Shown here in pieces: positions 1 through 64,000 of a stretch of DNA of 64,000 nucleotides. This DNA comes from Gemmiger sp. An120 (GTDB taxonomy: Bacteria > Bacillota > Clostridia > Oscillospirales > Ruminococcaceae). The notes under the pieces are model-generated. The model did no database searches. It had not been told where the DNA came from and saw only the letters and a list, made by a program, of their open reading frames with translations. Location of the stretch: the NCBI RefSeq assembly GCF_002160955.1, contig NZ_NFLN01000010.1, positions 1-64,000 of the forward strand, given 5' to 3'. How positions within the stretch are numbered: the stretch's first letter is position 1; every line of letters starts with the position of its first letter. Made by a program: the position numbers and the translations under genes.

Positions 1-234
1 GGCATCGACCTGATCGAGAGCATCGCGGCGATTTTTGCCAACTACCCGGACATCGAGACCCAGATCATCGCGGCCAGCGTGCGCAACCCCATCCATGTGA
101 CCGACTGCGCCCTGGCCGGTGCGGACATCGCCACCGTGCCCTACAAGGTCATCGAGCAGATGACCAAACATCCCCTGACCGATTCCGGCATTGAGAAGTT
201 CAAGGCCGATTACGTCAAGGTGTTCGGGGAATAA
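1..234 (+). CDS. Transaldolase / fructose-6-phosphate aldolase family protein, 3' end only
   Basis: The reading frame is open from the first base and stops with TAA at 232-234, giving the last 77 residues of a protein whose start lies left of the window. The tail carries the run [11 protein letters not shown], typical of the C terminus of the small bacterial transaldolase-like (Fsa/TalC) family, preceded by a beta-alpha segment ending in [11 protein letters not shown], as in the last strand of that TIM barrel. The family cleaves or transfers dihydroxyacetone units between sugar phosphates through a Schiff-base lysine, which lies outside the visible part. Transaldolase and fructose-6-phosphate aldolase cannot be told apart from this fragment. 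A perfect hairpin terminator follows 27 bases after the stop. Confidence 0.85.
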
Positions 235-261
235 GCCCTCCGTCACAGATCCCGATACAGA

Positions 262-300
262 AAACAGCCGCGAAGCAAATGCTTCGCGGCTGTTTGGATT
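262..300 (+). terminator. Terminator hairpin after the transaldolase gene
   Basis: A perfect 15-bp stem (262-276 with 281-295) closes a 4-base AAAT loop and ends in TTT with a T-rich tail. It sits directly after the stop codon at 234. Confidence 0.8.
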
Positions 301-317
301 TTCCACCTATCCCGCCA

Positions 318-470
318 TGGCCGTCTGCAGCCAAATCAAACCTACCGGTATGGCAGGTGGGTGCCCTGCCCCCGGGTTCACGCTCCCTTCGTCCGCCCGA
401 GGGCGGGAGGTCTGCGATCTGCCGGGAGACCCGTGCTCCCTTTAATTGATTAGTAGGATTTTTCAGACTG
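318..470 (-). ncRNA. Structured RNA candidate, possibly 6S-like (strand uncertain)
   Basis: No convincing gene lies between 300 and 508, but the stretch folds into nested helices. GTCTG 323-327 pairs with CAGAC 464-468. CCTAC 341-345 pairs with GTAGG 453-457. A side hairpin joins 352-357 to 365-370. CGGGT plus CTCCC (373-377, 383-387) pairs with GGGAG plus ACCCG (424-433), and a terminal hairpin joins 393-398 to 401-406. A long rod with a central bubble that holds a small hairpin on one side is the architecture of 6S RNA, and about 150-190 nt fits. On the minus strand the small hairpin falls on the 3' side of the bubble, as in E. coli 6S, which is why minus is preferred. The sequence was not recognised as a known family member, so the identity is inference. 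Confidence 0.35.
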
Positions 471-508
471 CAACAAATCGAACCGGGCAGGATGCCTTGT
501 GTCTGCTC

Positions 509-832
509 TCAGGACTGGATGTCGAAGAAGTCTTCCAGACGCTTCTCGAACTCCTTGCTCACTTCCAGAAGTTCCTCATCGTCCTCCACGATATCCATGT
601 ACTCGCCTTCCTCATCCTCGCCCACCTTCATGATCAGCATCTGCAGATCTTCGTTCAGCGAGGCCTCGTCCGCCACATAGGGTACCAGGGCCATGTAGCG
701 GGTTTCCTTGTAGTCCAGCGCGTCGATTACCTCAAAGGTATGCTCTTTGCCGTCCTCATCCTCCAGGGTGATGAGATCAGGTTCGTAGTCTTCTTCCTCC
801 GGCTGCAGGGCCGGGTTGTTGGTTTCTGCCAT
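509..832 (-). CDS. DUF1292 family protein (YrzB-like)
   Basis: A 107-residue, strongly acidic protein. It has the compact DUF1292 core (DLITLEDEDGKEHTFEVID, then a strand reading YMALVPY and another reading LMIMKV-like LQMLIMKV) and a Glu/Asp-rich C-terminal helix. The family is widespread in Firmicutes, usually beside ruvX/YqgF and alaS, and has no established biochemical role. Here ruvX is about 4 kb away in the same orientation. The start is the ATG at 832, preceded by GGAG (in plus-strand view the block just right of 832). A TTGACG-17-TAAACT promoter lies at 871-899. Identity of the family is secure; the function is unknown. Confidence 0.85.
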   Translation of the reverse strand: MAETNNPALQPEEEDYEPDLITLEDEDGKEHTFEVIDALDYKETRYMALVPYVADEASLNEDLQMLIMKVGEDEEGEYMDIVEDDEELLEVSKEFEKRLEDFFDIQS

Positions 833-870
833 GGGCTTCTCCTCCGTTTCGGGGGTTATTGTCTATACAT

Positions 871-899
871 AGTTTACCCTGTTTGCCCGCCGCCGTCAA
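871..899 (-). promoter_or_regulatory. Sigma-70 type promoter for the DUF1292 gene
   Basis: On the minus strand, -35 TTGACG (894-899) and -10 TAAACT (871-876) are separated by exactly 17 bases and sit about 40 bases upstream of the start codon. Confidence 0.65.
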
Positions 900-952
900 G
901 CGCCCGGACAGGAACAAAAAAGTTTTGCCTGTTTTTTCTATTTTACAGCCAA

Positions 953-1211
953 GTATGCTATAATAACCGCAGAGTGTCTGTTTCACGGCGCCCCTGCGGG
1001 GCAACCGAAAAAGATAGCAAATTATAGCATACTCGCTGACGCGGTATGCTATAATAGCCGCAAAGCGGCTATTATCCCTTATTTTAAATGCCCTTTTTCT
1101 CGCCCCTGCGGGGCAACCGAAAAAGATGGCAAATTATAGCATACCTGCTGACGCGGTATGCTATAATAGCACCAAAAGCACCAAACTCATTTTAGCACCA
1201 AACTCATTTTG
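953..1211. repeat. Duplicated 69-bp palindromic repeat carrying extended -10 boxes, plus short tandem repeat
   Basis: Two 69-bp units (989-1057 and 1101-1169) differ at only a few positions. Each begins with a CCCCTGCGGGG palindrome and ends in a perfect 12-bp inverted repeat (1021-1032 with 1044-1055; 1133-1144 with 1156-1167) around an 11-base loop. The right arm reads TATGCTATAAT, an extended -10 box (TGCTATAAT), and because the element is palindromic both strands carry one. A third copy of the right arm lies alone at 953-965. Downstream, a 17-base unit beginning GCACCAAACTCATTTT is repeated in tandem (about 1178-1211). The block lies between the divergent DUF1292 and cyclophilin genes and is the only visible promoter region for the latter. 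Confidence 0.8.
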
Positions 1212-1225
1212 CGCGGAGGTATACC

Positions 1226-1951
1226 ATGCATAAATCGATCCTGCGCCTGGCCGGGCTGGCCCTGGCCGCCGGCCTGCTGCTGGCAGGCTGCGGCGGTGGC
1301 GGCGTGCTGTCCGGCGGCGTGAACCGCCCGGCTGTGGAGAGCACGGAACGCCAGTTCACGGGCCCGGCCGAAGGCGACACCATTGCTGTATTCAACACCT
1401 CCAAGGGGGAGATCCGGGCGGTTCTGTATCCGGACGCTGTCCCCATGGCGGTGGAAAACTTTATTGGTCTTGCCCAGCAGGGTTACTACGACGGCACCGT
1501 TTTTCACCGGGTTATCGAAGGGTTTGCGGTGCAGGGCGGTGACGGAACCGGCACCGGGACCGGCGGCACCTCCATCTGGAAGGGCAATCCCTACCCGGTG
1601 GAATGGAGCGACAGCCTGCATCACTACGCGGGAGCCCTGTGCATTGCTTTCAGCCCGGAGGACGAGACCAGCGGCCTGAGCCAGTTCTATTTTGTTCAGG
1701 CCCATCCCGGCATTACCGATGAGCAGAAAACCCAGCTGGCCGAAGCAGGCTACCGGCAGGAAGTCATTGATGCCTACGCCGCCGCGGGCGGCACGCCGTA
1801 TCTGGACTATACCGACACGGTGTTTGGCCAGATCTACGAGGGCATGAAGGTAGTGGACGAGATCGCGTCGGTGGCAGTGGATGAGAACAACCGGCCCACT
1901 GAGGATGTGATTCTCAACTCGGTAACCATCGAGACCTATACCGCCGGATAA
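1226..1951 (+). CDS. Cyclophilin-type peptidyl-prolyl cis-trans isomerase, lipoprotein
   Basis: A 241-residue protein. Residues 1-22 form a signal peptide ending in the lipobox LLAGC, so it should be lipid-anchored on the outer face of the membrane, where it would catalyse prolyl isomerisation of exported proteins. The cyclophilin core follows: AVPMAVENFIGL, then the active-site block GTVFHRVIEGFAVQGGD at about residues 90-106, then SQFYFV (the family's SQFFI-like strand) and an FGQIYEGMKVVDEI end. The catalytic Arg of FHR is present; the usual RG-L-MA strand is altered to YAGALCIAF. The start has GGAGG seven bases upstream. It is followed after 33 bases by cls and may be cotranscribed with it. 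Confidence 0.92.
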   Translation: MHKSILRLAGLALAAGLLLAGCGGGGVLSGGVNRPAVESTERQFTGPAEGDTIAVFNTSKGEIRAVLYPDAVPMAVENFIGLAQQGYYDGTVFHRVIEGFAVQGGDGTGTGTGGTSIWKGNPYPVEWSDSLHHYAGALCIAFSPEDETSGLSQFYFVQAHPGITDEQKTQLAEAGYRQEVIDAYAAAGGTPYLDYTDTVFGQIYEGMKVVDEIASVAVDENNRPTEDVILNSVTIETYTAG

Positions 1952-1984
1952 GCGCGGCGGAGACGAAAAAAGGAAGGAGCGTTC

Positions 1985-3523
1985 ATGAAACGTTTATTGC
2001 GCGGGGTGCTGACCCGCACCTTCTTCGCGGTGGTGCTGGTCCTGCTGCAGATTGCATTGACCATCGGGCTGTTCCTGTGGGTGGGCAGCCTGGCCCCCTA
2101 TGTCTACCTGGCATTGATCGTGCTGAGTATCCTGTTTATCGTGGCCCTGCTGGACCGGGACAATGTAAACCCGGCCTACAAGATCATGTGGATCCTGCTG
2201 ATCGTATCCCTGCCGCCCACCGGAAGCCTGTTCTATCTGTTCTGGGCCAAACCCCGGCACCGGGGCCGCAAGGCACTGCGGTACGCCCAGTGTGAGGCCC
2301 GGGGCCGCCGGGCCTGCCCGGTGGACGAGGAACCCCTGCGCCGCCTGCGGGAGTACTCCCCTGCCATGGGCCGCTGCGCCCGCTACCTGGCCGACTACGC
2401 CGGCGCGCCGGTATACGGGGACACCTCCAGTCGCTATTTTGCCTGGGGCGAGGATTTCTTCCCGGTATTTCTGGAACAGCTGCGAAACGCCAAGCGGTTT
2501 GTTTTTATGGAGTACTTCATCATCAACCCGGGCTATATGTGGGACACCACCCTGGCGATCCTGAAAGAAAAGGCCGCCCAGGGCCTGGACGTGCGGGTGA
2601 TGTACGACGCGGTGGGCTGTATGTTCACCCTGCCGGAGGGCTACGACCAGGTACTGCGCAGCTACGGCATCAAGTGCGTGGTATTTTCGCCGCTGGAGGT
2701 AAGCCGCCGCATCTCGGACTACCGGATGTTCAACCACCGGGATCACCGCAAAATCGCGGTAATTGACGGCAACGTGGGCTTTACCGGCGGGCTGAACTTT
2801 GCGGATGAGTACATCAACCGGAAGAAGCGGTTCGGTGTCTGGAAGGACACCGGCCTGATGCTGCAGGGCAGCGGTGTCTACTCGCTGACCTGTACCTTCC
2901 TGAGCAACTGGGACTACTGCACCGGTGCGGCCAGCCACTATGAGGACTACGCCCCCCAGCTGCGCTGCCCGGCAGACGGCTATGTGCAGCCCTATGCGGA
3001 CAATCCGCTGGATCAGGAAAACATCTCGGAAAACGCCTATTTCAACATTCTGCATCAAAGTCAAAACTACGCCTATATCGTGACCCCCTATCTGGTGATC
3101 GACAGTGAGATGATCTCCAGCCTGAAGCTGGCCGCCAAGAGCGGTGTGGACGTGCGGATCATCACCCCCGGTATCCCGGACAAATGGTATGTCTACTGGG
3201 TGACCCAGAGCTTCTACCGCACCCTGCTGGAGGCGGGCGTCCGCATCTACGAATACACCCCCGGCTTCATCCACGCCAAGATGTATGTGTCGGATGACCG
3301 GATGGCGGTGGTGGGCAGCGCCAACATGGACTACCGCAGCCTGTATCTGCATTTTGAAAACTGCTGTGCTTTTTACGGCGGCAAAATGGTGCAGGATGTG
3401 CGCCGGGACATTGAGCGCTGCATGACCCAGAGCCGGGAAGTGACCATCGAGGATGTGGACCACACCCCCTGGCCCAAACGGCTGTTCCAGTTGTTCCTGC
3501 GGCTGTTTGCGCCGCTTCTGTGA
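1985..3523 (+). CDS. cls: Cardiolipin synthase, phospholipase D superfamily
   Basis: A 512-residue membrane enzyme that condenses two phosphatidylglycerol molecules into cardiolipin and glycerol. The N terminus has hydrophobic segments at about residues 10-33, 35-56 and 66-86. Two HKD (PLD) motifs follow, HRDHRKIAVIDG near residue 250 and HAKMYVSDDRMAVVGSAN near residue 430, each with the His, Lys and Asp needed for the phosphatidyl-enzyme intermediate. Length and domain order match bacterial ClsA/Cls2 (about 480-515 residues). The start has AAGGAG seven bases upstream. The gene sits 33 bases after the cyclophilin and 25 bases before the DUF3842 gene, so the three form a likely operon ending at the 3972-4011 terminator. 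Confidence 0.95.
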   Translation: MKRLLRGVLTRTFFAVVLVLLQIALTIGLFLWVGSLAPYVYLALIVLSILFIVALLDRDNVNPAYKIMWILLIVSLPPTGSLFYLFWAKPRHRGRKALRYAQCEARGRRACPVDEEPLRRLREYSPAMGRCARYLADYAGAPVYGDTSSRYFAWGEDFFPVFLEQLRNAKRFVFMEYFIINPGYMWDTTLAILKEKAAQGLDVRVMYDAVGCMFTLPEGYDQVLRSYGIKCVVFSPLEVSRRISDYRMFNHRDHRKIAVIDGNVGFTGGLNFADEYINRKKRFGVWKDTGLMLQGSGVYSLTCTFLSNWDYCTGAASHYEDYAPQLRCPADGYVQPYADNPLDQENISENAYFNILHQSQNYAYIVTPYLVIDSEMISSLKLAAKSGVDVRIITPGIPDKWYVYWVTQSFYRTLLEAGVRIYEYTPGFIHAKMYVSDDRMAVVGSANMDYRSLYLHFENCCAFYGGKMVQDVRRDIERCMTQSREVTIEDVDHTPWPKRLFQLFLRLFAPLL

Positions 3524-3548
3524 CCCATTGTATGCGAAAAGGAGACCT

Positions 3549-3965
3549 ATGGAGACTGCAAAACCAATCCTGATCATTGACGGACAGGGCGGCGGCATGG
3601 GCCGCACCCTGATCACCCAGCTGCGGGCCGCGGGCTGCACCCGGGAGATTCTGGCTGTGGGGGCCAACGCGGCCGCAACGGCGGCCATGCGCAAGGCGGG
3701 CGCCAATGCCGGAGCCACCGGCGAAAACGCGGTGCTGGTAAACGCCCCCCGGGCGGCCGTGATCGCGGGCCCGTTGGGCATTGTACTGGCGGACAGCCTG
3801 CTGGGCGAATGCACCGCCGCCATGGCGGCAGCGGTAGCCCGCAGTCCGGCCCACAAGGTACTGGTACCGGTAAGCCGGTGCGGCGTGTCGGTGGCCGGCG
3901 TGGAGGAAAAGCCCCTGGCCGATTACATTGCCGACGCGGTGCAGCGCATTCTGGCGCTGGCGTAA
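3549..3965 (+). CDS. DUF3842 family protein
   Basis: A 138-residue protein starting METAKPILIIDGQGGGMG. The Gly-rich turn after the first beta strand resembles a nucleotide-binding loop of Rossmann-like proteins. Further blocks include EILAVGANAAATAAM and a C-terminal VLVPVSRCGVSVAGV. This is the DUF3842 family common in clostridia; no function is established. The ATG at 3549 is chosen because AAGGAG lies just upstream; the in-frame extension to 3453 overlaps cls. It is the last gene before a strong bidirectional terminator. Confidence 0.8.
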   Translation: METAKPILIIDGQGGGMGRTLITQLRAAGCTREILAVGANAAATAAMRKAGANAGATGENAVLVNAPRAAVIAGPLGIVLADSLLGECTAAMAAAVARSPAHKVLVPVSRCGVSVAGVEEKPLADYIADAVQRILALA

Positions 3966-3971
3966 GCACAG

Positions 3972-4011
3972 AAAAAACGTGCCCTTTTCTGCGGAAAAGG
4001 GCACGTTTTTT
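3972..4011. terminator. Bidirectional terminator between DUF3842 and DUF1836
   Basis: A 17-18 bp stem (3972-3989 with 3994-4011) with a TGCG loop and A/T runs at both ends. It can terminate the plus-strand cls operon and the convergent minus-strand DUF1836 gene. Confidence 0.9.
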
Positions 4012-4017
4012 ATTGGA

Positions 4018-4569
4018 TTAAACTGTCTGCGTCTCCTGCTCCTGCCGGGCGGCAAACTGCAGGCGCTTTTGCACATAGACCTTGCCGGCACAGGCCAGCA
4101 CGATGCGGCGCACCATGGCGCTGAGCTCGGTGGGCACCGAAGCGGTATCCGGCGGCTGGGTAATGTCGTCGCTTTCCAGCACGGCGCGCAGGGCGTTTTC
4201 CAGTTCGGCGCAGAAGTAGTCATAGGCCACCTGCGGCGGATATTCCGCCAGACCGGCCCGCAGGATCGCGTCCACCTCCGGGATGCTGAACACCTGCTTC
4301 ATGACACAGAGCACCAGCAGGCTGGCCAGCTGCTGGCGGTCGTACTTCTTGTTCTGGGGCCGGGCAATCACCTGCTGCTTGACGTAGTTGTTCACCATCG
4401 CCTTGGTCAGGTTGTTCTCGCTGCCCACGCCCAGCGGGGCCAGGGCCTCGTTGATATAGCCGGTAAGCTGATCCATATACAGCTGAATTCCGGGCAGTTC
4501 CGCCCAGCGGGGGCAATGAAACTGCAGCAGCTGCTCGGCCAGCTGGCTTTGCCGAAAGGTTTGTTCCAT
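4018..4569 (-). CDS. DUF1836 domain-containing protein
   Basis: A 183-residue protein with the DUF1836 signature in its first two thirds: helix-rich segment with LTKAMVNNYVKQQVIARPQNKKY at roughly residues 54-77 and RQQLASLLVLCVMKQVFSI after it. The motif resembles the winged-helix segment of MerR-type regulators, and the family is usually considered a putative DNA-binding regulator, but no target is known. The start ATG at 4569 follows ruvX by 25 bases on the same strand, so the two are probably cotranscribed. The C-terminal half has no recognised motif. Confidence 0.8.
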   Translation of the reverse strand: MEQTFRQSQLAEQLLQFHCPRWAELPGIQLYMDQLTGYINEALAPLGVGSENNLTKAMVNNYVKQQVIARPQNKKYDRQQLASLLVLCVMKQVFSIPEVDAILRAGLAEYPPQVAYDYFCAELENALRAVLESDDITQPPDTASVPTELSAMVRRIVLACAGKVYVQKRLQFAARQEQETQTV

Positions 4570-4594
4570 CGTCAGTACCTGCTTTCCGGGGCGG

Positions 4595-5023
4595 TCAGGC
4601 CTCGTCCGGGTGGTTCTTGCGCCAGGCCAGGAAGCTGTCCAGAATCACTGCGGCACTCACCGCATCCAGCTTCTGCTTGCGCTTTTTGCCAAAGGTGCCG
4701 GCCTCGGTCAGCTGCGCCGCGGCGGTCACGGTGGTGCGGCGCTCGTCCCACAGGCGCACCGGCATCTGGGCGCCCAGTTCCACCAGCGCCGCCAGTTTGC
4801 GGGCTTTTTCCGCGCGGGCACCCTCGCTGCCGTCCATATTCCGGGGCAGGCCGATCACGATCATACCCACGTCGTATTCCCGGCTGGCATAGATGATCTT
4901 TTCCGCCACCTTGGCCATGCTTTTTTCTTCAATCTGCCCCACCGGAGTGGAAAGAAACTCGGTGCGGTCACAAACGGCCAGCCCGGTGCGGGCATCGCCG
5001 TAATCCACTGCCATGATCTTCAT
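4595..5023 (-). CDS. ruvX: RuvX/YqgF pre-16S rRNA nuclease, Holliday-junction-resolvase fold
   Basis: A 142-residue YqgF-family protein. It has the first catalytic Asp in AVDYGDARTGLAV (residues 5-17), the strand VGMIVIGLPRNMDGSEG near residues 52-68, the motif RLWDERRTT and the C-terminal Asp in LDAVSAAVILDSFL. These are the RNase H-like acidic residues of the family, which processes the 5' end of 16S rRNA in E. coli and has also been annotated as a Holliday junction resolvase. Length is normal (about 138-150). It has its own TTGAAA-17-TACAAT promoter at 5105-5133 and is followed by the DUF1836 gene. Confidence 0.93.
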   Translation of the reverse strand: MKIMAVDYGDARTGLAVCDRTEFLSTPVGQIEEKSMAKVAEKIIYASREYDVGMIVIGLPRNMDGSEGARAEKARKLAALVELGAQMPVRLWDERRTTVTAAAQLTEAGTFGKKRKQKLDAVSAAVILDSFLAWRKNHPDEA

Positions 5024-5104
5024 TGTTTATTCCGTATCCTCTCTGGAACGGGGCTGCACGCCCGCGTTCCCGGCATTGTGCGGCTCACAACCGCGTATGG
5101 TAGT

Positions 5105-5133
5105 ATTGTACACCATATCCCCCGCCTTTTCAA
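5105..5133 (-). promoter_or_regulatory. Promoter for ruvX
   Basis: On the minus strand, -35 TTGAAA (5128-5133) and -10 TACAAT (5105-5110) are 17 bases apart. The -10 lies about 80 bases upstream of the ruvX start. Confidence 0.7.
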
Positions 5134-5149
5134 GCGCGGGCAAAACAGC

Positions 5150-5185
5150 AAACCAGCAGGGTCCGGACGGGCCCTGCTGGTTTTT
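5150..5185 (-). terminator. Terminator after lysS
   Basis: AAACCAGCAGGG (5150-5161) pairs with CCCTGCTGGTTT (5172-5183), flanked by short A and T runs. It lies between the lysS stop and the ruvX promoter. Confidence 0.8.
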
Positions 5186-5212
5186 AGCACCGGCAAACTG
5201 CCGGACAATCAA

Positions 5213-7222
5213 TCAATACAGCTTCGCGCCGGCGGGGATGCGGTCGTCCAGCATCAGCAGGTTCAGGCGCTCCTCGCCCTGTTCGCTGTGCACGGCGCTG
5301 ATCAGCATACCGCAGGAATCGATGCCCATCATCTTGCGGGGCGGCAGGTTGGTGATGGCCACCAGGGTACGGCCCACCAGCTGCTCCGGCTCGTAGTACT
5401 CGTGGATACCGCTCAGGATCACACGGGGGGTGCCGCTGCCGTCGTTCAGCTCAAAGGCCAGCAGCTTTTTGCTCTTGGGCACGGCCCAGCACTTGGTGAC
5501 CTTCACGGTGCGGAAGTCCGACCGGCTGAAGGTCTCGAAGTCCACCATATCCTGGAACAGCGGCTCGATCTCCACCTTGGACAGATCCAGGGTATCGATG
5601 GCCGGGGCGGGAATACCCGCGGTGGGCACGGCAGGGTCCGCTGCCGGGGCCGGAGCGGCTTCGGTTTCCTTCTTGGCCGCCTCGCCCGTGCCCAGCGGCT
5701 TCATGGTGGGGAACAGAATGACTTCCCGGATGGTGCTGGAATTGGTGAGCATCATGACGCAGCGGTCGATGCCCATGCCCATGCCGCCCGTGGGAGGCAT
5801 GCCGTACTCCAGCGCGGTCAGGAAATCTTCATCCATCATCTCGGTCTCGTCATCGCCGCGCTCACGCTGCTCCACCTGCTTCTGGAAACGCAGGCGCTGA
5901 TCGATGGGATCGTTCAGTTCGGAGTAGGCGTTGGCCAGCTCGCTGTGGCAGATGAACAGCTCGAAACGCTCGGTCAGGCGCTTGTCTTTCGGGCTGCGCT
6001 TGGTGAGCGGAGATACCTCCACCGGGTACATGGTGATGAAGGTGGGCTGCACCAGCTTTTCCTCGACCTTCTGGTCGAAGCAGGCGTACAGGGCGTTGCC
6101 CCAGGTCTTTTCCGCGGCATCGGCCAGTTCCACGCCGATGGCCTTGGCGGCGGCCACCGCTTCGGCGTCGTCGGTGATGGCACCGAAGTCCACGCCGGCG
6201 TACTCCTTGACCGCGTCCACCATGGTCAGGCGGCGCCAGCCCGGGGTCAGGTCGATGGTTTCGCCCTGCCACTGCACCTGGTAGGTGCCCAGCAGTTCCT
6301 TGGCCGCACCGGACAGAATGCCCTCGGCAATGTCCATCATGGTGTGGAAGTCGGCGTAGGCCTGGTACAGCTCCACGGTGGTGAACTCGGGGTTATGCTT
6401 GGGGTCCATGCCCTCGTTGCGGAAGATACGGCCGATCTCGTACACACGATCGATGCCGCCGATGATCAGCCTCTTCAGGGGCAGCTCGGTGGCGATGCGC
6501 ATGTACATGTCGATGTCCAGGGTGTTGTGGTGGGTGATGAAAGGCCGGGCCGCCGCGCCGCCGGCGATGGTGTTCAGCACGGGGGTTTCCACCTCCATGT
6601 AGCCACGCTCGTCCAGGTAACGGCGCATATAGCGGATAAAGCCGCTGCGGACCTCGAAGGTCTTGCGGACTTCCGGGTTCATGATCAGGTCCACATAGCG
6701 CTGACGGTAACGGGTCTCCTGATCCTTCAGGCCGTGGAACTTCTCGGGCAGGGGCAGCAGGCTCTTGCTCAGCAGCACGATCTCGGTGACGTGGACGCTG
6801 ATCTCGCCCATCTTGGTGCGGAACACAAAGCCGCGGACACCCACGATATCGCCGATGTCAAACTTCTTGAAAGCCTGGTACTCGTCAACGCCCACGTCCT
6901 CGCGGCGCACATACAGCTGGATGCGGCCGGTGCAGTCCCGCAGGTCGGCAAAGCTGGCCTTGCCCATGACCCGCTTGCTCATCATACGGCCCGCCATGCA
7001 GACAGCCGGGCCGTGCTCGCCCTCGGCCGGATCCACAAAGGCGTCCTTGACCGGCTGGGCGTAATCGCTCTGGGGCCAGCTGGTGCGCTCAAAGGGGTCC
7101 TGGCCGGCCTGCTGCAGCGCGGCCAGCTTTTCCCGGCGCACCGCTACCAGTTCGCTGTAGGAAGGTTCCGCCGCGCCGTTCTGCGGCTGGCGGGCGTTGG
7201 TCGTGTTCTCGTTCTGTTCCAT
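5213..7222 (-). CDS. lysS: Lysyl-tRNA synthetase, class II, with C-terminal Trbp111/EMAP-like tRNA-binding domain
   Basis: A 669-residue class II LysRS that charges tRNA-Lys. It has an OB-fold anticodon-binding domain (about 60-180), motif 2 FRNEGMD near residue 267 and motif 3 GMGMGIDRCVM near residue 480. An Ala/Pro/Glu-rich linker (about 510-545) leads to an extra domain of about 120 residues (from roughly 549) with FSRSDFRTVKV, SKKLLAFELNDGSG and NLPPRKMMGIDSCGML. That is the tRNA-binding OB domain seen at the C terminus of MetRS and as free Trbp111. Ordinary bacterial LysRS ends at about 490-510 residues. ATG 7222 is preferred over TTG 7225 because GGAGG is 8 bases upstream. A terminator follows at 5150-5185. 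Confidence 0.95.
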   Translation of the reverse strand: MEQNENTTNARQPQNGAAEPSYSELVAVRREKLAALQQAGQDPFERTSWPQSDYAQPVKDAFVDPAEGEHGPAVCMAGRMMSKRVMGKASFADLRDCTGRIQLYVRREDVGVDEYQAFKKFDIGDIVGVRGFVFRTKMGEISVHVTEIVLLSKSLLPLPEKFHGLKDQETRYRQRYVDLIMNPEVRKTFEVRSGFIRYMRRYLDERGYMEVETPVLNTIAGGAAARPFITHHNTLDIDMYMRIATELPLKRLIIGGIDRVYEIGRIFRNEGMDPKHNPEFTTVELYQAYADFHTMMDIAEGILSGAAKELLGTYQVQWQGETIDLTPGWRRLTMVDAVKEYAGVDFGAITDDAEAVAAAKAIGVELADAAEKTWGNALYACFDQKVEEKLVQPTFITMYPVEVSPLTKRSPKDKRLTERFELFICHSELANAYSELNDPIDQRLRFQKQVEQRERGDDETEMMDEDFLTALEYGMPPTGGMGMGIDRCVMMLTNSSTIREVILFPTMKPLGTGEAAKKETEAAPAPAADPAVPTAGIPAPAIDTLDLSKVEIEPLFQDMVDFETFSRSDFRTVKVTKCWAVPKSKKLLAFELNDGSGTPRVILSGIHEYYEPEQLVGRTLVAITNLPPRKMMGIDSCGMLISAVHSEQGEERLNLLMLDDRIPAGAKLY

Positions 7223-7298
7223 CAAGGATTCCTCCCGTTTTTCACTTTATGGGATGGGCGGGGCAGAATACCCCGTCCCAATATCATACATAGATAGT

Positions 7299-7307
7299 AT
7301 TATAGCA
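7299..7307 (-). promoter_or_regulatory. Extended -10 promoter for lysS
   Basis: The minus strand reads TGCTATAAT about 75 bases upstream of lysS. No good -35 is present at 17 bases, so it depends on the TGn extension. Confidence 0.5.
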
Positions 7308-7360
7308 TATTCCCACGGGCTGCGTACAGGGCTTTTTCCCGGATTTTCCGCCAAAAAACA

Positions 7361-7390
7361 AAAAAAGAGAGGCCGAAGCCTCTCTTTTTT
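7361..7390 (-). terminator. Terminator after greA
   Basis: The stem GAGAGGC/GCCTCTC around a CGAA loop is flanked by six A on one side and six T on the other. It follows the greA stop at 7399 on the minus strand. Confidence 0.9.
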
Positions 7391-7398
7391 CGTTGGGA

Positions 7399-7890
7399 TT
7401 ACAGCTGCGCGCGGGAGATCTCCAGAATCTTGTACACGCAGGTAGCGCCGTTGGGCAGCTGGATCTCGGCGGTTTCGCCCACCTTTTTGCCCAGCAGACC
7501 CGCGCCCACCGGGCTCTCGTCGCTGATTTTGCCGTTCATCGGATCGGCCTCGGTGGAACCTACGATGTCGTATTCGTCCACGTCGCCGTCTTCATCCTCG
7601 ATCTTTACATGGGAGCCTACCGACACCGCGTCCAGATTCAGATCCTCGTTGTCGATCACCCGCACGTGCTTGAGCATGGCCTCCAGCTGGGCGATCCGGC
7701 TCTCGATAAAGGCCTGTTCGTTCTTGGCCTCGTCGTACTCGCTGTTCTCGGACAGGTCACCAAAGCCGCGGGCGGTCTTGATCTTCTCCGCCACGTCCTT
7801 ACGGCGCACCGTCTTGAGTTCTTCCAGTTCCTGCTCCAAAGCGGTCAGACCCGACCGGCTGATCACGATCTCTTTCGCCATAGTATCCAT
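7399..7890 (-). CDS. greA: Transcription elongation factor GreA
   Basis: A 163-residue protein with the N-terminal antiparallel coiled coil (residues about 10-80; [13 protein letters not shown], then [23 protein letters not shown] split by the tip) and the C-terminal FKBP-like domain ending [11 protein letters not shown]. The acidic tip residues D and E of [13 protein letters not shown] are present; they reach into the RNA polymerase secondary channel and stimulate transcript cleavage in backtracked complexes. ATG 7890 is chosen because AAGGAG lies directly upstream; a second in-frame ATG (7881) is 9 bases further in. Single-gene transcription unit with a consensus promoter and a terminator. 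Confidence 0.96.
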
Positions 7891-7956
7891 TTCACTCCTT
7901 GCTTTGCGGGGGCTTGGACAACTTTCCCTCCGGGCGCCCGCCCCGCTAATTTTGAT

Positions 7957-7985
7957 ATTATAGCCTACGCACATACTTCTGTCAA
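7957..7985 (-). promoter_or_regulatory. Consensus promoter for greA
   Basis: On the minus strand, perfect -35 TTGACA (7980-7985) and perfect -10 TATAAT (7957-7962) are 17 bases apart, about 65 bases upstream of the start. Confidence 0.85.
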
Positions 7986-8077
7986 CCAAAGTGGGTATTT
8001 TTGGACAGATAAATAAAAAACGACTTCTTTTTTTGGCAGACGCTTAGGATCTGCCGGGGGAATTTTGTCGTGCGTAC

Positions 8078-8118
8078 GGCAAAACAGGCGGAAGGGGCCC
8101 TTCTTCCACTGTTTTGCC
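8078..8118. repeat. Long inverted repeat between fusA-like gene and greA
   Basis: GGCAAAACAG (8078-8087) pairs perfectly with CTGTTTTGCC (8109-8118), and the inner GGAAG/CTTC(T)TCC arms extend the stem. It lacks a T tail and lies beyond the terminator of the preceding gene, so its role is not evident. The rest of 7990-8138 holds no recognised feature. Confidence 0.6.
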
Positions 8119-8138
8119 TTTCGCAGGCAGAACGGCAA

Positions 8139-8169
8139 AAAGCCCCGGGCAGCGCCTGCCCGGGGCTTT
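8139..8169 (-). terminator. Terminator after the EF-G-like gene
   Basis: A 14-bp perfect stem (8139-8152 with 8156-8169), rich in GC, with AAA/TTT ends and a CGC loop, 36 bases after the stop. Confidence 0.8.
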
Positions 8170-8204
8170 GCTGTCGATTGGATTGTATGCGCGGGGTATC
8201 CGGA

Positions 8205-10283
8205 TTATTCGTCGTCGGCGGGGCCGTTGCCCAGTTTCTTGGCCTCCTCGATGACCTTTCCTTCCAGCATGGAGGGCAGCGGCTCATAGCGGGTGAACTC
8301 CAGGGTGAACCAGCCGCGGCCCTGGGTCAGCTGCCGCATGAAGGTGGTGAAGTCCTGCATTTCGGCCATGGGCACCTCGGCCTCCACGACCTGCAGGCCG
8401 TCCTCGTCCGGGTGCATGCCCAGCACACGGCCGCGGCGCTTGGTCACGTCGCCCATGATGTCGCCGGTGTTGTCGCCGGGCACGTGGGCTTTCAGGGTGC
8501 CCACCGGCTCCAGCAGGATGGGGCCTGCCTGGGGCAGAGCCGCCTTATAGGCCAGCTTGGCCGCCATGATGAAGGCCATTTCGCTGGAGTCTACCGGGTG
8601 ATAGCTGCCGTCCAGCAGGGTGGCTTTCAGGCCCACCACCGGGTAACCGGCCAGCACGCCATGGGCGGACGCCTGATGCAGGCCCTTTTCCACGGCGGGG
8701 AAGTAGTTCTTGGGCACGCTGCCGCCGAACACCTTCTCTTCAAAGACCAACTCTTCGCTGTCGCAGGGCTCGAACTCGATCCACACGTCACCGAACTGGC
8801 CATGACCTCCGGTCTGCTTCTTGTGGCGGCCCTGGGCCTTGCACTTCTTGCGGATGGACTCACGATAGGCCACACGCGGCGTTTCCAGGGTGATCTCCAC
8901 GCCGAACTTGGCTTTCAGCTTGGCCACCACCACGTCCAGGTGCTGTTCGCCCAGGCCGCTCAGCAGCTGCTGGCCGGTCTCGCTGTCCACACGGTAGCGG
9001 ACGGTGGGATCTTCCTCGATCAGGCGGGCCAGAGCCGCGCCGATCTTGCCCTCATCCCCTTTCTTGGCCACCTTGACCGCCATGGACAGGGTGGGCACCG
9101 GGAACGCCGGGGCGGGCAGCGCCGCCACGCGGGCGGGATCGCACAGGGTATCACCGGTCTGGGCGGCGGGCAGCTTGGTGATCGCGCCCATATCGCCGGC
9201 GGGGATCATTTCGGCATCGGTCTGCTTTTTGCCGCGCACGGTGAGCAGCTTGCCCAGACGCTCGGTCTCGCCGGTACGGGCGTTGACCAGGGTGCTGGAT
9301 GCGGTCAGCTTGCCGCTGAGCACACGCACATAGCTCAGCTTGCCCACAAAGGGATCGGCTACCGTTTTATATACGTATACGGCGGTGGGATCGGCCTCAT
9401 CGCACTTGAACTCCACCTCTTCGCCGTCGGCGTTGACGCCGGTACGGCCGCCCGCGCGCTCGGCGCTGGGCAGCAGACGGACCATGTTGAGCAGCAGCAT
9501 ATCCAGCGCCTGCAGGTTTACAGGGCTGCCGCAGAACACCGGGGTGATGATGCCGTTCTTAACGCCCAGGCGCATGCCTTCCACGATTTCCTCGGTGGTA
9601 AAGGGCTCGCCCTCAAAGAACTTCTCCATCAGCGCGTCGTCGGTTTCGGCCACGGCTTCGCTCATGGCTTCCACCAGGCCTTCCAGGCGGTGGCCCATGT
9701 TGGGCAGTTCGATCTGGATCTGCTTGCCGCCCTCATACTTGAAGGCCTTCTGGCTGAACAGGTTTACATAGGCAACCGTGCCGTCGTCCAGGCGTACCGG
9801 CACCACGCAGGGGCAGATGGACGGACCGAAACGGGTTTTCAGATCCTCCAGAATCTTATAGAAGTTGGCATTCTCCAGATCCATCTTGGAGATGAAGATC
9901 ATGCGGCTCTTGCCCTGCTTTTCGGCCATCTTGTAGGCCTTTTCCGCGCCTACCGACACGCCGCTGCGGCCGGACACGCAGATCAGAACGCTTTCCACCG
10001 CGGGCAGGCCCTCGTACATGCCCACCTCAAAATCAAACAGGCCGGGCACATCGATCAGGTTCAGCTTGATGTCCTCGTACTGCACGGGCGCCACTGCGGC
10101 CGACAGCGAGGCGTGGCGCTTGGCCTCCTCAGGGTCGAAGTCGCAGACGGTGTTGCCGTCCTCCACACGACCCATGCGCTCCAGCGCACCGGTGGTGTAG
10201 AGCAGAGATTCCACCAGGGTGGTCTTGCCGCAGCCAGCATGGCCCGCGACGAGGATGTTGCAGATTTTGTTCGCTTGGTTCAT
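8205..10283 (-). CDS. Elongation factor G-like GTPase (EF-G2 / FusA2 type)
   Basis: A 692-residue translational GTPase with EF-G domain layout. The G1 loop is GHAGCGKT (residues 14-21), followed by GRVEDGNTVCDFDPEE, typical of the EF-G-like branch rather than canonical EF-G. The G3 motif is DVPGL (78-82), not DTPGH, so the His that triggers GTP hydrolysis in EF-G is replaced by Leu. Switch I lacks the RGITI block, and G4 reads SKMD (132-135) instead of NKMD. Domains IV and V look intact (GGHGQFGDVWIEFEP; KRRGRVLGM near the end). It is therefore probably an accessory factor and not the housekeeping translocase; its exact role is unknown. No other ribosomal gene is adjacent. Confidence 0.88.
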   Translation of the reverse strand: MNQANKICNILVAGHAGCGKTTLVESLLYTTGALERMGRVEDGNTVCDFDPEEAKRHASLSAAVAPVQYEDIKLNLIDVPGLFDFEVGMYEGLPAVESVLICVSGRSGVSVGAEKAYKMAEKQGKSRMIFISKMDLENANFYKILEDLKTRFGPSICPCVVPVRLDDGTVAYVNLFSQKAFKYEGGKQIQIELPNMGHRLEGLVEAMSEAVAETDDALMEKFFEGEPFTTEEIVEGMRLGVKNGIITPVFCGSPVNLQALDMLLLNMVRLLPSAERAGGRTGVNADGEEVEFKCDEADPTAVYVYKTVADPFVGKLSYVRVLSGKLTASSTLVNARTGETERLGKLLTVRGKKQTDAEMIPAGDMGAITKLPAAQTGDTLCDPARVAALPAPAFPVPTLSMAVKVAKKGDEGKIGAALARLIEEDPTVRYRVDSETGQQLLSGLGEQHLDVVVAKLKAKFGVEITLETPRVAYRESIRKKCKAQGRHKKQTGGHGQFGDVWIEFEPCDSEELVFEEKVFGGSVPKNYFPAVEKGLHQASAHGVLAGYPVVGLKATLLDGSYHPVDSSEMAFIMAAKLAYKAALPQAGPILLEPVGTLKAHVPGDNTGDIMGDVTKRRGRVLGMHPDEDGLQVVEAEVPMAEMQDFTTFMRQLTQGRGWFTLEFTRYEPLPSMLEGKVIEEAKKLGNGPADDE

Positions 10284-10486
10284 GTCGTTACCTCTCCCCG
10301 CTGCCGCCTGAGTTTGCCCCGACCGGAACGCGGCAGCGCTTATGCAATAATTTTACCATAATACTTTTCATATTCAAATACAAAACTGGTAACTATGGAC
10401 GAAAACCCATCCAAAATTTCCCGTATGGCTTTGTACATTGTGCCGAAAGCAGACAAAAAAACAACAAAGTTTTCGTCGATTCAGGA

Positions 10487-10515
10487 TTGTAGAGTGCAGC
10501 AAAAGGTGGTACAAT
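10487..10515 (+). promoter_or_regulatory. Promoter for the YerC-like gene
   Basis: TTGTAG (10487-10492) and TACAAT (10510-10515) are exactly 17 bases apart, 53 bases before the start codon. Confidence 0.7.
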
Positions 10516-10567
10516 ATATAAGAGAAAATGCGCGGCCGTGTGTGCCGCGCCAAAAAGGAGAAAGGCT

Positions 10568-10864
10568 ATGCCAAAAAAAATCGCCGCTGAGCGCAACATG
10601 GAATTTTACCGGGCGATCCTGCTGCTGAAAGACGAGGACGAGTGCCGCCGCTTTTTTGACGACATCTGCAGCGCCGCGGAACTGAGCTCCATGGAGCAGC
10701 GCTACCAGGTAGCCGCCCTGCTTACCGAGGGCAAGGTGTACACCGACATTCTGGAACGCACCGGCGCTTCCAGCGCCACCATCAGCCGTGTGAACCGCAT
10801 GCTGCAGGGGGGCACCGGCGCCGTATCGGAAATTTTAGAGCGCAGTAAAACTTCGACTCGCTAA
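10568..10864 (+). CDS. YerC/YecD family TrpR-related protein
   Basis: A 98-residue all-helical protein of the YerC/YecD subfamily of the TrpR superfamily. It contains SSMEQRYQVAALLTEGK at residues about 39-55 and the helix-turn-helix recognition part GASSATISRVNRML near residues 66-79. The family is thought to bind DNA as a dimer; no ligand or target is established. ATG 10568 is chosen because AAGGAG is 8 bases upstream; the in-frame start at 10538 lies before that site. It is a single-gene unit with its own promoter and a strong terminator shared with the convergent permease. Confidence 0.88.
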   Translation: MPKKIAAERNMEFYRAILLLKDEDECRRFFDDICSAAELSSMEQRYQVAALLTEGKVYTDILERTGASSATISRVNRMLQGGTGAVSEILERSKTSTR

Positions 10865-10883
10865 ATTCAGAAAGCATACTGTC

Positions 10884-10927
10884 AATTAAAAGCGCGTGCC
10901 CTGTACAGAGGGCACGCGCTTTTAATT
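10884..10927. terminator. Bidirectional terminator
   Basis: A long perfect stem (AATTAAAAGCGCGTGCCCT and its complement) with A-rich and T-rich flanks separates the YerC-like gene from the convergent permease gene. Confidence 0.9.
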
Positions 10928-10941
10928 TGTTGCTTTTGTCG

Positions 10942-12060
10942 TTACGCCAGGCCCATGGCCCAGGCCATGGCCAGCAGCACCACCAGGCCCGCCAGGTTGA
11001 CAGCGGCAAACCAGCCCAGGAACCGGCCCATCCGGGCGTTGGGGCTGCGGGCGTACAGTTTCAGAGAGATCAGGCTGGCCAGCGAGGCCACCGGGGTACC
11101 CAGACCGCCCAGATCGGTGCCCAGCAGCAGGCCTGCGCCGTCATTGGTGAAACCGGACAGCAGCACCGCAGCGGGCACGTTGCTGATCAGCTGGCTGGCC
11201 GCGGCGGCGGTGAACAGGGTGCTGCGGGCCAGCATGGCCTCCAGCAGGCCGCGCACCGCGGGAATGGCCCCCAGATTGCCCGAGAAGATAAAGAAGCAGA
11301 CAAAGGTGGCCAGCAGGCTGTAGTCCACCGTGCGCAGGGTGCTGCGGGAGAGCAGCAGCAGGGCTGCCAGGGTTACCACGAACACCACCGGCACCGGCAG
11401 AACATGCAGCACCGACAGCAGGCAGAGCACAAACAGCGTGCCGAACAATGCCAGGCTGCGGGCCGCAGGGGCCGGGGCGGGGCTGTCCATCCGCACCTGT
11501 ACCGACTGGTTGGGCAGCAGCAGGCAGGGCAGCAGAACGCCCACCAGGCTTACCGCCGCAAAGGGGCCTACCAGCGCCAGGAACTCGCCAAAAGAAAACC
11601 CGTACCGGCTGTACAGGTACAGATTCTGCGGGTTGCCCATGGGCAGCGCCATGCTGCCCAGGTTGGCCGCCGCGGTCTGCAGCACCACCACCAGCGGGGC
11701 CTGTTCGGTCCGGCCGCAAAGCCCCAGCAGCAGCACCGCAAAGGGCACAAAGGTAAGCAGCGCCACGTCGTTGGTGATGAGCATGGAACTGAAGAAAGGC
11801 AGCAGCACCAGCACCCCGCAGAGCAGCCGGAAGCTTTTGCGGCCTGCCAGCAGGCGGCGGCCCATCCAGTCAAACAGGCCGCTGGCCTGCAGCCCGGCCA
11901 CCACCGCCATCAGGCAGAACATCTGCATAAGCACGTTCCAGTCGATATACCCCAGCCAGGCTGCGGTGGGCGGCACCCAGAACGCGCTTACCGCCGCGCA
12001 CACAAAGGCGATGCAGAGCACCGCCTCCTTTTTCATCCATCCCCACACCTTTGCCGCCAT
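10942..12060 (-). CDS. Ion-transporter superfamily (ArsB/NhaD, SLC13-like) permease
   Basis: A 372-residue polytopic membrane protein with about ten hydrophobic segments. It carries two related hairpin motifs of the family: TNDVALLTFVPF near residue 90 with NLGSMALPMGNPQN near residue 125, and SQLISNVPAAVLLSGFTND near residue 280 with GTDLGGLGTPVASLASL near residue 310. These Asn-Pro containing re-entrant loops are typical of CitM/ArsB/NhaD proteins, which move anions or exchange ions across the cytoplasmic membrane. The substrate cannot be read from sequence. ATG 12060 is chosen because GAGGAG lies upstream and the hydrophobic segment begins soon after; in-frame upstream sequence is not protein-like. 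It is slightly shorter than the 400-430 usual for the family. Confidence 0.8.
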   Translation of the reverse strand: MAAKVWGWMKKEAVLCIAFVCAAVSAFWVPPTAAWLGYIDWNVLMQMFCLMAVVAGLQASGLFDWMGRRLLAGRKSFRLLCGVLVLLPFFSSMLITNDVALLTFVPFAVLLLGLCGRTEQAPLVVVLQTAAANLGSMALPMGNPQNLYLYSRYGFSFGEFLALVGPFAAVSLVGVLLPCLLLPNQSVQVRMDSPAPAPAARSLALFGTLFVLCLLSVLHVLPVPVVFVVTLAALLLLSRSTLRTVDYSLLATFVCFFIFSGNLGAIPAVRGLLEAMLARSTLFTAAAASQLISNVPAAVLLSGFTNDGAGLLLGTDLGGLGTPVASLASLISLKLYARSPNARMGRFLGWFAAVNLAGLVVLLAMAWAMGLA

Positions 12061-12088
12061 CTGCCGCACACTCCTCTTTTTTCCGCAC

Positions 12089-12124
12089 AAAACCCGCCGG
12101 TGGTCCTGCCGGCGGGCGTTTTTT
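12089..12124 (-). terminator. Terminator after the XRE regulator
   Basis: CCCGCCGG (12093-12100) pairs with CCGGCGGG (12109-12116), followed on the minus strand by TTTT. It separates the regulator from the permease. Confidence 0.7.
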
Positions 12125-12215
12125 CTACAGCCGGTTTTCCGGCGTTTGTTAGCATAGCACATTTGTCCGGGAAAAGAAAGGTTTTTGCGCAAACCAGCGG
12201 CAAAAAATCGCATTT

Positions 12216-12602
12216 TCAGAGGATTTTGGCATACCGCAGAAGCAGCCCCAGCACCAGCGCGAGAGCCGATATGCCGATGATTGCCCAGCCAAACAGGCAC
12301 AGCCACCGCCAAGCAAGGCGCAGCAGTTCCTCGGCCTTTTCGCTCCTTTGCAGCAGGGCATCCACCTTTTGAATGGTCTGGCTATCGTTGCGCACCGCCT
12401 GCAGATCCACATCCCGCACCAGTTCATCCAGCGAAAGCTGAAAGTAATCCCCCAGCAGCACCAGCTTCTGAAAATCCGGGTAGGACTGGCCCGCCTCCCA
12501 TTTGGATACCGTCTGCCGGGATACCCCCAGCTCCAGCCCCAGTTCCTCCTGGGACAATCCTTTCTGCTTGCGCAGCCGAACGAGTTTTTCACAAAACAGC
12601 AT
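12216..12602 (-). CDS. XRE-family regulator with C-terminal membrane segment
   Basis: A 128-residue protein. Residues about 5-60 form a Cro/C1-type helix-turn-helix domain: LVRLRKQKGLSQEELGLELG, then VSRQTVSKWEAGQSYPD, then LVLLGDYFQLSLDEL. A charged linker follows, and the C terminus (about 97-122) is one strongly hydrophobic segment ending in LLLRYAKIL, so the repressor is probably tethered to the membrane. The layout is common among small Firmicutes regulators paired with membrane proteins; here the neighbour is the permease downstream, separated by a terminator. The ligand and target are unknown. GGAGAGAG precedes the start. Confidence 0.88.
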   Translation of the reverse strand: MLFCEKLVRLRKQKGLSQEELGLELGVSRQTVSKWEAGQSYPDFQKLVLLGDYFQLSLDELVRDVDLQAVRNDSQTIQKVDALLQRSEKAEELLRLAWRWLCLFGWAIIGISALALVLGLLLRYAKIL

Positions 12603-12648
12603 GGTTCTCTCTCCTTTTCCGCCGCCGCAGCGGCTCTGTCTGGTTCAC

Positions 12649-12677
12649 AGAATACCCCGGCGTCGTTTTTCCGGCAA
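12649..12677 (-). promoter_or_regulatory. Promoter for the XRE regulator
   Basis: On the minus strand, TTGCCG (12672-12677) and TATTCT (12649-12654) are 17 bases apart, about 50 bases before the start. Confidence 0.45.
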
Positions 12678-12746
12678 GCAACAAGGGTTGGCAATCTGTC
12701 AACCGGGCTGTTCATCCGGCCCAAAATCCGCTTTGGGCGGCAAACG

Positions 12747-12788
12747 ACCCGCTTCTCCCCTGCCGGAAACGGCGGAAACAAGCGGGTC
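12747..12788 (-). terminator. Hairpin after pflA, probable terminator
   Basis: CGACCCGCTT (12747-12756 region) pairs with AAGCGGGTCG ending near 12788, with a second inner helix CTGCCG/CGGCGG. The T tract is poor, so termination is less certain. Confidence 0.45.
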
Positions 12789-12796
12789 GTGGTTTG

Positions 12797-13525
12797 TCAG
12801 CCGGCCAGATTTCCCAGCGCGGCGCGCAGATTGGTCAGATGCTCCGCCGACGCGGCAGGCACATCCGCCAGCGGGAACGGCAGACCCAGATTCTCGTACT
12901 TGTGCAGGCACAGTTTATGGAACGGCAGCAGTTCCACCTTTTGCAGGGTGGGCAGGGTGCGGGCCAGAGCGGCGAAGCGGGCGGCGTGTTCCGGCCCGTC
13001 GGTCAGGCCCGGCACCACCACATGCCGCAGCCAGACGGGCACCCCCATCTCCCCGGCCAGGGCCAGCACCTCCATCGTGTGGGACAGGCTGCCGCCGGTA
13101 TAGCGGCGGTAGTCCTCCTCGGTGGAGAATTTCAGATCCGCCAGCAGCAGGTCGGTGTGTTCCAGTGCCGCCCGGGCAGCGGCCAGAGGGGCGGCGCAGG
13201 AGGTATCCAGCGCGGTGTGGAAGCCCTCCGTCTGCAGAGCCGCCAGCAGCGCAGCGGCAAATTCCGGCTGGGCCAGGGGTTCGCCCCCGGTGAGGGTGAC
13301 TCCGCCGCTTTCCTTTATATAGGGCGCACAGCGGCGCACCTTTTGCAGCACCTGTTCCACCGTAGCCGGCTGCCCGCCGGAAAACGCCCAGGTATCTGGG
13401 TTATGGCAGTAGGCACAGCGCAGCGGGCAGCCCTGGAAAAACACCACATACCGCAGGCCGGGGCCGTCCACCGCCCCCATCGACTGGAAGGAGTGGACCC
13501 GGCCGGTCATCGCCCCGGCGCTCAC
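12797..13525 (-). CDS. pflA: Pyruvate formate-lyase activating enzyme, radical SAM
   Basis: A 242-residue radical-SAM enzyme that installs the glycyl radical on PflB. It has the cluster motif CPLRCAYC (CxxxCxxC) near residues 33-40, preceded by the [16 protein letters not shown] segment typical of PflA, and the SAM-binding GGEPL strand ([16 protein letters not shown]) near residues 74-89. Length is normal (about 235-250). The start overlaps the pflB stop: GTG at 13525 overlaps TGA as GTGA, giving translational coupling. An ATG at 13510 is an alternative start. Its substrate is the neighbouring pflB product. Confidence 0.95.
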
Positions 13526-15750
13526 AGCGCCTCGTGGAAGGTGCGCTGGATGACCTCCCGCTGCTGTTCCCGGCTGAGTTTGTGGAAGTCCACCGCGTAG
13601 CCGGATACCCGGATGGTCAGGTTGGGGTACTTGTCCGGGTCGTTGTAGGCGTCCACCAGCTTCTGGCGGTCCATTACGTTTACATTCAGATGGTGGGCCC
13701 CCTGGGCAAAGTAGCCGTTCAGCAGCTGCACCAGGTTGGCGTACCGGTCCGCGTCGGTGCGGCCCAGGGCGGCGGGCAGGATTGAGAAGGTGTTGGAGAT
13801 GCCGTCCTTGCAGTAGTCGTACCGGATCTTGGCTACCGAGTTCAGACTGGCCAGCGCGCCGCTCTTTTCCCGGCCGTGCATGGGGTTGGCGCCGGGAGCA
13901 AAGGGTTCGCCCGCCTTGCGGCCGTCCGGGGTGGAACCGGTCTTTTTGCCGTAGACCACGTTGGAGGTGATGGTGAGCACCGACAGGGTGGGTTCGGCGT
14001 TGCGGTAGAGAGGATGCTTTTTCAGTTCCTCAAAGAACAGCCGGGCCTGCTCGGCGGCCAGGGAGTCCACCCGGTCGTCGTCGTTGCCATAGGCGGGGTA
14101 CTCCCCTTCCACCTCAAAGTCGGTGATCAGGCCGGTTTCCTCGTCCCGGATGCAGCGCACCTTCGCGTACTTGATGGCCGACAGGGAGTCCGCCAGCACG
14201 CTCAGCCCTGCGATGCCGAAGGCCATATACCGGTGCACGTCGGTGTCGTGCAGGGCCATCTGCAGCTTCTCGTAGGCGTATTTGTCGTGCATGTAGTGGA
14301 TCACGTTCATGGTGTTGGCGTAAACGCCGGCCAGCCACTCCCGGTAGAAGTCCAGGCGGCGGCAGACACCCTCGTAATCCAGGTACTCGCCCTGCCAGGG
14401 GGTGGTGGCGGGGCCCACCTGCTGGTTCTTCTTTTCATCCTTGCCGCCGTTCAGGGCCATGAGCAGCATCTTGGGCAGGTTGGCCCGGGCGCCGAAGAAC
14501 TGCATATCCTTGCCCAGCCGCATGGCGGACACGCAGCAGGCAATGGCGTAATCGTCCCCGTAGATGGGACGCATCAGATCGTCGTTCTCGTACTGGATGG
14601 CGTCGGTCTGGCAGGACACCCGGGCGCAGAACCGCTTGAAGCCCTCCGGCAGAGCGGCGGCCCAGAGCACCGTCAGGTTGGGTTCCGGCGCGCTGCCCAG
14701 GTTATACAGGGTGTTCAGTACCCGGAAGGAGTTGCGGGTGACCAGGGTGCGGCCATCCTGGCCCATACCGCCCACCGCCTCGGTGATCCACATGGGATCG
14801 CCGCCGAACAGCTCGTTGTACTCGGGGGTGCGCAGGTGGCGGGCCATCCGCAGCTTGAGCACGAACTGGTCCATCAGTTCCTGGGCGCCGGTCTCGTCCA
14901 GGATACCGGCCGCCATGTCCCGCTGGAAGTAGATGTCCAGGAAGGTGCTGACACGGCCCAGGCTCATGGCCGCGCCGTTCTGCTCCTTGATGGCGCCCAG
15001 ATAGCCGAAGTAGGTCCACTGCACCGCCTGCCGGGCGTTTTCGGCAGGGGCGGAGATGTCAAAGCCGTAGAGCCCGGCCATCTTTTTCAGCTTGTCCAGG
15101 AAGTCGATATGGCGCCAGACCTCCTCCCGCAGGCGGATGGTGTCCTCGTCCATATCCCGATGGCCCAGGGCGGCGTAGTCGGCCTTTTTGGCCTCGATCA
15201 GCATGTCCACCCCGTACAGGGCCACCCGGCGGTAGTCGCCGATGATTCGGCCCCGGCCGTAGGCATCGGGCAGGCCGGTGATCAGGCCGCAGTGCCGGGC
15301 GGCACGGGCCTCTTCATTATACACGCGGAACACCCCGTCGTTGTGGGTGGTGCGGTAGCGGAATTCTTCTTCGATCTTGTCGGACAGCTTGTAGCCATAG
15401 GCTTCGCAGGCCTGCCGGGCCATCCGGATACCGCCGAAGGGGTTCACCCCCCGGCACAGCGGCGCGCCGGTCTGCAGGCCCACGATCAGCTCATTCTCCT
15501 TGTCCAGGTAGCCGGGGCCGTAGCTGAGCAGGCTGGACACGTTCTCGGTATCCACGTCCAGCACGCCGCCCTTGGCCCGCTCTTCTTTCAGCAGGGCGTT
15601 GAACTTCTCCATCAGCCCTTTGGTGCGGGCGGTGGGCCCGGCCAGGAAACTGTCGTCCCCCTCATAGGGGGTATAGTTGCGCTGGATAAAATCCCGCACG
15701 TTGATCTCGTTCTGCCAGACGCCGGGCACAAAACCGTTCCACTGCTGCAT
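13522..15750 (-). CDS. pflB: Formate C-acetyltransferase (pyruvate formate-lyase)
   Basis: A 742-residue glycyl radical enzyme converting pyruvate and CoA to acetyl-CoA and formate, the anaerobic source of formate for one-carbon metabolism. The catalytic cysteine pair is in ACCVSAM near residues 403-404, and the radical glycine in RVSGYAV near residue 717. Length fits PflB (about 740-760). ATG 15750 is chosen because GGGAGA lies upstream and the protein then begins like other PflBs; the open frame up to 16284 is non-coding leader. The 215-base leader contains a ZTP riboswitch and terminator. pflA follows with overlap. Confidence 0.97.
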
Positions 15751-15810
15751 AGTTGTTCTCCCTTCCCCTGCCTGCGGCAGGCGCTCCCACATCGCTGTGC
15801 CGCCCTGGAC

Positions 15811-15849
15811 AAAACAAAATGGGCAGCACCGCAAACGCGATGCTGCCCA
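15811..15849 (-). terminator. Riboswitch-controlled terminator in the pflB leader
   Basis: GGGCAGCA (15821-15828) pairs with TGCTGCCC (15841-15848). On the minus strand the stem is followed by ATTTTGTTTT. Its 5' arm overlaps the conserved 3' end of the ZTP aptamer (CTGGGCA), so ligand binding and terminator formation compete. Confidence 0.85.
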
Positions 15850-15921
15850 GACGGTCGGCAATGTATGGGACGGCCTGTTCCCCTGTGGTAGTTCCACTGA
15901 TCCGTCAGTCACAGGCGTCTG
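15842..15921 (-). promoter_or_regulatory. ZTP/ZMP riboswitch (pfl RNA motif)
   Basis: Read on the minus strand, the leader contains the hallmarks of the pfl motif in order: GTGACTGACGG, then GTGGAACTACCAC followed by GGGGA, then a variable linker, and the conserved CCGTCTGGGCA. The class binds ZTP or ZMP, which accumulate when 10-formyl-tetrahydrofolate is short, and turns on one-carbon genes. Location upstream of pflB, plus an overlapping terminator, fits a transcriptional ON switch: with ZTP bound the terminator cannot form, and PflB makes formate. The expected CCGCCTGGG has one change (T for C). Confidence 0.9.
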
Positions 15922-15972
15922 CCCCCTATATATGGTGGCGGGCGGAACGCCGCGCCGGTGGGGGCACTTCAT

Positions 15973-16002
15973 ATGGTACGCCATTTTGCGGGTGCTTGTC
16001 AA
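15973..16002 (-). promoter_or_regulatory. Promoter for pflB
   Basis: On the minus strand, -35 TTGACA (15997-16002) and -10 TACCAT (15973-15978) are 18 bases apart, about 50 bases upstream of the riboswitch. Confidence 0.6.
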
Positions 16003-16082
16003 GCGGCAGACTGCACGAACCGGGCCACCCGCAAACGGAAAACGACCGGCGGGGTACACAAAAGGAAATCTTTTCCGGAAAA

Positions 16083-16116
16083 CCCAAACGCCCCTGCCGA
16101 AACAGGGGCGCTTGGG
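16083..16116 (-). terminator. Terminator after the DUF5107/TPR gene
   Basis: A 14-bp stem with one mismatch (16083-16096 with 16103-16116) followed on the minus strand by GGTTTTCC. Confidence 0.65.
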
Positions 16117-16151
16117 TGTCAGTTGAGAGAAAAAGAGGATAGCAAATTGTT

Positions 16152-19100
16152 TCAGTTGCACAGATGGCTGTGCAGGATAGCCCCCTGATGGGCACAGTCG
16201 ATGCGCAGGGTCTCGGCAAAGCTGGCGGCGGCGCGGGCGGTATCGCCCAGGCCGTAGCTGCCCAGACCGATCAGGTAGTGGCAATGGCCCTGATTGCGGC
16301 GGGTCAGGTCTTCCTCAAACAGCTGCAGTTCCGGCAGGGACACGGCAAAGTAGTCGATCTTGACGGTGTCGAACAGGTGCTTCTCGCCGTAGTCCACCAG
16401 CTTGTGGAACCGGGCCAGGGCGGCTTCCTCCCGGCCCAGGGCGCGGTGTGCCAGGCCCTGGTACAGGATCATGTCGGCGGGCTGGTCGTTATAGTACATC
16501 ATGCCCGCAGGCTCCTCGGTGCCCACGCTGGCGCGCTCAAAGTAGACCACGGCCTGCTCCTCGTTGCCCAGCATACGCTCGGCACAGCCCAGCGCGTAGT
16601 AGATGTCGTTGTCCTTGGCGCCTTCCAGCTTGCCCTCGCCCAGGTTCTCGGGGAATACCAGCGCTTTGAGCAGCAGGTCCCGGGCGCCGGCGGCGTCACC
16701 GGCGTTCAGCTTGGCCAGGCCCATCTGGGTCAGGGCGGTGGCGTACTGCTTGGTCACCTTGCCTTCACCGCCCTCCCAGGGATGGAAATGACGGCCCATG
16801 ATGATGGCATAGGCCTCTTCATAGCGGCCCAGCAGGTTGAGCAGGGTTACATATTCCACGCACAGATCGTCCCGCTTGACCCTGGTCTCGGGGTACTTGT
16901 CCAGATTGGCCAGACGCTCGGCGGGGGTCACGCCGGTCTTTTTGTACAGCTGATCCAGTTCCAGCAGGATACGGGCGTCGGTGGTATCCAGGGCAAAGGC
17001 CTTTTCCATGCCTTCGCGGGCACGGACGGGATCCTTGGAGTTGTTGAACCAGGTCAGGGACAGGTTGCGCCACACGGTGGGGAACGCCGGATCCAGTTCG
17101 GCGGATTTCTCCCACAGCTGACGGGAAGTCTCATACTGCTTCTTGTCGTAGTACAGGCAGCCCAGGTAGTAGGGGGCGCGGGGATCGGTGGGATCGGCTT
17201 CCATAGCCTGCTGCAACACACACAGATCCTCCAGCTTGTTGGGGAAGCAGTACAGCGGGCTGCGCCCCTTGGCCTCGGCAAAGGCCTTGCGGCTGGCGTC
17301 CTCGTCGCCCAGGCGGGCCAGATAAGCGCCCTCGTAGTACTTGAGCATGGGGCTGCCGGCGGTGCACAGGCGCAGCATGGCCACCGCGGTATCCCACTGA
17401 CCAGCCTCGGCCAGGTCGATGGCGCACTCGATAAAGCTGCTGGCACGATTGCCCATCAGGTGCAGCAGTTCCTCGTGGCCGGTGCCCTCCCACTGGCCCA
17501 GCAGGTAGCGGGACACATAGCAGAAGGGATCCAGTTCCAGATCGCTGCGCAGCTGATCCAGGGCCTCCACGCGGCGGCCCAGCTTATCCAGCAGGATGGC
17601 GCGCAGGCTGCGGGCTTTCAGGTTGTGGGCGTTGCGCACCAGGCTGCGCTCCACATGGGCCAGGGCCTCCCGCCACTCGCCGCGGCGGGTGCTGATGGCA
17701 GCCAGGTAGTAGAAGCTCATCTCCTGCTGGGCGGCGGTCCAGGTGGCCTTGTAGAAGGCGTCGAAGGCCTCGTCGTTACGGCCCTGGTAGAACAGCGCCA
17801 GGCCCAGATCGTAGTAGGCTTCGCTGTCGTAGGGGTTGGGGTTCTTCCAGGTCAGGCGGGCGATGGCGGCACGGAAGTGCTTCTCCGCCTGGGCGAACAG
17901 GCCCCGGCGCAGCAGCAGCAGGCCGTAGCCGGTGTTCAGGCGGATGTCGCCCGGGTCACGCTTCAGACCTTCCAGATAGTAGGGATCGGGATCGTAGGTG
18001 GCGTGGCGGTACTGTTCCAGATGCTGGGCAGTCAGGTACAGTTCCTCGCAGGTGGCGATCTCCTCCGGCTCCTTGGCGGGCTGGGCGGGATCAGGCACCT
18101 TGTCCACATGGGGCGCGGCGGCGGTGTAGTCCAGCAGCAGACGGCCGTCGGCATCGTAGACCGACAGGGTCAGCTCATGGGCGGCCAGGTCGCCGGTCTC
18201 GGCGGTGGTGCAGAGCACCTGGGTGGGCGACAGGTCGTTGGTGCGGTCCAGCCAGGTCTTGCCGCCGCCGGTCAGGACGGTGCGTACCCCGGCACGGGGG
18301 CCGGTGGCGTAGACCACCACATGGGACACCCCGTCCGCAACTTCCAGGTTCAGCACGATCTCGGTGCTGGCGTTCTTGACGCTGCCCGCCTTTTTGTAGG
18401 GCATGAAATACTGGGTGAAGGTCTTTTCCTCAAAGGGCTTGAGCCAGGTGAAGTCGGGCTGGTTGTCGGTGAACATACCGGTCATCAGCTCGATGTAGGG
18501 GCCGTTCTCGTCGGTCAGGTTACGGTCCCAGGCCTTGCCGAAGTCGCCGCAGCCCCAGGTCCACTGCTTCTTGCCGGGGGACACATGGTGGTCGGCAATG
18601 TGCAGGATGCCGGCCTCCACCTGGTAGTCATAGCCGCCCACGAAGTTGTAGTCAGAGTGGTAGGCCATGTAGGAGGTGGGTACCGGGATGTTCTTGTAGC
18701 GGCTGATGTCCACGCCCGCGCCGTAGTCGTGCTTGTAGTACACGCCGGTGGCGATGGGGAAACGGGAGACATCCCGCTTGCCGTGGTCCATAACCGCGGT
18801 CACGTCGGGCGGGAAGATGGACTGGGTGTAGTCGTTGACCGGTACCGCGGGGTTGGCCCACCACAGGAAGGTCTGGGGGGTGTTGGTGCGGTTGTACAGC
18901 TGGCCCTTGATCTCGATGTAGGCTTTATCCGGGTAGAGGGTGAAGCTGGCCATACCCTTGGTGCCGTACATCTGGTCCACCTCGCTCACCTGCACGGTGG
19001 CGCTGCCGTCCGGATTGTTCTTCAGCACAAAATCGGTGGGGGCATAGGTGGTAGGACGATGATGCTGGGGCCAGTTGAACTCGATACCGCCGCTGATCCA

Positions 19101-19436
19101 GGGCCCGGTCAGGCCCACCAGCGCGGGTTTGATGACCTCGTTGTAGTACACGAAGTCGTAGCCGTTGGTCTTATCATAGGCGCGCTGGATACGGCCGCCC
19201 AGCTCCGGCAGAATCATGACCTTCAGATAGTCATTTTCCAGCCAGACCGCCTGATAGGTCTGATCCTGCTTCTCGTCCAGAATTTTATCGATCACAGGAT
19301 AGGGATACACACGGCCGGAGCTTCCCTGGTAGACCCGCTTTTCCAAAAACATGGGATTGCGGTCCGGTTTGCCCACGCCATAGGTGGGGATGACCAGAGC
19401 TTCCTGCCATACACGAACTTTACCCGTTTGCTGCAT
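16152..19436 (-). CDS. DUF5107 domain protein with TPR repeats
   Basis: A 1094-residue protein without signal peptide or membrane segment, so probably cytoplasmic. Residues about 20-440 are an aromatic, beta-rich DUF5107 module ([46 protein letters not shown]), whose fold and motifs recall the galactose-mutarotase-like beta-sandwich superfamily. Residues about 480-1090 are tandem tetratricopeptide-like helices (for example [40 protein letters not shown]). The family occurs beside sugar transporters, and here it is divergent from an AraC regulator and next to a sugar ABC transporter. A role in handling a carbohydrate is inferred; no reaction is established. The strong conservation of His and Trp in HHRP and [11 protein letters not shown] suggests a catalytic or binding pocket. 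Confidence 0.8.
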
Positions 19437-19478
19437 AGCGCGCTTCCTCCTTTGGGCGTTTTCTTTGCCTTTATCCTA

Positions 19479-19500
19479 CCACAAACAAAGGGGTTTGTGG
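19479..19500. promoter_or_regulatory. Perfect inverted repeat, candidate operator
   Basis: CCACAAAC (19479-19486) and GTTTGTGG (19493-19500) are perfect inverted copies around a 6-base spacer. It lies between the divergent DUF5107 gene and the AraC gene, 43 bases upstream of the former. Confidence 0.6.
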
Positions 19501-19565
19501 TTCTCGTTACTTGCTTACTTATTTCAAAAAATTGCGGTATTGATTGGGGAAAATCCCTCCTTGAA

Positions 19566-19594
19566 TTGACACCTTTCGTCCCGTCTCCTATAAT
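19566..19594 (+). promoter_or_regulatory. Perfect consensus promoter for the first AraC gene
   Basis: TTGACA (19566-19571), 17 bases, TATAAT (19589-19594), 24 bases before the start codon. Confidence 0.88.
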
Positions 19595-19618
19595 GGCTTT
19601 AGAGGGAGGGCGATCGGC

Positions 19619-20461
19619 ATGAAAGTGTACAGCAAGGGTGTGCTTCCCAGCTCGGAAATTTACTTTCACACACCCAGCGAAACGGCGCGTAATCTCTTCT
19701 TTTATCCGCTTTGTGTAGGGCATTACTGGTGCAGCGGCGAATACCGGGTGGACCGCAGCAGCTACAACAGTTACCTGGCCCTGTTTGTGGAAAAGGGAAC
19801 CGGCTATGTGCAGGTGGACGGCAGGCGGAGGACGGTGGGTGAAAATTCCGTTTTTTTGCTGGACTGCTACCAGTCGCACATCTATGGTTCCGAGGAGGGC
19901 TGGGAGATTTACTGGCTGCATTTTGACGGCACCCAGGCCCAGGCTTATTTCCGCACGCTGTGCCCCATATCCAACTGCCTGGTGATGACCCCGCCGGACC
20001 CCCGCAGCGTCCGCCGCAGCCTGGTACGGATCTACAATCTGTTCCATGACCGGGGCAAGGTGAGCGAATCGATGGTAAACAAATACACCGTGAGCCTGCT
20101 GACCGATTTCTTTACCGGCAGCCCGGCAACCGCCGACCGGGGCGAATCGGTCTCGGAAGAGCTGCTCAGCTACATTGCGGAAAATCTGGAGCAGCCGCTG
20201 ACGCTGACCGATCTGGCGCGGCGGGCTTCCCTGAGTCCGTATCACTTTACCCGCCAGTTTAAAAAGGAGACCGGCTATACCCCGCACGAATACATCATCT
20301 TTGCCCGGGTCAATGCCGCCAAGTACTATCTGAAAACTACCTCGCTGCCTGCCAAGGCAATCACCCACAAGTGCGGTTTTTCCAGTGAAGCCGCTTTCTG
20401 CACCACCTTCAAACGGGTGGTGGGGGTCACACCGCTGGAATACCGCCGTTCTTCCCTGTAA
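19619..20461 (+). CDS. AraC-family transcriptional regulator
   Basis: A 280-residue regulator. Residues about 20-130 form the cupin-like sensor domain (YLALFVEKGTGYVQVDGR near 48-65, then IYWLHFDG), and residues about 180-280 hold the double helix-turn-helix: LTLTDLARRASLSPYHFTRQFKKETG and a second half FSSEAAFCTTFKRVVGVTPLEYR. It is transcribed divergently from the DUF5107/TPR gene and followed by the sugar ABC transporter on the opposite strand, so control of both is likely, with an inducing sugar or sugar phosphate unknown. GAGGGAGGG precedes the ATG. Terminator 20469-20496 follows directly. Confidence 0.93.
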   Translation: MKVYSKGVLPSSEIYFHTPSETARNLFFYPLCVGHYWCSGEYRVDRSSYNSYLALFVEKGTGYVQVDGRRRTVGENSVFLLDCYQSHIYGSEEGWEIYWLHFDGTQAQAYFRTLCPISNCLVMTPPDPRSVRRSLVRIYNLFHDRGKVSESMVNKYTVSLLTDFFTGSPATADRGESVSEELLSYIAENLEQPLTLTDLARRASLSPYHFTRQFKKETGYTPHEYIIFARVNAAKYYLKTTSLPAKAITHKCGFSSEAAFCTTFKRVVGVTPLEYRRSSL

Positions 20462-20468
20462 TATTTTC

Positions 20469-20496
20469 GCCCGGGTCTGCAGGCCCGGGCTTTTTT
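20469..20496 (+). terminator. Terminator after the AraC gene
   Basis: A 10-bp GC-rich stem (20469-20478 with 20481-20490) followed by six T. Confidence 0.9.
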
Positions 20497-20512
20497 GATA
20501 CGCCGGACACAG

Positions 20513-20597
20513 CACAGGGGCGGACCTTTTCAAGGCCCGCCCCTGTGTTGTAAATTCCTGCATGCAAAGCGGGCCCGGCATAAGCCGGGCCCGTTTT
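20513..20597. terminator. Two further hairpins between convergent AraC and sugar-binding protein genes
   Basis: CACAGGGGCGG (20513-20523) pairs with CCGCCCCTGTG (20537-20547), and CGGGCCCGGC (20570-20579) pairs with GCCGGGCCCG (20584-20593), followed by TTTT. They probably stop the convergent minus-strand transporter transcript, with the second nearer its stop at 20637. Confidence 0.6.
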
Positions 20598-20636
20598 GCA
20601 CAAGGGGTGTGGTTTTATAGCGTTGAATCCGGGAAA

Positions 20637-21689
20637 TTACTCAGCGTACTTGCCCATGACCTCAACGTAGTTCTCCGGGGTGACAACCACGGCGTCCACA
20701 GCGGTCTCCATCTCGGGCTCCTCGCCGTTGATCAGCTGCAGCAGAACCTCGATGGAGCCAGCGCCCACGTCCTCAGCGGAGAAGTAAGCGGAAGCCTTCA
20801 CGCAGGAGAAGTCCTTCTTGAACTCGTCCTTGGCCATGTAGCCGCCCAGACCTACAACGCAGGCGTCCTTATCCAGGCCGGCGCTCTCCAGAGCACGGGC
20901 AGCGCCGATGCAGCCTTCCTCGTTGGCACCGGTAACCAGCCAGGTCTTGATTTCGGGATGAGCGGTGATCACGGCAGCGGCCTGGGTATTGCCCTTGTCG
21001 GTGGTGCCGTCGTAGTCAGCCTTGAAGATGCGGGCGGTGTCAAAGTCGGGGCACAGCTCGGTGAACTTGTCGTACTCGCCCTCAGCACGCGGCACGCAGC
21101 TGGACACGGTGTCCATGGTCATGATCAGCAGGCCAACGTCTTCCTTGGTGGCCAGGTCGTTCTCGTTCACGTAGTTGGCCAGCCACTCGCCGTTGGCTTC
21201 GCCGATCTTGTAAGCGTTGATGCCAACCCAGGGAACCAGCTTCTCGCCGTCAACTTCCAGGGCGTCGTCGGCGGCAACCACGGGGATGCCAGCCTCGTTC
21301 ATCTTGTCCACAACAGCCTGGGACATGGTCTGGTCAGGCACGCAGGTCACAACGCCGGCAGCCTTGTTGGCGATGGCGTTGTCCAGAGCCTTCAGGTACT
21401 CTTCGGGGCTCATCTTGGCGTCCACATAGGTGAACTCGTAGCCAGCGGCCTCGGCAGCAGCCTTGGCAGCCTCGCCCTCATCGATGAACCAGGTCTGGTC
21501 GCCGGCCTTGTAGATGCCGTAGATCATACCCTTGCTGCCGCCCTCCGTGGCGGGCTCGCTGGTGCTGTTGCCCGCAGCGGCGCTGCTGCCGCTGGCAGCG
21601 GGAGTGCTGCTGGATTCACCAGTGCTGCAGCCGGCCATCAGGCCCAGGCACAGCGTAAGAGCCGTTACCAGTGCAAGTGCTTTTTTCAT
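20637..21689 (-). CDS. Sugar ABC transporter substrate-binding lipoprotein (AraF/periplasmic-binding family)
   Basis: A 350-residue extracellular lipoprotein. The signal peptide ends in the lipobox LMAGC (around residue 20), followed by a Ser/Ala-rich linker and a type I periplasmic-binding-protein fold (PBP I). The segments GVVTCVPDQTMSQAVVDKM, GIPVVAADDALEVDGEKL and VITAHPEIKTWLVTGANEEG align best by eye with L-arabinose-binding protein AraF, with RbsB and MglB as more distant relatives. An aldopentose or galactose-like ligand is inferred. ATG 21689 is chosen because GGAGG lies 8 bases upstream and the signal peptide starts there. The gene is the last of a three-gene transporter operon. Confidence 0.92.
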   Translation of the reverse strand: MKKALALVTALTLCLGLMAGCSTGESSSTPAASGSSAAAGNSTSEPATEGGSKGMIYGIYKAGDQTWFIDEGEAAKAAAEAAGYEFTYVDAKMSPEEYLKALDNAIANKAAGVVTCVPDQTMSQAVVDKMNEAGIPVVAADDALEVDGEKLVPWVGINAYKIGEANGEWLANYVNENDLATKEDVGLLIMTMDTVSSCVPRAEGEYDKFTELCPDFDTARIFKADYDGTTDKGNTQAAAVITAHPEIKTWLVTGANEEGCIGAARALESAGLDKDACVVGLGGYMAKDEFKKDFSCVKASAYFSAEDVGAGSIEVLLQLINGEEPEMETAVDAVVVTPENYVEVMGKYAE

Positions 21690-21755
21690 GTTTGTTTCCT
21701 CCAATATGTATTTTTCGCCGGCAAATACCGGCACTCGAACCAGAATAAAGGAAGA

Positions 21756-22742
21756 TCAGGCGTTCTTCTTGCTGGCCTCCAGCAGGCTGCGCTCACGGTT
21801 GCGGCGACGGATGAAGTCAGAGGTCAGAGCGAACAGCAGCAGGCCGCCGCGGGCCACGTACTGCCAGAAGGTGGGGATGTTGACCATGGTCAGGCCGGAG
21901 TTGAAAGCCTGGATCAGGAACACGCCCAGAACGGTGCCGGTCATGCCGCCGACGCCGCCGCTGAAGGACACACCGCCCAGGATAACGGCGGTGATGGCGT
22001 CAAACTCCAGGTTGAGGTTGCCAGAGGGCTGGCCGGAGTTTATTCGGGCAGCAAACAGGGTGCCGCCCAGGGCGCAGAAGATGCCCATGACAACGTAGCA
22101 GATCAGAACGATGCGCTTGGGGTTCAGGCCGGCCAGACGGGCCGCGTCCTTATTGCCGCCGATGGCGTAGACGCTGCGGCCGAACTTGGTCTTGGCCAGG
22201 ATAAAGCCGAAGGCCACATAGCACAGGATGGTGATCCAGACAAACAGCGGGATGTCCAGGAAACGGATCTTGCCGATCCACAGGAAGGTGCTGTCGCTGA
22301 TGGCGATGGGCTTACCGTCGCAGATGATGTAGGCAAAGCCACGGATCACGGACTGGGTAACCAGGGTGGCGATGAAGGCTTCCAGCTTGATGCTGTTGAC
22401 CATCCAGGAGTTGAACAGGCCTACCACGATGCCCGCCACGATGGTGACGATCAGGGCCAGCCAGAAGTTCAGGCCCCAGCTGACCAGCAGGGCTGCCAGC
22501 ACGCCGGAGAAAGCCGCCACAGAGCCGGGAGACAAATCGTTCTGACCGGCAATGATCAGATAGGTATGGCCGATGGCCACCAGGCCTACCAGATGGGAGG
22601 CCACCAGGATATTCACAAAGTTTGTCCATCTGAGGAAGTTACTGTTCAGCAGGGTGAATACGATATATACCACGACGATCGCACCGATCAGGATCAGCTT
22701 GTCGCCGCTGATGATGCCGCCCAGCTTTTTCTTTTCGCTCAT
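21756..22742 (-). CDS. Sugar ABC transporter permease (RbsC/AraH/MglC family)
   Basis: A 328-residue inner-membrane permease with about eight to ten hydrophobic segments and the BPD_transp_2 family signature. It has the Gly-rich GQNDLSPGSVAAFSG near residue 65 and the cytoplasmic coupling region GGNKDAARLAGLNPKRI near residues 190-206, followed by AITAVILGGVSFSGGVGGMTG. It forms the translocation channel with the ATPase and receives sugar from the lipoprotein. The start overlaps the ATPase stop by 4 bases (ATGA). A 66-base gap separates it from the binding-protein gene. Confidence 0.94.
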   Translation of the reverse strand: MSEKKKLGGIISGDKLILIGAIVVVYIVFTLLNSNFLRWTNFVNILVASHLVGLVAIGHTYLIIAGQNDLSPGSVAAFSGVLAALLVSWGLNFWLALIVTIVAGIVVGLFNSWMVNSIKLEAFIATLVTQSVIRGFAYIICDGKPIAISDSTFLWIGKIRFLDIPLFVWITILCYVAFGFILAKTKFGRSVYAIGGNKDAARLAGLNPKRIVLICYVVMGIFCALGGTLFAARINSGQPSGNLNLEFDAITAVILGGVSFSGGVGGMTGTVLGVFLIQAFNSGLTMVNIPTFWQYVARGGLLLFALTSDFIRRRNRERSLLEASKKNA

Positions 22743-24256
22743 GCCTCATTCTCCTTTTTCGTTTTTTCCATCATGCCCAGGCTCAGCAGCCGGTCCTCGG
22801 TGGCGTCCTCGCGCATCACTTCACCGGTGATCTCACGCCCGCGCATTACAATGATGCGGTCGCTCAGGCCAATGACCTCCGGCAGTTCGGAGGAGATCAG
22901 GATCACGCCCAGGCCCTGCTTGGCAAAGTTGCAGATCATCTGGTAGAACTCTGCCTTGGCACCCACGTCGATGCCCTTGGTAGGCTCGTCCAGGATCAGC
23001 ACCTTCGGCTCGGTGGCCATCCAGCGGGCCACGATGCATTTCTGCTGGTTGCCGCCGGAGAGCTCCACGATCTTCTTGTCGGCCGAAGGGGTCTTGATGC
23101 GGAAATCCCGGATGCCCTTTTCGGCGGTCTCCTGCTCGGCTTTCCGGTTCAGGATGCCCAGCGCGTTGGAGTGCTTATCCAGCAGGGAGATGTTGATGTT
23201 ATCGGTGATGTCAAGGTTCGCCAGGATGCCCTGCATCTTGCGGTCTTCCGGCACCAGCACGATGCCGTTTTTCATAGCATGATAGGGCGAATGGTTGTGA
23301 ATGGGTTTGCCTTCCAGCAGCACCTCGCCGCCGGTCATCTTGTCGGCGCCGATGATGGCGCGCATGGTCTCGGTACGGCCTGCGCCTACCAGGCCGGAGA
23401 AGCCCAGCACCTCGCCCTTGTGCAGGGTGAAGGAGACGTCGTCCACGTAGTCCGAGGAGATGTGGCGTGCTTCCAGCAGCACCTCGGTTTTGGGGGCGGT
23501 GTTGCGGTCCAGCTTTTCGTAGATGTCGCCCAGGTCGCGGCCCACCATCATACGGATCATATCCGCTTCGGGGGTGGTGCGGGCGTCCACGGTGTCCACA
23601 TACCGGCCATCCTTGAAGATGGCCACCTTATCCGCGATGGTCTTGATTTCACTCATACGATGGGACACGTAAATGATGATCTTGCCCTCGCTCTTGAGCT
23701 TGCCGATGATCCGGAACAGGCTGTCGATCTCGGCGTCGGACAGGCTGGCGGTGGGCTCGTCAAAGCAGATGACCTTCAGGTTATCACGGCTGTACGCCTT
23801 CATGATTTCCACCATCTGCTGGTAGGCGATGCTCAGATCCTTGACCTTGTCCGTTGCCCGGATGGGAAGCCCGAAATCCTCGATGATCCGCTGGGCGTTT
23901 TCGTTAGCCTTACGGGTATCGATCATGATTCCCTTGGTCGGCATCCGGCCCAGATAGATGTTCTCGGCCACACTCAGCTCCATCAGGATCTGACGTTCCT
24001 GGTAGATCACGCTGATGCCGGCCTCGATGGCCTCATGCGGATTGCGGAAATGCGCCGGCTGCCCGTCCACCAGGTACTCGCCCTCGTCCGGCTGATAGTC
24101 GCCGTTGAGGGTCTTAAGCAGGGTGGACTTGCCCGCCCCGTTTTCGCCCAGGAACGCCAGCACTTCACCGCTGCGCGCCTGGAAACTGACCCCGTCCAAC
24201 GCCTTTACGCCGGGAAAGTACTTGGTGATCTTCTTGAATTCAAGCGTATGCTGCAC
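22739..24256 (-). CDS. Sugar ABC transporter, tandem ATPase (MglA/AraG/RbsA family)
   Basis: A 505-residue protein with two fused nucleotide-binding domains. The first (about 1-240) has Walker A GENGAGKST near residue 37 and Walker B VICFDEPTASL, but its signature helix reads DLSIAYQQM instead of LSGGQ. The second (about 255-500) lacks a normal Walker A (GLVGAGRTE) but has a canonical LSGGNQQK signature and VLILDEPTKGID. This split of competence is typical of MglA/AraG proteins. First gene of the three-gene transporter operon; a TATAAT lies about 100 bases upstream. Neighbouring aldose epimerase supports a sugar substrate. Confidence 0.95.
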   Translation of the reverse strand: MQHTLEFKKITKYFPGVKALDGVSFQARSGEVLAFLGENGAGKSTLLKTLNGDYQPDEGEYLVDGQPAHFRNPHEAIEAGISVIYQERQILMELSVAENIYLGRMPTKGIMIDTRKANENAQRIIEDFGLPIRATDKVKDLSIAYQQMVEIMKAYSRDNLKVICFDEPTASLSDAEIDSLFRIIGKLKSEGKIIIYVSHRMSEIKTIADKVAIFKDGRYVDTVDARTTPEADMIRMMVGRDLGDIYEKLDRNTAPKTEVLLEARHISSDYVDDVSFTLHKGEVLGFSGLVGAGRTETMRAIIGADKMTGGEVLLEGKPIHNHSPYHAMKNGIVLVPEDRKMQGILANLDITDNINISLLDKHSNALGILNRKAEQETAEKGIRDFRIKTPSADKKIVELSGGNQQKCIVARWMATEPKVLILDEPTKGIDVGAKAEFYQMICNFAKQGLGVILISSELPEVIGLSDRIIVMRGREITGEVMREDATEDRLLSLGMMEKTKKENEA

Positions 24257-24354
24257 TTTCCAGACCCCTTTCTTTTGTATCGCCGCCGCGCAGGGATTCT
24301 TTTGCCATTTTGCAACAGATTCCCGTCACAGCGTTGACTGTTTTTGTCTCTTTT

Positions 24355-24360
24355 ATTATA
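24355..24360 (-). promoter_or_regulatory. -10 element for the sugar ABC transporter operon
   Basis: TATAAT on the minus strand, 98 bases before the ATPase start. There is no recognisable -35, which fits activation by an AraC protein. Confidence 0.5.
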
Positions 24361-24433
24361 CCGCTGATTCCTGTCTTGTCTTTCCAAAAACTTGCGCAGT
24401 TATTTCAAAAATTTGCTCTTTATTTTACCAGAC

Positions 24434-24462
24434 TTGTGAAATACTCACCTGTGCCGTACAAT
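24434..24462 (+). promoter_or_regulatory. Promoter for the aldose 1-epimerase gene
   Basis: TTGTGA (24434-24439) and TACAAT (24457-24462), 17 bases apart, 64 bases before the start. It is divergent from the transporter -10. Confidence 0.65.
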
Positions 24463-24526
24463 AAAGCCGAACCTTTTTTCTTGAGGAAAGGCTTGCAAAA
24501 AGTGCACAAAGAAAGCGGGACAAGCC

Positions 24527-25552
24527 ATGGATTTTTTTTACAAATATGCAAGGATTTTTGGGGAACCTGCCCAACAGCACCGATGTTTTCTGTTGGAAAC
24601 GGACAAGATTCGTATCAAAACGGTTCCAAATGGGGCGGCTTTGTCTCGGGTTGAAATACTCGACAAAACCGGCAGATTTTCAAATATTGCGCTGCCTTTA
24701 CCCTCTCCGGATGCCTGTATCCGCAGCGGCACCCATGCGGGCACCACGTTGGGCCCGGTTGCAGGCCGTGTGGAGAACGGGCGGCTGCAGATTCCTGACA
24801 GATCGCTTCAGCTTGCCCAAAACGAGGGGCGCAACCATCTGCACGGAGGGCCCGGCGGTCTTTCCCGCCAGGTCTGGCAGACGGTGCATGCCCGGCCGGA
24901 TCAGGTAGCCTACCGGCTGGATCTGCCGGACGGGCTGGACGGCTATCCGGGAAACCGGACCTTTTGGGTGGGGTACGCCCTGACCGGGCCTGCCCAGCTG
25001 ACCATCCGCTACCGGGTGGAAACGGATGCGCCGACCCCGGTAAGCCTGTCCAACCATACCTATTGGAATCTGAGTGGTGATTTTGCCCATCCCTGCACCG
25101 GCCACCGGCTGCAGATTGCCGCCCGGCAGGCCTGCTGGAATGACCAGGAACACCTGCCCCGGGGCGTGCTGGATGTTGCCGGTACGCCGCTGGATTTCAC
25201 CTGTTCGCAGGAACCTGCGCCCCATGCGGATCATCCGCAGCTGCACAACGCGCTGGGCTACAACAACGCCTATCTGCTGGAGGGCTCCCCTGCCGTCCGG
25301 CTGGAACACCCTGCCAGCGGCCGGGTTTTAACCATGGAAACCGACCTGCCGGCGCTGGTGTTTTATTCCGGCGGGTATCTGGCCGGCGAACCGCTGGAGG
25401 GCGGCTGTGCCGCCGAAAGCGCCGCTTTTGCCCTGGAGCCCCAGGAACGGCCGGGACTGCCCGCGCTGGTGCTGCCCGGCCAGCCCTGGGAGCGCTGGAT
25501 CCGTCTGACCTTCTCAGCGGAGCAAATGCCGCGTCAGCGGTTTTTCACCTGA
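24527..25552 (+). CDS. galM: Aldose 1-epimerase (mutarotase)
   Basis: A 341-residue GalM-family protein interconverting alpha and beta anomers of aldoses. It has the family blocks GRVENGRLQI, the first conserved His in NHLHGGPGG near residue 106, the second in SLSNHTYWNLSG near residue 175, an Asp-containing GTPLDFT and the C-terminal catalytic Glu in FALEPQ near residue 308. The ribosome-binding site (GCGGGA) is weak. The gene overlaps the next minus-strand gene convergently by 19 bases, with no terminator between them. Location beside the AraF-like transporter supports use of an imported aldose. Confidence 0.93.
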   Translation: MDFFYKYARIFGEPAQQHRCFLLETDKIRIKTVPNGAALSRVEILDKTGRFSNIALPLPSPDACIRSGTHAGTTLGPVAGRVENGRLQIPDRSLQLAQNEGRNHLHGGPGGLSRQVWQTVHARPDQVAYRLDLPDGLDGYPGNRTFWVGYALTGPAQLTIRYRVETDAPTPVSLSNHTYWNLSGDFAHPCTGHRLQIAARQACWNDQEHLPRGVLDVAGTPLDFTCSQEPAPHADHPQLHNALGYNNAYLLEGSPAVRLEHPASGRVLTMETDLPALVFYSGGYLAGEPLEGGCAAESAAFALEPQERPGLPALVLPGQPWERWIRLTFSAEQMPRQRFFT

Positions 25553-26607
25553 TAATCCCGGCAGGCCTGTACATAGGCCAGCACGTTCTCCCAGGGCACT
25601 TCCGGCTCCAGCATATGGGTCGGGGTGACAAAGAGGCCGCCATCCTTGGCCACTTCCAGGTTGTGCCACACCGCCTGGCGCACCTCTTCCGGCGTGCCGA
25701 AGGGCATAACGGTCTGGGTGCCGATGGTGCCGTGGAAAGACAGCCGGTCATGGTACTTCTCGTAGATCTCGGCAAAGTCCATGCACTCGCTCTGGATGGG
25801 GTTCAGCACATCCACGCCCGCGTCGATCAGGTCGTCGATAAAGGGCTCGATAAAGCCGCAGGAATGGTAGAACACCAGGATGTCCGGCCGCTCGGCCTTG
25901 ACGGCCTGAATCAGGCGGGTCAGGCGGGGTTTGATCCAGGTGCGGTACAGCTCGGTGCTCATCATAATGGTGTGCTGCATGCCGATGTCATCGCCCAGAT
26001 ACAGGATATCCACACCGGCGCGGGCATACAGCAGCGCCCGGGACAGGCTCATCTCGGTGATGCGGTCCAGCAGAACGGTGGCCATGGGGTCGTCGCTCAT
26101 CATGTCCATCATCAGGTTTTCCATGCCCCGAATGTACCAGGACTGCTCCCAGATGGTCATCTGCATGTTGCCCACAGCAGCCAGGCCGCGGGCCTGCACC
26201 GCCTTGACCTTTTCTGCCAGGTCCGGGTTGCCCTTTTCGGTATACACCGGCAGCGGATAGTTCTCGATCTCTTCCACGTCCTCCGCGCTGTCCAGCGGGC
26301 AGAGCATCTTGGTCATGTGCATGGAACTGGGGGTGGATTCATGGCCTACGCCCCACTCGTCGATGGTTACCCGATCGTTCATCCGGTGGGCGTGATACGG
26401 CAGGAAGCGGTCGGTGGTAGGATCGTCCGGAACCAGCGGAATGTCCCGCCAGGGGAAGCCGAAGTACTCCCGGTAATCGGCATTGGGATCACCGGTTTTC
26501 TCCCGCAGAACATCCTGCAGGTGGGGACAGAATACAAATTCCACCGGCTGGAACTCGTAGGGCTGGCGGCGCAGCAGTGCCAGCAGGTTTTCGCGCTGGG
26601 TCATCAT
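25534..26607 (-). CDS. Uroporphyrinogen decarboxylase (URO-D) family protein, probable corrinoid/zinc methyltransferase type
   Basis: A 357-residue TIM-barrel protein of the URO-D superfamily. It lacks the N-terminal FMRQAGR-like signature of true HemE enzymes. Instead it has YHSCGF (His and Cys near residues 247-249) and a downstream Cys in QSECMD (near 273), the spacing of the zinc site in MtaA/MtbA-type methyltransferases, which act on methyl-corrinoids. Such URO-D proteins are often found next to AraC regulators in gut Firmicutes with unknown substrates. Here an AraC gene is divergent from it. A corrinoid-dependent role would fit the cobalamin locus in the same window but is inference. 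Confidence 0.8.
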   Translation of the reverse strand: MMTQRENLLALLRRQPYEFQPVEFVFCPHLQDVLREKTGDPNADYREYFGFPWRDIPLVPDDPTTDRFLPYHAHRMNDRVTIDEWGVGHESTPSSMHMTKMLCPLDSAEDVEEIENYPLPVYTEKGNPDLAEKVKAVQARGLAAVGNMQMTIWEQSWYIRGMENLMMDMMSDDPMATVLLDRITEMSLSRALLYARAGVDILYLGDDIGMQHTIMMSTELYRTWIKPRLTRLIQAVKAERPDILVFYHSCGFIEPFIDDLIDAGVDVLNPIQSECMDFAEIYEKYHDRLSFHGTIGTQTVMPFGTPEEVRQAVWHNLEVAKDGGLFVTPTHMLEPEVPWENVLAYVQACRDYQVKNR

Positions 26608-26651
26608 AGTCGGTTCATCCTTTCGCTTGGGCAGCGCCCTTTATTGACTTC

Positions 26652-26657
26652 ATTGTA
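26652..26657 (-). promoter_or_regulatory. Extended -10 element for the URO-D gene
   Basis: The minus strand reads TGTTACAAT, about 45 bases before the start. No clear -35 is present. Confidence 0.45.
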
Positions 26658-26741
26658 ACATCCGCCGCCGTTGCTGGCTTGCCGAAAACGGAAAATTCTT
26701 ATACTTTTTTGCTATTTTAGGAACACAGACGCCTCAGATTA

Positions 26742-26750
26742 TGGTATACT
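26742..26750 (+). promoter_or_regulatory. Extended -10 element for the second AraC gene
   Basis: TGGTATACT lies about 20 bases upstream of the GGAGG and 22 bases before the start codon. A -35 is not evident. Confidence 0.5.
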
Positions 26751-26772
26751 ATATATAAAAAAGGAGGCGAAT

Positions 26773-27666
26773 GTGTTGAAAGATGACGCCACAACGCTGC
26801 TGTTCCACAGTTCCGGCCTGGGCCAGGCAGGCAGCGCTTCGGTAAAGGCTTTACCCGCAAACTACACCTTTGCCCCTCATCTGCACGCGGAAGCGGAGAT
26901 CAACTGCTGCCTGTCCGGGCAGGCGGTGATCACGCCGGACGGGGCGCCCGTAACGCTGGAAACCGGGCAGTTTCTGCTGCTGTATCCGGAAGTTCCTCAC
27001 GGGGCTGCCAGCCAGGAGGGCTGTGTACTGCTGCAGATGCATTTTCAGCCCGGGCATTTCCAGCTGCCGCTGAGTGACCGTCTGCGGGAGCAGCAGCTGT
27101 ATTTTCCGCTGGATCTGATGCTGGGGCGGCGGCGGTACTTTCTGGGGGAAACCACCCCCCAGCTGCGGGACACGGTGGATTACCTGCAGCAGGAACTGCA
27201 CAACCGGCAGCCCAACTACCAGCAGATGTGCGAGCTGTACCTGCTGCAGCTGGTGATGCTGCTGAGCCGCCAGATCGGCCGGGAGGACGGGCCGGGCGGC
27301 ACCCTGCACAACCGGCATCTGGTGGTGGCGGCGGAATACATTGCCGCCCACTATTCGGAAAAACTTACGGTGGAGCAGGTGGCCCAGGAGTGCGGCATCT
27401 CCGCCCGGCAGCTGAGCGGCCTGTTCCGCCGGGAACTGGGGGTAAGCCCCGGGGCCTACATCACCGGTATCCGGATCAGCCGGGCCATCCAGCGCGGAAG
27501 CGCCGAGGGTGATCGGATGCCCATGGACCGGCTGGCACTGGAATGCGGCTTCAGCAGCCAGCAGCAGTTCTGCCGGGTGTTCAAGGCCTATGTGGGCATG
27601 AGCCCGGGCCGGTATTTTTCTCACCGGCAGGGCGGCGATCCCCTCTATGATACGGCACCCTTTTGA
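26773..27666 (+). CDS. AraC-family transcriptional regulator
   Basis: A regulator of about 297 residues. It has an N-terminal cupin domain (HAEAEINCCLSGQAVIT, then LETGQFLLLYPEVPHG) and a C-terminal double helix-turn-helix: LTVEQVAQECGISARQLSGLF and ALECGFSSQQQFCRVFKAYVG. No ATG fits the ribosome-binding site; GGAGG is followed after 5 bases by GTG (26773) and after 8 by TTG (26776), and either could be the start. It diverges from the URO-D gene with 165 bases between them, so it probably controls that gene. A strong terminator follows at 27676-27711. Confidence 0.92.
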   Translation: MLKDDATTLLFHSSGLGQAGSASVKALPANYTFAPHLHAEAEINCCLSGQAVITPDGAPVTLETGQFLLLYPEVPHGAASQEGCVLLQMHFQPGHFQLPLSDRLREQQLYFPLDLMLGRRRYFLGETTPQLRDTVDYLQQELHNRQPNYQQMCELYLLQLVMLLSRQIGREDGPGGTLHNRHLVVAAEYIAAHYSEKLTVEQVAQECGISARQLSGLFRRELGVSPGAYITGIRISRAIQRGSAEGDRMPMDRLALECGFSSQQQFCRVFKAYVGMSPGRYFSHRQGGDPLYDTAPF

Positions 27667-27675
27667 TCGGCATAC

Positions 27676-27711
27676 AAAAAGCCCGCGGGCCAGATGGCCC
27701 GCGGGCTTTTT
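27676..27711. terminator. Bidirectional terminator between AraC and GGGtGRT genes
   Basis: A 16-bp perfect stem (27676-27691 with 27696-27711) around AGAT with A and T runs at the ends. Confidence 0.92.
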
Positions 27712-27725
27712 ATGCGGAAAAAGAA

Positions 27726-28724
27726 TTACTGATTGACCTGAGAAGCAGCCACAGCGCAAGCCACGGTCATACCGACCATGGGGTTGTTGCCGGCGCCGAT
27801 CAGACCCATCATCTCCACGTGAGCAGGCACGCTGGAGGAGCCGGCGAACTGAGCGTCGCCGTGCATGCGGCCCATGCTGTCGGTCAGGCCGTAGCTGGCG
27901 GGACCAGCGGCCACGTTGTCCGGATGCAGGGTACGGCCGGTGCCGCCGCCGGAAGCCACGGAGAAGTACTTCTTGCCGTTCTCGATGGCCCACTTCTTGT
28001 AGGTGCCGGCAACCAGGTGCTGGAACCGGGTGGGGTTGGTGGAGTTACCGGTGATGGAAACCTCCACGGCCTCCTTCTTCATGATGGCCACGCCTTCCAG
28101 CACGTCGTTGGCACCGTAGCACTTCACGGCGGCGCGCTCGCCGTCGGAGAAGGCCTTCTCACGGACAACCTTCAGCTCGCCGGTCTTGAAGTCGTAGTCG
28201 GTCTCCACGTAGGTGAAGCCGTTGATACGGCTGATGATGTAGGCAGCGTCCTTGCCCAGGCCGTTCAGAATGACGCGCAGCGGGGTCTTGCGGGCCTTGT
28301 TGGCGGTGCGGGCGATACCGATGGCGCCCTCGGCGGCGGCGAAGGACTCGTGGCCGGCCAGGAAGGCAAAGCACTTGGTGTCGTCGCTCAGCAGCATGGC
28401 GCCCAGGTTACCGTGGCCCAGGCCCACCTTGCGCTGCTCGGCCACAGAGCCGGGGATGGTGAAGGCCTCCAGGCCCTCGCCGATGGCAGCGGCGCACTCG
28501 GCGGCGCTGGTCAGGCCGCGCTTCACGGCGATGGCGGTGCCCAGGGTGTAGGCCCACACAGCGTTCTCAAAGCAGATGGGCTGCACGCCCTTGACAATAG
28601 CCTCGCAGTCGATGCCCTTCTCGAGGAGCATATCGCGGCAGGCGTCCAGGGATTCCAGGCCGTTGGCCTTCAGGCATGCCTCGATTTTGGGCATGCGGCG
28701 ATCCATAGATTCAAAAGTAGCCAT
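27726..28724 (-). CDS. GGGtGRT family protein
   Basis: A 332-residue protein carrying the sequence after which the family is named: SVASGGGTGRTLHPDNVAAGPA near residues 255-275, split here by position. Other conserved stretches are GLGHGNLGAMLLSDDTKCFAFLAG near 100-123 and the C-terminal GLIGAGNNPMVGMTVACAVAAS. It is soluble with no signal peptide. The family is confined mostly to anaerobic Firmicutes and related bacteria and lacks a known function. It follows the NifU-like gene by 18 bases in the same operon, which suggests a link with iron-sulfur clusters or a metal-dependent process. Confidence 0.88.
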   Translation of the reverse strand: MATFESMDRRMPKIEACLKANGLESLDACRDMLLEKGIDCEAIVKGVQPICFENAVWAYTLGTAIAVKRGLTSAAECAAAIGEGLEAFTIPGSVAEQRKVGLGHGNLGAMLLSDDTKCFAFLAGHESFAAAEGAIGIARTANKARKTPLRVILNGLGKDAAYIISRINGFTYVETDYDFKTGELKVVREKAFSDGERAAVKCYGANDVLEGVAIMKKEAVEVSITGNSTNPTRFQHLVAGTYKKWAIENGKKYFSVASGGGTGRTLHPDNVAAGPASYGLTDSMGRMHGDAQFAGSSSVPAHVEMMGLIGAGNNPMVGMTVACAVAASQVNQ

Positions 28725-28742
28725 TGTTGTACTCCTCCTCTC

Positions 28743-29435
28743 TTATTCTTCGCGCGGGTCGATGTACTTGGCAGCGCCATCGAACCGGCCGTAGGTGCCG
28801 ATGTTCTTCTCGAACGCGGTCTTGGGATCCTCGCCGTGGCGGATCGCCTCCAGCATCTTGCCCAGACGCACGAACTGATAGCCGATGACCTCGTTGTTCT
28901 CGTCCAGAGCGGTCTTGAGGATGTAGCCCTCGGTCAGCTCCAGGTAACGAACACCCTTGGCCTTGGTGGAGAAGATGGTACCGGTCATGCTGCGCAGACC
29001 CTTGCCCAGGTCTTCCAGGCCGGCGCCGATGGGCAGGCCGTCCTCGCTGAAAGCGGTCTGGCTGCGGCCGTAGACGATCTGCAGGAACAGCTCACGCATA
29101 GCCACGTTGATGGCGTCGCAAACCAGGTCGGTGTTCAGGGCTTCCAGAATGGTCTTGCCGGGCAGGATCTCGCCGGCCATGGCGGCAGAATGGGTCATGC
29201 CGGAGCAGCCGATGGTCTCCACCAGGGCTTCTTCGATGACGCCGTTCTTCACGTTCAGGGTCAGCTTGCAGGTACCCTGCTGGGGGGCGCACCAGCCCAC
29301 ACCGTGGGTCAGACCGGAAATGTCCTTGATCTCATAGGCTTTTACCCAGTTGCCCTCCTCCGGAATGGGGGCGGGACCGTGGTGCGGGCCTTTGGTCAGA
29401 GGACACATACGCTCTACTTCATGAGAATAGGTCAT
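28743..29435 (-). CDS. NifU/IscU-like iron-sulfur scaffold protein
   Basis: A 230-residue protein with an IscU-type N-terminal domain. Cys49, Cys56 and Cys77 lie in GWCAPQQGTCKL and TIGCSGMTHSA, roughly where NifU proteins hold the cluster ligands, and a fourth Cys is in DLVCDAIN. The C-terminal third, with GYILKTALDENNEVIGYQF, is not part of the standard scaffold. No cysteine desulfurase gene is nearby, so its sulfur source is not shown. ATG 29435 is chosen because AAGGAGAG lies upstream; the longer frame to 29480 includes the promoter. It is cotranscribed with the GGGtGRT gene from a TTGAAA-17-TATAAT promoter. Confidence 0.85.
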   Translation of the reverse strand: MTYSHEVERMCPLTKGPHHGPAPIPEEGNWVKAYEIKDISGLTHGVGWCAPQQGTCKLTLNVKNGVIEEALVETIGCSGMTHSAAMAGEILPGKTILEALNTDLVCDAINVAMRELFLQIVYGRSQTAFSEDGLPIGAGLEDLGKGLRSMTGTIFSTKAKGVRYLELTEGYILKTALDENNEVIGYQFVRLGKMLEAIRHGEDPKTAFEKNIGTYGRFDGAAKYIDPREE

Positions 29436-29483
29436 AATAGTACTCTCCTTTTCTGCTGAAAAATGATTGGCACTGCTCATACT

Positions 29484-29512
29484 ATTATACGGTGGACAAG
29501 CCTTTTTTTCAA
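29484..29512 (-). promoter_or_regulatory. Promoter for the NifU-like/GGGtGRT operon
   Basis: On the minus strand, TTGAAA (29507-29512), 17 bases, TATAAT (29484-29489), about 50 bases before the start. Confidence 0.8.
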
Positions 29513-29544
29513 GCGTTTGCGCAGACAGGACTGCGGAAATTTTG

Positions 29545-30759
29545 TCAATTTTTTCTCAAGGATTTGTCAAAGCCGCCTTTCCCGCCGGTGGGACGCAATG
29601 CCAGCAGGCAGACAAAGCCCGCAGCGGCCGCCGCCACCGCCACCCAGTGCCGGGCCAGCTGCCAATGCAGCGCCCGGGCCGCCAGCGGAAAAGCCAGCCC
29701 GCCCGCGCTCATGCCCAGGGCCAGGAATCCGTAGTTGACCCCGGCATGGGGCATGCCGAACAGGTCGGTGCCCAGCGCGGGCAGCAGCGCCGCCTGGCCG
29801 GAGTAGCAGAAGGTCAGTGCCGTGTACCCGGCCACGAACCAGCCGCCCCGGGCAAAGGCAAAGGCCACGGACAGGCCCGCCAAGGCAGCAAACAGGCCCA
29901 GATAGGTGCGGCGGCGGCCCAGCCGATCGCTGAGCAGGGGCATGAGCAGCCGGCCGGCGGCGCTGCCCACGCTGCCCACCGCCACCGGCAGCGCCGCCCA
30001 GGCATCGGGCAGGCCCCGCTGGCGGCCCAGTTCCAGCAGGATGGGGCTGAACAGCAGCACGGCTGGCGAAGCCATGGCCACCACCGTGACGCAGAGCCAG
30101 TACTGTCGGGTACGCAGCATCCGGGCGGGGGTGTAGTCCTGCCCGTCGGCGGGCGATGCCGCGGGTTGTTTTGTGGTTTGCGGCGGGTTTTTGAGCAGAG
30201 CCGCCCCGCCGCCGCAGACCACCGCCAGTACCCCGGCCAGCACCCACAGGCAGGCCCGGATGCCCCACCGGCCGTTCAGGCCATTCACCAACAGGGAGAG
30301 CACCGCGCCGCTGGCCCCGGCCGCGCCGCCGATCACGCCGGTGGCCAGGCCCTTTTTATCGGCGTACCATTTCTGGGCGCAGCTCATGACCGCCGGGTAC
30401 AGGAACGCGCACCCCATCCCCACCGGCAGGCTGAACGCCAGCGCGAACACCGCCGCGCTGCCCGCCGGAACTGCCGCCCCGGCGGCAAAACCTCCCGCCA
30501 GCAGCGCCGCCCCGGCCAGCCCGGCGGGGCGTGGGCCGAACCGGTCCTGCAGAAAACCGCCCAGCACACAGCCCAGCCCGAACGCCCCGATGATCAGGCT
30601 GAACACCCACTCGGCCCCGGCTTCGTTCAGCCGGTATTCGGCGGCCACCGGTTCATGGAACACGCCCCAGGCCGCCGGGATGCCGGTAAGGGCCTGGATG
30701 GCCGCCCCGGCCGCTAAGATCAAAACGCCCCGCTTGGACTTTTTTGACAATGCACTCAC
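29545..30759 (-). CDS. MFS transporter, OFA (oxalate/formate antiporter-like) family
   Basis: A 404-residue protein with twelve hydrophobic segments in two halves. It has the N-terminal OFA-like block GIPAAWGVFHEPVAAEY and the loop 2-3 motif GGFLQDRFGPR (residues about 65-78), and its repeat SDRLGRRRTYLG in the second half near residue 275. Members exchange carboxylates such as oxalate and formate, but many have unknown substrates, so none is assigned. The frame starts with GTG at 30759, with GGGAGA 9 bases upstream. The C terminus is Lys-rich. No obvious terminator separates it from the promoter of the NifU-like gene downstream. Confidence 0.85.
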   Translation of the reverse strand: MSALSKKSKRGVLILAAGAAIQALTGIPAAWGVFHEPVAAEYRLNEAGAEWVFSLIIGAFGLGCVLGGFLQDRFGPRPAGLAGAALLAGGFAAGAAVPAGSAAVFALAFSLPVGMGCAFLYPAVMSCAQKWYADKKGLATGVIGGAAGASGAVLSLLVNGLNGRWGIRACLWVLAGVLAVVCGGGAALLKNPPQTTKQPAASPADGQDYTPARMLRTRQYWLCVTVVAMASPAVLLFSPILLELGRQRGLPDAWAALPVAVGSVGSAAGRLLMPLLSDRLGRRRTYLGLFAALAGLSVAFAFARGGWFVAGYTALTFCYSGQAALLPALGTDLFGMPHAGVNYGFLALGMSAGGLAFPLAARALHWQLARHWVAVAAAAAGFVCLLALRPTGGKGGFDKSLRKN

Positions 30760-30805
30760 CCGCTTTCTCCCGGAGAGTATACCCCGGCGGGGAAAGTTCC
30801 ATACA

Positions 30806-30839
30806 AAAAGCGGGTCGGGATAACTCCCGGCCCGCTTTT
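30806..30839 (-). terminator. Terminator after aspS
   Basis: AAAAGCGGGTCGGGA (30806-30820) pairs with TCCCGGCCCGCTTTT (30825-30839) on either side of a 4-base loop. Confidence 0.88.
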
Positions 30840-30843
30840 GTAC

Positions 30844-32640
30844 TTATTCTTTGTTAATAAGCTCAAGCAAAACTTTTTCAAGGTGAAGTTCGGTCAGCTG
30901 CTTGGCGTCCACCACGTCGGGGGCGCCGCTCATCAGCTCGCTGGCGTTCTGCACCTTGGGGAAGGCAATCACGTCCCGGATGGAATCCCGGCCCAGCATC
31001 AGCATGACCAGACGGTCCAGGCCGTAGGCCATACCACCGTGCGGGGGCGCACCGTAACGGTAGGCATCCATCAGGAAGCCAAAGCTCTCCCGGGCCTTCT
31101 CCTCGGTGAAGCCCAGCGCCTTGAACATACGGCCCTGCAGTTCCGGATCGTTGATACGGATGGAACCGCCGCCCAGCTCCACACCGTTCAGCACGATGTC
31201 GTAGGCGTTGGCGTAGCAGGCCGCCTGGTCGGTTTCCACCTTGTCCAGGCTGTCCTCGGTGGGCATGGTGAAGGGATGGTGCATGGCCATGAAGCGGCCC
31301 TCCTCCTCGCTGTACTCGAACAGCGGGAACCGCACCACCCACAGGAACTCGAACTTGCTGGGATCGATCAGGTCGCAGCGGCGGGCCACTTCCAGACGCA
31401 CCTGGCCCAGAGCGGTGCAGGCGCGGGTGTTGTTGGCGTCGCTGACCACCAGCAGCACGTCGCCGGTCTCGGCGCCGGCAGCGGCACGCAGAGCGGCCTT
31501 CTCCTCCTCGGTAAGGAACTTCTCAAAGCTGGAGGTCTCGCCTTCCTCGGTCAGGCGGGTGTAGGCCAGGCCCTTGGCGCCGTAGGTCTTGGCCACCTCG
31601 CCCAGCTTGTCGATGGTCTTGCGGGTGAGCTGGGCGGCCAGGCCCTTGCAGTTGATCAGGCGCACACTGCCGCCCGCGTCGATGGCGCTGCGGAAGGGCG
31701 CAAAGCTGCTGGAACGCACCGCGTCGGTCACGTCCATGAGCTCCAGGCCGAACCGCATATCCGGCTTGTCGGAGCCGAAGCGGGCCATGGCCTCGTCCCA
31801 GGGAATACGGCGGAACGGGGTGGTCAGATCGATGTTCAGGATCTCTTTCCAGAGCAGCTTGATCAGGCCCTCGTTCAGGGTCATGATGTCGTCCTCGGTG
31901 ACGAAGCTCATCTCCAGGTCGATCTGGGTAAACTCCGGCTGACGGTCGGCGCGCAGGTCCTCGTCCCGGAAGCAGCGGGCGATCTGGAAATACCGGTCAA
32001 AGCCGGACAGCATCAGAATCTGCTTGTACAGCTGGGGGGACTGGGGCAGGGCGTAGAAATGGCCCGGCTGCACCCGGCTGGGCACCAGGTAGTCCCGCGC
32101 GCCTTCCGGCGTGCTCTTCATCAGCATGGGGGTCTCGATCTCGCAGAAGTGATGGTCGCAGAAATAGTTGCGCACGATCTGGCAGATGCGGCTGCGCAGC
32201 ACCAGCGGCTCGTGCATGCTGGGACGGCGCAGGTCCAGATAGCGGTATTTCAGCCGCAGTTCGTCCTTGACCTTGATCTCGTCCCGGATCTCGAACGGGG
32301 TGGTCTCCGCAGCGCTGAGCACACGCAGCTCGCTCACGTACAGCTCCACCTCGCCGGTGGGGATCTTATCGGTCTTGGCGTCCCGCTCCCGCAGGGTGCC
32401 GCGGGCAATCACCACATACTCGCTCTTCAGGCTCTGGGCCTTGGCAAAGACCTCCCGGTCGGTGCCGTCGTCAAACACCATCTGCAGCACACCGGTGGTG
32501 TCCCGCAGGTCGGCAAAGATGATGCCGCCCTTATCACGGCATTTGGCGATGGAGCCGGCCACCGTCATCTCGGTGCCCGCGTCCGCCAGGCGCAGCCCGC
32601 CCACATAGTGGGTACGGCGCAGGTTCCCCATGGTTTCCAT
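30844..32640 (-). CDS. aspS: Aspartyl-tRNA synthetase, bacterial type
   Basis: A 598-residue class II synthetase that charges tRNA-Asp. The N-terminal OB-fold anticodon domain (about 1-105) includes DKGGIIFADLRDTTGVLQMVF-like strands. Motif 2 reads FRDEDLRADRQPEFTQID near residue 219, the GAD insertion domain characteristic of bacterial AspRS occupies about 290-420, and motif 3 reads GLDRLVMLMLG near residue 530. ATG 32640 is chosen from similarity to the family start; the ribosome site (AAAGGGG) is weak. The synthetase has a TTGTAA-17-TATAAT promoter and its own terminator. No T-box is visible in the roughly 60-base leader. Confidence 0.96.
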   Translation of the reverse strand: METMGNLRRTHYVGGLRLADAGTEMTVAGSIAKCRDKGGIIFADLRDTTGVLQMVFDDGTDREVFAKAQSLKSEYVVIARGTLRERDAKTDKIPTGEVELYVSELRVLSAAETTPFEIRDEIKVKDELRLKYRYLDLRRPSMHEPLVLRSRICQIVRNYFCDHHFCEIETPMLMKSTPEGARDYLVPSRVQPGHFYALPQSPQLYKQILMLSGFDRYFQIARCFRDEDLRADRQPEFTQIDLEMSFVTEDDIMTLNEGLIKLLWKEILNIDLTTPFRRIPWDEAMARFGSDKPDMRFGLELMDVTDAVRSSSFAPFRSAIDAGGSVRLINCKGLAAQLTRKTIDKLGEVAKTYGAKGLAYTRLTEEGETSSFEKFLTEEEKAALRAAAGAETGDVLLVVSDANNTRACTALGQVRLEVARRCDLIDPSKFEFLWVVRFPLFEYSEEEGRFMAMHHPFTMPTEDSLDKVETDQAACYANAYDIVLNGVELGGGSIRINDPELQGRMFKALGFTEEKARESFGFLMDAYRYGAPPHGGMAYGLDRLVMLMLGRDSIRDVIAFPKVQNASELMSGAPDVVDAKQLTELHLEKVLLELINKE

Positions 32641-32706
32641 AGTTCGTAAAACCCCTTTATCTCGTTGTTCGGGGGCACAGAAGGCCCCGTGTTTCCATAC
32701 CGCCCC

Positions 32707-32735
32707 ATTATAGCGCGTTTGGGCGGATATTACAA
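32707..32735 (-). promoter_or_regulatory. Promoter for aspS
   Basis: On the minus strand, TTGTAA (32730-32735), 17 bases, TATAAT (32707-32712). Confidence 0.75.
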
Positions 32736-32743
32736 GGTGCGCG

Positions 32744-32781
32744 CAAAAGGAAAGCCGCCCGGCGTCTGGGGACCGGGCGGC
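32744..32781 (-). terminator. Probable terminator after DUF4234
   Basis: GCCGCCCGG (32754-32762) pairs with CCGGGCGGC (32773-32781); on the minus strand TTTCCTTTT follows. Confidence 0.5.
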
Positions 32782-32793
32782 CATAAAGCAATA

Positions 32794-33120
32794 TCAGACC
32801 GGGTAGGCGCGGTTCACATCGCTCTGCATGATGCACATGTTCACGATGCCCAGGCCGAAAAAGTGCAGGATGATGTACAGCAGGCTGTTGTCGGAAGAAC
32901 CGGGCACCACCGCAAAGGCCTTGCCCATCTTATAGTTCCAGTAGATGCTGTAAATGCCGCAGGTAACGATGCTCAGCAGAATGACCATGCCGCCGGAGGT
33001 GTTCCACTCGGCGGGGTTGATCTGGCAGGCGGCCTCGTTCAGGGTGTACAGCCAGTAGATGCCGTAGATACCGCAGGTAACGATGCTCAGAATGACGCAT
33101 ACCGCAATATTCTTGTTCAT
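32794..33120 (-). CDS. DUF4234 membrane protein
   Basis: A 108-residue membrane protein with the DUF4234 signature SIVTCGIYGIYWLY. The segment occurs twice, near residues 11-24 and 50-63, and the two copies are also very similar at the nucleotide level (around 33056-33096 and 32946-32990). Three hydrophobic segments are predicted by eye. Function is unknown. It is followed by a hairpin terminator, and the upstream DUF2752 and hisS genes on the same strand probably cotranscribe with it, since the 58-base gap has no clear promoter. Confidence 0.85.
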   Translation of the reverse strand: MNKNIAVCVILSIVTCGIYGIYWLYTLNEAACQINPAEWNTSGGMVILLSIVTCGIYSIYWNYKMGKAFAVVPGSSDNSLLYIILHFFGLGIVNMCIMQSDVNRAYPV

Positions 33121-33178
33121 TGGTTTCTCCTTATATCTTCTTTTCGTGTGTGGATGGCGCCGCCGCAGGCGGCTCGAT

Positions 33179-33547
33179 CTACAGAGACAGGTTGCGAACG
33201 ATGCCCCAGACTACAAGAAAGATGACCAGCCCCGCGCCCGCGATGCGCAAAACCGGTTTATCGGCCTTTCGGCCGGTGAGCCAGAGCCACAAAGCCCGGC
33301 CCAGAAACAGCGCCAGAAACGGCGACAGGTAAAACAATCCCGCGTTGGCGGCACGGGCAGAAGCCCAGTCCCCCCGGGAAAGGGCGGTGAGCATGCGGGT
33401 AATGCCGCAGCCCGGGCACTCCAGCCCGGTGACAGTGTGAATCGGACAGGGAATGCCCCAGCCGGTGGCCCGCACCCAGATCAGGTAAACAAGGCCCACC
33501 GCCAGCCAGATTCCCAGCACCCGCAGACGGTCGTGGCGCAGGTTCAC
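33179..33547 (-). CDS. DUF2752 membrane protein
   Basis: A 122-residue membrane protein with three or four hydrophobic segments. It contains the DUF2752 motif ECPGCGITRMLTALSRGDW near residues 43-61; the Cys pair of CPGCG with TR is the family's defining feature, and its role is unknown. The start is GTG, overlapping the hisS stop as GTGA, so translation is coupled to hisS. DUF2752 and DUF4234 genes are often neighbours in Firmicutes. Confidence 0.85.
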   Translation of the reverse strand: MNLRHDRLRVLGIWLAVGLVYLIWVRATGWGIPCPIHTVTGLECPGCGITRMLTALSRGDWASARAANAGLFYLSPFLALFLGRALWLWLTGRKADKPVLRIAGAGLVIFLVVWGIVRNLSL

Positions 33548-34812
33548 AGGTTCTGGCAGAGGAACTCGCCCAGATCGTCCAGGCTCAGTTCGGTCTCGGC
33601 GCCGTCCTCCATCCGCTTGACGCGGGCGCGGCGGGCATTGACCTCATCGTCGCCCAGCACCATGCTGTACACAGCACCCAGCTTGTTGGCGTACTTCATC
33701 TGGGCTTTCAGGCCACGGCCCACGATGTCGGTTTCCACATACAGGCCCCGGCTGCGCAGCTCAGTCGCCAGCCGGATGGCTTCGGTCTTGCCCGCTTCGC
33801 CCAACGGGGCCAGATAGAGCGCGGGCACCGGGTCGCCGCCCAGCTCCACGCCCTCGTCCTCCAGAGCCATGAGCAGCCGCTCAACGCCCATGCCAAAGCC
33901 CACCGCGGGGGTGGCAGGACCGCCGAACTGCTCCATCAATCCATTATACCGGCCGCCGCCGCAGATGGTGCCCTGGGTGCCCACGGCGGTGTGGATGAAC
34001 TCAAACACGGTGTTGGTGTAGTAGTCCAGGCCGCGCACAATGGTGGGGTTCACCACGTACTCGATGCCCTGGGCGTCCAGCAGCGCCTTGACCTGATCAA
34101 AACGGCTCTGGCAGTCCTCACACAGGTAGTCCAGCACCACCGGCGCACCGGCAGCCACCTTGCCGCAGCTTTCCACCTTGCAGTCCAGAATGCGCATGGG
34201 GTTGCGGTCGAGACGCTCCAGGCAGGTTTCGCAGAGCTCGGCCTTGTGGGCGCTGAAATATTCTCGCAGGGCCTCGTGATACTTGGGACGGCAGTGGGGG
34301 CAGCCGATGGAGTTGATCTCCAGCCGCACCTGCCGCAGACCTGCGGCGGACAGGATCTGCCGGGCCACCGCGATAACCTCCGCGTCGGCGGCGGGATCGT
34401 CGGCGCCATAGCACTCGATGCCCAGCTGGTGGAACTCCCGCAGGCGGCCTTTCTGGGCCTTTTCATAGCGGAAGCAGCTTTGCAGGTAATAGGCTTTCAG
34501 CGGGGCCGGGCTGGAACCCAGCAGGCCGTTTTCCAGAATGGCACGGGCCACGCCGGCGGTGCCTTCCGGCCGCAGGGTGATGCTGCGGTTTCCCTTGTCC
34601 AGGAAGGTGTACATTTCCTTGGACACAATATCGGTGGTATCGCCCACACCCCGGGCAAACACCTCGGTGGCCTCAAAGGTGGGCAGGCGGATCTCCTTGT
34701 AACCGTACAGGCCCACGGTACGGCGCATGAGTTTTTCCAGACGCAGCCAGCGGCCGCTCTGGCCGGGCAGTACGTCCTGGGTACCGCGGGGGCGGGTATA
34801 CTTTACAGCCAT
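33544..34812 (-). CDS. hisS: Histidyl-tRNA synthetase
   Basis: A 422-residue class II synthetase charging tRNA-His. It begins with the typical RPRGTQDVLPGQ near residue 7, has motif 2 RPEGTAGVARAI near residue 81 followed by FRYEKAQKGRLREFHQ (110-125), and the HisRS-specific A block GLDYYTNTVFEF near residue 259. Motif 3 is GFGMGVERLLMAL near residue 310, and the anticodon-binding domain occupies the C terminus. ATG 34812 is preferred over 34818 because AAGGAG lies 7 bases upstream. A TTGTAA-17-TATAAT promoter is at 34851-34879. Confidence 0.96.
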   Translation of the reverse strand: MAVKYTRPRGTQDVLPGQSGRWLRLEKLMRRTVGLYGYKEIRLPTFEATEVFARGVGDTTDIVSKEMYTFLDKGNRSITLRPEGTAGVARAILENGLLGSSPAPLKAYYLQSCFRYEKAQKGRLREFHQLGIECYGADDPAADAEVIAVARQILSAAGLRQVRLEINSIGCPHCRPKYHEALREYFSAHKAELCETCLERLDRNPMRILDCKVESCGKVAAGAPVVLDYLCEDCQSRFDQVKALLDAQGIEYVVNPTIVRGLDYYTNTVFEFIHTAVGTQGTICGGGRYNGLMEQFGGPATPAVGFGMGVERLLMALEDEGVELGGDPVPALYLAPLGEAGKTEAIRLATELRSRGLYVETDIVGRGLKAQMKYANKLGAVYSMVLGDDEVNARRARVKRMEDGAETELSLDDLGEFLCQNL

Positions 34813-34850
34813 GAACATGCTCCTTACTCGGATTTTATCGAATTTCTGTC

Positions 34851-34879
34851 ATTATACCGCTTTTTGCCCCGGCTTACAA
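34851..34879 (-). promoter_or_regulatory. Promoter for hisS
   Basis: On the minus strand, TTGTAA (34874-34879), 17 bases, TATAAT (34851-34856). Confidence 0.75.
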
Positions 34880-34957
34880 GGGGGCCACCCATGGCTTTTC
34901 ATTACACAGAAATTGTGATAAAATTATGAATATCAAAATTGTGTGGAGGGCTTTTTC

Positions 34958-36511
34958 TTGAACAAGATCACCCCTTTTTGCGAGCGGATTTTTTACGCTC
35001 TTGCGGCGGTATCCTTTTTCTATCTGACCGCGGTTGCCCTGTACTGGAATCGCGCCGATCCGGTGGCCATCACCCTGGCCACGATATGTGGGCTGGTGCT
35101 CCTGGCCGGTCTGTGGCGGTTAAGCTGCAGCGAGCGTTTTGACGCCTTTGCGGAAAATGGCCGGCAGCGGCGGATTGCTTTCTGGATAATTTCCGGGCTG
35201 TTCCTGGCGCTGTGCCTGGTCAGTGCGCTAATGCAGCTGGAGGACTTTCCCCGTGCTGACTGGGATATCTGGGTCATCCATTCGGAGGCGGCTAACATTG
35301 CGTCAGCCCCGTTTCCCGAACGGATGCGCAATGCGGAATATTTTTATCGGTTCCCCCAGAACGGCGCGATCCTGATGCTGTTTACCGGCTGGTACCGGTT
35401 GTGGTATCTGATCGGCGGCGAAGCGGTGGACTTCAATCTGGCGGCGGCGGTGCTCTGCGCGCTGTTTTTGTGGGTGGCACATCTGCTGTTCTATCTGGCT
35501 GTCCGGGTGCTGCTGGGCAACCGGCAGGCGCTTCTGTGCGCGGTGGTCTGGGTACTGGTGCTGCCTTTTTACGGATATGCCGCCACCCCCTACTCCGACT
35601 CCATGTCGCTGCCTTTCTGCACCGGAATGCTGCTGTGCCTGGCCAAGCTGCGCCAGACAAAACGCCCGCTCTGGGGGGTGGGTGCCGGGGTGCTGGCCGG
35701 GCTGGCGCTGCGGATGAAAGGCACCTACGCGGTGCTGATCGTGGCGGCGTTGATCTGGCTGGTCATGCTGTCTCTGGATGGAATCCGGCGCAAGCTGGCC
35801 GCCCTAGCCGCCTTCGTGATCTGTCTGGGGGCGGTGGCCTGGGCACTGCCGGTATTCTTTGCCGAATCCGGTATCTGGGGCCGTTTCTCCCGGGAATACG
35901 TCAAGCAAGAATGGCAGGTGCCGGTGACCCACTATTTCATGATGGCCCAGAATCCGGACGGTCCCTGGGTGTATGAGGACAACGAATTCACCTTCAATCT
36001 TCAGCAGGGAAAATTCACCTTTGAGGCCCGCACCGCCATCTGCCTGCAGATGTGCTTTGACCGGATCGCCGCCCGCAGCCCGCTGGAAAATCTGCTGTTT
36101 ACCAACCGCAAGGTGGTAGAAACCTGGAAAGACGGAACTCTCCAGGTAAACCAGTACGACCGGGATACCTTCTATTGGCCCGACACGCCTGTGCGGGAAT
36201 TTTTCAAACCCGGCACAGCTTTATATCAGGTATTTTACTATTGCTCCAACGCACTGCATTTCGCGTTTCTGATCTGCCTGACCGCGGGCGCTGTGCGGCG
36301 GCTGCTGCAAAAGGGTGCGCTGCTGGTGGATGGAATCTTCTTTGCCCACCTGTGTGTGTTCGGCATGTTCCTGCTGGAGCTGGTATGGGAATGGCGTTCC
36401 CGCTACCTGTTCGGCTATCTGCCGTTTTTCATACTGGCGGCGCCCGCCGGGCTGGAGGCCCTGCAGGCCGGATTTGCCCGGCTGCGCCGCGGCAAAGGGC
36501 AATCCGCCTGA
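34958..36511 (+). CDS. Polytopic membrane protein, GT-C glycosyltransferase-like
   Basis: A 517-residue protein with roughly eleven to twelve hydrophobic segments. After the first two there is a large extracellular loop with FPRADWDIWVIHSEAANI near residues 85-105, whose acidic residues sit where GT-C glycosyltransferases (PMT/ArnT-like) hold the catalytic Asp. A second soluble loop (about 300-390) precedes the last membrane segments. No closer family was recognised, so sugar transfer from a lipid carrier is only a suggestion. TTG 34958 is chosen because GGAGGG lies 7 bases before it; the GTG at 34943 overlaps that site. It is monocistronic, bounded by a strong terminator. Confidence 0.65.
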   Translation: MNKITPFCERIFYALAAVSFFYLTAVALYWNRADPVAITLATICGLVLLAGLWRLSCSERFDAFAENGRQRRIAFWIISGLFLALCLVSALMQLEDFPRADWDIWVIHSEAANIASAPFPERMRNAEYFYRFPQNGAILMLFTGWYRLWYLIGGEAVDFNLAAAVLCALFLWVAHLLFYLAVRVLLGNRQALLCAVVWVLVLPFYGYAATPYSDSMSLPFCTGMLLCLAKLRQTKRPLWGVGAGVLAGLALRMKGTYAVLIVAALIWLVMLSLDGIRRKLAALAAFVICLGAVAWALPVFFAESGIWGRFSREYVKQEWQVPVTHYFMMAQNPDGPWVYEDNEFTFNLQQGKFTFEARTAICLQMCFDRIAARSPLENLLFTNRKVVETWKDGTLQVNQYDRDTFYWPDTPVREFFKPGTALYQVFYYCSNALHFAFLICLTAGAVRRLLQKGALLVDGIFFAHLCVFGMFLLELVWEWRSRYLFGYLPFFILAAPAGLEALQAGFARLRRGKGQSA

Positions 36512-36520
36512 ATCACACAA

Positions 36521-36556
36521 AAAACGTGCCCCCGGCAGCTGCCGGGGGCACGTTTT
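36521..36556. terminator. Bidirectional terminator
   Basis: A perfect 18-bp stem with no spare loop bases, flanked by AAAA and TTTT, between the GT-C-like gene and the convergent ABC permease gene. Confidence 0.9.
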
Positions 36557-36559
36557 GGT

Positions 36560-39229
36560 TTACAGCACCGTGGTGTGTATCGCCTCCACGATGGTCTGGC
36601 GGACCAGACGCCGCCGGGCTGCCCAACCTGAAAGGCCGCAGACCCCAAAGACCACCGCTGCCGCCAGGACAAAGCCCCAGACCGGCACGCTGAAGGCGGA
36701 ATAGAAATTCAGGTTGATGGCCCGGTGTTCCGCCACCAGCACCGCCAGCCCCACCGGCAAGCCCCAGCACAGGGCCTTGATGCCGTAGAACAGGCTTTCC
36801 AGCCGGAGCATCCGGGCAAAGCCCCCGGGGGTGACCCCCACGCTGCGCAGCATGGCATACTCCCGGGCACGCAGTTCAAAGCCGGTGGTGACGGTGTTGT
36901 GGATGTTGGCGGCACAGACCAGGCACAGCAGCACCACAAAGCCGCCGCAGAACACCCGAAGCAGGAAAGCAAAACTCTGCATACTGCTCATGTCGCTGAC
37001 ACCGGCACTGCGGTAGGAATTCTCCTGGCCGTCACCCTCGCCGACCCATTCCAGCAGGCTCTCCTGCAGCTGCACCGGGTCCTCCGCGTCGGTGTAGAGC
37101 ACCGTCCAGAAATAGCTTCCGGTGCGGCCGGCGGCCGCCTGCCGGGCCAGGAACGCCTCAAACACCGTGCGGCTGGTGACCAGCTGCACCGTGAGCCCGT
37201 CCCCCGCCAGGGTCGTGTCCCCGCTGTTGGCCGGGGCCTCGGCGGCCAGGGCCGCCACCCGCCAGGTATCGGCAAACCGGCCCTCCCCCTGGTCAAAGGT
37301 CTGGGAGAATCCCGCTTCGATCCGGAGGGCGTTTTTCAGCTGGGCAAAGCTGCCCAGATCGGCCAGGTAGTTGTCGGTGACCAGCACACAGTCCAGCAGA
37401 TCGGTGCGCAGGGTCACGTCCCGGCCCGCCCAGGCGGCGAAGTCCTCGTCCTCCAGCACCAGCAGCGTGGGCTGAACGGTATAGGCGCCCTCCGACGCCA
37501 GCGGCTCAAGGCCCATCTGCACCCGGTATTCGCTGCGCTCGGTCAGCCAGCGGCGGGCCTCGGCGCTCAGGTCCTGCTCGCTCACCTGCCAGGAGCCCAT
37601 CATGCCCACGTCGATCCCGCCGGTAATCTGGCAGGTTCCGGCGCCGGGCAGCGACTGCATCTCTTCCAGCAGTGGCGCCGGGTCGACGGCCGGGTCGCTC
37701 AGGCCCACCGTGGCGTGGGCCGGCGGGATGTCCCGCCCGTAGCGCATGGCCACCGACTGGTCCACGTAGTAGGACAGGCCGCTGGCGGCCAGCAGCATGA
37801 CCACGCTGAGCGCCAGGGAGAACACGATGGAACGGTACCGGCCCCGGCTGCGCTTGCAGTTTTTCAGCGCCAGGGCGCCGGTAAAGCCGAACAGACGCCG
37901 GGTGATCCCGCCAATGCGCAGGTCCCGGGGCCGCAGCCGCACCTCCCCCGCGCCGCGGATGGCGTCGATGGGGCTGACACGGCTGGCCCGGAAGGCCGGC
38001 TGCAGGGCGCTGACCAGCAAAGCCAGCGCCGCCAGGGCGGCGGCCCCCAGCAGCGGCAGCGGCCGCACCGAAAGGTAAAGCGGCACATGGAACCGGAACA
38101 GCTCCTGCACCTGGGTGCTGACCAGCGGCAGGGTTACGGCCATGCCCGCGCAGCCCGCCGCCAGGCCCAGCGGGATGCCCGCCAGGCCCAGCAGCAGCGC
38201 CTCAAACAGCACGCTCTGGCGCTTCTGGGCGCGGGTGGCCCCCACGCTGGCCAGCATGCCCAGCATGCGGGTGCGCTCGGCCAGGCTGATGGAAAAGGCG
38301 TTGCGCGCCAGGGACACCGCCCCGATCAGGATCACCGCCAGCACCACCCCCATCAGGCTGTAAAAGGCGGTAAGCAGCCAGCTGCCCTCCTCATCCACCC
38401 CGGCGTAGAGCAGCAGCGACCGGTTGGTGGCGCGGCCATTGTACCCGGCGTCGTACTCCGGGTCCTGGCTCTGCTGCAGGGCGGCAATGTCGTCCATCAC
38501 GTTCCAGATTTCATTGGAAAGGGTCCCCATGGTGAAATAGACGTTCCAGCGGCTGCTCGCGGGGGCACTGTCCAGGGTGGTGAAACAGGGCCACCAGACA
38601 CCAAAACCGTTGTCAAACGCCCCCATCTCCACCACACCGGTAACGGTAAAACGTGCGCTGCCCACCTCTTCTGTGTGATCAAGGCCGGTGGGAGAGGGGC
38701 TCCACTGGCCGGTTTCTGCATGGTAAAAAGGGGTTCCGTCCGCCTCGAGGCCCGACACCGACCAGGCCCGCACCAGATCCAGCGTGACCTGGCTGCCCAC
38801 GGTCCAGCCGGTCAGATGGGCAAGTTCGCTGCTGATGGCCAGCTGGCGGGAGTTTTCGGGCAGGGCGCCCTCCATGCACTCCACCCCCAGCAATTCATAA
38901 AAGGCATCGTTGACCCCAAACAGGGACGTACCGGCAAAGCTGCCGTCCTCCGCCGGGTCCAGGCCCCAGTTGGCGGCCAGGGCCACCTGGTTCAGCCGGT
39001 CGTCCTCCGCCACAGCCTGGGCCACCGCTCCGCTGGTGTTGCTCACCTGGCCGTGCCAGCTGCCCAGCGTGGCCACCGCCTCGCGGCGCATCAGGTCCAG
39101 AAAGGAATCCGCCCCGGCAAACACCGCCGTGAGCATCGCCACCGACAGCGCCACCCCGATCAGGGTGGTCAGGGTGCGGCGGGGCTTGGCCCGCATCTGG
39201 GCCAGGGTAAGGGAATGGATCACATTCAT
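36560..39229 (-). CDS. ABC transporter permease, FtsX/MacB-like
   Basis: An 889-residue permease with two FtsX-type modules. A first membrane segment near residue 20-40 (RTLTTLIGVALSVAMLTAVFAG) is followed by a large extracellular domain, a membrane bundle near 270-420 (ARNAFSISLAERTRMLGMLASVGA), a second extracellular domain, and a final bundle near 750-880. The intracellular Glu-Arg motif of ERTRMLGML and REYAMLRSVG is typical of the lipoprotein/peptide-export MacB family. It is coupled to the ATPase by an ATGA overlap. With the two-component system next to it, a function in peptide antibiotic or envelope stress defence is likely; the substrate is unknown. Confidence 0.9.
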   Translation of the reverse strand: MNVIHSLTLAQMRAKPRRTLTTLIGVALSVAMLTAVFAGADSFLDLMRREAVATLGSWHGQVSNTSGAVAQAVAEDDRLNQVALAANWGLDPAEDGSFAGTSLFGVNDAFYELLGVECMEGALPENSRQLAISSELAHLTGWTVGSQVTLDLVRAWSVSGLEADGTPFYHAETGQWSPSPTGLDHTEEVGSARFTVTGVVEMGAFDNGFGVWWPCFTTLDSAPASSRWNVYFTMGTLSNEIWNVMDDIAALQQSQDPEYDAGYNGRATNRSLLLYAGVDEEGSWLLTAFYSLMGVVLAVILIGAVSLARNAFSISLAERTRMLGMLASVGATRAQKRQSVLFEALLLGLAGIPLGLAAGCAGMAVTLPLVSTQVQELFRFHVPLYLSVRPLPLLGAAALAALALLVSALQPAFRASRVSPIDAIRGAGEVRLRPRDLRIGGITRRLFGFTGALALKNCKRSRGRYRSIVFSLALSVVMLLAASGLSYYVDQSVAMRYGRDIPPAHATVGLSDPAVDPAPLLEEMQSLPGAGTCQITGGIDVGMMGSWQVSEQDLSAEARRWLTERSEYRVQMGLEPLASEGAYTVQPTLLVLEDEDFAAWAGRDVTLRTDLLDCVLVTDNYLADLGSFAQLKNALRIEAGFSQTFDQGEGRFADTWRVAALAAEAPANSGDTTLAGDGLTVQLVTSRTVFEAFLARQAAAGRTGSYFWTVLYTDAEDPVQLQESLLEWVGEGDGQENSYRSAGVSDMSSMQSFAFLLRVFCGGFVVLLCLVCAANIHNTVTTGFELRAREYAMLRSVGVTPGGFARMLRLESLFYGIKALCWGLPVGLAVLVAEHRAINLNFYSAFSVPVWGFVLAAAVVFGVCGLSGWAARRRLVRQTIVEAIHTTVL

Positions 39230-39909
39230 GGCCGCACCGCCTCGTCCCGGGTGATGCGCCCGTCTTCAATGGTGATGAGCCGGTCGGCCTGGCGGGCGAT
39301 CCGCTCGTCGTGGGTGATGACCAGCAGGGTCTGGCCCTTTTCTTCATGGAAATGGCGCAGCAGGGCCATGATCTCGGCGCTGTTGCGGCTGTCCAGGTTG
39401 CCGGTGGGCTCGTCCGCCAGCATCAGGGCCGGATTGGCGATCAGCGCCCGGCCGATGCTCACCCGCTGCTGCTGCCCGCCGGACAGCTGGTCCGGCAGAT
39501 GGGTCAGCCGGTCGGTCAGGCCCAGCGTTTCGGTCAGCCGTTCCAGATAGGCCTTGTCCACCCGCCGCCCGTCCAGCAGCAAGGGCAGGGTCAGGTTTTC
39601 TTTCACGTTCAGCACCGGGATCAGGTTGTAAAACTGGTATACCAGGCCGATCTGACGGCGGCGGAAGATGGCCAGTGCCGTTTCGTCCATGGCGTACAGG
39701 TCGGTGCCCTGCACCAGCACCCGGCCTGCGGTGGGCCGGTCCACCCCGCCCAGCAGGTGCAGCAGGGTACTTTTTCCGCTGCCGGAGGGGCCCATGATGG
39801 CCACGAACTCCCCTTTTTGCACCGAAAAGGACACGTCGTCCAGCGCCACCACCCGGGCCGCGCCCTCGCCGTAGTGCCGGGTCAGGTGTTCCACGCGAAG
39901 CAGTTCCAT
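39226..39909 (-). CDS. ABC transporter ATPase, LolD/MacB-like
   Basis: A 227-residue ATPase with Walker [10 protein letters not shown] near residue 39, Q-loop in [12 protein letters not shown], signature [15 protein letters not shown] near residues 143-157 and Walker [13 protein letters not shown]. The EPTGNLD ending is typical of MacB/LolD/BceA exporters. ATG 39909 is chosen because AAGGAGG lies 9 bases upstream. It is the first gene of the ABC pair, with a -10 (TACACT) preceded by three GTGAC repeats at 39984-40012. Confidence 0.95.
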
Positions 39910-39967
39910 AAAGATGTTTCCTCCTTGTTTTGCGCTGGGGCGGGGTGTTTCCCCTGCCCGCATCCTC

Positions 39968-40012
39968 AGTGTACCGCGCGCGGGTGACCGGGCCGTGACC
40001 GGGCGGGTGACA
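39968..40012 (-). promoter_or_regulatory. Regulated promoter of the ABC pair with three direct repeats
   Basis: The -10 TACACT is at 39968-39973 (minus strand) and has no -35. Upstream, GTGACC (39984-39989), GTGACC (39995-40000) and GTGACA (40007-40012), in plus-strand view, lie 11 and 12 bases apart. Phased direct repeats at this distance are typical of OmpR-type response-regulator binding sites. Confidence 0.65.
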
Positions 40013-40018
40013 GTTTAC

Positions 40019-41032
40019 TCACAGTGCACCGGGGCGCATGGGCAGCCGCAGGGTGAAGCAGGCGCCGGGGCCGTCGGCACGGTTGGCCGCCGTGACCTCG
40101 CCGCCCTGAGCCCGGGCCAGCTCCCGCGCCAGGGCCAGGCCGATGCCCGCGCTGCCGGGGGCCGCGTTGGAACCCCGGTAGAACCGCTCAAACAGGCGGG
40201 GCCTGTCCGCCGCCGGGATGCCGGGGCCGTTGTCCTCCACGGTGATGCGGGCGGCCAGCGCGTCCTGTCGCAGCCGCACCGTTACCCGGCCGCCCTCCGG
40301 GGCGTGCTCGGAGGCGTTTTTGATCAGGTTGGTCACCGCCTCGGCGGTCCATTTTTCATCCCCCTGCCAGGCCGGGCCCTCGGGGCAGTCCAGTTCCAGC
40401 GTCTGGCCCCGCAGTTCCAGCGCCACCCGCACCGGGGCGGCGGCCCGGCGCACCAGCGCGGGCAGGCTGACCGGGGCGGACTCCATCACCAGGCAGCCCG
40501 CGTCCAGCCGGGAAAGAGTCAGCAGCCGTTCCAGCAGCCACTGCATCCGTTCCAGCTGGGCGGTAAGCTGGCCGGTGAACTCCGCCCGCTTTTCGTCCGG
40601 CAGGTCGGGCCGGGCCAGCAGATCGGCCATGACCAGCATCCCGGTGAGCGGGGTGCGCAGCTGGTGGGAGATGCTGCCCAGAAGCCCCTGCAAAAACTGC
40701 TTGTCGTGGGCCAGCTGCTCGCTCTGCTGGCGCAGGGTGACGGTGATCTTGTGCAGGTCGTTTTTCAGCAGGCTCAATTCGCCCTCCCGGTTGTCCCGGA
40801 TGTCCAGCAGCTCGCCCCCGGCGTAGACGCTGGCCAGGTACTCCCCCAGCTGGCGCAGCCGGGCATACCGGCGGGCGGTGACCGCCAGCCACACCGCCCC
40901 CGCCAGCGCGGTACAGACCGCCCCGGCCAGCCCGGCGGCCATGCCGCCCAGCGCGCCGCACACAAGGCCCGACGCAGCGGCGAGGGCCAGGGTTATCACA
41001 AAGGGCCCGATCAGTTCTTTATTGCGCAGCAT
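40019..41032 (-). CDS. Sensor histidine kinase
   Basis: A 337-residue kinase. It has two short N-terminal membrane segments (about residues 8-55) with almost no extracellular loop, as in BceS-type sensors that read transporter state in the membrane. A HAMP-like linker follows, then the phospho-acceptor His in SISHQLRTPLTG near residue 120. The HATPase domain has NLIKNASEHAP (N box), EDNGPGIP (G1) and GIGLALARELA (G2). The start overlaps the response-regulator stop by 14 bases, so translation is coupled. It partners with the OmpR-type regulator at 41019-41702. Confidence 0.95.
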   Translation of the reverse strand: MLRNKELIGPFVITLALAAASGLVCGALGGMAAGLAGAVCTALAGAVWLAVTARRYARLRQLGEYLASVYAGGELLDIRDNREGELSLLKNDLHKITVTLRQQSEQLAHDKQFLQGLLGSISHQLRTPLTGMLVMADLLARPDLPDEKRAEFTGQLTAQLERMQWLLERLLTLSRLDAGCLVMESAPVSLPALVRRAAAPVRVALELRGQTLELDCPEGPAWQGDEKWTAEAVTNLIKNASEHAPEGGRVTVRLRQDALAARITVEDNGPGIPAADRPRLFERFYRGSNAAPGSAGIGLALARELARAQGGEVTAANRADGPGACFTLRLPMRPGAL

Positions 41033-41702
41033 GGGTATCCGCCTCCAGCCGGTAGCCGATGCCCCGCACGGTGACGATCAGCGGCTTGTCCGGGGATTCC
41101 AGCTTTTCCCGCAGCCGCTTGATGTAGACCGACAGGGTGTTGTCGTTGACAAAGTTGCCCGCCACGTCCCAGATGCCCTCCAGCAGCTGACCCCGGGTAA
41201 GGGTCTGGCCGGGGTGCGCCAGAAAGGTGAGCAGCAGCCGGTACTCCAGCGCGGTGAGAAGCACCGGCTGGCCCCGGCGGCTTACCTGGGCCCGCTGCAT
41301 GTCGATGGTCACATCCCCCAGGCGGGCGATGTGTTCCCCGTCCCCGGCGGCGCGGCGCAGCACCGCCCGGATGCGGCTGGCCACCTCCCGCAGGCGGAAG
41401 GGCTTGACAATATAGTCATCCGCGCCCATGTCCAGCCCCAGCACCACGCTGCCCTCGTCCCCCCGGGCGGTGGCAAAGATCACCGGGATGCCGCGGCTTT
41501 TGGCGGCGGCGCACAGGTCGTAGCCGCTGCCGTCCGGCAGGCCCACATCGGCCAGCAGCAGTTCAAAGGAGCCGGTTTCCAGCGCGGCCCGGCCCTCGGC
41601 CAGGGTACCGAAACAGGTGACCGTCCAGCCCTCCTGTTCCAGGGAATAGGCCAGCCCCCGGGCAATGGTGTCGTCGTCTTCGATCAGCAGGATACGGGTC
41701 AT
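41019..41702 (-). CDS. OmpR-family response regulator
   Basis: A 227-residue regulator. The receiver domain (1-120) has the acidic pocket EDDD (8-11), phospho-Asp52 in ADVGLPDG and the Lys in VKPF near residue 101. The C-terminal winged helix ends VRGIGYRLEAD, typical of the OmpR/PhoB class. It is the first gene of the RR-HK-ABC-permease cluster. Its promoter has TATAAT at 41738-41743 and a GTGACC at 41765-41770, the same distance as at the ABC promoter, suggesting autoregulation. Confidence 0.95.
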   Translation of the reverse strand: MTRILLIEDDDTIARGLAYSLEQEGWTVTCFGTLAEGRAALETGSFELLLADVGLPDGSGYDLCAAAKSRGIPVIFATARGDEGSVVLGLDMGADDYIVKPFRLREVASRIRAVLRRAAGDGEHIARLGDVTIDMQRAQVSRRGQPVLLTALEYRLLLTFLAHPGQTLTRGQLLEGIWDVAGNFVNDNTLSVYIKRLREKLESPDKPLIVTVRGIGYRLEADTHAAQ

Positions 41703-41737
41703 AAAGGTTCCTCCGTGCAGACAGGTTATACGGTTTT

Positions 41738-41770
41738 ATTATACGCCATCCGGGCCCGGTGCGCGTGACC
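41738..41770 (-). promoter_or_regulatory. Promoter of the two-component genes with a GTGACC site
   Basis: TATAAT (41738-41743) lacks a good -35. GTGACC (41765-41770, plus view) starts 21 bases beyond the -10, the same spacing as the middle repeat at the ABC promoter. Confidence 0.55.
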
Positions 41771-41784
41771 GTTTTGTAAGAAAA

Positions 41785-41815
41785 AGCGCCCCGCCCGGCA
41801 GAGGGGCGGAGCGTG
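41785..41815 (-). terminator. Terminator at the end of the cobalamin operon
   Basis: CGCCCCGCCC (41787-41796) pairs with GGGCGGAGCG (41804-41813), 10 bp including one wobble; on the minus strand CTTTTTCTT follows. It lies just past the cobA-hemD stop at 41820. Confidence 0.85.
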
Positions 41816-41819
41816 TTGC

Positions 41820-43283
41820 TTACAGCGTTTCCAGGCAGGCCAGGATGCCGTCGGCCGAGATGTTCGGCGCGGTGGCAAAGGGCGCGGCAGTATGGCGGGC
41901 CAGCTCGGCGGCGGTGACGGGGCCGATGCAGACGCATTTCACCCCGGCCCCGGGCGCGCCGAAGGCCTCCGCATAGGCACGCACCCCGGCGGCGCTGCCG
42001 AATACCAGGGCCTCGCCCTCCTGGGCGGGGCGCAGCGGCTGGTACACGGTGCGGTAGAGGGAGTGCTCCTCCACCGGGTAACCGGCCTCGCGCAGCATTG
42101 TATGCAGCAGCGGGGTGCTGTTTTCCGCCCGCAGCAGCAGGATGGGCTGCCCGGCAGGCACCGACGCGATGAGCAGGCGGCCCAGTTCCTCGCCGGTGGC
42201 GGTGGCGGGGCAGAGATCCGGCTGGATGCCCTGTGCCGCCAGAGCGGCGGCGGTGGCGGGGCCGATGGCGGCAAACCGGCAGCCGGCCAGTTTGCGCAGG
42301 TCCACCCGGTTTTCCCGCAGCAGGGCAAAGAGCCGTTCCACCCCGTTCACACTGGTCAGCACCAGCCAGCGGGGGGTGCCATCGGTCAGGGATTCCCAGT
42401 CCAGGGATACCGGCAGCGCCTCGGTGCGGGCGGCCACGCAGAGCCGGGGCTCGGCCCCGGCGGCGGTGAGTTTTTCGCCCAGGCGATCGACAAAAGTGTC
42501 GGTGCCTACCAGCCCCACCCGCTGCCCGGCCAGCGGCCCGGCGGGCGGGTCGGCCAGTTCCAGCGCGGCGGTCTGCCCCACCAGGATCACCGCCGGGGCC
42601 TGCACCCCGGCAGCCCGGGTGCGGGCGGCGATGTCGGCCAGGGTGCCCCGCACGGTGGCGGGATGGGGGGCGTTGCCCCCGCTGACCACCGCCGCCGGGG
42701 TATCGGCCGGTTTGCCCGCCGCCATGAGCCGGGCGGCGATGGTTTCCAGCGCGCCCAGCCCCATCAGGAACACCAGGGTACCGTTCAGCCGGGCCAGGGT
42801 GTCCAGATCTTCGGGCAGGCCGTCGGTGCCGTCGGCGGTGTGGCCGGTGATCACATGAAAGCTGCGGGCGGCCCGCCGGTGGGTGACCGGAATCCCCGCC
42901 GCGCCGGGCACGGCGATGGAGGAGGAGATACCCGGCACCACCTGGCAGCGGATGCCCGCTTCTCGCAGGGCCAGGAATTCCTCCCCGCCCCGGCCAAAGA
43001 CAAAGGGATCGCCGCCCTTGAGCCGCACCACCTGCTTGCCGCTCTGGCCCAGACGGACCAGCAGCTCATTGATTTCGGGCTGGGGCATGGAATGGCGGCC
43101 CGCCCGCTTGCCCGCGCAGTACCGCTCAGCACTCAGGGGAACCTGCGCCAGCAGGGCCGGGTCGATCAGATCGTCGTAGACCACCGCTTCACAGATCTGC
43201 AAAAGGCGCAGACCCCGCAGGGTGATCAGGTCGGCGGCGCCGCAGCCCGCGCCCACCAGATATACACAGCCGGTTTCAGCCAT
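41820..43283 (-). CDS. cobA-hemD: Uroporphyrinogen-III C-methyltransferase fused to uroporphyrinogen-III synthase
   Basis: A 487-residue fusion. Residues 1-245 are the SAM-dependent uroporphyrinogen-III methyltransferase (CobA/SumT): VYLVGAGCGAADLITLRG, VYDDLIDPALL, and VRLKGGDPFVFGRGGEE with VVPGISSSIAVPGAAGIPVTHR. It makes precorrin-2. Residues about 260-487 are the HemD domain, with WLVLTSVNGVERLF and FGSAAGVRAYAEA, which closes hydroxymethylbilane to uroporphyrinogen III. The fusion channels two successive steps, as in several clostridia. It overlaps the precorrin-2 dehydrogenase gene by 8 bases and is the last gene of the operon. GGAGG precedes ATG 43283. Confidence 0.94.
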   Translation of the reverse strand: MAETGCVYLVGAGCGAADLITLRGLRLLQICEAVVYDDLIDPALLAQVPLSAERYCAGKRAGRHSMPQPEINELLVRLGQSGKQVVRLKGGDPFVFGRGGEEFLALREAGIRCQVVPGISSSIAVPGAAGIPVTHRRAARSFHVITGHTADGTDGLPEDLDTLARLNGTLVFLMGLGALETIAARLMAAGKPADTPAAVVSGGNAPHPATVRGTLADIAARTRAAGVQAPAVILVGQTAALELADPPAGPLAGQRVGLVGTDTFVDRLGEKLTAAGAEPRLCVAARTEALPVSLDWESLTDGTPRWLVLTSVNGVERLFALLRENRVDLRKLAGCRFAAIGPATAAALAAQGIQPDLCPATATGEELGRLLIASVPAGQPILLLRAENSTPLLHTMLREAGYPVEEHSLYRTVYQPLRPAQEGEALVFGSAAGVRAYAEAFGAPGAGVKCVCIGPVTAAELARHTAAPFATAPNISADGILACLETL

Positions 43284-43911
43284 GGGTGTTTTCCTCCGTT
43301 TTCGCTTGATCCAGCAGAGCGGCGAACTCCTCATCGGTGAGGGGCCGCTCCTTTTCCATACAGGTATCGAACAGCCGGGCAAACAGCGCCGCGCGGGTGG
43401 TTTCACTCGCCAGCGCCGCCTTGACCGGCTGGCGGCAGTCGGCCAGCCAGGTAAGGATGGGGCCGAAGGTTTCCTCCGGCAGAACAGCCTCGATCTGCCG
43501 TTTCACCCAGGCCGCCGCCACCGGGCTGGCGCCGCCGGTGCAGACCCCCACCGTAAGCGGGCCACGCCGGGCCAGCGCCGGAAAGATAAAGCTGCCCGCG
43601 TCCGGGTTATCCACCACGTTGACCGGGATGTGCCGGGCCCGGCAGGCCGCGGCGATGCGCCGGTTCAGGGCCGCGTCATCGGTGGCGGCGATGACCAGCG
43701 TCTGGCGGCGCAGATCCCCCACACGCACCCGGCGGCGCACAAACCGCACGCCGGGCACCGCCGCCAGCTGCGGGCATACCGACGGGGCCACCACCGTGAT
43801 ATGGGGGCCAAAGGGCAGCAGCTTCTGCACCTTGCGCAGCGCCACCTTGCCGCCGCCCGCCACCAGGCAGGGGCGGCCCGCCAACTCGATAAACAGGGGG
43901 AAACATCCCAT
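43276..43911 (-). CDS. Precorrin-2 dehydrogenase / sirohydrochlorin ferrochelatase (Met8p/SirC-like)
   Basis: A 211-residue protein with an N-terminal NAD-binding Rossmann fold (CLVAGGGKVALRKVQKLL, residues about 14-31) and the family block IPVNVVDNPDAGSFIFPA near residues 93-110, including the Asp used by Met8p for dehydrogenation and metal insertion. It oxidises precorrin-2 to sirohydrochlorin. CbiK, elsewhere in the operon, should then insert cobalt; this enzyme may also contribute ferrochelatase activity for siroheme. It is coupled to the downstream cobA-hemD gene by an 8-base overlap. Confidence 0.92.
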   Translation of the reverse strand: MGCFPLFIELAGRPCLVAGGGKVALRKVQKLLPFGPHITVVAPSVCPQLAAVPGVRFVRRRVRVGDLRRQTLVIAATDDAALNRRIAAACRARHIPVNVVDNPDAGSFIFPALARRGPLTVGVCTGGASPVAAAWVKRQIEAVLPEETFGPILTWLADCRQPVKAALASETTRAALFARLFDTCMEKERPLTDEEFAALLDQAKTEENTHG

Positions 43912-43923
43912 GTGTATGCCTCC

Positions 43924-44679
43924 TTACTCGCAGAAATACTGCCAGCTGCCGTCCACTTCCACCCGGCGCACCCGCACGCCGAACGCCGCATCCAGCGCGC
44001 CGCTCTCGTACACCCGGTCGGGGGTATCGGTCATGCGCAGGGCGCCGTCGGCCAGCAGGGCCACCGTGTCGGCATTGCGCAGCGCCAGACACAGGTCGTG
44101 GCAGACCAGCGCCACCGCCTTGCCGCCCGCGGCCAGCCGCCGGGCGGTGGCCATGACCTCCAGCTGATGGCGCACGTCCAGCCAGGTGGTGGGCTCGTCC
44201 ATGAAGATGGTGCCGGTGCGCTGGGCCAGCGCCATGGCCAGATAGACCTTCTGCCGCTGGCCGCCGCTGAGCTCCTGCATCAGGCAGCCGGCCAGATCGG
44301 CCGCGCCCGCCTCGTCCATGGCCTGGGCCACCGCCTGTTTATCCTCCGGCCGGTAGCGCCGGGGAAAGGACAGGTAGGGAAAGCGCCCGTGCAGCACCAT
44401 CCGCCTTGCCTCGATGTGAGGCACGCTGCGGCTTTGGGCCATATAAGCCGCCTGCCGGGCCACCTGCACCGGGGCCAGGCTGCCCAGCGGCACCCCGTCG
44501 TAGAGCACCTGCCCGCCCAGCGCGGGCAGCAGCCCCAGGGCGGTTTTGAGCAAGGTGCTTTTGCCGCAGCCGTTGGGCCCCAGCAGCACCGTGACCTGCC
44601 CCGGCCGGAACGCCAGGTTCACCCCCCGCAGCACCGGTTCGCCCCGGTAGCCCACCGAGAGGTCTTGCAGTTCGATCAT
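43924..44679 (-). CDS. FecE/BtuD-type ABC transporter ATPase
   Basis: A 251-residue ATPase with Walker A GPNGCGKST near residues 34-42, signature LSGGQRQKVYLAMAL near 138-152 and Walker B TIFMDEPTTWLDV. The layout is that of iron-siderophore/heme/B12 importers. The gene overlaps the permease by 4 bases and, with the binding protein, makes a complete importer inside the cobalamin operon. A corrinoid, cobinamide, or an iron or cobalt chelate is a reasonable ligand; sequence alone cannot choose. Confidence 0.93.
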   Translation of the reverse strand: MIELQDLSVGYRGEPVLRGVNLAFRPGQVTVLLGPNGCGKSTLLKTALGLLPALGGQVLYDGVPLGSLAPVQVARQAAYMAQSRSVPHIEARRMVLHGRFPYLSFPRRYRPEDKQAVAQAMDEAGAADLAGCLMQELSGGQRQKVYLAMALAQRTGTIFMDEPTTWLDVRHQLEVMATARRLAAGGKAVALVCHDLCLALRNADTVALLADGALRMTDTPDRVYESGALDAAFGVRVRRVEVDGSWQYFCE

Positions 44680-45671
44680 AGATGCGCCCCCTTTTTCTGA
44701 AACAGCAGCCACAAAAAGAACGGCCCGCCCGCCAGGGACAGCACAATGCCCACCGGCAGCTCAAAGGGCGCAAAGGCCAGACGGGAAACAAGATCGCAGA
44801 AGGTGAGCAGCGCCGCGCCGCACAAGGCGCACCCGGCCACCAGCCGCAGGCTGCCGCCGCCCAGCATCCGGCGCACCATATGGGGCACGATCAGCCCCAC
44901 AAAGCCCAGAAGACCCGCAAAGCTGACCGCCGCGCCCGCCAGCGCCGCCGCCAGAGCCAGCAGAATCACCCGCACCGGTCGCACGCGCAGGCCCAGGCTC
45001 TGGGCGGTATCGGTGCCCAGGGCCAGCAGGTCCATCTCACTGGCCAGAAGCAGGGAGAGCAGGATGCTCACCAGAATCACCGCACCGGCGGGCAGCAGCT
45101 TGCCCATATACAGGTTGGCCATGCCGCCGATGCGGAAATCGGAATAGCCGATCAGGGCGTCCGGGTAGAGGGTGACCACCGCGTCCACCCCGGCGCTGAA
45201 CATGCTGGACAGCGCCACGCCCGCCAGCACCAGGGTGATGCGGGAAGCGCCGGCCTTTTCGGCCAGCAGCAGGATGAACAGCACCCCCACAAAGGCCCCG
45301 AGGAACGCGGCCAGCGGCACCGCCGCCAGCGCGCCGGGGGCCAGCGCGCAGCAGAGTGCCACGCCCAGCCCCGCGCCGGAGTTGACGCCGATGGTGCTGG
45401 GGGCGGCCAGGGGGTTGGCCAGCACCGTCTGGATAATGCCGCCGCTGACCGCCAGCGCGGCCCCGGCCAGCAGGCAGCCCACCGTGCGGGGCAGCCGCAC
45501 ATAGGCCAGGATGGACGCGCCGTCCCCCTGCCCCCACAGGCCCTGCCACAGCTGCGCCGGGGTCAGGGACACCGGGCCCAGGCACAGGCTCAACATGGCG
45601 GCCAGCAGCACGGCCAGCGCCATCAGGCACAGCCGCACCGCCACCCGGCCGCTCTTTGCGTTATTCGCCAT
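44676..45671 (-). CDS. FecCD/BtuC-type ABC transporter permease
   Basis: A 331-residue permease of the FecCD family with about ten hydrophobic segments. It has the RLPRTVGCLLAGAALAVSG block near residues 58-76, GVNSGAGLGVAL near 95-107, and the cytoplasmic coupling region LGFVGLIVPHMVRRMLGG near residues 255-272. It pairs with the ATPase downstream and the lipoprotein upstream. The start overlaps the binding-protein stop by 11 bases. Confidence 0.94.
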   Translation of the reverse strand: MANNAKSGRVAVRLCLMALAVLLAAMLSLCLGPVSLTPAQLWQGLWGQGDGASILAYVRLPRTVGCLLAGAALAVSGGIIQTVLANPLAAPSTIGVNSGAGLGVALCCALAPGALAAVPLAAFLGAFVGVLFILLLAEKAGASRITLVLAGVALSSMFSAGVDAVVTLYPDALIGYSDFRIGGMANLYMGKLLPAGAVILVSILLSLLLASEMDLLALGTDTAQSLGLRVRPVRVILLALAAALAGAAVSFAGLLGFVGLIVPHMVRRMLGGGSLRLVAGCALCGAALLTFCDLVSRLAFAPFELPVGIVLSLAGGPFFLWLLFQKKGAHL

Positions 45672-46656
45672 ACAGAATCTCCGCCAGTTCCTGGTACGCC
45701 TGGCCCCACAGGGCGTTGGGCTTCACGTTATAGAGCCGCTGGTCCATGTAGTAGACCCGGCCCTCCTTCACGGCAGTAAGCTGCTGCCAGGCGGGGTTGG
45801 ACAGCACCGCTTCCTCCAGGCTTTTCTGGGGTTTGGAGGGGTCGGAGCCCTGCAGCACGATGAAGATGCTGTCCGGGTCGGCCTGCAGGATCACCTCCAT
45901 GGACAGGTTTTCCAGCAGGCTGGTCTCGCTGTCGGCGATGTTGGTGCAGCCCAGGTCGGCCAGCATCTCACCCAGCACGGTGTTTTCGCTGTTCTTGACC
46001 TTGCAGCTGCTGCCGGAGGCCCGCAGATACAGCACCGAGGGGCCTTCCTTGCCCTCGGCCAGGGCGCGGGCGTCGTCGATCTGCTGCTGAATCGCGGTGC
46101 CGTTTTCCTCGTACAGGTCAGCCCGGCCGGTCAGCTGGGTGCAGATCTCCAGCATGGCCAGATAGTCCTCAAAGCTGCTGATGTCAAAGTAGGCCACCGG
46201 GATGCCCGCCGCTTCCAGGGTGGGCTGCAGATCCACGTCGGCGGCGGTTTTGGCGCTGCCCAGCACAAAGTCGGGCTTGGCGGCCAGCAGGGTTTCCAGG
46301 TTGGGCTCCTTGATTTCGCCCAGGTTGGCCACCGATTCGTCCAGTTCCAGGCTGAACTGGGTCCAGCTGTCGTTGGCCGCGGCCACCAGGGTATCCTCGC
46401 CGCCGGCCAGGCACCACACGTCGGCAAAGCTGCCGATCAGGGCCGCCACCCGCTGGGGCTTGCCCGTGACGGTGACGGTGCGGTCCAGCGCGTCGGTAAA
46501 GGTGATGGTATCGGATGTTTCCTCACTGGCCGGAGCGTCGGAGGAAGCGGGCTGCGACGAAGAGGAAGCCCCCGCGGGCGCGGCGGCGGTGCAGCCGGTG
46601 AATGCCAGAGCGGCGCAGGCCAGCGCCAGAATCAGGGCCAGAACACGTGTTTTCAT
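45661..46656 (-). CDS. FecB/BtuF-type ABC transporter substrate-binding lipoprotein
   Basis: A 331-residue lipoprotein. The signal peptide ends in the lipobox AFTGC near residue 21. After a Ser/Ala-rich linker, a type III periplasmic-binding fold begins ITFTDALDRTVTVTGKPQRVAAL near residues 50-72, with the long helix linking two lobes. The segment GRVYYMDQRLYNVKPNALWGQAY closes the second lobe. These features are typical of metal-chelate and B12-binding proteins. ATG 46656 is chosen because the signal peptide starts there. First gene of the importer block. Confidence 0.92.
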   Translation of the reverse strand: MKTRVLALILALACAALAFTGCTAAAPAGASSSSQPASSDAPASEETSDTITFTDALDRTVTVTGKPQRVAALIGSFADVWCLAGGEDTLVAAANDSWTQFSLELDESVANLGEIKEPNLETLLAAKPDFVLGSAKTAADVDLQPTLEAAGIPVAYFDISSFEDYLAMLEICTQLTGRADLYEENGTAIQQQIDDARALAEGKEGPSVLYLRASGSSCKVKNSENTVLGEMLADLGCTNIADSETSLLENLSMEVILQADPDSIFIVLQGSDPSKPQKSLEEAVLSNPAWQQLTAVKEGRVYYMDQRLYNVKPNALWGQAYQELAEILYGE

Positions 46657-46681
46657 TGGTACGTCCCTCACTTGTTCGGTG

Positions 46682-47353
46682 TTATCCCTGCCAGCCCCGG
46701 GCAGCCGGGTCCAGCGCGTTTGCGGCGGAATAGAGCAGCGCGTTGCAGATGGCGGCCGCCACCCCGCTGCCCCCTTTGCGGCCCATTGCCACAATGGCGG
46801 GCACCCCGGCGGCCTGGCAGGCGGCCAGGATACGCTCCTTGCTTTCCACCACGTTCACAAAGCCCACCGGCACCCCGATCACCAGCGCCGGGCGGGCGCC
46901 GGCACGGATGTGCTCTTCCAGCTGCAGCAGGGCGGTGGGGGCGTTGCCCACCGCCAGCACCGCGCCGGGGTATTCGGCCACGGCCTTGTCCATGGCGGCG
47001 GCGGCCCGGGTGGTTTGCTTCATGGCGGCCGCGGCGGCCACCGCCTCGTCCCCCATAAAGCAGAGCGCCTGCCCGCCCAGTTTTGCCAGGCTGGGCTTGC
47101 TTACCCCGGCCTGGGCCATGCGGGTATCGGTGATGATGGGAGCCCCGTTCTGCAGGGCCTCGATGCCCCGGGCAACCGCCCCGGGGGTGAAACGCAGGTT
47201 TTCCGCGTAGTCAAAATCCGCGGTGGTGTGGATCACCCGCCAGACCACCGGGGCCACATCCTCCGGCACCGGGATGCCCCGCTGGGCCAGTTCGGCCCGG
47301 ATGATGGACATGCTGGTGCGCTCGATGTCGGCGGGCAGGGTATGCTGCTGCAT
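46682..47353 (-). CDS. cbiC: Precorrin-8X methylmutase
   Basis: A 223-residue enzyme that migrates the C-11 methyl group to C-12, giving cobyrinic acid (hydrogenobyrinate in the oxygen pathway). The catalytic His is in RVIHTTADFDY near residues 39-49; conserved blocks ITDTRMAQAG, GNAPTALLQLEE and GVPVGFVNVVESKE follow. Length is normal (about 205-225). It lies 25 bases upstream of the ABC importer block and 24 bases after cbiP. Confidence 0.95.
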   Translation of the reverse strand: MQQHTLPADIERTSMSIIRAELAQRGIPVPEDVAPVVWRVIHTTADFDYAENLRFTPGAVARGIEALQNGAPIITDTRMAQAGVSKPSLAKLGGQALCFMGDEAVAAAAAMKQTTRAAAAMDKAVAEYPGAVLAVGNAPTALLQLEEHIRAGARPALVIGVPVGFVNVVESKERILAACQAAGVPAIVAMGRKGGSGVAAAICNALLYSAANALDPAARGWQG

Positions 47354-47377
47354 GGAAACTCCTTCTTTCCTGTGGGT

Positions 47378-48847
47378 TCAGTGTTTGTCCAGAATGCGGT
47401 AGACCGCCTCCATGTCCAGCGCGGCGCGCACCGCGTCGGCCAGCAGGTCGTACTGCCGCTGTTTATAGGCGGTGTGGCTTTCGGCCCGGGCGGCCGCGGA
47501 CGGCAGGCCCCGGCGTTCCAGCAGCCAGGCGGCCAGCTTGTCGGTCAGCTCACCGGTGTCAAACAGGCCGTGCAGGTAGGTACCGAACACGCAGCCTGCC
47601 GCCGCCCCCTCCGGCGTGCCGTCCGCCAGCCGGGCAAAGGGTTCGGCATCACCGGTATCGGTGCGGCCCATGTGAATTTCGTAGGCGTCCAGACCGGCCC
47701 CGGCCAGCGGCCCGGCCAGGGTGCGGCCCTGCACACGGGTGCGGGTCTTCTGGCCGGTGAACCGGGTGACGCAGGGCAGCAGGCACAGGCCCGGCTGGCT
47801 GCCCTGCTGCTCCACCCCGTCCGGATCGTCCAGACGGCGGCCCAGCATCTGGTACCCGCCGCATACTCCCAGCACCGGATGCCCGGCGGCGGCCAGGTTC
47901 TGCACCGCCGAAGCAAAGCCGCTCTCCCGCAGCCAGACTAAATCCCCCATGGTGTTTTTGGTGCCGGGCAGCACGGTCAGATCCGGCTGGCCCAGCTCGC
48001 CCGGGCGCTGCACATATCGCACCCCCAGGGCGGGATGGCTTTCCAGCGGGGAAAAATCGGTAAAGTTGGAGATATGGGGCAGCCGGATCACCGCCACGTC
48101 CAGCGGCCGGTGGGTGCGGGTTTCCTCCAGGCGGGGGGCCAGGCTGTCCTCGTCGTCGATATCCGCCCGGGTGTAGGGCACAACCCCCAGCACCGGCACG
48201 CCGGTGAGCTGCCGCAGCTGTTCCAGACCCGGGGTCAGCAGGTTCACATCCCCCCGGAACTTGTTGATGAGCAGGCCCTTGACCCGGGCCCGGTCCTCCG
48301 GCTCCAGCAGGGCCACCGTGCCGTACAGCTGGGCGAATACCCCGCCCCGGTCGATGTCCCCGGCCAGCAGCACCGGCGCGTCCACCAGACGGGCCAGGCC
48401 CATGTTCACGATATCCCCTTTCAGGTTGATCTCGGCCGGGCTGCCCGCCCCCTCGATCACCAGGATGTCGTTTTCAGCGGCCAGGGAGTTGTAGGCGGCC
48501 AGGATATCCGGCACCAGGCTTTCCCGCATCCGGAAGTACCGGGCCGCGTCGTACTGGCCCCGCACCTCCCCGTTCACGATCAGCTGGCTGCCGGTGTCGC
48601 TGGAGGGCTTGAGCAGGATGGGATTCATCCGCACGTCCGGCTCCTTGCCCGCGGCCTCGGCCTGGGCCACCTGGGCCCGGCCCATCTCCAGGCCGTCCCG
48701 GGTGATATAGCTGTTCAGGGCCATGTTCTGGCTTTTGAACGGGGCCACCCGCCAGCCGTCCTGGCGGAAAATGCGGCACAGGGCGGTGACCAGCAGGCTT
48801 TTGCCCGCGCCGGACATGGTGCCCTGCACCATGATGCATCGTGCCAT
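47378..48847 (-). CDS. cbiP: Cobyric acid synthase
   Basis: A 489-residue glutamine-dependent amidotransferase that amidates positions b, d, e and g of adenosylcobyrinate diamide. It has an N-terminal dethiobiotin-synthetase-like domain with P-loop GTMSGAGKS (residues 8-17), the Mg/ATP segment NEDILVIEGAGSPAEINLKGDI (shown in part) and a C-terminal class I GATase-like domain with catalytic Cys in LGVCGGYQMLG near residue 330 and His in YLHGLFD near residue 425. Substrate is made by cbiA upstream. It is followed by cbiC after 24 bases. Confidence 0.95.
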   Translation of the reverse strand: MARCIMVQGTMSGAGKSLLVTALCRIFRQDGWRVAPFKSQNMALNSYITRDGLEMGRAQVAQAEAAGKEPDVRMNPILLKPSSDTGSQLIVNGEVRGQYDAARYFRMRESLVPDILAAYNSLAAENDILVIEGAGSPAEINLKGDIVNMGLARLVDAPVLLAGDIDRGGVFAQLYGTVALLEPEDRARVKGLLINKFRGDVNLLTPGLEQLRQLTGVPVLGVVPYTRADIDDEDSLAPRLEETRTHRPLDVAVIRLPHISNFTDFSPLESHPALGVRYVQRPGELGQPDLTVLPGTKNTMGDLVWLRESGFASAVQNLAAAGHPVLGVCGGYQMLGRRLDDPDGVEQQGSQPGLCLLPCVTRFTGQKTRTRVQGRTLAGPLAGAGLDAYEIHMGRTDTGDAEPFARLADGTPEGAAAGCVFGTYLHGLFDTGELTDKLAAWLLERRGLPSAAARAESHTAYKQRQYDLLADAVRAALDMEAVYRILDKH

Positions 48848-48849
48848 CC

Positions 48850-49902
48850 TTACAGCACCTCCTTCATTGCCTGCAAAAAGGCGTTGTTTTCCTGTTCGGT
48901 GCGCACCGCCGCCCGGTACCAGCCGGGGCCCAGGCCGGGATAGTTGGCGCAGTCCCGCAGCAGCACTCCTTTGGCCCGCAGCCGGGCGGTCAGGTCCGGT
49001 TCCGGGCGGGAGAACAGGATGTAATTGGCTTCACCGGGTATCACCCGGCAGCCCAGCGCCGCCAGCCCCGCCGTCAGGCGCGGCCGCTGCCCGGCTACAA
49101 GGGCCCGCAGGCGGGCGCTGTACTCGGTTTCCTGCAAGGCGGCCAGGCCCGCCGCCTGCGCCTCCACCGACACCGCCCAGGGCTGGCCGCAGGCCCGCAT
49201 CCGTTCCAGCAGTTCCGTGTCGGAACAGAGGGCGTAGCCCAGCCGCACCCCGGCCATGCCGTACCACTTGGTAAAGGCATTCAGGATCACAAGGCCCGGA
49301 TGGGCGGCCAGTTCCCCCCGCAGGGTATGGGCCGCCGGGTCGGCGAGGAATTCATTGAAGCACTCGTCCACCACCAGCTTTGCCCCCGCCGCTTCGCAGG
49401 CGGCCAGGATGCGCCCCAGCAGCGGCCGGGGGGTGGTGCGGCCCGTGGGGTTGTTGGGCTCACACAGAAACACCAGATCCACCCCGGGGCGGATGGCGGC
49501 GAGAAAATCCTCGGTCAGGAGAAAATCGTTCTCCGGCCGCAGGGTATACCGCTGCACCCGGCAATCGGTAAGGGCCAGGGCCTGCTCATACTCGGCAAAG
49601 GTAGGGGCGGTAACCAAGGCCGTTTTGGGCCGCACCGCCAGCACCAGCCGGAAGATCAGGTCCGCCGCGCCGGCCCCGCACAGGATCTGCTCCGCCGGCT
49701 GGCCCAGATGTTCCGCCAGCCCGGCGCGCAGCGCCCGGCAGAGCGGGTCCGGGTAGAGATGGGCATTTTCCAGCGATTGGGCCATGGCCCGGCGCACCCC
49801 GTCGGGCAGGCCCAGCGGGCTTACGTTGGCGGAAAAATCCAGCGGCATCCCGCCATACTGGGCTTTATACCCGGCCCAGTCGCCCCCATGGATCAGCGGC
49901 AT
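48850..49902 (-). CDS. cobD: Threonine-phosphate decarboxylase-like aminotransferase (CobD)
   Basis: A 350-residue fold-type I PLP enzyme related to histidinol-phosphate aminotransferase. It contains LDFSANVSPLGLP near residue 21, the Asn in FLCEPNNPTG near residue 156, an Asp in LVVDECFNEFL and the PLP Lys in LNAFTKWYGMAGVRLGY near residue 217. By context it should decarboxylate L-threonine-O-3-phosphate to (R)-1-aminopropan-2-ol O-2-phosphate, the linker used by CbiB. HisC activity cannot be excluded by motif alone. GGGGGATGG precedes ATG 49902. Confidence 0.9.
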   Translation of the reverse strand: MPLIHGGDWAGYKAQYGGMPLDFSANVSPLGLPDGVRRAMAQSLENAHLYPDPLCRALRAGLAEHLGQPAEQILCGAGAADLIFRLVLAVRPKTALVTAPTFAEYEQALALTDCRVQRYTLRPENDFLLTEDFLAAIRPGVDLVFLCEPNNPTGRTTPRPLLGRILAACEAAGAKLVVDECFNEFLADPAAHTLRGELAAHPGLVILNAFTKWYGMAGVRLGYALCSDTELLERMRACGQPWAVSVEAQAAGLAALQETEYSARLRALVAGQRPRLTAGLAALGCRVIPGEANYILFSRPEPDLTARLRAKGVLLRDCANYPGLGPGWYRAAVRTEQENNAFLQAMKEVL

Positions 49903-49915
49903 CGTCCATCCCCCT

Positions 49916-50881
49916 TTACAGAATCCACGCAATCACAAACCGCGCCGCCGCCAGCAGCGCCACGGCCAGAAAACCCGCCGCGTACAGCATCCGCCCGGCG
50001 CGGGCGATGTCCACCGGCTCAATGGGGCGGCTGTCGTCCCCGATGGTGGGCTTTTCGTACAGCTTGCCGAAATAGTAGGCCGGGCCGGCCAGCTGCACCC
50101 GCAGCGCCCCGGCCATGGCGGCCTCGGTCTGGGCCGAGTTGGGGCTGGCGTGGCAGCGCCGGTCCCGCCGCCAGATGCGAAAGGCTCCGGCTGCCGACTG
50201 CCCGGTCAGGGCCGCCGCCGCCACCAGCAGCAACGCCGCGCCCCGGGCGGGCAGATAGTTGGCCACATCGTCCAGCCTGGCGGCTGCCCGGCCGAAGTAC
50301 AGGTACCGGTCGTTCTTATACCCCACCATGCTGTCCATGGTGTTGATGGATTTATAGCACAGCGCCAGCGGCGCGCCGCCCAGGAACATATACAGCAGCG
50401 GGGCGGCCACCCCGTCGGCAAAGTTCTCGGCCACCGTTTCCACCGCAGCCTTGGTGACCCCGGCGGCGGTAAGGGCGCCGGTATCCCGCCCCACGATGCG
50501 GCCCACCGCCTTGCGGGCGGCGTCCAGCGTGTCGCCGGTGAGGGCCCGCTGCACGTTGCGGCTTTCGTCCCGCAGTCCGCGCATGGCCAGCGCCTGCCAG
50601 CACCAGAACGCCTGCACCGCAAACCCCAGCGCCGGATGCACCCGGCCGCAGATCCAGACCACCAGGCCGGTAACCGTCAGGGTGCCCAGCGGCAGCACCG
50701 CCGCCAGCACACAGCCCGCCGCCAGCTCCCCTTTCGGGGTGGCGGGGAACACCCGGCGCAGAACTTTTTCCAGCCGGGTAATGCACCGGCCCATGAACAC
50801 CACCGGATGGGGCATCCAGGCCGGGTCGCCCAGCGCCAGGTCCAGCACAAAGCCGCAGACAGCGGCCAGCAGCACGGTCAT
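49916..50881 (-). CDS. cbiB: Adenosylcobinamide-phosphate synthase (CbiB/CobD membrane protein)
   Basis: A 321-residue integral membrane protein with four to five hydrophobic segments, joining aminopropanol phosphate to adenosylcobyric acid. Conserved features include GDPAWMPHPVVFMGRCITRLEK near residues 18-40 and the cytoplasmic ATAENFADGVAAPL-like VAENFADGVAAPLLY near residue 165, then MDSMVGYKNDRY near residue 195. The ATG overlaps the cobC stop as ATGA. Another conserved stretch, CHASPNSAQTEAAMAGAL, sits near residue 240. Confidence 0.95.
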   Translation of the reverse strand: MTVLLAAVCGFVLDLALGDPAWMPHPVVFMGRCITRLEKVLRRVFPATPKGELAAGCVLAAVLPLGTLTVTGLVVWICGRVHPALGFAVQAFWCWQALAMRGLRDESRNVQRALTGDTLDAARKAVGRIVGRDTGALTAAGVTKAAVETVAENFADGVAAPLLYMFLGGAPLALCYKSINTMDSMVGYKNDRYLYFGRAAARLDDVANYLPARGAALLLVAAAALTGQSAAGAFRIWRRDRRCHASPNSAQTEAAMAGALRVQLAGPAYYFGKLYEKPTIGDDSRPIEPVDIARAGRMLYAAGFLAVALLAAARFVIAWIL

Positions 50882-51477
50882 CGGGTTTCCTCCTTTGTGT
50901 AGCACACCTCTCCCACAAGGCGCAGGGTGCGGCGGGCGGCCCAGTCGTCCGCATCCAGCACATACCCTGCCCCGTTGCCGGAGCACCACTCATAATAATC
51001 CCGCCGGGGCTCGGCGTACCGCTCCATCACCGCCATCTGGGTGCCGCCGTGGGCCAGGATGACCAGCTCAGATTTTCCGGCGGCCAGGGCCTCTTCCAGC
51101 AGCTGCACGAAGGCGGCGCAGGTACGGTCGGAGAACTCGTCCCGGCTCTCGCCGCCGGGGCAGCGGCCCCGGCAGTCCTCCCCCACCCAGGCAATGTAGT
51201 CCGGGTCGCGCTCCATCTCGATGTAGTTGCGGCCCTCAAATATTCCGAAGCACATCTCCCGCAGATCGGGCACCGGAACCAGCTGAGAGTTGGGGAACAG
51301 CACGCGGGCGGTATCCACGGCCCGGCTCAGGGGGGACACATATACCGTTTCCGGATCCCACCCGGCGCAGCGCAGGGCAGCCCGGCCCTCCGGGCACAGG
51401 GGGATGTCCCGGGTGCCCTGGTATTTTTTCACCGCGTTGTAGGCGGTAAGCCCGTGGCGAAGCAGATAGACCTTCAT
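50878..51477 (-). CDS. cobC: Alpha-ribazole-5'-phosphate phosphatase, histidine phosphatase family
   Basis: A 199-residue phosphoglycerate-mutase-fold phosphatase with RHG motif in YLLRHGLTAYN at residues 4-14 and a second catalytic His in VILAHGGTQMAV near residue 142. The acid/base Glu lies in CFGIFEGRNYIEME. CobC removes the 5'-phosphate from alpha-ribazole phosphate or from cobalamin phosphate, the last step of nucleotide-loop assembly. Histidine phosphatases are promiscuous, but its position between cobS/cobU and cbiB supports this role. ATG 51477 is chosen from the family start. Confidence 0.9.
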   Translation of the reverse strand: MKVYLLRHGLTAYNAVKKYQGTRDIPLCPEGRAALRCAGWDPETVYVSPLSRAVDTARVLFPNSQLVPVPDLREMCFGIFEGRNYIEMERDPDYIAWVGEDCRGRCPGGESRDEFSDRTCAAFVQLLEEALAAGKSELVILAHGGTQMAVMERYAEPRRDYYEWCSGNGAGYVLDADDWAARRTLRLVGEVCYTKEETR

Positions 51478-51812
51478 TCCGGCAGCCCCCCTTTCAGCGG
51501 CAGGGGCAGGCCGCAGAACACCCGCACCACCCGCTCGGCCCGCGCCGCCAGCAGGCATGCCAGACGGCCCGCGGCTTCCCGGGCGGCCCGCTCGGCCGGG
51601 TCGGCGGGCACCACGCCCGCGCCCACCTCGGTGGCGATGACCACCTCATACCGGGCCAGTTCGTCGGCCAGAGCGGCCAGATCGGGGGCGGTGGCGGCCC
51701 GTTCCTGCACATCCCAGACGGCGCGGGCGGGCAGCTGCTGTTCGGTGCAGCCCAGAATTTTTTGGGCATAGGCCCGTTTGCCGCTGTACAGCGGCCCTGT
51801 AATGAAGATCAT
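51474..51812 (-). CDS. Short CobU-like protein
   Basis: A 112-residue protein related to adenosylcobinamide kinase/guanylyltransferase. The N terminus has a variant P-loop GPLYSGKR (residues 6-13), and after only about 40 residues it continues with the CobU C-terminal signature TEVGAGVVPADPAERAAREA and CGLPLPLKG. It lacks the central 70 residues that include the guanylated His of full-length CobU (about 180 residues). The full-length copy at 52585-53133 differs in just that C-terminal region. ATG 51812 overlaps the cobS stop (ATGA) and its stop overlaps cobC. Whether it is enzymatically active, a partner subunit or a remnant is open. Confidence 0.8.
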   Translation of the reverse strand: MIFITGPLYSGKRAYAQKILGCTEQQLPARAVWDVQERAATAPDLAALADELARYEVVIATEVGAGVVPADPAERAAREAAGRLACLLAARAERVVRVFCGLPLPLKGGLPE

Positions 51813-52588
51813 ACAAGCCTCCCCGCGATCAGCTGCCCGGCGGCCAGCGCCGCCAGCATCCAGAGTTCCGCCCGCTGCACGAACCACCCGGCCAGATCGC
51901 CGGACAGCCCGCCGAAGCGGCGGCAGATGTCAAACCGGTATTGGGCAAAGGTGGCCAGCACCGCCAGCATCATGGCCGCGCCGATGGCCCCGTAGGCCGC
52001 CGCCATGCCCAGTGCCGCCGCCGCGGCCACTACCGTCAGCACCCGGCGGCAGCGGCGCTTGTCTGCGCCGGTGGCAAAGGTGTGGGCAAGGCCCGTGTTC
52101 TTGGACAGCGGGAATGTGGCGATGGCCCAGCCGGAGAGCGCCCGCTCCAGCACAAAGCCCAACCCCATGGCCAGTACCGCCCGGGGGGTGGGTTCCACCG
52201 CGGCGCAGAGGGCCAGATAGGCGGTAAAGTAGACGCACAGCCGGATCACCGCAAAGGCCCCGCAGTGGGGGTCGGCCAGAATCTCCCGCTTGCGCGCCGG
52301 TTCGGCGCAGCTGGCCAGGGCGTCGCTGGTATCGGCGTAGCCGTCCAGGTGAATGCCGCCGGTGATGAGCACCGGGGCCAGACACAAGCCGCCCGCCCGC
52401 AGCAGGGGCGGAAAGGCCAGCGCCCCCGCCAGCCAGGCCCACCCGGCCCAGGCCAGCCCGCACACGATCCCGATCAGCGGGAAGGCGCAGAGGGCGTAGC
52501 GCATATTGCGCTCGTTCCAGACCGGCTGCGGCACCGGAATGGCGGAAAACATCGCAAAGGCCACCGCAACCGTGGCAAGTGCCGTCAT
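51809..52588 (-). CDS. cobS: Adenosylcobinamide-GDP ribazoletransferase (cobalamin synthase)
   Basis: A 259-residue integral membrane enzyme that joins alpha-ribazole (or its phosphate) to adenosylcobinamide-GDP. It has the conserved acidic motif GGIHLDGYADTSDAL near residues 78-92, which binds metal, plus several hydrophobic segments after it and FGGLSGDLAGWF near the C terminus. Length is normal (about 245-265). The ATG overlaps the cobU stop as ATGA, and its own stop overlaps the short CobU-like gene. Confidence 0.95.
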   Translation of the reverse strand: MTALATVAVAFAMFSAIPVPQPVWNERNMRYALCAFPLIGIVCGLAWAGWAWLAGALAFPPLLRAGGLCLAPVLITGGIHLDGYADTSDALASCAEPARKREILADPHCGAFAVIRLCVYFTAYLALCAAVEPTPRAVLAMGLGFVLERALSGWAIATFPLSKNTGLAHTFATGADKRRCRRVLTVVAAAAALGMAAAYGAIGAAMMLAVLATFAQYRFDICRRFGGLSGDLAGWFVQRAELWMLAALAAGQLIAGRLV

Positions 52589-53133
52589 ACAAACACCTCG
52601 TTTTCGCTTTTATACCAGACCGGCAGCCCGCAGACCACCTCGCACACCTCGTCCGCCCGGGCGGCCAGCGCCCGGTTGACCCGGGCCAGCAGCCGCAGAT
52701 AGGTGTCGGTATCCCCGGCGTACTGATTGCCGCCGCTGAACACCTCCCCGGTGACGATCACCAGCCGGGCGCAGGTGGACAGGATCTTGTCCACCCCGGC
52801 CAGGATGGAGGCTTCGGCCGCTTTGGCGCTGCCCGCGCCGTTGGGACTGAACAGCTCGTTGGCGGTCAGGTTGGTCATGCATTCCAGCAGCACCGCCCCG
52901 CCGGGGGGAACCAGGGCGCCGGGCAGGTTTACCGGGCTTTCCACGGTGGAAAAGCCCTTGGTGGCCCGCATGGCCCGGTGCCGGGCCACCCGGGCGCGGC
53001 ACTCCTCGTCAAAAATCTCCATGGTGGCGATGTAGTGGCGGGGCAGCGGACCGGATTCCAGGATCAGCCGCTCGGCAAACTCGCTCTTGCCGCTGGCCGC
53101 GCCGCCCGCCACCAGGGTGAACCGGCCGCTCAT
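52585..53133 (-). CDS. cobU: Adenosylcobinamide kinase / adenosylcobinamide-phosphate guanylyltransferase
   Basis: A 182-residue CobU protein. The P-loop AGGAASGKS is at residues 9-17, and the conserved His in RVARHR (residue 52) aligns with the His that forms the GMP intermediate in Salmonella CobU. The later region departs from the family: the expected NEVG-GIVP block is replaced by TGEVFSGGNQYAGD near residue 128, although the protein ends with the usual VVCGLPVWYK. A second, short CobU-like protein is encoded two genes away. ATG 53133 is chosen because the P-loop starts soon after; it overlaps the cobT stop. Confidence 0.9.
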   Translation of the reverse strand: MSGRFTLVAGGAASGKSEFAERLILESGPLPRHYIATMEIFDEECRARVARHRAMRATKGFSTVESPVNLPGALVPPGGAVLLECMTNLTANELFSPNGAGSAKAAEASILAGVDKILSTCARLVIVTGEVFSGGNQYAGDTDTYLRLLARVNRALAARADEVCEVVCGLPVWYKSENEVFV

Positions 53134-54230
53134 AGGGCTGCATCCTCGCCGCCCAGGGGCAGATAGGTGGGGATGCCGCTTTCGCTGAAGGTATAGCACC
53201 CGGCGTAGACCGCCAGCGCCATATCCAGCAGCGGCATGGCCGCCACCGCGCCGGTGCCCTCCCCCAGCCGCATCCCGGCGGTGATGAGAGGCTTTTTATC
53301 CAGCGCCGCCAGCAGCAGATGCCCGGCGGGCTCGGCGGAAACATGGCTGGCCAGAATGGCCTTGGCGGCGGCCGGGCACAGGCGCACCGCCAACAGGGCG
53401 GCCACCGCGCTGATCACACCGTCCGCCAGCACCGGCACCCCATAGAGCGCCCCGCCCAGGAACGCCCCGCACATGCCGGCGATGTCAAAGCCGCCCACCG
53501 CCGCCAGGACCCCCAGCGGGTCGGCGGGATCGGGGGCGTTGACCGCCAGGGCTTTGGCAATGGCGGCCTTTTTGCGGCGCAGCCCTTCATCCGAAAGGCC
53601 CGCGCCCCGGCCGGTCATGGCCTCCACCGGCTGGCCCAGCAGCACGCAGGCCACCGCGCTGGCGGTGGTGGTGTTGCCGATGCCCATTTCCCCGGTGGCG
53701 AACAGCCGCACACCGGCCTCTTTATGCTGGCGCACCAGCTCGATGCCGGTCAGGATGCCCTGGGCGGCCTGCTCCCGGCTCATGGCCGGGCCCTGGGTCA
53801 TGTCGGCGGTGCCGTTGGCGATCCGCCGGTCCAGCACGCCGGGGGTGGCGGGGAAATCCTCCACCCCCATGTCCACCGGCACCACCGTGCAGCGGGCCGC
53901 GGCGGCCATCTGGCAGACCGACGTGTTATGAACCGCCAAATTGCGGGTGACGATGCGGGTGACCGAGCTGTCGCTCTGGGCCACGCCCTGGGCCACCACC
54001 CCGTTGTCGGCGCAGAAGACCAGCACCTCCCGGGGCTGGAGTGCGATATCCGCGCTGCCGGTGAGGGCGGCGATATCCTCCAGCGCCGTTTCCAGCAATC
54101 CCAGGCTGCCCAAAGGCTTGGCACAGGCGGCCCAGCGGCGGGCCGCTTCGGCGCGGGCCGCTTCATCCGCGGGGCCGATCCGGGCCAGCAGCGCGGCCAG
54201 ACGATCCTGTTGTGTTGTTTCCATCCTCAT
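53130..54230 (-). CDS. cobT: Nicotinate-nucleotide:dimethylbenzimidazole phosphoribosyltransferase
   Basis: A 366-residue enzyme making alpha-ribazole 5'-phosphate from NaMN and a benzimidazole base. It has CAKPLGSLGLLE near residue 36, VFCADNGVVAQGV near 70-83, FATGEMGIGNTTTASA near 175-190, and the C-terminal catalytic Glu in RLGEGTGAVAAM near residue 320. Which lower base is attached depends on the cell's supply; no bluB or bza genes are in view. ATG 54230 or the in-frame ATG 54224 could be used; GAGGGG lies upstream of both. The gene lies 13 bases after cbiA. Confidence 0.95.
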   Translation of the reverse strand: MRMETTQQDRLAALLARIGPADEAARAEAARRWAACAKPLGSLGLLETALEDIAALTGSADIALQPREVLVFCADNGVVAQGVAQSDSSVTRIVTRNLAVHNTSVCQMAAAARCTVVPVDMGVEDFPATPGVLDRRIANGTADMTQGPAMSREQAAQGILTGIELVRQHKEAGVRLFATGEMGIGNTTTASAVACVLLGQPVEAMTGRGAGLSDEGLRRKKAAIAKALAVNAPDPADPLGVLAAVGGFDIAGMCGAFLGGALYGVPVLADGVISAVAALLAVRLCPAAAKAILASHVSAEPAGHLLLAALDKKPLITAGMRLGEGTGAVAAMPLLDMALAVYAGCYTFSESGIPTYLPLGGEDAAL

Positions 54231-54243
54231 TTCCCCTCGATTC

Positions 54244-55596
54244 TCACAATATCCCGGCCCACTGCCGGGCGGCGTTTACAAAGCGGGCGGCCATGCCGGG
54301 CGTGCCCGCCATATACAGATGGCCGAACGCCGCGTACAGCCCGGGGCGGGAAAAGCCGCAGCCCCAGCTTCGGCCGGTCACCGGCTTGCGGGCGGTGAAG
54401 TCCGTGCCGCAGGCGGTGCTGTCCCAATGATGGAATTCATGGATGGGGGCGGTTTGCCCCGCCTCCAGCAGCAGGCCGGAGGTTTCGGCAGTGATGCGGG
54501 CGTAGCCGAACCGCACCAGCCGCCCTTTTTTGTAGCCCGCGCCGGGCAGCGCCCCGGCCATGGGCCAGTGGCGGCCCCCGGTGTCCTCCAGGCTTTTGCC
54601 CAGATAGAGAAAGCCGCCGCACTCGGCCACGGTGGGCATCCCCTGTGCCACCGCCCCGGCCACCGCCCGGCGCATGGCAGTATTCAGGGCCAGCGCCGGC
54701 GCGTGGAGTTCCGGGTAGCCGCCGGGCAGGTAGAGCCCGGCCGCCCCGGCGGGCAGCGCCGCATCCCGCAGCGGGCTGAAAAAGCAAAGTTCCGCGCCCG
54801 CGTCCCGCAGCGCGTCCAGCGTTTCTTCATAGCAGAAGCAGAACGCCTCGTCCCGGGCCACCGCCAGCCGCACCGGCGTTCCGGGGCGGGGCGACAGGTG
54901 GGCGGGCGGTATATCCGGCTGCTGGCAAGCGGCCAGGAAAGCGGGCCAGTCCAGCGTTTTGCCCAGCTGGTCGGCCAATGCGTCGATGCGGGCGGTCAGG
55001 TCCTGCACCTCGGCGGCGGTGTAAAGGCCCAGATGGCGGCTGGGGAACCGGGCTTCGGGCATGGGCGGCAGCCAGCCCAGCACCGGCAGGCCGGTTTCCC
55101 GGCGGATGACCGGCGCCAGCGCCGCCGCCATGGAGGGGCTGCACTCGTTGAGCAGCACCCCGGCGATGTGGCTGGGGGCGCGGAAGGTCTGCAGCCCCCG
55201 GATCAGCGCCGCCAGCGTCAGGCAGGAGCCGCCGGGCCGCAGCACCAGCAGCACCGGCAGGTTTAACGTGTTTGCCAAATGCCAGGCCCCGGCCTCGGGG
55301 GTGGAGCCGCCCACCCCGTCGTAGAAGCCCATGGCCCCCTCCACCACCGCGGCCCCGTGCCCGGCGGCGTAGCGGGCGTAGAGGGCGCGCACGGTGGATT
55401 CATCCGACAAAAACAGATCCAGGTTGTGGCTGGGCACCCCCAGCACCGACCGGTGGAACATGGGGTCAATGTAATCCGGCCCGCATTTGAAGGCGCAGGG
55501 GTCAAGGCCCCGTTTGGCCAGCAGGGCCAGCAGCGCGCAGGTAAGGGTGGTTTTGCCGCTGCCCGAGGCGGGCGCGGCCAGCAGACAGCCGATCAT
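54244..55596 (-). CDS. cbiA: Cobyrinate a,c-diamide synthase
   Basis: A 450-residue glutamine amidotransferase that amidates side chains a and c of cobyrinate. The N-terminal ATP domain has P-loop APASGSGKTT (residues 8-17), FKCGPDYIDPMFH near 36-48 and VVEGAMGFYDGVGG near residue 84. The C-terminal GATase-like half has the catalytic Cys in VAECGGFLYLG near residue 328 and His in YMAGTPGM-preceding AFGHLYMA. The ATG overlaps the cbiET stop by 4 bases. Confidence 0.95.
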   Translation of the reverse strand: MIGCLLAAPASGSGKTTLTCALLALLAKRGLDPCAFKCGPDYIDPMFHRSVLGVPSHNLDLFLSDESTVRALYARYAAGHGAAVVEGAMGFYDGVGGSTPEAGAWHLANTLNLPVLLVLRPGGSCLTLAALIRGLQTFRAPSHIAGVLLNECSPSMAAALAPVIRRETGLPVLGWLPPMPEARFPSRHLGLYTAAEVQDLTARIDALADQLGKTLDWPAFLAACQQPDIPPAHLSPRPGTPVRLAVARDEAFCFCYEETLDALRDAGAELCFFSPLRDAALPAGAAGLYLPGGYPELHAPALALNTAMRRAVAGAVAQGMPTVAECGGFLYLGKSLEDTGGRHWPMAGALPGAGYKKGRLVRFGYARITAETSGLLLEAGQTAPIHEFHHWDSTACGTDFTARKPVTGRSWGCGFSRPGLYAAFGHLYMAGTPGMAARFVNAARQWAGIL

Positions 55597-56801
55597 GGGC
55601 AGTTTGCCGCAACCAGCGTGATGGGGTTCGCGGCCTCCATGAGATGCAGCCCCGCCACGGCGCGGGAACGGCTGACGGCGATCTGCACCGCCTGCGCCGC
55701 CTGGCCCCGGGCCGCGAAGGCCGCCAGCGCGGCGGCCAGCGTTTCCGGCGCGATGGCGGACACGCAGATGCGCGCGGCGGGGTTCTTTTCCAGCGCGGCG
55801 GCCAGGATGGCATCCATATTGCCTTTTGTACCGCCCACAAACACCGCGTCCGGGGCGGGCAGGTCGGCCAGGGCGGCGGGGGCCAGCCCTTCCCGCAGAT
55901 GCAGGTTCCAGGCGCCGAACCGCCGCCGGTTCAGACGGATCAGGTCGCAGGCGGCGGCATTCTGCTCCACCGCCCAGACCGCGCCGCCCCGGGCGGCCAG
56001 CGCCAGCTCGATGCTGACGCTGCCGGTGCCCGCGCCCACGTCCCAGCAGGTTTCGCCGGGCTGCACCCGCAGACGGCTCATAGCCGCGGCCCGCACCTCC
56101 CGCTTGGTCATGGGCACCTTGCCCCGGCAGAACAGCTCGTCCGGCACGCCGGGGCCCATCACGCCCGGGCGGGGCGCGGCCTCGGCCAGCAGCACGCTCA
56201 GACCGTCAAAGGACATGGCAACGCAATCGGCGGCGGTGGTATGGGTAATGCGCTCGCCGGGCAGGCCCAGCCGCTCCCCCACCGTGACCGGCAGGTCGGG
56301 CAGGCCGGCGTCCCGCAGACGGGCCGCCACCCAGGACGGGCCCTGGGTGCCGCCGGTGAGGAAGAACACCGGCTTGCCTTCGGCCAGTTCCGCCGCCGGG
56401 TCGCACAGCACGCCGTGGGCGGACACCAGCCGCCAGTTCTGCCAGGGGCGGCCCAGGCGCGCGGCCAGCAGCTGCACGCTGGACACACCGGGCAGCACCC
56501 GGGCAGGGATCTCCGCCGCCTGCAGCAGGGGCAGCAGCCCCGCCGCGCCGGAGTAAAACCCGGTGTCCCCGCTGAGCACCACCCCGGCGCGCACGGCGCC
56601 CGCCTGCCGGGCGGCCAGCAGCGCGTCCCGCACGGCGGCGGGACGGGTGGCGGCAGTGCGCCGGGCGGTGCAGCCGGCGGGCAGCGCGGCCAGCAGCCGC
56701 TCGGCCCCTACCAGCCAGTCCGCCCCGGTCAGGGACGCGGCGGCTTCGGCGGTGAGGGTTTCGGCCCCGCCCGCCCCCATGGCGATCAGATCGACCTGCA
56801 T
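55593..56801 (-). CDS. cbiET: Precorrin-6Y C5,15-methyltransferase, decarboxylating (CbiE-CbiT fusion)
   Basis: A 402-residue fusion. Residues 1-200 are the CbiE domain of the SAM-dependent tetrapyrrole methylase family (GVVLSGDTGFYSGAAGLL, LPGVSSVQLLAARLG), and residues about 215-402 are CbiT, a class I methyltransferase with WDVGAGTGSVSIELAL and the SAM-binding acidic residue in VWAVEQN. Together they methylate C-5 and C-15 and decarboxylate the acetate at C-12. The start ATG 56801 overlaps cobK by 16 bases and has GGGAG 8 bases upstream. Confidence 0.95.
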   Translation of the reverse strand: MQVDLIAMGAGGAETLTAEAAASLTGADWLVGAERLLAALPAGCTARRTAATRPAAVRDALLAARQAGAVRAGVVLSGDTGFYSGAAGLLPLLQAAEIPARVLPGVSSVQLLAARLGRPWQNWRLVSAHGVLCDPAAELAEGKPVFFLTGGTQGPSWVAARLRDAGLPDLPVTVGERLGLPGERITHTTAADCVAMSFDGLSVLLAEAAPRPGVMGPGVPDELFCRGKVPMTKREVRAAAMSRLRVQPGETCWDVGAGTGSVSIELALAARGGAVWAVEQNAAACDLIRLNRRRFGAWNLHLREGLAPAALADLPAPDAVFVGGTKGNMDAILAAALEKNPAARICVSAIAPETLAAALAAFAARGQAAQAVQIAVSRSRAVAGLHLMEAANPITLVAANCP

Positions 56802-57538
56802 TGTATCATCTCCCTGCATTGCTCGCGCACTTCTTCATAGCTATACTCCGGGCCGTCCTGCGCAGGGCGGCCCAGCACCACCAGACGGGCGCCGGTGGCC
56901 CGGGCGGCTTCGGCCTTATCGGCAAAGCCGCCCGCCGCGCCCCCGTCCTTGGTGACCAGCCAGGCAATGCGGTACTCCCGCAGCATGGCTTCATTAAAGG
57001 CCCGGGAAAAGGGGCCCTGCAAGGCCAGGATGTGGCTGTGTGCCAGGCCCGCCGCCTCGCAGGCGGCCAGGCTGGCTGCCGTGGGCAGCACCCGGGCCCA
57101 GACCCGGCTTGCCAGGTCACGGTAGCAGCCCACCGTGTTGGCCCCGGTGGCCAGCAGGATATTGCCCGCCTGCCCCGCCAGAAAGCGGGCGGCAGCATCG
57201 GCATCCGGCAGCAGCACGCTGCCCGGGGGCAGGGTGCTTTCCGGCCGGGCCAGCCGCAGCCGCCGCACCCCAGCCTGTTCGCAGGCGGCGCGGATGTTGG
57301 CGCTGGCCGCGGCGGCGTAGGGGTGGGTGGCGTCCACGCAGAGGTCCTGCCCGGCCAGGGCCGCGGCCATAGCCGGGACCTCCATGCGGCCGGTGAGGAC
57401 GGTAAGGCCGGGGATAGCCGCCAGCTCCTCCGCGCCCAGGGGTGTGGCCACGCTTACCGTGACCGCCGCCCCCATGGCTGCCAGATCCGCCGCCAGCAGC
57501 CGCCCCTCGGTGGTGCCGCCAAACAGAAAGATCTTCAT
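56786..57538 (-). CDS. cobK: Precorrin-6A reductase
   Basis: A 250-residue NADPH-dependent reductase (CobK, called CbiJ in the cobalt-early pathway). It begins IFLFGGTTEGRLLAADLA with the nucleotide-binding loop, and has CVDATHPYAAAASANIRAAC near residues 66-85, the IRLRRLARPE block, and LVTKDGGAAGGFADKAEAA near residues 190-210. Length is normal (about 245-260). It overlaps the cbiET start and cbiH stop (4 bases). Confidence 0.94.
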   Translation of the reverse strand: MKIFLFGGTTEGRLLAADLAAMGAAVTVSVATPLGAEELAAIPGLTVLTGRMEVPAMAAALAGQDLCVDATHPYAAAASANIRAACEQAGVRRLRLARPESTLPPGSVLLPDADAAARFLAGQAGNILLATGANTVGCYRDLASRVWARVLPTAASLAACEAAGLAHSHILALQGPFSRAFNEAMLREYRIAWLVTKDGGAAGGFADKAEAARATGARLVVLGRPAQDGPEYSYEEVREQCREMIQCRSI

Positions 57539-58272
57539 TCCTTGGCCTCGTAGCCCCGGGGGGTGACCATCTTGTCCCCCAGCTGCCGGGTGGCGGCATT
57601 GCCGATGAACACGGTGGTGAACATATCCACCGATTCCTCCCGCAGCCGGGCCAGGGTCATCACCCGGCTTTCCTGCCCGTCCCGGCCGATGTTGCGCACC
57701 CAGCCGCAGACGGTGTCCGGGCTTTTGCCCGCCGCCAGCAGGATGTCACAGGCGCGGCGCAGATAATCCGCCCGCTTGCGGGAGGAGGGGTTATACAGGC
57801 AGACCGCAAAGTCGCCCTCCCCCGCGCAGCGCAGCCGGGTTTCGATGGTGGGCCAGGGGGTGAGCAGGTCGGACAGGCTGATCACGCATAAATCGTGCAT
57901 GAGCGGCGCGCCCAGCACCGCCGCGCCGGCGGTGGCGGCGGTCACGCCCGGCACCACCTCCAGCTCCACGCCGGGGAACTCGCCGGCCAATTGGTAGATT
58001 GGGCCGGCCATGCCGTAAACGCCCGCGTCCCCGCTGCACACCATCGCCACGGTGCGCCCGGCGGCGGCGATTTCCAGCGCCCGGCGGCACCGCTCGATCT
58101 CCCGGGTCATGGGGGTGGTGTACACCTCCTTGTCCGGGTAGAGGGGACGCACCAGATCGATGTACACGGTATACCCGCAGAGCACGTCCGCCTTTTCCAT
58201 GGCGGCCCGGGCCGCCGCGGTCATTCCTTCCGGGCCGCCGGGGCCCAGGCCAACAATATACAGTTTATTCAT
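57535..58272 (-). CDS. cbiH: Precorrin-3B C17-methyltransferase
   Basis: A 245-residue tetrapyrrole methylase responsible for ring contraction with C-17 methylation. It has YIVGLGPGGPEGMT at residues 4-17, VAMVCSGDAGVYGMAGPI near 75-92 and LYNPSSRKRADYLRRACDILL near residues 163-183, typical of CobJ/CbiH. CbiG in the adjacent gene opens the delta-lactone in the cobalt-early route. ATG 58272 overlaps the cbiG stop by 8 bases. Confidence 0.95.
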   Translation of the reverse strand: MNKLYIVGLGPGGPEGMTAAARAAMEKADVLCGYTVYIDLVRPLYPDKEVYTTPMTREIERCRRALEIAAAGRTVAMVCSGDAGVYGMAGPIYQLAGEFPGVELEVVPGVTAATAGAAVLGAPLMHDLCVISLSDLLTPWPTIETRLRCAGEGDFAVCLYNPSSRKRADYLRRACDILLAAGKSPDTVCGWVRNIGRDGQESRVMTLARLREESVDMFTTVFIGNAATRQLGDKMVTPRGYEAKE

Positions 58273-59263
58273 CCTGCCACCGCCAATCCGGGGCAAAGGG
58301 CGCCAGGGCCAGTGCCATGGTCACGCCGTTGCCCGCCTGTTTTTGAAGATAGAGTTTTCCGCCCGCGGCCAGCACGGCGGCCCGCTCGCAGACGTTGTCC
58401 ACGCCGGTGACCCGGCGCACAAAATCCGAGGAGGTAAACGCCCCCGGCGCGTTTTGCAGCTGCTGCGCCGAAAACACGGTCAGCGGCCAGCCGTGGGCCC
58501 GGCAGAACGCCGCCAGCCCCGGCTCGTTTTGTTTCAGGTCGATGGTCGCCACTTCCCGGATGGCCGCGGCGCACACATCCCCCGCCGCCAGCAGGGCGGC
58601 CAGGGCCTGTTCCAGGGATTCCCGGGACGTGCCCCGGCGGCAGCCCACGCCCAGCACCCCGATGGGGGGGATCAAACGCAGCGCGCCGGTATCGGCACCG
58701 GAAAGGCCCAGCGACACATCCGCGGCGCTTTGCCCATCGGTCAGGGTCACCCCTTCGGGGGGCGTACCGGCAACCGGCCAGCGGCTGGCCACCGTGACCG
58801 TTCCCCCGGCCAGCAGTTTGCCGGAAACGGTGCGGATGCGGCCCACGTCCAGCAGGCGAAAGCCCTGCACCCGGGCCCACTCGTCCACCGCGAACCGCCC
58901 GTTCACGTCGGTGGCGGTGGTGATGACCGGGGTGCCGCCGCAGGCGGCGGCGATGCGCCGGGCCAGCCGGTTGGCGCCGCCCAGGTGGCCGCTGGCCAGC
59001 GGGATGGCAAACCGCCCCGCTTCGTCCACCGCCACCACCGCCGGGTCGGTGGCTTTGCTTTGCAGGTGGGGCGCGATGGCCCGCACCGCGATGCCCACCG
59101 CCCCCACAAACACCAGCGCGTCGGCACTGGCAAAGGCGTCGGCGGTCCAGCCCACCAGGGTGACGGCGCCGCCGCAGCGGACGGCCTCGCCCCCGAGAAG
59201 CCCGGCCAGCCGCTGCGCCAGCGCCAGCCCCTTATCGGTAAAGGCCAGCAGCCGGACGGTCAT
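58265..59263 (-). CDS. cbiG: Cobalt-precorrin-5A hydrolase
   Basis: A 332-residue protein acting only in the anaerobic cobalt-early route, where it opens the lactone and releases acetaldehyde. It has the N-terminal block ALVFVGAVGIAVRAIAPHL near residues 50-68, and SGHLGGANRLARRIA near 92-106, and the C-terminal CbiG_C domain GVLGVGCRRGTSRESLEQA near residue 205. Its presence is a strong marker of the cobalt-early pathway. It overlaps cbiF by 4 bases. Confidence 0.95.
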   Translation of the reverse strand: MTVRLLAFTDKGLALAQRLAGLLGGEAVRCGGAVTLVGWTADAFASADALVFVGAVGIAVRAIAPHLQSKATDPAVVAVDEAGRFAIPLASGHLGGANRLARRIAAACGGTPVITTATDVNGRFAVDEWARVQGFRLLDVGRIRTVSGKLLAGGTVTVASRWPVAGTPPEGVTLTDGQSAADVSLGLSGADTGALRLIPPIGVLGVGCRRGTSRESLEQALAALLAAGDVCAAAIREVATIDLKQNEPGLAAFCRAHGWPLTVFSAQQLQNAPGAFTSSDFVRRVTGVDNVCERAAVLAAGGKLYLQKQAGNGVTMALALAPFAPDWRWQDE

Positions 59264-60015
59264 TTCGACGCCTCCCGGAATCCGGTGGCAAAGCCCGGAT
59301 CATACAGGCAGCTGCGGTCGTATTCCGTGCCCAGGAAATCCCCCACCAGCACCAGGGCGGTGTGGGTGATGCCATGGGCTGCGCCGGTTTCGGCCAGGCG
59401 GCCCAGCGGGCAGCGCAGGACCTTTTCCTCCGGCCAGGTGGCCTTATAGACCAGGGCGGCGGGGGTGGTTTCGGTGTACGCGCCTTTCAGCAGTTCGGTC
59501 TGCAGCGCGGGCAACATCCCCGCCGAGAGGAACACCACCATGGTGGCCCCATGGGCGGCCAGGGCGGCGATGCTTTCCCGTTCGGGCACCGGGGTGCGCC
59601 CGGCCATGCGGGTGATGATGACCGACTGGCTGACCCCGGGCAGGGTATACTCGGCCGAGAGGGCCGCCGCCGCGCCGCAGAAGCTGGACACGCCGGGGGT
59701 GTCGTCGTAGGGGATGTGTTCCGCGTCCAGCACGTCCATCTGTTCCCGGATGGCCCCGTACAGGCAGGGGTCGCCGGTGTGCAGCCGCACCACGTCCTCC
59801 CCCTTGCTTTGCGCGGCGCGGATGACATCCAGCACCTGTTCCAGGGTCATGTGGGCGCTGTTGTAGACGGCGCACCCCTCCCGGCACAGGCCCAGCAGCG
59901 CCGGGTTGACCAGGCTGCCCGCGTAGATGACCACATCGGTTTTGCGCAGCAGTTCCTCACCCCGGCGGGTGATCAGATCCGGCGCACCGGGGCCCGCCCC
60001 CACAAAATGTACCAT
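59260..60015 (-). CDS. cbiF: Precorrin-4 C11-methyltransferase
   Basis: A 251-residue tetrapyrrole methylase. It starts VHFVGAGPGAPDLITRRG, contains VVRLHTGDPCLYGAIREQ near residues 78-95 (the SAM-binding GDP loop), and DDTPGVSSFCGAAAALS near residues 112-128. The CobM/CbiF type is recognised by the YNSAHMTLEQ segment. It follows cbiL after 3 bases and precedes cbiG with overlap. Confidence 0.95.
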   Translation of the reverse strand: MVHFVGAGPGAPDLITRRGEELLRKTDVVIYAGSLVNPALLGLCREGCAVYNSAHMTLEQVLDVIRAAQSKGEDVVRLHTGDPCLYGAIREQMDVLDAEHIPYDDTPGVSSFCGAAAALSAEYTLPGVSQSVIITRMAGRTPVPERESIAALAAHGATMVVFLSAGMLPALQTELLKGAYTETTPAALVYKATWPEEKVLRCPLGRLAETGAAHGITHTALVLVGDFLGTEYDRSCLYDPGFATGFREASK

Positions 60016-60018
60016 GGA

Positions 60019-60729
60019 TCATTCCTCCTCTTTCACAATGATGGTGGCGAAATAGCCCGCGTCCACCGGCGCGGCGTCCTGGGACAGATCGGGCCGGACC
60101 ATCTCGTCCGGCAATCCGCAGTTGCAGACCATGCCGCTGTGCTCCAGCAGGCCATGGGCGGCCAGGCGCTCCAGCACGGCGGGCATCTGGCGGCCGCTCT
60201 TCATCAGCACCTTGGTGCCGGGCAGCGCCAGCGCCTCGTCCAGCGCGTCCAGATCGCCGCCGGGCAGAATGTGCAGCGGGGTGCGGATGCCGGTCAGGCT
60301 GGTGTTCAGCCGGGCGGCCACCGCGCAGAAGCTGGTGACGCCGGGGATCATCCGGGTTTCATAGCCCTGTTCTTTCAGAATTTTGGCCAGATAGAGGGCG
60401 GTGGCGTAAACCGACACATCCCCCAGGTTCAGCATAGCCACGTCCTGCCCGGCGTCCAGGTACTGCCGCACCTGCGCCGCCGCGGTTTCGTGGGCGGCGT
60501 GCTGGGTGGCCTTGTCCCGGGTCATGGTGAAGTGCAGCGGCAGGATGGTCTTGCCGGTCAGGTCCGCCGCCTGCTTGGCGATGGAGAGGGCCAGCATCTC
60601 CCCGCTGGAGGTCTGGGGCGCGGCCACCACCGGGCACCGCTCCAGGGTGCGGATGGCTTTCAGGGTGATAAGTTCCGGGTCGCCGGGGCCCACGCCCACG
60701 CTGTAATAGACGCCCTTTGCCGGTTTCAT
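60019..60729 (-). CDS. cbiL: Precorrin-2 C20-methyltransferase
   Basis: A 236-residue tetrapyrrole methylase that adds the C-20 methyl group. It begins with GVGVGPGDPELITLKAIR near residues 10-27, and has VAMLNLGDVSVYATALYL near 110-127 and MIPGVTSFCAVAARLN near 140-155. The ATG at 60729 is favoured because it overlaps the cbiD stop as ATGA; an upstream in-frame ATG (60747), which has AAGGAG 11 bases before it, would add six residues. Confidence 0.93.
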   Translation of the reverse strand: MKPAKGVYYSVGVGPGDPELITLKAIRTLERCPVVAAPQTSSGEMLALSIAKQAADLTGKTILPLHFTMTRDKATQHAAHETAAAQVRQYLDAGQDVAMLNLGDVSVYATALYLAKILKEQGYETRMIPGVTSFCAVAARLNTSLTGIRTPLHILPGGDLDALDEALALPGTKVLMKSGRQMPAVLERLAAHGLLEHSGMVCNCGLPDEMVRPDLSQDAAPVDAGYFATIIVKEEE

Positions 60730-61865
60730 TGCAGTTTCATGTTCCATGCCTGTACGATCTCCTTTGCGCCCGCGGTCATGCCCAGCAGGCCGTATTGATT
60801 GGTGAAAAGTGCCGCTCCGATCTGATAGGCACCGCCGGCGCGGCGGGCAAGCCGCTGCTGGATGGCTTCCAGCAGGCTGGCCAGCACCGGGCCGCGCAGA
60901 CCCGCTTTGTCCAGCACCTCCAGCGCCGCGTCCACGGTGGGGGTTGCCAGCAGCGCCCGGCAGGTTTCGGTATCCGCGCCGCAGACGGCGGCGTGGGCGC
61001 AGAGCAGTTCGGCCCGGCAATCGGCGGTGCGGCTGTGGGTGTTCATCACGCTGCCCGCCAGCTTGACCAGCTTGCCCGCGTGGCCCACCAGCAGCACCTG
61101 GGTAAAGCCCTGCACCGCCGCTTCGTCCAGCGCGTCCCCGATAAAGTTGGAGCAGCAGACCACCGGCACCGGGGCCGGGCCCAAAGCCTGCAGAAAGGCT
61201 TCCCCGTAATGGCCGGGGGTCAAAATCACCCGGTTTTCTCCCCGGGCGGCTGCCTGCCGCAGATCCAGGGCGATGGTGTCCAGCAATGCCCGTTCGCTCA
61301 TGGGCTCCACAATGCCGGTGGTGCCCAGGATCGAGATGCCGCCCACAATGCCCATATGGGGGTTGAAGGTCTTTTGGGCCAGCTGCTCCCCCCCGGGCAC
61401 ACAGATGGTCACTGCCAGGCCGCCCGTTTCGCCGCAGGCGGCGCGCACCGCCTCCACCTCGGCGGCAATCATCGCCCGGGGCACCCGGTTGATGGCCGCC
61501 GCGCCGGGGGGCTGATCCAGCCCGGGCAGGGTCACGCGGCCCACGCCGGGGCCGCCGTCAATGGTGATGTCCGCCCCGGCTGCCCGGGCTACCCGGGCTT
61601 CGATCAGCGCGCCATGGGTGGCGTCCGGGTCGTCCCCGCCGTCCTTGACCACAGCGCAGACCGCTTCCGTTCCCTCCATCCCGCACCAGGCGGGCCGCAC
61701 CGTTACCGTCAGGCCCGCAGGTGTGAGCAGGGAAAGTTTTTCCGGCGCGGCGCCGGTAAGCAACAGCCGGGCCGCGCCCGCCGCCGCCAGCGCCGCGCAG
61801 CTGCCGGTGGTATAGCCGCAGCGCAGCAGCTTGTCCCCGCTGCGGACATAGTGTTCAAAGGCCAT
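60726..61865 (-). CDS. cbiD: Cobalt-precorrin-5B C1-methyltransferase
   Basis: A 379-residue protein with the CbiD signature LRCGYTTGSCAALAAAGAA near residues 14-32, AVVKDGGDDPDATHGALI near 70-87, and GTTGIVEPMSERALLDTI near residues 180-197. CbiD methylates C-1 in the cobalt-early route and is absent from the oxygen-dependent one. The Cys and Asp positions in the first block match the family. It overlaps cbiK by 11 bases. Confidence 0.95.
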   Translation of the reverse strand: MAFEHYVRSGDKLLRCGYTTGSCAALAAAGAARLLLTGAAPEKLSLLTPAGLTVTVRPAWCGMEGTEAVCAVVKDGGDDPDATHGALIEARVARAAGADITIDGGPGVGRVTLPGLDQPPGAAAINRVPRAMIAAEVEAVRAACGETGGLAVTICVPGGEQLAQKTFNPHMGIVGGISILGTTGIVEPMSERALLDTIALDLRQAAARGENRVILTPGHYGEAFLQALGPAPVPVVCCSNFIGDALDEAAVQGFTQVLLVGHAGKLVKLAGSVMNTHSRTADCRAELLCAHAAVCGADTETCRALLATPTVDAALEVLDKAGLRGPVLASLLEAIQQRLARRAGGAYQIGAALFTNQYGLLGMTAGAKEIVQAWNMKLQ

Positions 61866-62631
61866 CGCGCATCAGCTCCTCCAGCCGGGCGGCGTACAGT
61901 GCCCGCACCGCTGCCAGCCGGGCCAGGCCCTGCATATGGCAGCGTGCTTGGATGCCCGCCGCGGCAAGACGGCTTTTCCAGCTGTCCGGCTCCTCGCCGG
62001 CCATATCGTTGAGGGCGTGGTCCCCGGCCACCAGCATAAAGGGGGCCAGCTGCACCCGGGCGATCCCGTCGGCCTGCAGCTGGGCCAGCACCTCGTCAAA
62101 GCCCGGCCAGCCCTCCACCGTGCCCACATAGACCCGGTCCGCCCCCTGCAGGCGGAACGCCGTCTGCAGCGCCGGGTAGACCATATTGGCAAAATGGGCG
62201 GTGCCGTGCCCCATGAGCACCAGCGCCCGGCCCTCTTCTATGGGATAGCTTTCGGTCACGCAGGCGGCCAGCGCCCGCAGCGCCGCGTCGTCCGCCATGA
62301 GCGGGCGGCCCAGTTTCAGGGTTTCAAACCGGCCGGATACCGCCTGTACCTGTTCCCGGATAGCCTCGTATTCGTAGCCGTACAGCAGGTGGGTGGGCTG
62401 CACCAGTACCCGTTCAAAGCCTTCCTCCGCCAGCCGGTCCAGCACCTCGGGCAGGCTGTCCACCGGTTCGCCCCGGGCGGCCAGGATCCGCCGGATGGTG
62501 GGGCTGGTATAGGCCCGGCGGAAGGTATATCCCGGGGCGGCGGCGGCCAGTGCCGCCTCCGCGGCCCCGATCTCCTCCCGGGCGCGGGCCACGCTGCTGC
62601 CGAAGCTGACAGCGATCAGTGCTTGTTTCAT
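61855..62631 (-). CDS. cbiK: Sirohydrochlorin cobaltochelatase
   Basis: A 258-residue class II chelatase that inserts cobalt into sirohydrochlorin, the committed step of the cobalt-early route. The start has ALIAVSFGSSVARAREE, the active-site His is in LMGHGTAHFAN near residue 145, and the second His in VAGDHALNDMAGEE near residues 205-218. These match Salmonella CbiK. It overlaps cbiO by 4 bases, linking cobalt uptake with insertion. Confidence 0.95.
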   Translation of the reverse strand: MKQALIAVSFGSSVARAREEIGAAEAALAAAAPGYTFRRAYTSPTIRRILAARGEPVDSLPEVLDRLAEEGFERVLVQPTHLLYGYEYEAIREQVQAVSGRFETLKLGRPLMADDAALRALAACVTESYPIEEGRALVLMGHGTAHFANMVYPALQTAFRLQGADRVYVGTVEGWPGFDEVLAQLQADGIARVQLAPFMLVAGDHALNDMAGEEPDSWKSRLAAAGIQARCHMQGLARLAAVRALYAARLEELMRDGL

Positions 62632-63449
62632 CCTGCGTCTCCTTTCGGCCCCACGGCCTGTTCCAGCTGCTCCACCGTGCGGGGCAGAGGGTTCAGCCCC
62701 AGCGCCCGCCCCGCCCGGAACAGCACCGGCTGTTCCAGGCCGCAGGTAGCCAGCAATGTGCGGTCGGCAAATATGGTTTCCGGCGTGCCGTCGGCGGCCA
62801 GCTGCCCGTTGTGGAACAGCAGCACCCGCTCGGCCCAGCGCCAGGCAAAGTCTACATCGTGGGTGGCCACCACCAGCGCCAGCCCCTGCCCGCTCAGCCG
62901 GGCCAGGTTCTGTTCCAGCAGGCGGGCGTGGGCCGGGTCCAGGCTGGCGGCGGGCTCGTCCAGCAGCAGAAGCCGCGGGTCCATGGCCAGCACATCGGCC
63001 AGGGTCACCCGCTTTTTCTCCCCGCCGGACAGGTACTGGGGCGCCCGCTGCCGGTAAGCCTCCAGCCCGAACGCTGCCAGCGCCTCGTCCACCCGGTGGG
63101 CCACCTCGTCCTCGGGCAGGCGCAGGTTCATGGGGCCAAAGCTGACCTCCTGCTCCACGGTGCCCGCCAGCAGCTGCACGTCCGGATCCTGGAACACCAG
63201 GCCCACGCCCCGGCGCAGACGGTTCAGATCCGCTGCCCGGCGCACCGGCACCCCTTCGAATATGACCTGCCCGGCCCGGGGCTGCAACACCCCGTTGGCC
63301 AGCAGAAAAAAGGTGGACTTGCCCGCGCCGTTATTGCCCAGCACCGCCACGCGCTCCCCGGCGGCCACCGAAACGGTCAGCCCCCGCAGCGCGTCCCGGC
63401 CGGGCTCGTAGGCGTAGGACACATCCTCAAATCGCAACAGTTCCTGCAA
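62628..63449 (-). CDS. cbiO: Cobalt ECF transporter ATPase
   Basis: A 273-residue ATPase of the energy-coupling-factor type. Walker A GNNGAGKST lies near residues 40-48, signature LSGGEKKRVTLADVL near residues 142-156, and Walker B RLLLLDEPAASLDP soon after. It drives cobalt uptake with CbiQ and CbiM. The start is TTG at 63449, with GAGGAG 9 bases upstream; no ATG fits the reading frame, and the longer frame to 63515 overlaps cbiQ. Confidence 0.92.
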   Translation of the reverse strand: MQELLRFEDVSYAYEPGRDALRGLTVSVAAGERVAVLGNNGAGKSTFFLLANGVLQPRAGQVIFEGVPVRRAADLNRLRRGVGLVFQDPDVQLLAGTVEQEVSFGPMNLRLPEDEVAHRVDEALAAFGLEAYRQRAPQYLSGGEKKRVTLADVLAMDPRLLLLDEPAASLDPAHARLLEQNLARLSGQGLALVVATHDVDFAWRWAERVLLFHNGQLAADGTPETIFADRTLLATCGLEQPVLFRAGRALGLNPLPRTVEQLEQAVGPKGDAG

Positions 63450-63465
63450 AAATGGTTCTCCTCTC

Positions 63466-64000
63466 TCAGTCGCCCAGCCAGAGTGCCAGCAGCATCGCCG
63501 CTGCCGGGGCGGCAAACGGGATCAGGTGGGCCGGCCGCATCGGCTTTGGGCGCACAAGGAAGCGGATATCCCCTTCCCAGCCGCGGCTTTCCATCGCCTG
63601 CTGGCAGACCCGCGCCCGGCCGAAGCTGCGTCCCAGCAGGTTGGCATACACAAGGCCGGTGGTGCGCAGGCTGCGGCCCGCCCCCTCATACCCCAGCCGG
63701 CTGGCGGCGGAGATATGCATCCGGGCGGCGGTGTCCAGCATGACAAAGATATACCGGTAGATCAGCACCGCCAGATCCAGCACCGGCCCGGGCACATGCA
63801 CCCGGCGCAGCACCTCCAGCACCTCCGGCAGCGGGGTGGACAGGCTCAGCCAATACAGGCAGCCCAGCGCGCCCAGCGCCCGGGCTACCACCAGGCGGGC
63901 CGTGGCCTGCGCCGACGCGTCCAGCACCAGCCAGCCGCCAAAGAAAGGCACGCTGACCAGCCCGCCGGGGGCCGGGGCCCAGTGCCAGAGCAGCGCCGCG
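63466..64000 (-). CDS. cbiQ: Cobalt ECF transporter transmembrane protein, N terminus missing
   Basis: The frame stays open to the right edge, so only the last 178 residues are visible of a protein normally about 230-260 long. It has hydrophobic segments (ARALGALGCLYWLSL, VLDLAVLIYRYIFVML and a C-terminal AAPAAAMLLALWLG) and the family's cytoplasmic helix with AMESRGWEG, the Ala-x-x-x-Arg-Gly coupling motif for the CbiO ATPase. The GTG at 63951 is not a true start. The stop lies 16 bases before cbiO. Confidence 0.92.
   Translation of the reverse strand, partial: AALLWHWAPAPGGLVSVPFFGGWLVLDASAQATARLVVARALGALGCLYWLSLSTPLPEVLEVLRRVHVPGPVLDLAVLIYRYIFVMLDTAARMHISAASRLGYEGAGRSLRTTGLVYANLLGRSFGRARVCQQAMESRGWEGDIRFLVRPKPMRPAHLIPFAAPAAAMLLALWLGD

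What the first reader, a model, noticed from the sequence alone, without database searches (positions are those of the whole stretch)
27726..29512. Two-gene GGGtGRT/NifU-like operon of unknown function
A well-formed promoter drives an IscU/NifU-like scaffold with an extra C-terminal region and a GGGtGRT protein whose role is not established. No desulfurase is nearby, so it may be a separate cluster-delivery or metal-handling system.
Basis: partly seen in the sequence, partly recalled or inferred. Interest (0 to 1): 0.55.

Follow-up and report, generated by a model that had tools for sequence, protein, structure and literature searches.

The report
Iron-linked NifU-like and GGGtGRT gene pair
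Two genes that are almost always found together make a relative of an iron-sulfur carrier protein and a partner protein of unknown job; published data from two other bacteria show that both rise when iron is plentiful, so the pair probably handles iron and sulfur, but no test of what it does was found.

Summary
On the minus strand, a sigma-A-type promoter (11 of 12 consensus bases) leads into a 230-aa IscU-fold protein (N) and a 332-aa GGGtGRT protein (G, PF14057), closed by a hairpin terminator. The pair behaves as one unit. N lies directly upstream of G in 109 of 110 loci; the exception is a contig edge. An N homologue occurs in all 29 G-bearing genomes of a 398-genome phylum sample and all 66 of a 148-genome class sample (the samples overlap), and in one genome without G.

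N is not a standard scaffold: it scores below all five NifU/IscU/SufU models it touches, lacks the LPPVK-HC motif, has rearranged cysteines and adds a C-terminal domain. The host has an IscS-like/IscU pair on another contig. G has no universally conserved cysteine, but invariant charged residues follow its core strands, as in active sites. Published tables list both genes 11-13-fold down in iron-starved Bacteroides thetaiotaomicron and both proteins up in iron-rich Clostridium pasteurianum.

Best reading: an iron-induced Fe-S carrier or buffer with a dedicated Rossmann-type partner. The biochemistry is inferred. Side finding: in some genomes G's 3' end is an integration site for mobile elements.

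The parts
29507..29512 (-). promoter -35 box TTGAAA
   Evidence: same element upstream of N in L035 and L036 (by eye)
29484..29489 (-). promoter -10 box TATAAT, 17-nt spacer
29444..29450 (-). ribosome-binding site AAGGAGA of the NifU-like gene
   Evidence: sequence
28743..29435 (-). NifU-like gene (N), 230 aa: IscU-fold residues ~39-125, then a C-terminal domain ~126-230
29118..29291 (-). span of the conserved cysteines of N: C49 (29289-29291), C56 (29268-29270), C77 (29205-29207), C106 (29118-29120)
   Evidence: C49, C77, C106 in 41 of 41 (A3) and 30 of 30 (phylum loci); C56 in 41 of 41 and 29 of 30; positions computed from the gene start
28732..28741 (-). ribosome-binding site (AGGAGG) of the GGGtGRT gene, in the gap after the NifU-like stop codon
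   Evidence: sequence
27726..28724 (-). GGGtGRT gene (G), 332 aa: helical N-terminal part 1-112, Rossmann-like core ~115-258, conserved loop 258-298
27930..27950 (-). GGGTGRT motif, residues 259-265
   Evidence: sequence
27676..27711 (.). bidirectional-type intrinsic terminator (11-bp GC stem, 4-nt loop, A and T flanks)
   Evidence: by eye, fold; not listed by the scan

Best explanation
An autonomous two-protein module, made when iron is plentiful, that carries or buffers iron and sulfide outside the cell's general assembly line. N is a diverged U-type (IscU-fold) protein that holds an Fe-S species on cysteines C49/C56/C77/C106, with sulfur supplied in trans by a general desulfurase. Lacking the Asp and LPPVK-HC features of assembly scaffolds, it is more likely a stable carrier or reservoir than a quick-release scaffold. 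G is a Rossmann-type partner with an invariant H/E/K/D/R/N pocket; it would load, unload or consume what N carries, perhaps with a nucleotide or metal. SHOWN HERE: the unit, co-occurrence, predicted fold of N, residue pattern. SHOWN BY OTHERS in other bacteria: iron-replete expression. INFERRED: cluster binding, N-G contact, the storage/buffer role, the pocket's ligand, iron response in this organism.
For: Adjacency in 30 of 30 and 79 of 80 loci. Co-occurrence: N profile at E <= 1.7e-90 in exactly the 29 of 398 genomes with PF14057, next match E 1.3e-7; class sample 66 of 66; plasmid collection: G in 10 records, N's C-terminal domain in the same 10 of 72,556. N/G distances correlate, r 0.65 over 107 pairs, best of 999 permutations 0.29 (species tree not removed). 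N's IscU fold: 1q48 Z 8.9, 2.0 A over 85 residues. Iron: BT0173-74 -12.8 to -11 in iron depletion, ferritin BT3823 only -2.7 (PMC10434189, passages); C. pasteurianum GGGtGRT 7.1x early and 2.2x late, NifU-related 2.4-3.7x and 1.6-2.9x, higher at Fe+ (PMC5395762, passages; columns read by position). G's charged invariants: 11 of 60 post-strand positions against 11 of 272 elsewhere, p 4e-4. Strong ferritin matches are rarer in pair-bearing genomes: 4 of 29 against 143 of 369; 21 of 66 against 42 of 82.
Against: Falling expression in iron starvation is also what iron-consuming proteins do, so the sign does not separate supplier from client. The ferritin counts were read by hand from tables, with a threshold chosen after the first table, overlapping samples and no correction for relatedness; 21 of 66 pair-bearing class genomes do have ferritin. 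No cluster or metal binding was tested. The model of N is weak (pLDDT 67, pTM 0.49), Foldseek gives no match at E <= 0.001 for it (best 1q48, E 0.0047), and unrelated chains come close in VIA (Z 7.5). G's key loop 260-298 is below pLDDT 50. C118 of G is in 42 of 42 rows of A2 and 27 of 30 phylum loci, so a cysteine role in G is not excluded. Nothing here shows that N and G touch. Orthology of the iron-regulated genes rests on names and locus tags.
Confidence: 0.4

Rival explanations
1. G is a Rossmann-type enzyme of an unknown reaction and N is its dedicated sulfur or cluster donor (or Fe-S subunit). The pair is then an iron-dependent enzyme, not an iron-handling system, and goes down in iron starvation as other Fe-S enzymes do.
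For: Invariant charged residues cluster after core strands as in active sites; very high conservation, 81% mean column identity in A2; SDH/FRD, Rnf and Vor genes fall in the same iron study.
Against: No fold match with E <= 0.001 gives an enzyme class (VIA rows are generic Rossmann); no substrate or pathway gene recurs beside the pair.
Confidence: 0.3
2. One reading: N is a true second Fe-S assembly scaffold and G its helper, delivering clusters to particular targets.
For: IscU fold, C77 aligned with the canonical second cysteine.
Against: Below the five NifU/IscU/SufU models it touches; canonical first Cys and Asp aligned to Q53 and residue 55 (Thr here, mostly Ala); LPPVK-HC missing in 41 of 41 rows; no desulfurase recurs in the neighbourhoods; expression sign opposite to the induction of Isc/Suf in iron starvation (that sign recalled from E. 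coli work, not from a call).
Confidence: 0.17
3. N is a SufU-like zinc-bound sulfurtransferase, or a carrier of another metal, and G uses the persulfide or metal; iron regulation is indirect.
For: SufU has the same fold (SufU rows 6jzv, 6jzw).
Against: SufU-specific model score 17.6 against cut-off 92.5; no Aminotran_5 (desulfurase-type) gene in the window.
Confidence: 0.1

Closest known systems
IscU / NifU N-terminal domain / SufU (PF01592)
   Same: Predicted fold of residues ~39-125; the ETxGCSG segment with C77 matches the canonical second cysteine.
   Different: Below family cut-offs; first Cys/Asp positions and LPPVK-HC not conserved; cysteines C49, C56, C77, C106 instead; added C-terminal domain; fixed partner G.
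GGGtGRT protein family (PF14057)
   Same: G is a full-length member (E 7.8e-187).
   Different: None; the family has no assigned function that I found. Nine held papers name it; I opened passages of five: tables or lists, 'poorly characterised' in one, and one that lists it among high-scoring putative virulence-factor hits of Clostridium innocuum. None of the passages tests a function.
IssA, thioferrate Fe-S storage protein of Pyrococcus furiosus (PMC5524996)
   Same: A Nif-related protein that stores iron and sulfide and can feed cluster assembly (abstract and passages): a functional model for a possible storage role.
   Different: IssA is an IPR003731 (NifB/NifX-type) protein with a tail, sulfur-responsive; the Pfam scan shows no such domain in N or G.
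Bacterial ferritin (PF00210)
   Same: Also lowered in iron-starved B. thetaiotaomicron (BT3823, -2.7).
   Different: No sequence relation; the pair responds more strongly (-11 to -12.8).

Membership tests
GGGtGRT protein, PF14057 | score over the curated cut-off, full length | tested here: met
   620.4 bits against 27; residues 4-328, profile 1-325 of 327
GGGtGRT protein, PF14057 | GGGtGRT motif | tested here: met
   residues 259-265
NifU/IscU/SufU U-type scaffold | over a curated family cut-off | tested here: not met
   PF01592 19.7 against 22; TIGR03419 24.5/187.9, TIGR01999 19.8/192.4, TIGR01994 17.6/92.5, TIGR02000 12.7/273.3
NifU/IscU/SufU U-type scaffold | IscU fold | tested here: met
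   1q48 Z 8.9, rmsd 2.0 over 85 residues; all 19 listed rows with Z >= 7.8 are IscU-type chains, the next is an unrelated chain at 7.5. Model confidence only moderate; no Foldseek match at E <= 0.001
NifU/IscU/SufU U-type scaffold | three cluster cysteines and the Asp at canonical positions | tested here: inconclusive
   C77 aligns with the second cysteine; the first Cys and the Asp fall on Q53 and residue 55 by sequence alignment, but conserved C49 and C56 flank that loop and C106 may stand in for the third; loop alignments are uncertain
IscU (Isc type) | LPPVK-HC motif (LPPVKVHC in the host's own IscU) | tested here: not met
   present in L031 1495-1941, PPVK in 0 of 41 rows of A3
NifU/IscU/SufU U-type scaffold | accepts sulfur from a desulfurase and assembles a cluster | not testable with these tools
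   needs purified protein
Ferritin | PF00210 domain | tested here: not met
   no hit in N or G at E <= 1
IssA | IPR003731 domain plus glycine-rich tail | tested here: not met
   Pfam scan shows only NifU_N for N and only GGGtGRT for G; features of IssA from PMC5524996 passages
SDH_alpha / L-cysteine desulfidase (considered for G) | detectable profile similarity | tested here: not met
   hhalign probability 0.2%, 8 columns; one of the host's three SDH_alpha proteins was tested

The most novel reading that the evidence does not exclude
N and G together form a bacterial iron-sulfide storage or buffering system, common in this clostridial class (66 of 148 sampled genomes) and present in Bacteroidota, Vibrio and Persicobacter, that partly stands in for ferritin: N binds Fe-S on its cysteines, and G, a Rossmann-type protein, organises or mobilises the store. 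I recall no such system built on an IscU fold, but did not search print for one.
Probability: 0.14. Interest if true: 0.85.

Novelty: new variant of a known kind. Interest (0 to 1): 0.5.

Why it matters
[quoted passage not shown] Showing that it comes with one fixed partner of IscU fold, that both respond to iron in two phyla, and that its invariant residues form a pocket-like pattern turns an anonymous abundant protein into a testable question: do many gut anaerobes use an unrecognised iron-sulfur carrier or store?

Tried and rejected
1) G as a relative of L-serine dehydratase / L-cysteine desulfidase (a GxGN-like C-terminus suggested it, from memory): hhalign 0.2% against one of the host's three SDH_alpha proteins. 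Rejected. 2) G by sequence against PDB: no relative (best profile hit E 0.035, a guanylyl cyclase fragment, taken as chance). A weak transketolase hit (E 0.0015, 16.9 bits against 575) was judged chance. 3) Foldseek for G: 0 matches at E <= 0.001; VIA rows top at Z 8.4, are generic Rossmann folds and cover mainly residues 112-320, so only a fold class is claimed, and the helical front is untested. A likeness of SGGGTGRT to the FtsZ/tubulin GGGTGxG loop is recalled only; no FtsZ row was among the 50 listed. 4) A third operon gene: crude ORF calling around 80 loci found no family close to the pair beyond the integrase of 4 loci; the largest cluster (16 loci) is scattered ABC-transporter ATPases, and a SecA-like gene (by eye) lies 3.7-5 kb upstream in 6 loci. 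5) A shared operator upstream of N: none seen by eye in 76 upstream stretches; no motif program was run. 6) Ferritin as an 'instead of' marker: simple presence is useless (372 of 398 genomes at E 0.001), so strong matches were taken at E <= 1e-20, chosen after seeing that table and counted by hand; the class sample used the same threshold fixed beforehand, but the samples share genomes. 7) 'Phage' records with G pieces as evidence for an att site: rejected; three of the six were fetched and look like plain bacterial chromosome (gene names by eye). 8) Pair in Vibrio and Persicobacter: neighbours show no Fe-S theme (by eye). 9) Rows dropped from the distance correlation: L016 (decayed), L083 (no N on the contig), L113 (N cut by the contig end); 107 of 110 used. 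10) The post-strand test uses five core strands that I chose; the two strands 171-178 and 183-191 were left out.

Full report
WHAT IS THERE. Both genes lie on the minus strand. G occupies 27726-28724 (332 aa; PF14057 E 7.8e-187). N occupies 28743-29435 (230 aa). The gap between them holds an AGGAGG site. The promoter TTGAAA-17-TATAAT (29512 to 29484) matches 11 of 12 positions and recurs upstream of N in L035 and L036 (by eye). An 11-bp GC stem with A/T flanks at 27676-27711 closes the unit (71-nt fold -39.3 kcal/mol, z -7.8, 0 of 200 shuffles as good); the consensus scan did not list it. Against L035, differences are mostly synonymous (G 56 synonymous and 22 non-synonymous in 330 codons; N 45 and 15 in 230).

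THE PAIR IS ONE UNIT. In the phylum sample, which includes the window's genome, 29 of 398 genomes carry G, in 30 places; of 14 named control genomes only Bacteroides ihuae does. N precedes G on the same strand in 30 of 30 of those loci, although in L016 both genes are damaged. Of 80 further loci from named genomes, 79 show the same order; the 80th has only 54 bp upstream on its contig, and in one of the 79 (L113) N is cut by the contig end. The two sets may share species. The 80 include records titled Spirochaetes, Elusimicrobiales, Gastranaerophilales, Succinivibrio and Collinsella. Searching the same 398 genomes with an N profile gave matches at E <= 1.7e-90 in exactly the 29 G genomes, again 30 places (29 nearly full length, one damaged in G341); the next match is E 1.3e-7, and such matches cover only the IscU-like core. 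In a class sample 66 of 148 genomes carry G, some as contig-end fragments, and 67 carry N at E <= 1e-20: all 66, plus a partial N (positions 1-169 of 230) in G403, a genome of 220 contigs. Adjacency was not counted in the class sample, and the two samples share genomes. Of 72,556 plasmid-collection records, 10 carry G and the same 10 carry N's C-terminal domain. No third gene recurs close to the pair in the 80 loci apart from an integrase in 4, and neighbour orientation is near random (downstream 43 plus / 33 minus, upstream 39 / 33). N and G distances correlate (r 0.65, 107 pairs, best of 999 permutations 0.29), but shared species history is not removed.

N. Sequence alone gives weak, local matches to NifU/IscU/SufU, all below the cut-offs of the five models touched. 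The AlphaFold2 model (41 sequences, pLDDT 67, pTM 0.49) has an IscU fold at residues 39-125 (1q48 Z 8.9, 2.0 A over 85 residues), though Foldseek's best match is only E 0.0047. A profile comparison with the host's own IscU (hhalign 90.8%) aligns C77 with the canonical second cysteine. In an alignment with an IscU chain (2kqk) the canonical first Cys and Asp positions fall on Q53 and residue 55. The LPPVK-HC motif of the host IscU is absent in 41 of 41 rows. Conserved instead are C49, C77, C106 and H44 (41 of 41 and 30 of 30) and C56 (41 of 41 and 29 of 30); H82 is Gln in 4 of 30. From memory, not from a call: removing the corresponding Asp of IscU stabilises its cluster, so its absence here would suit a carrier or store better than a quick-release scaffold. 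The C-terminal ~100 residues match no Pfam family.

G. No cysteine is invariant across the 14-sequence alignment; C118 comes closest (42 of 42 rows of A2, 27 of 30 phylum loci). The model (pLDDT 82, pTM 0.83) has a helical front and a Rossmann-like core; no PDB match reaches E 0.001 and the best structural rows are generic Rossmann folds. Invariant charged residues concentrate in the 12 residues after each of five core strands that I chose: 11 of 60 positions against 11 of 272 elsewhere, p 4e-4 (H125, E126, E132, K158, D159, R166, E210, R233, H236, R264, D269). That is an active-site or ligand-pocket pattern. The name-giving loop 260-298 is modelled with low confidence.

THE REST OF THE GENOME. 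The host has a PF00266 desulfurase-type gene (IscS-like by eye) directly before a canonical IscU on another contig and one SufBD-type match; no desulfurase-type gene lies in the window. The pair is therefore extra. The host's best ferritin-family match is only E 2.2e-5.

IRON. Two published tables, read as passages, list both genes. In B. thetaiotaomicron, BT0173-BT0174 (GGGtGRT, NifU) fall 11- to 12.8-fold (P printed as 0) in iron depletion, against 2.7-fold for ferritin (PMC10434189). That paper's text mentions the NifU gene under nitrogen metabolism; GGGtGRT occurs in it once, in the table. In C. pasteurianum, F502_05012 (GGGtGRT) is 7.1-fold (early) and 2.2-fold (late) higher with iron, and F502_05017 (NifU-related) 2.4-3.7-fold and 1.6-2.9-fold, columns read by position (PMC5395762). 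I did not compare those genes with the window's by sequence; identity rests on names and neighbouring tags. A chicken-gut study reports high in-vivo expression of GGGtGRT in distant taxa (PMC11204068, passages). In the held library nine papers name GGGtGRT; a search for the B. thetaiotaomicron tags returned the same paper and an unrelated one; two NifU-plus-iron searches returned the two iron papers and a Vibrio cholerae riboflavin-iron paper that I did not open. I opened passages of five of the nine; none of those passages tests a function.

FERRITIN. Strong ferritin matches (E <= 1e-20, counted by hand) occur in 4 of 29 pair-bearing and 143 of 369 other genomes (p 0.008), and in a second, partly overlapping sample in 21 of 66 against 42 of 82 (p 0.02). 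The direction fits a partial substitute for ferritin, but relatedness is not corrected and 21 genomes of the class sample have both.

MECHANISM. Most likely (0.4): an iron-induced Fe-S or Fe/S carrier or buffer, N holding the Fe-S species and G acting on it. The main rival (0.3) is that G is an iron-dependent enzyme with N as its sulfur or cluster donor; iron regulation cannot separate these. A conventional second scaffold (0.17) and a SufU-like zinc sulfurtransferase (0.1) are less likely.

SIDE FINDING. In some genomes the 3' end of G is an integration site. In L157 a tyrosine integrase (Phage_integrase E 8.1e-28) starts 93 bp after G's stop, and a 98-bp copy of G's 3' end (94% identical) lies about 9 kb on; between them sit a type III restriction-modification pair and a WYL protein. 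L158 has the same layout: integrase 73 bp after the stop, a 93-bp copy (97%) about 15 kb on, and a bSEFIR defence gene inside. Related integrases follow G in 4 of 78 named loci with enough sequence; in three of these (L085, L102, L104) no second copy of the 3' end was found within the locus. The window itself has no such insert: a terminator and an AraC-type gene (by eye) follow G.

VERDICT.

Noticed in passing
L157 2093-11174 and L158 (reverse strand) 2261-17199; also L073, L085, L102, L104: The last ~95 bp of the GGGtGRT gene look like an attachment site: a tyrosine integrase follows 73-359 bp after the stop codon, and in L157 and L158 a 93-98-bp near-identical copy of the gene's 3' end lies 9-15 kb on; the inserts carry defence genes (type III restriction-modification; bSEFIR). 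Integrases in 4 of 78 named loci; no second copy seen in L085, L102, L104.
   Followed up: partly
L156 3776-3870, L159 5840-6368, L066 4626-4689, L108 10191-10299 and 12270-12378: Further stray copies of the GGGtGRT 3' end 1.7-5.3 kb downstream of the gene; the integrase search found none in L066 and L108 and did not cover L156 and L159. Perhaps remnants of lost elements.
   Followed up: partly
L016 1060-1640 (genome G341): A decayed pair: N has an early frame break and loses its C-terminal domain, and the first residues of G are gone, in a single-contig genome.
   Followed up: partly
L024 and L030 (genome G207): One genome holds two complete pairs; the second G is only 60% identical to the window's.
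   Followed up: no
L147 5800-5991: Parabacteroides distasonis has a short hypothetical gene (63 aa) between N and G.
   Followed up: no
L160, L161, L162 (MT835590, MT839063, MT836003): Three of six records filed as 'Bacteriophage sp.' that carry GGGtGRT pieces look like plain bacterial chromosome (frr-, pyrH-, dnaX- and gyrB-like genes recognised by eye); the other three were not opened.
   Followed up: partly
window 29545-30759 and 26671-27666: Neighbours are an MFS-type transporter gene on the same strand upstream and a convergent AraC-type regulator (names by eye); a similar transporter ORF is shared by L036 and L037 (likeness by eye).
   Followed up: no
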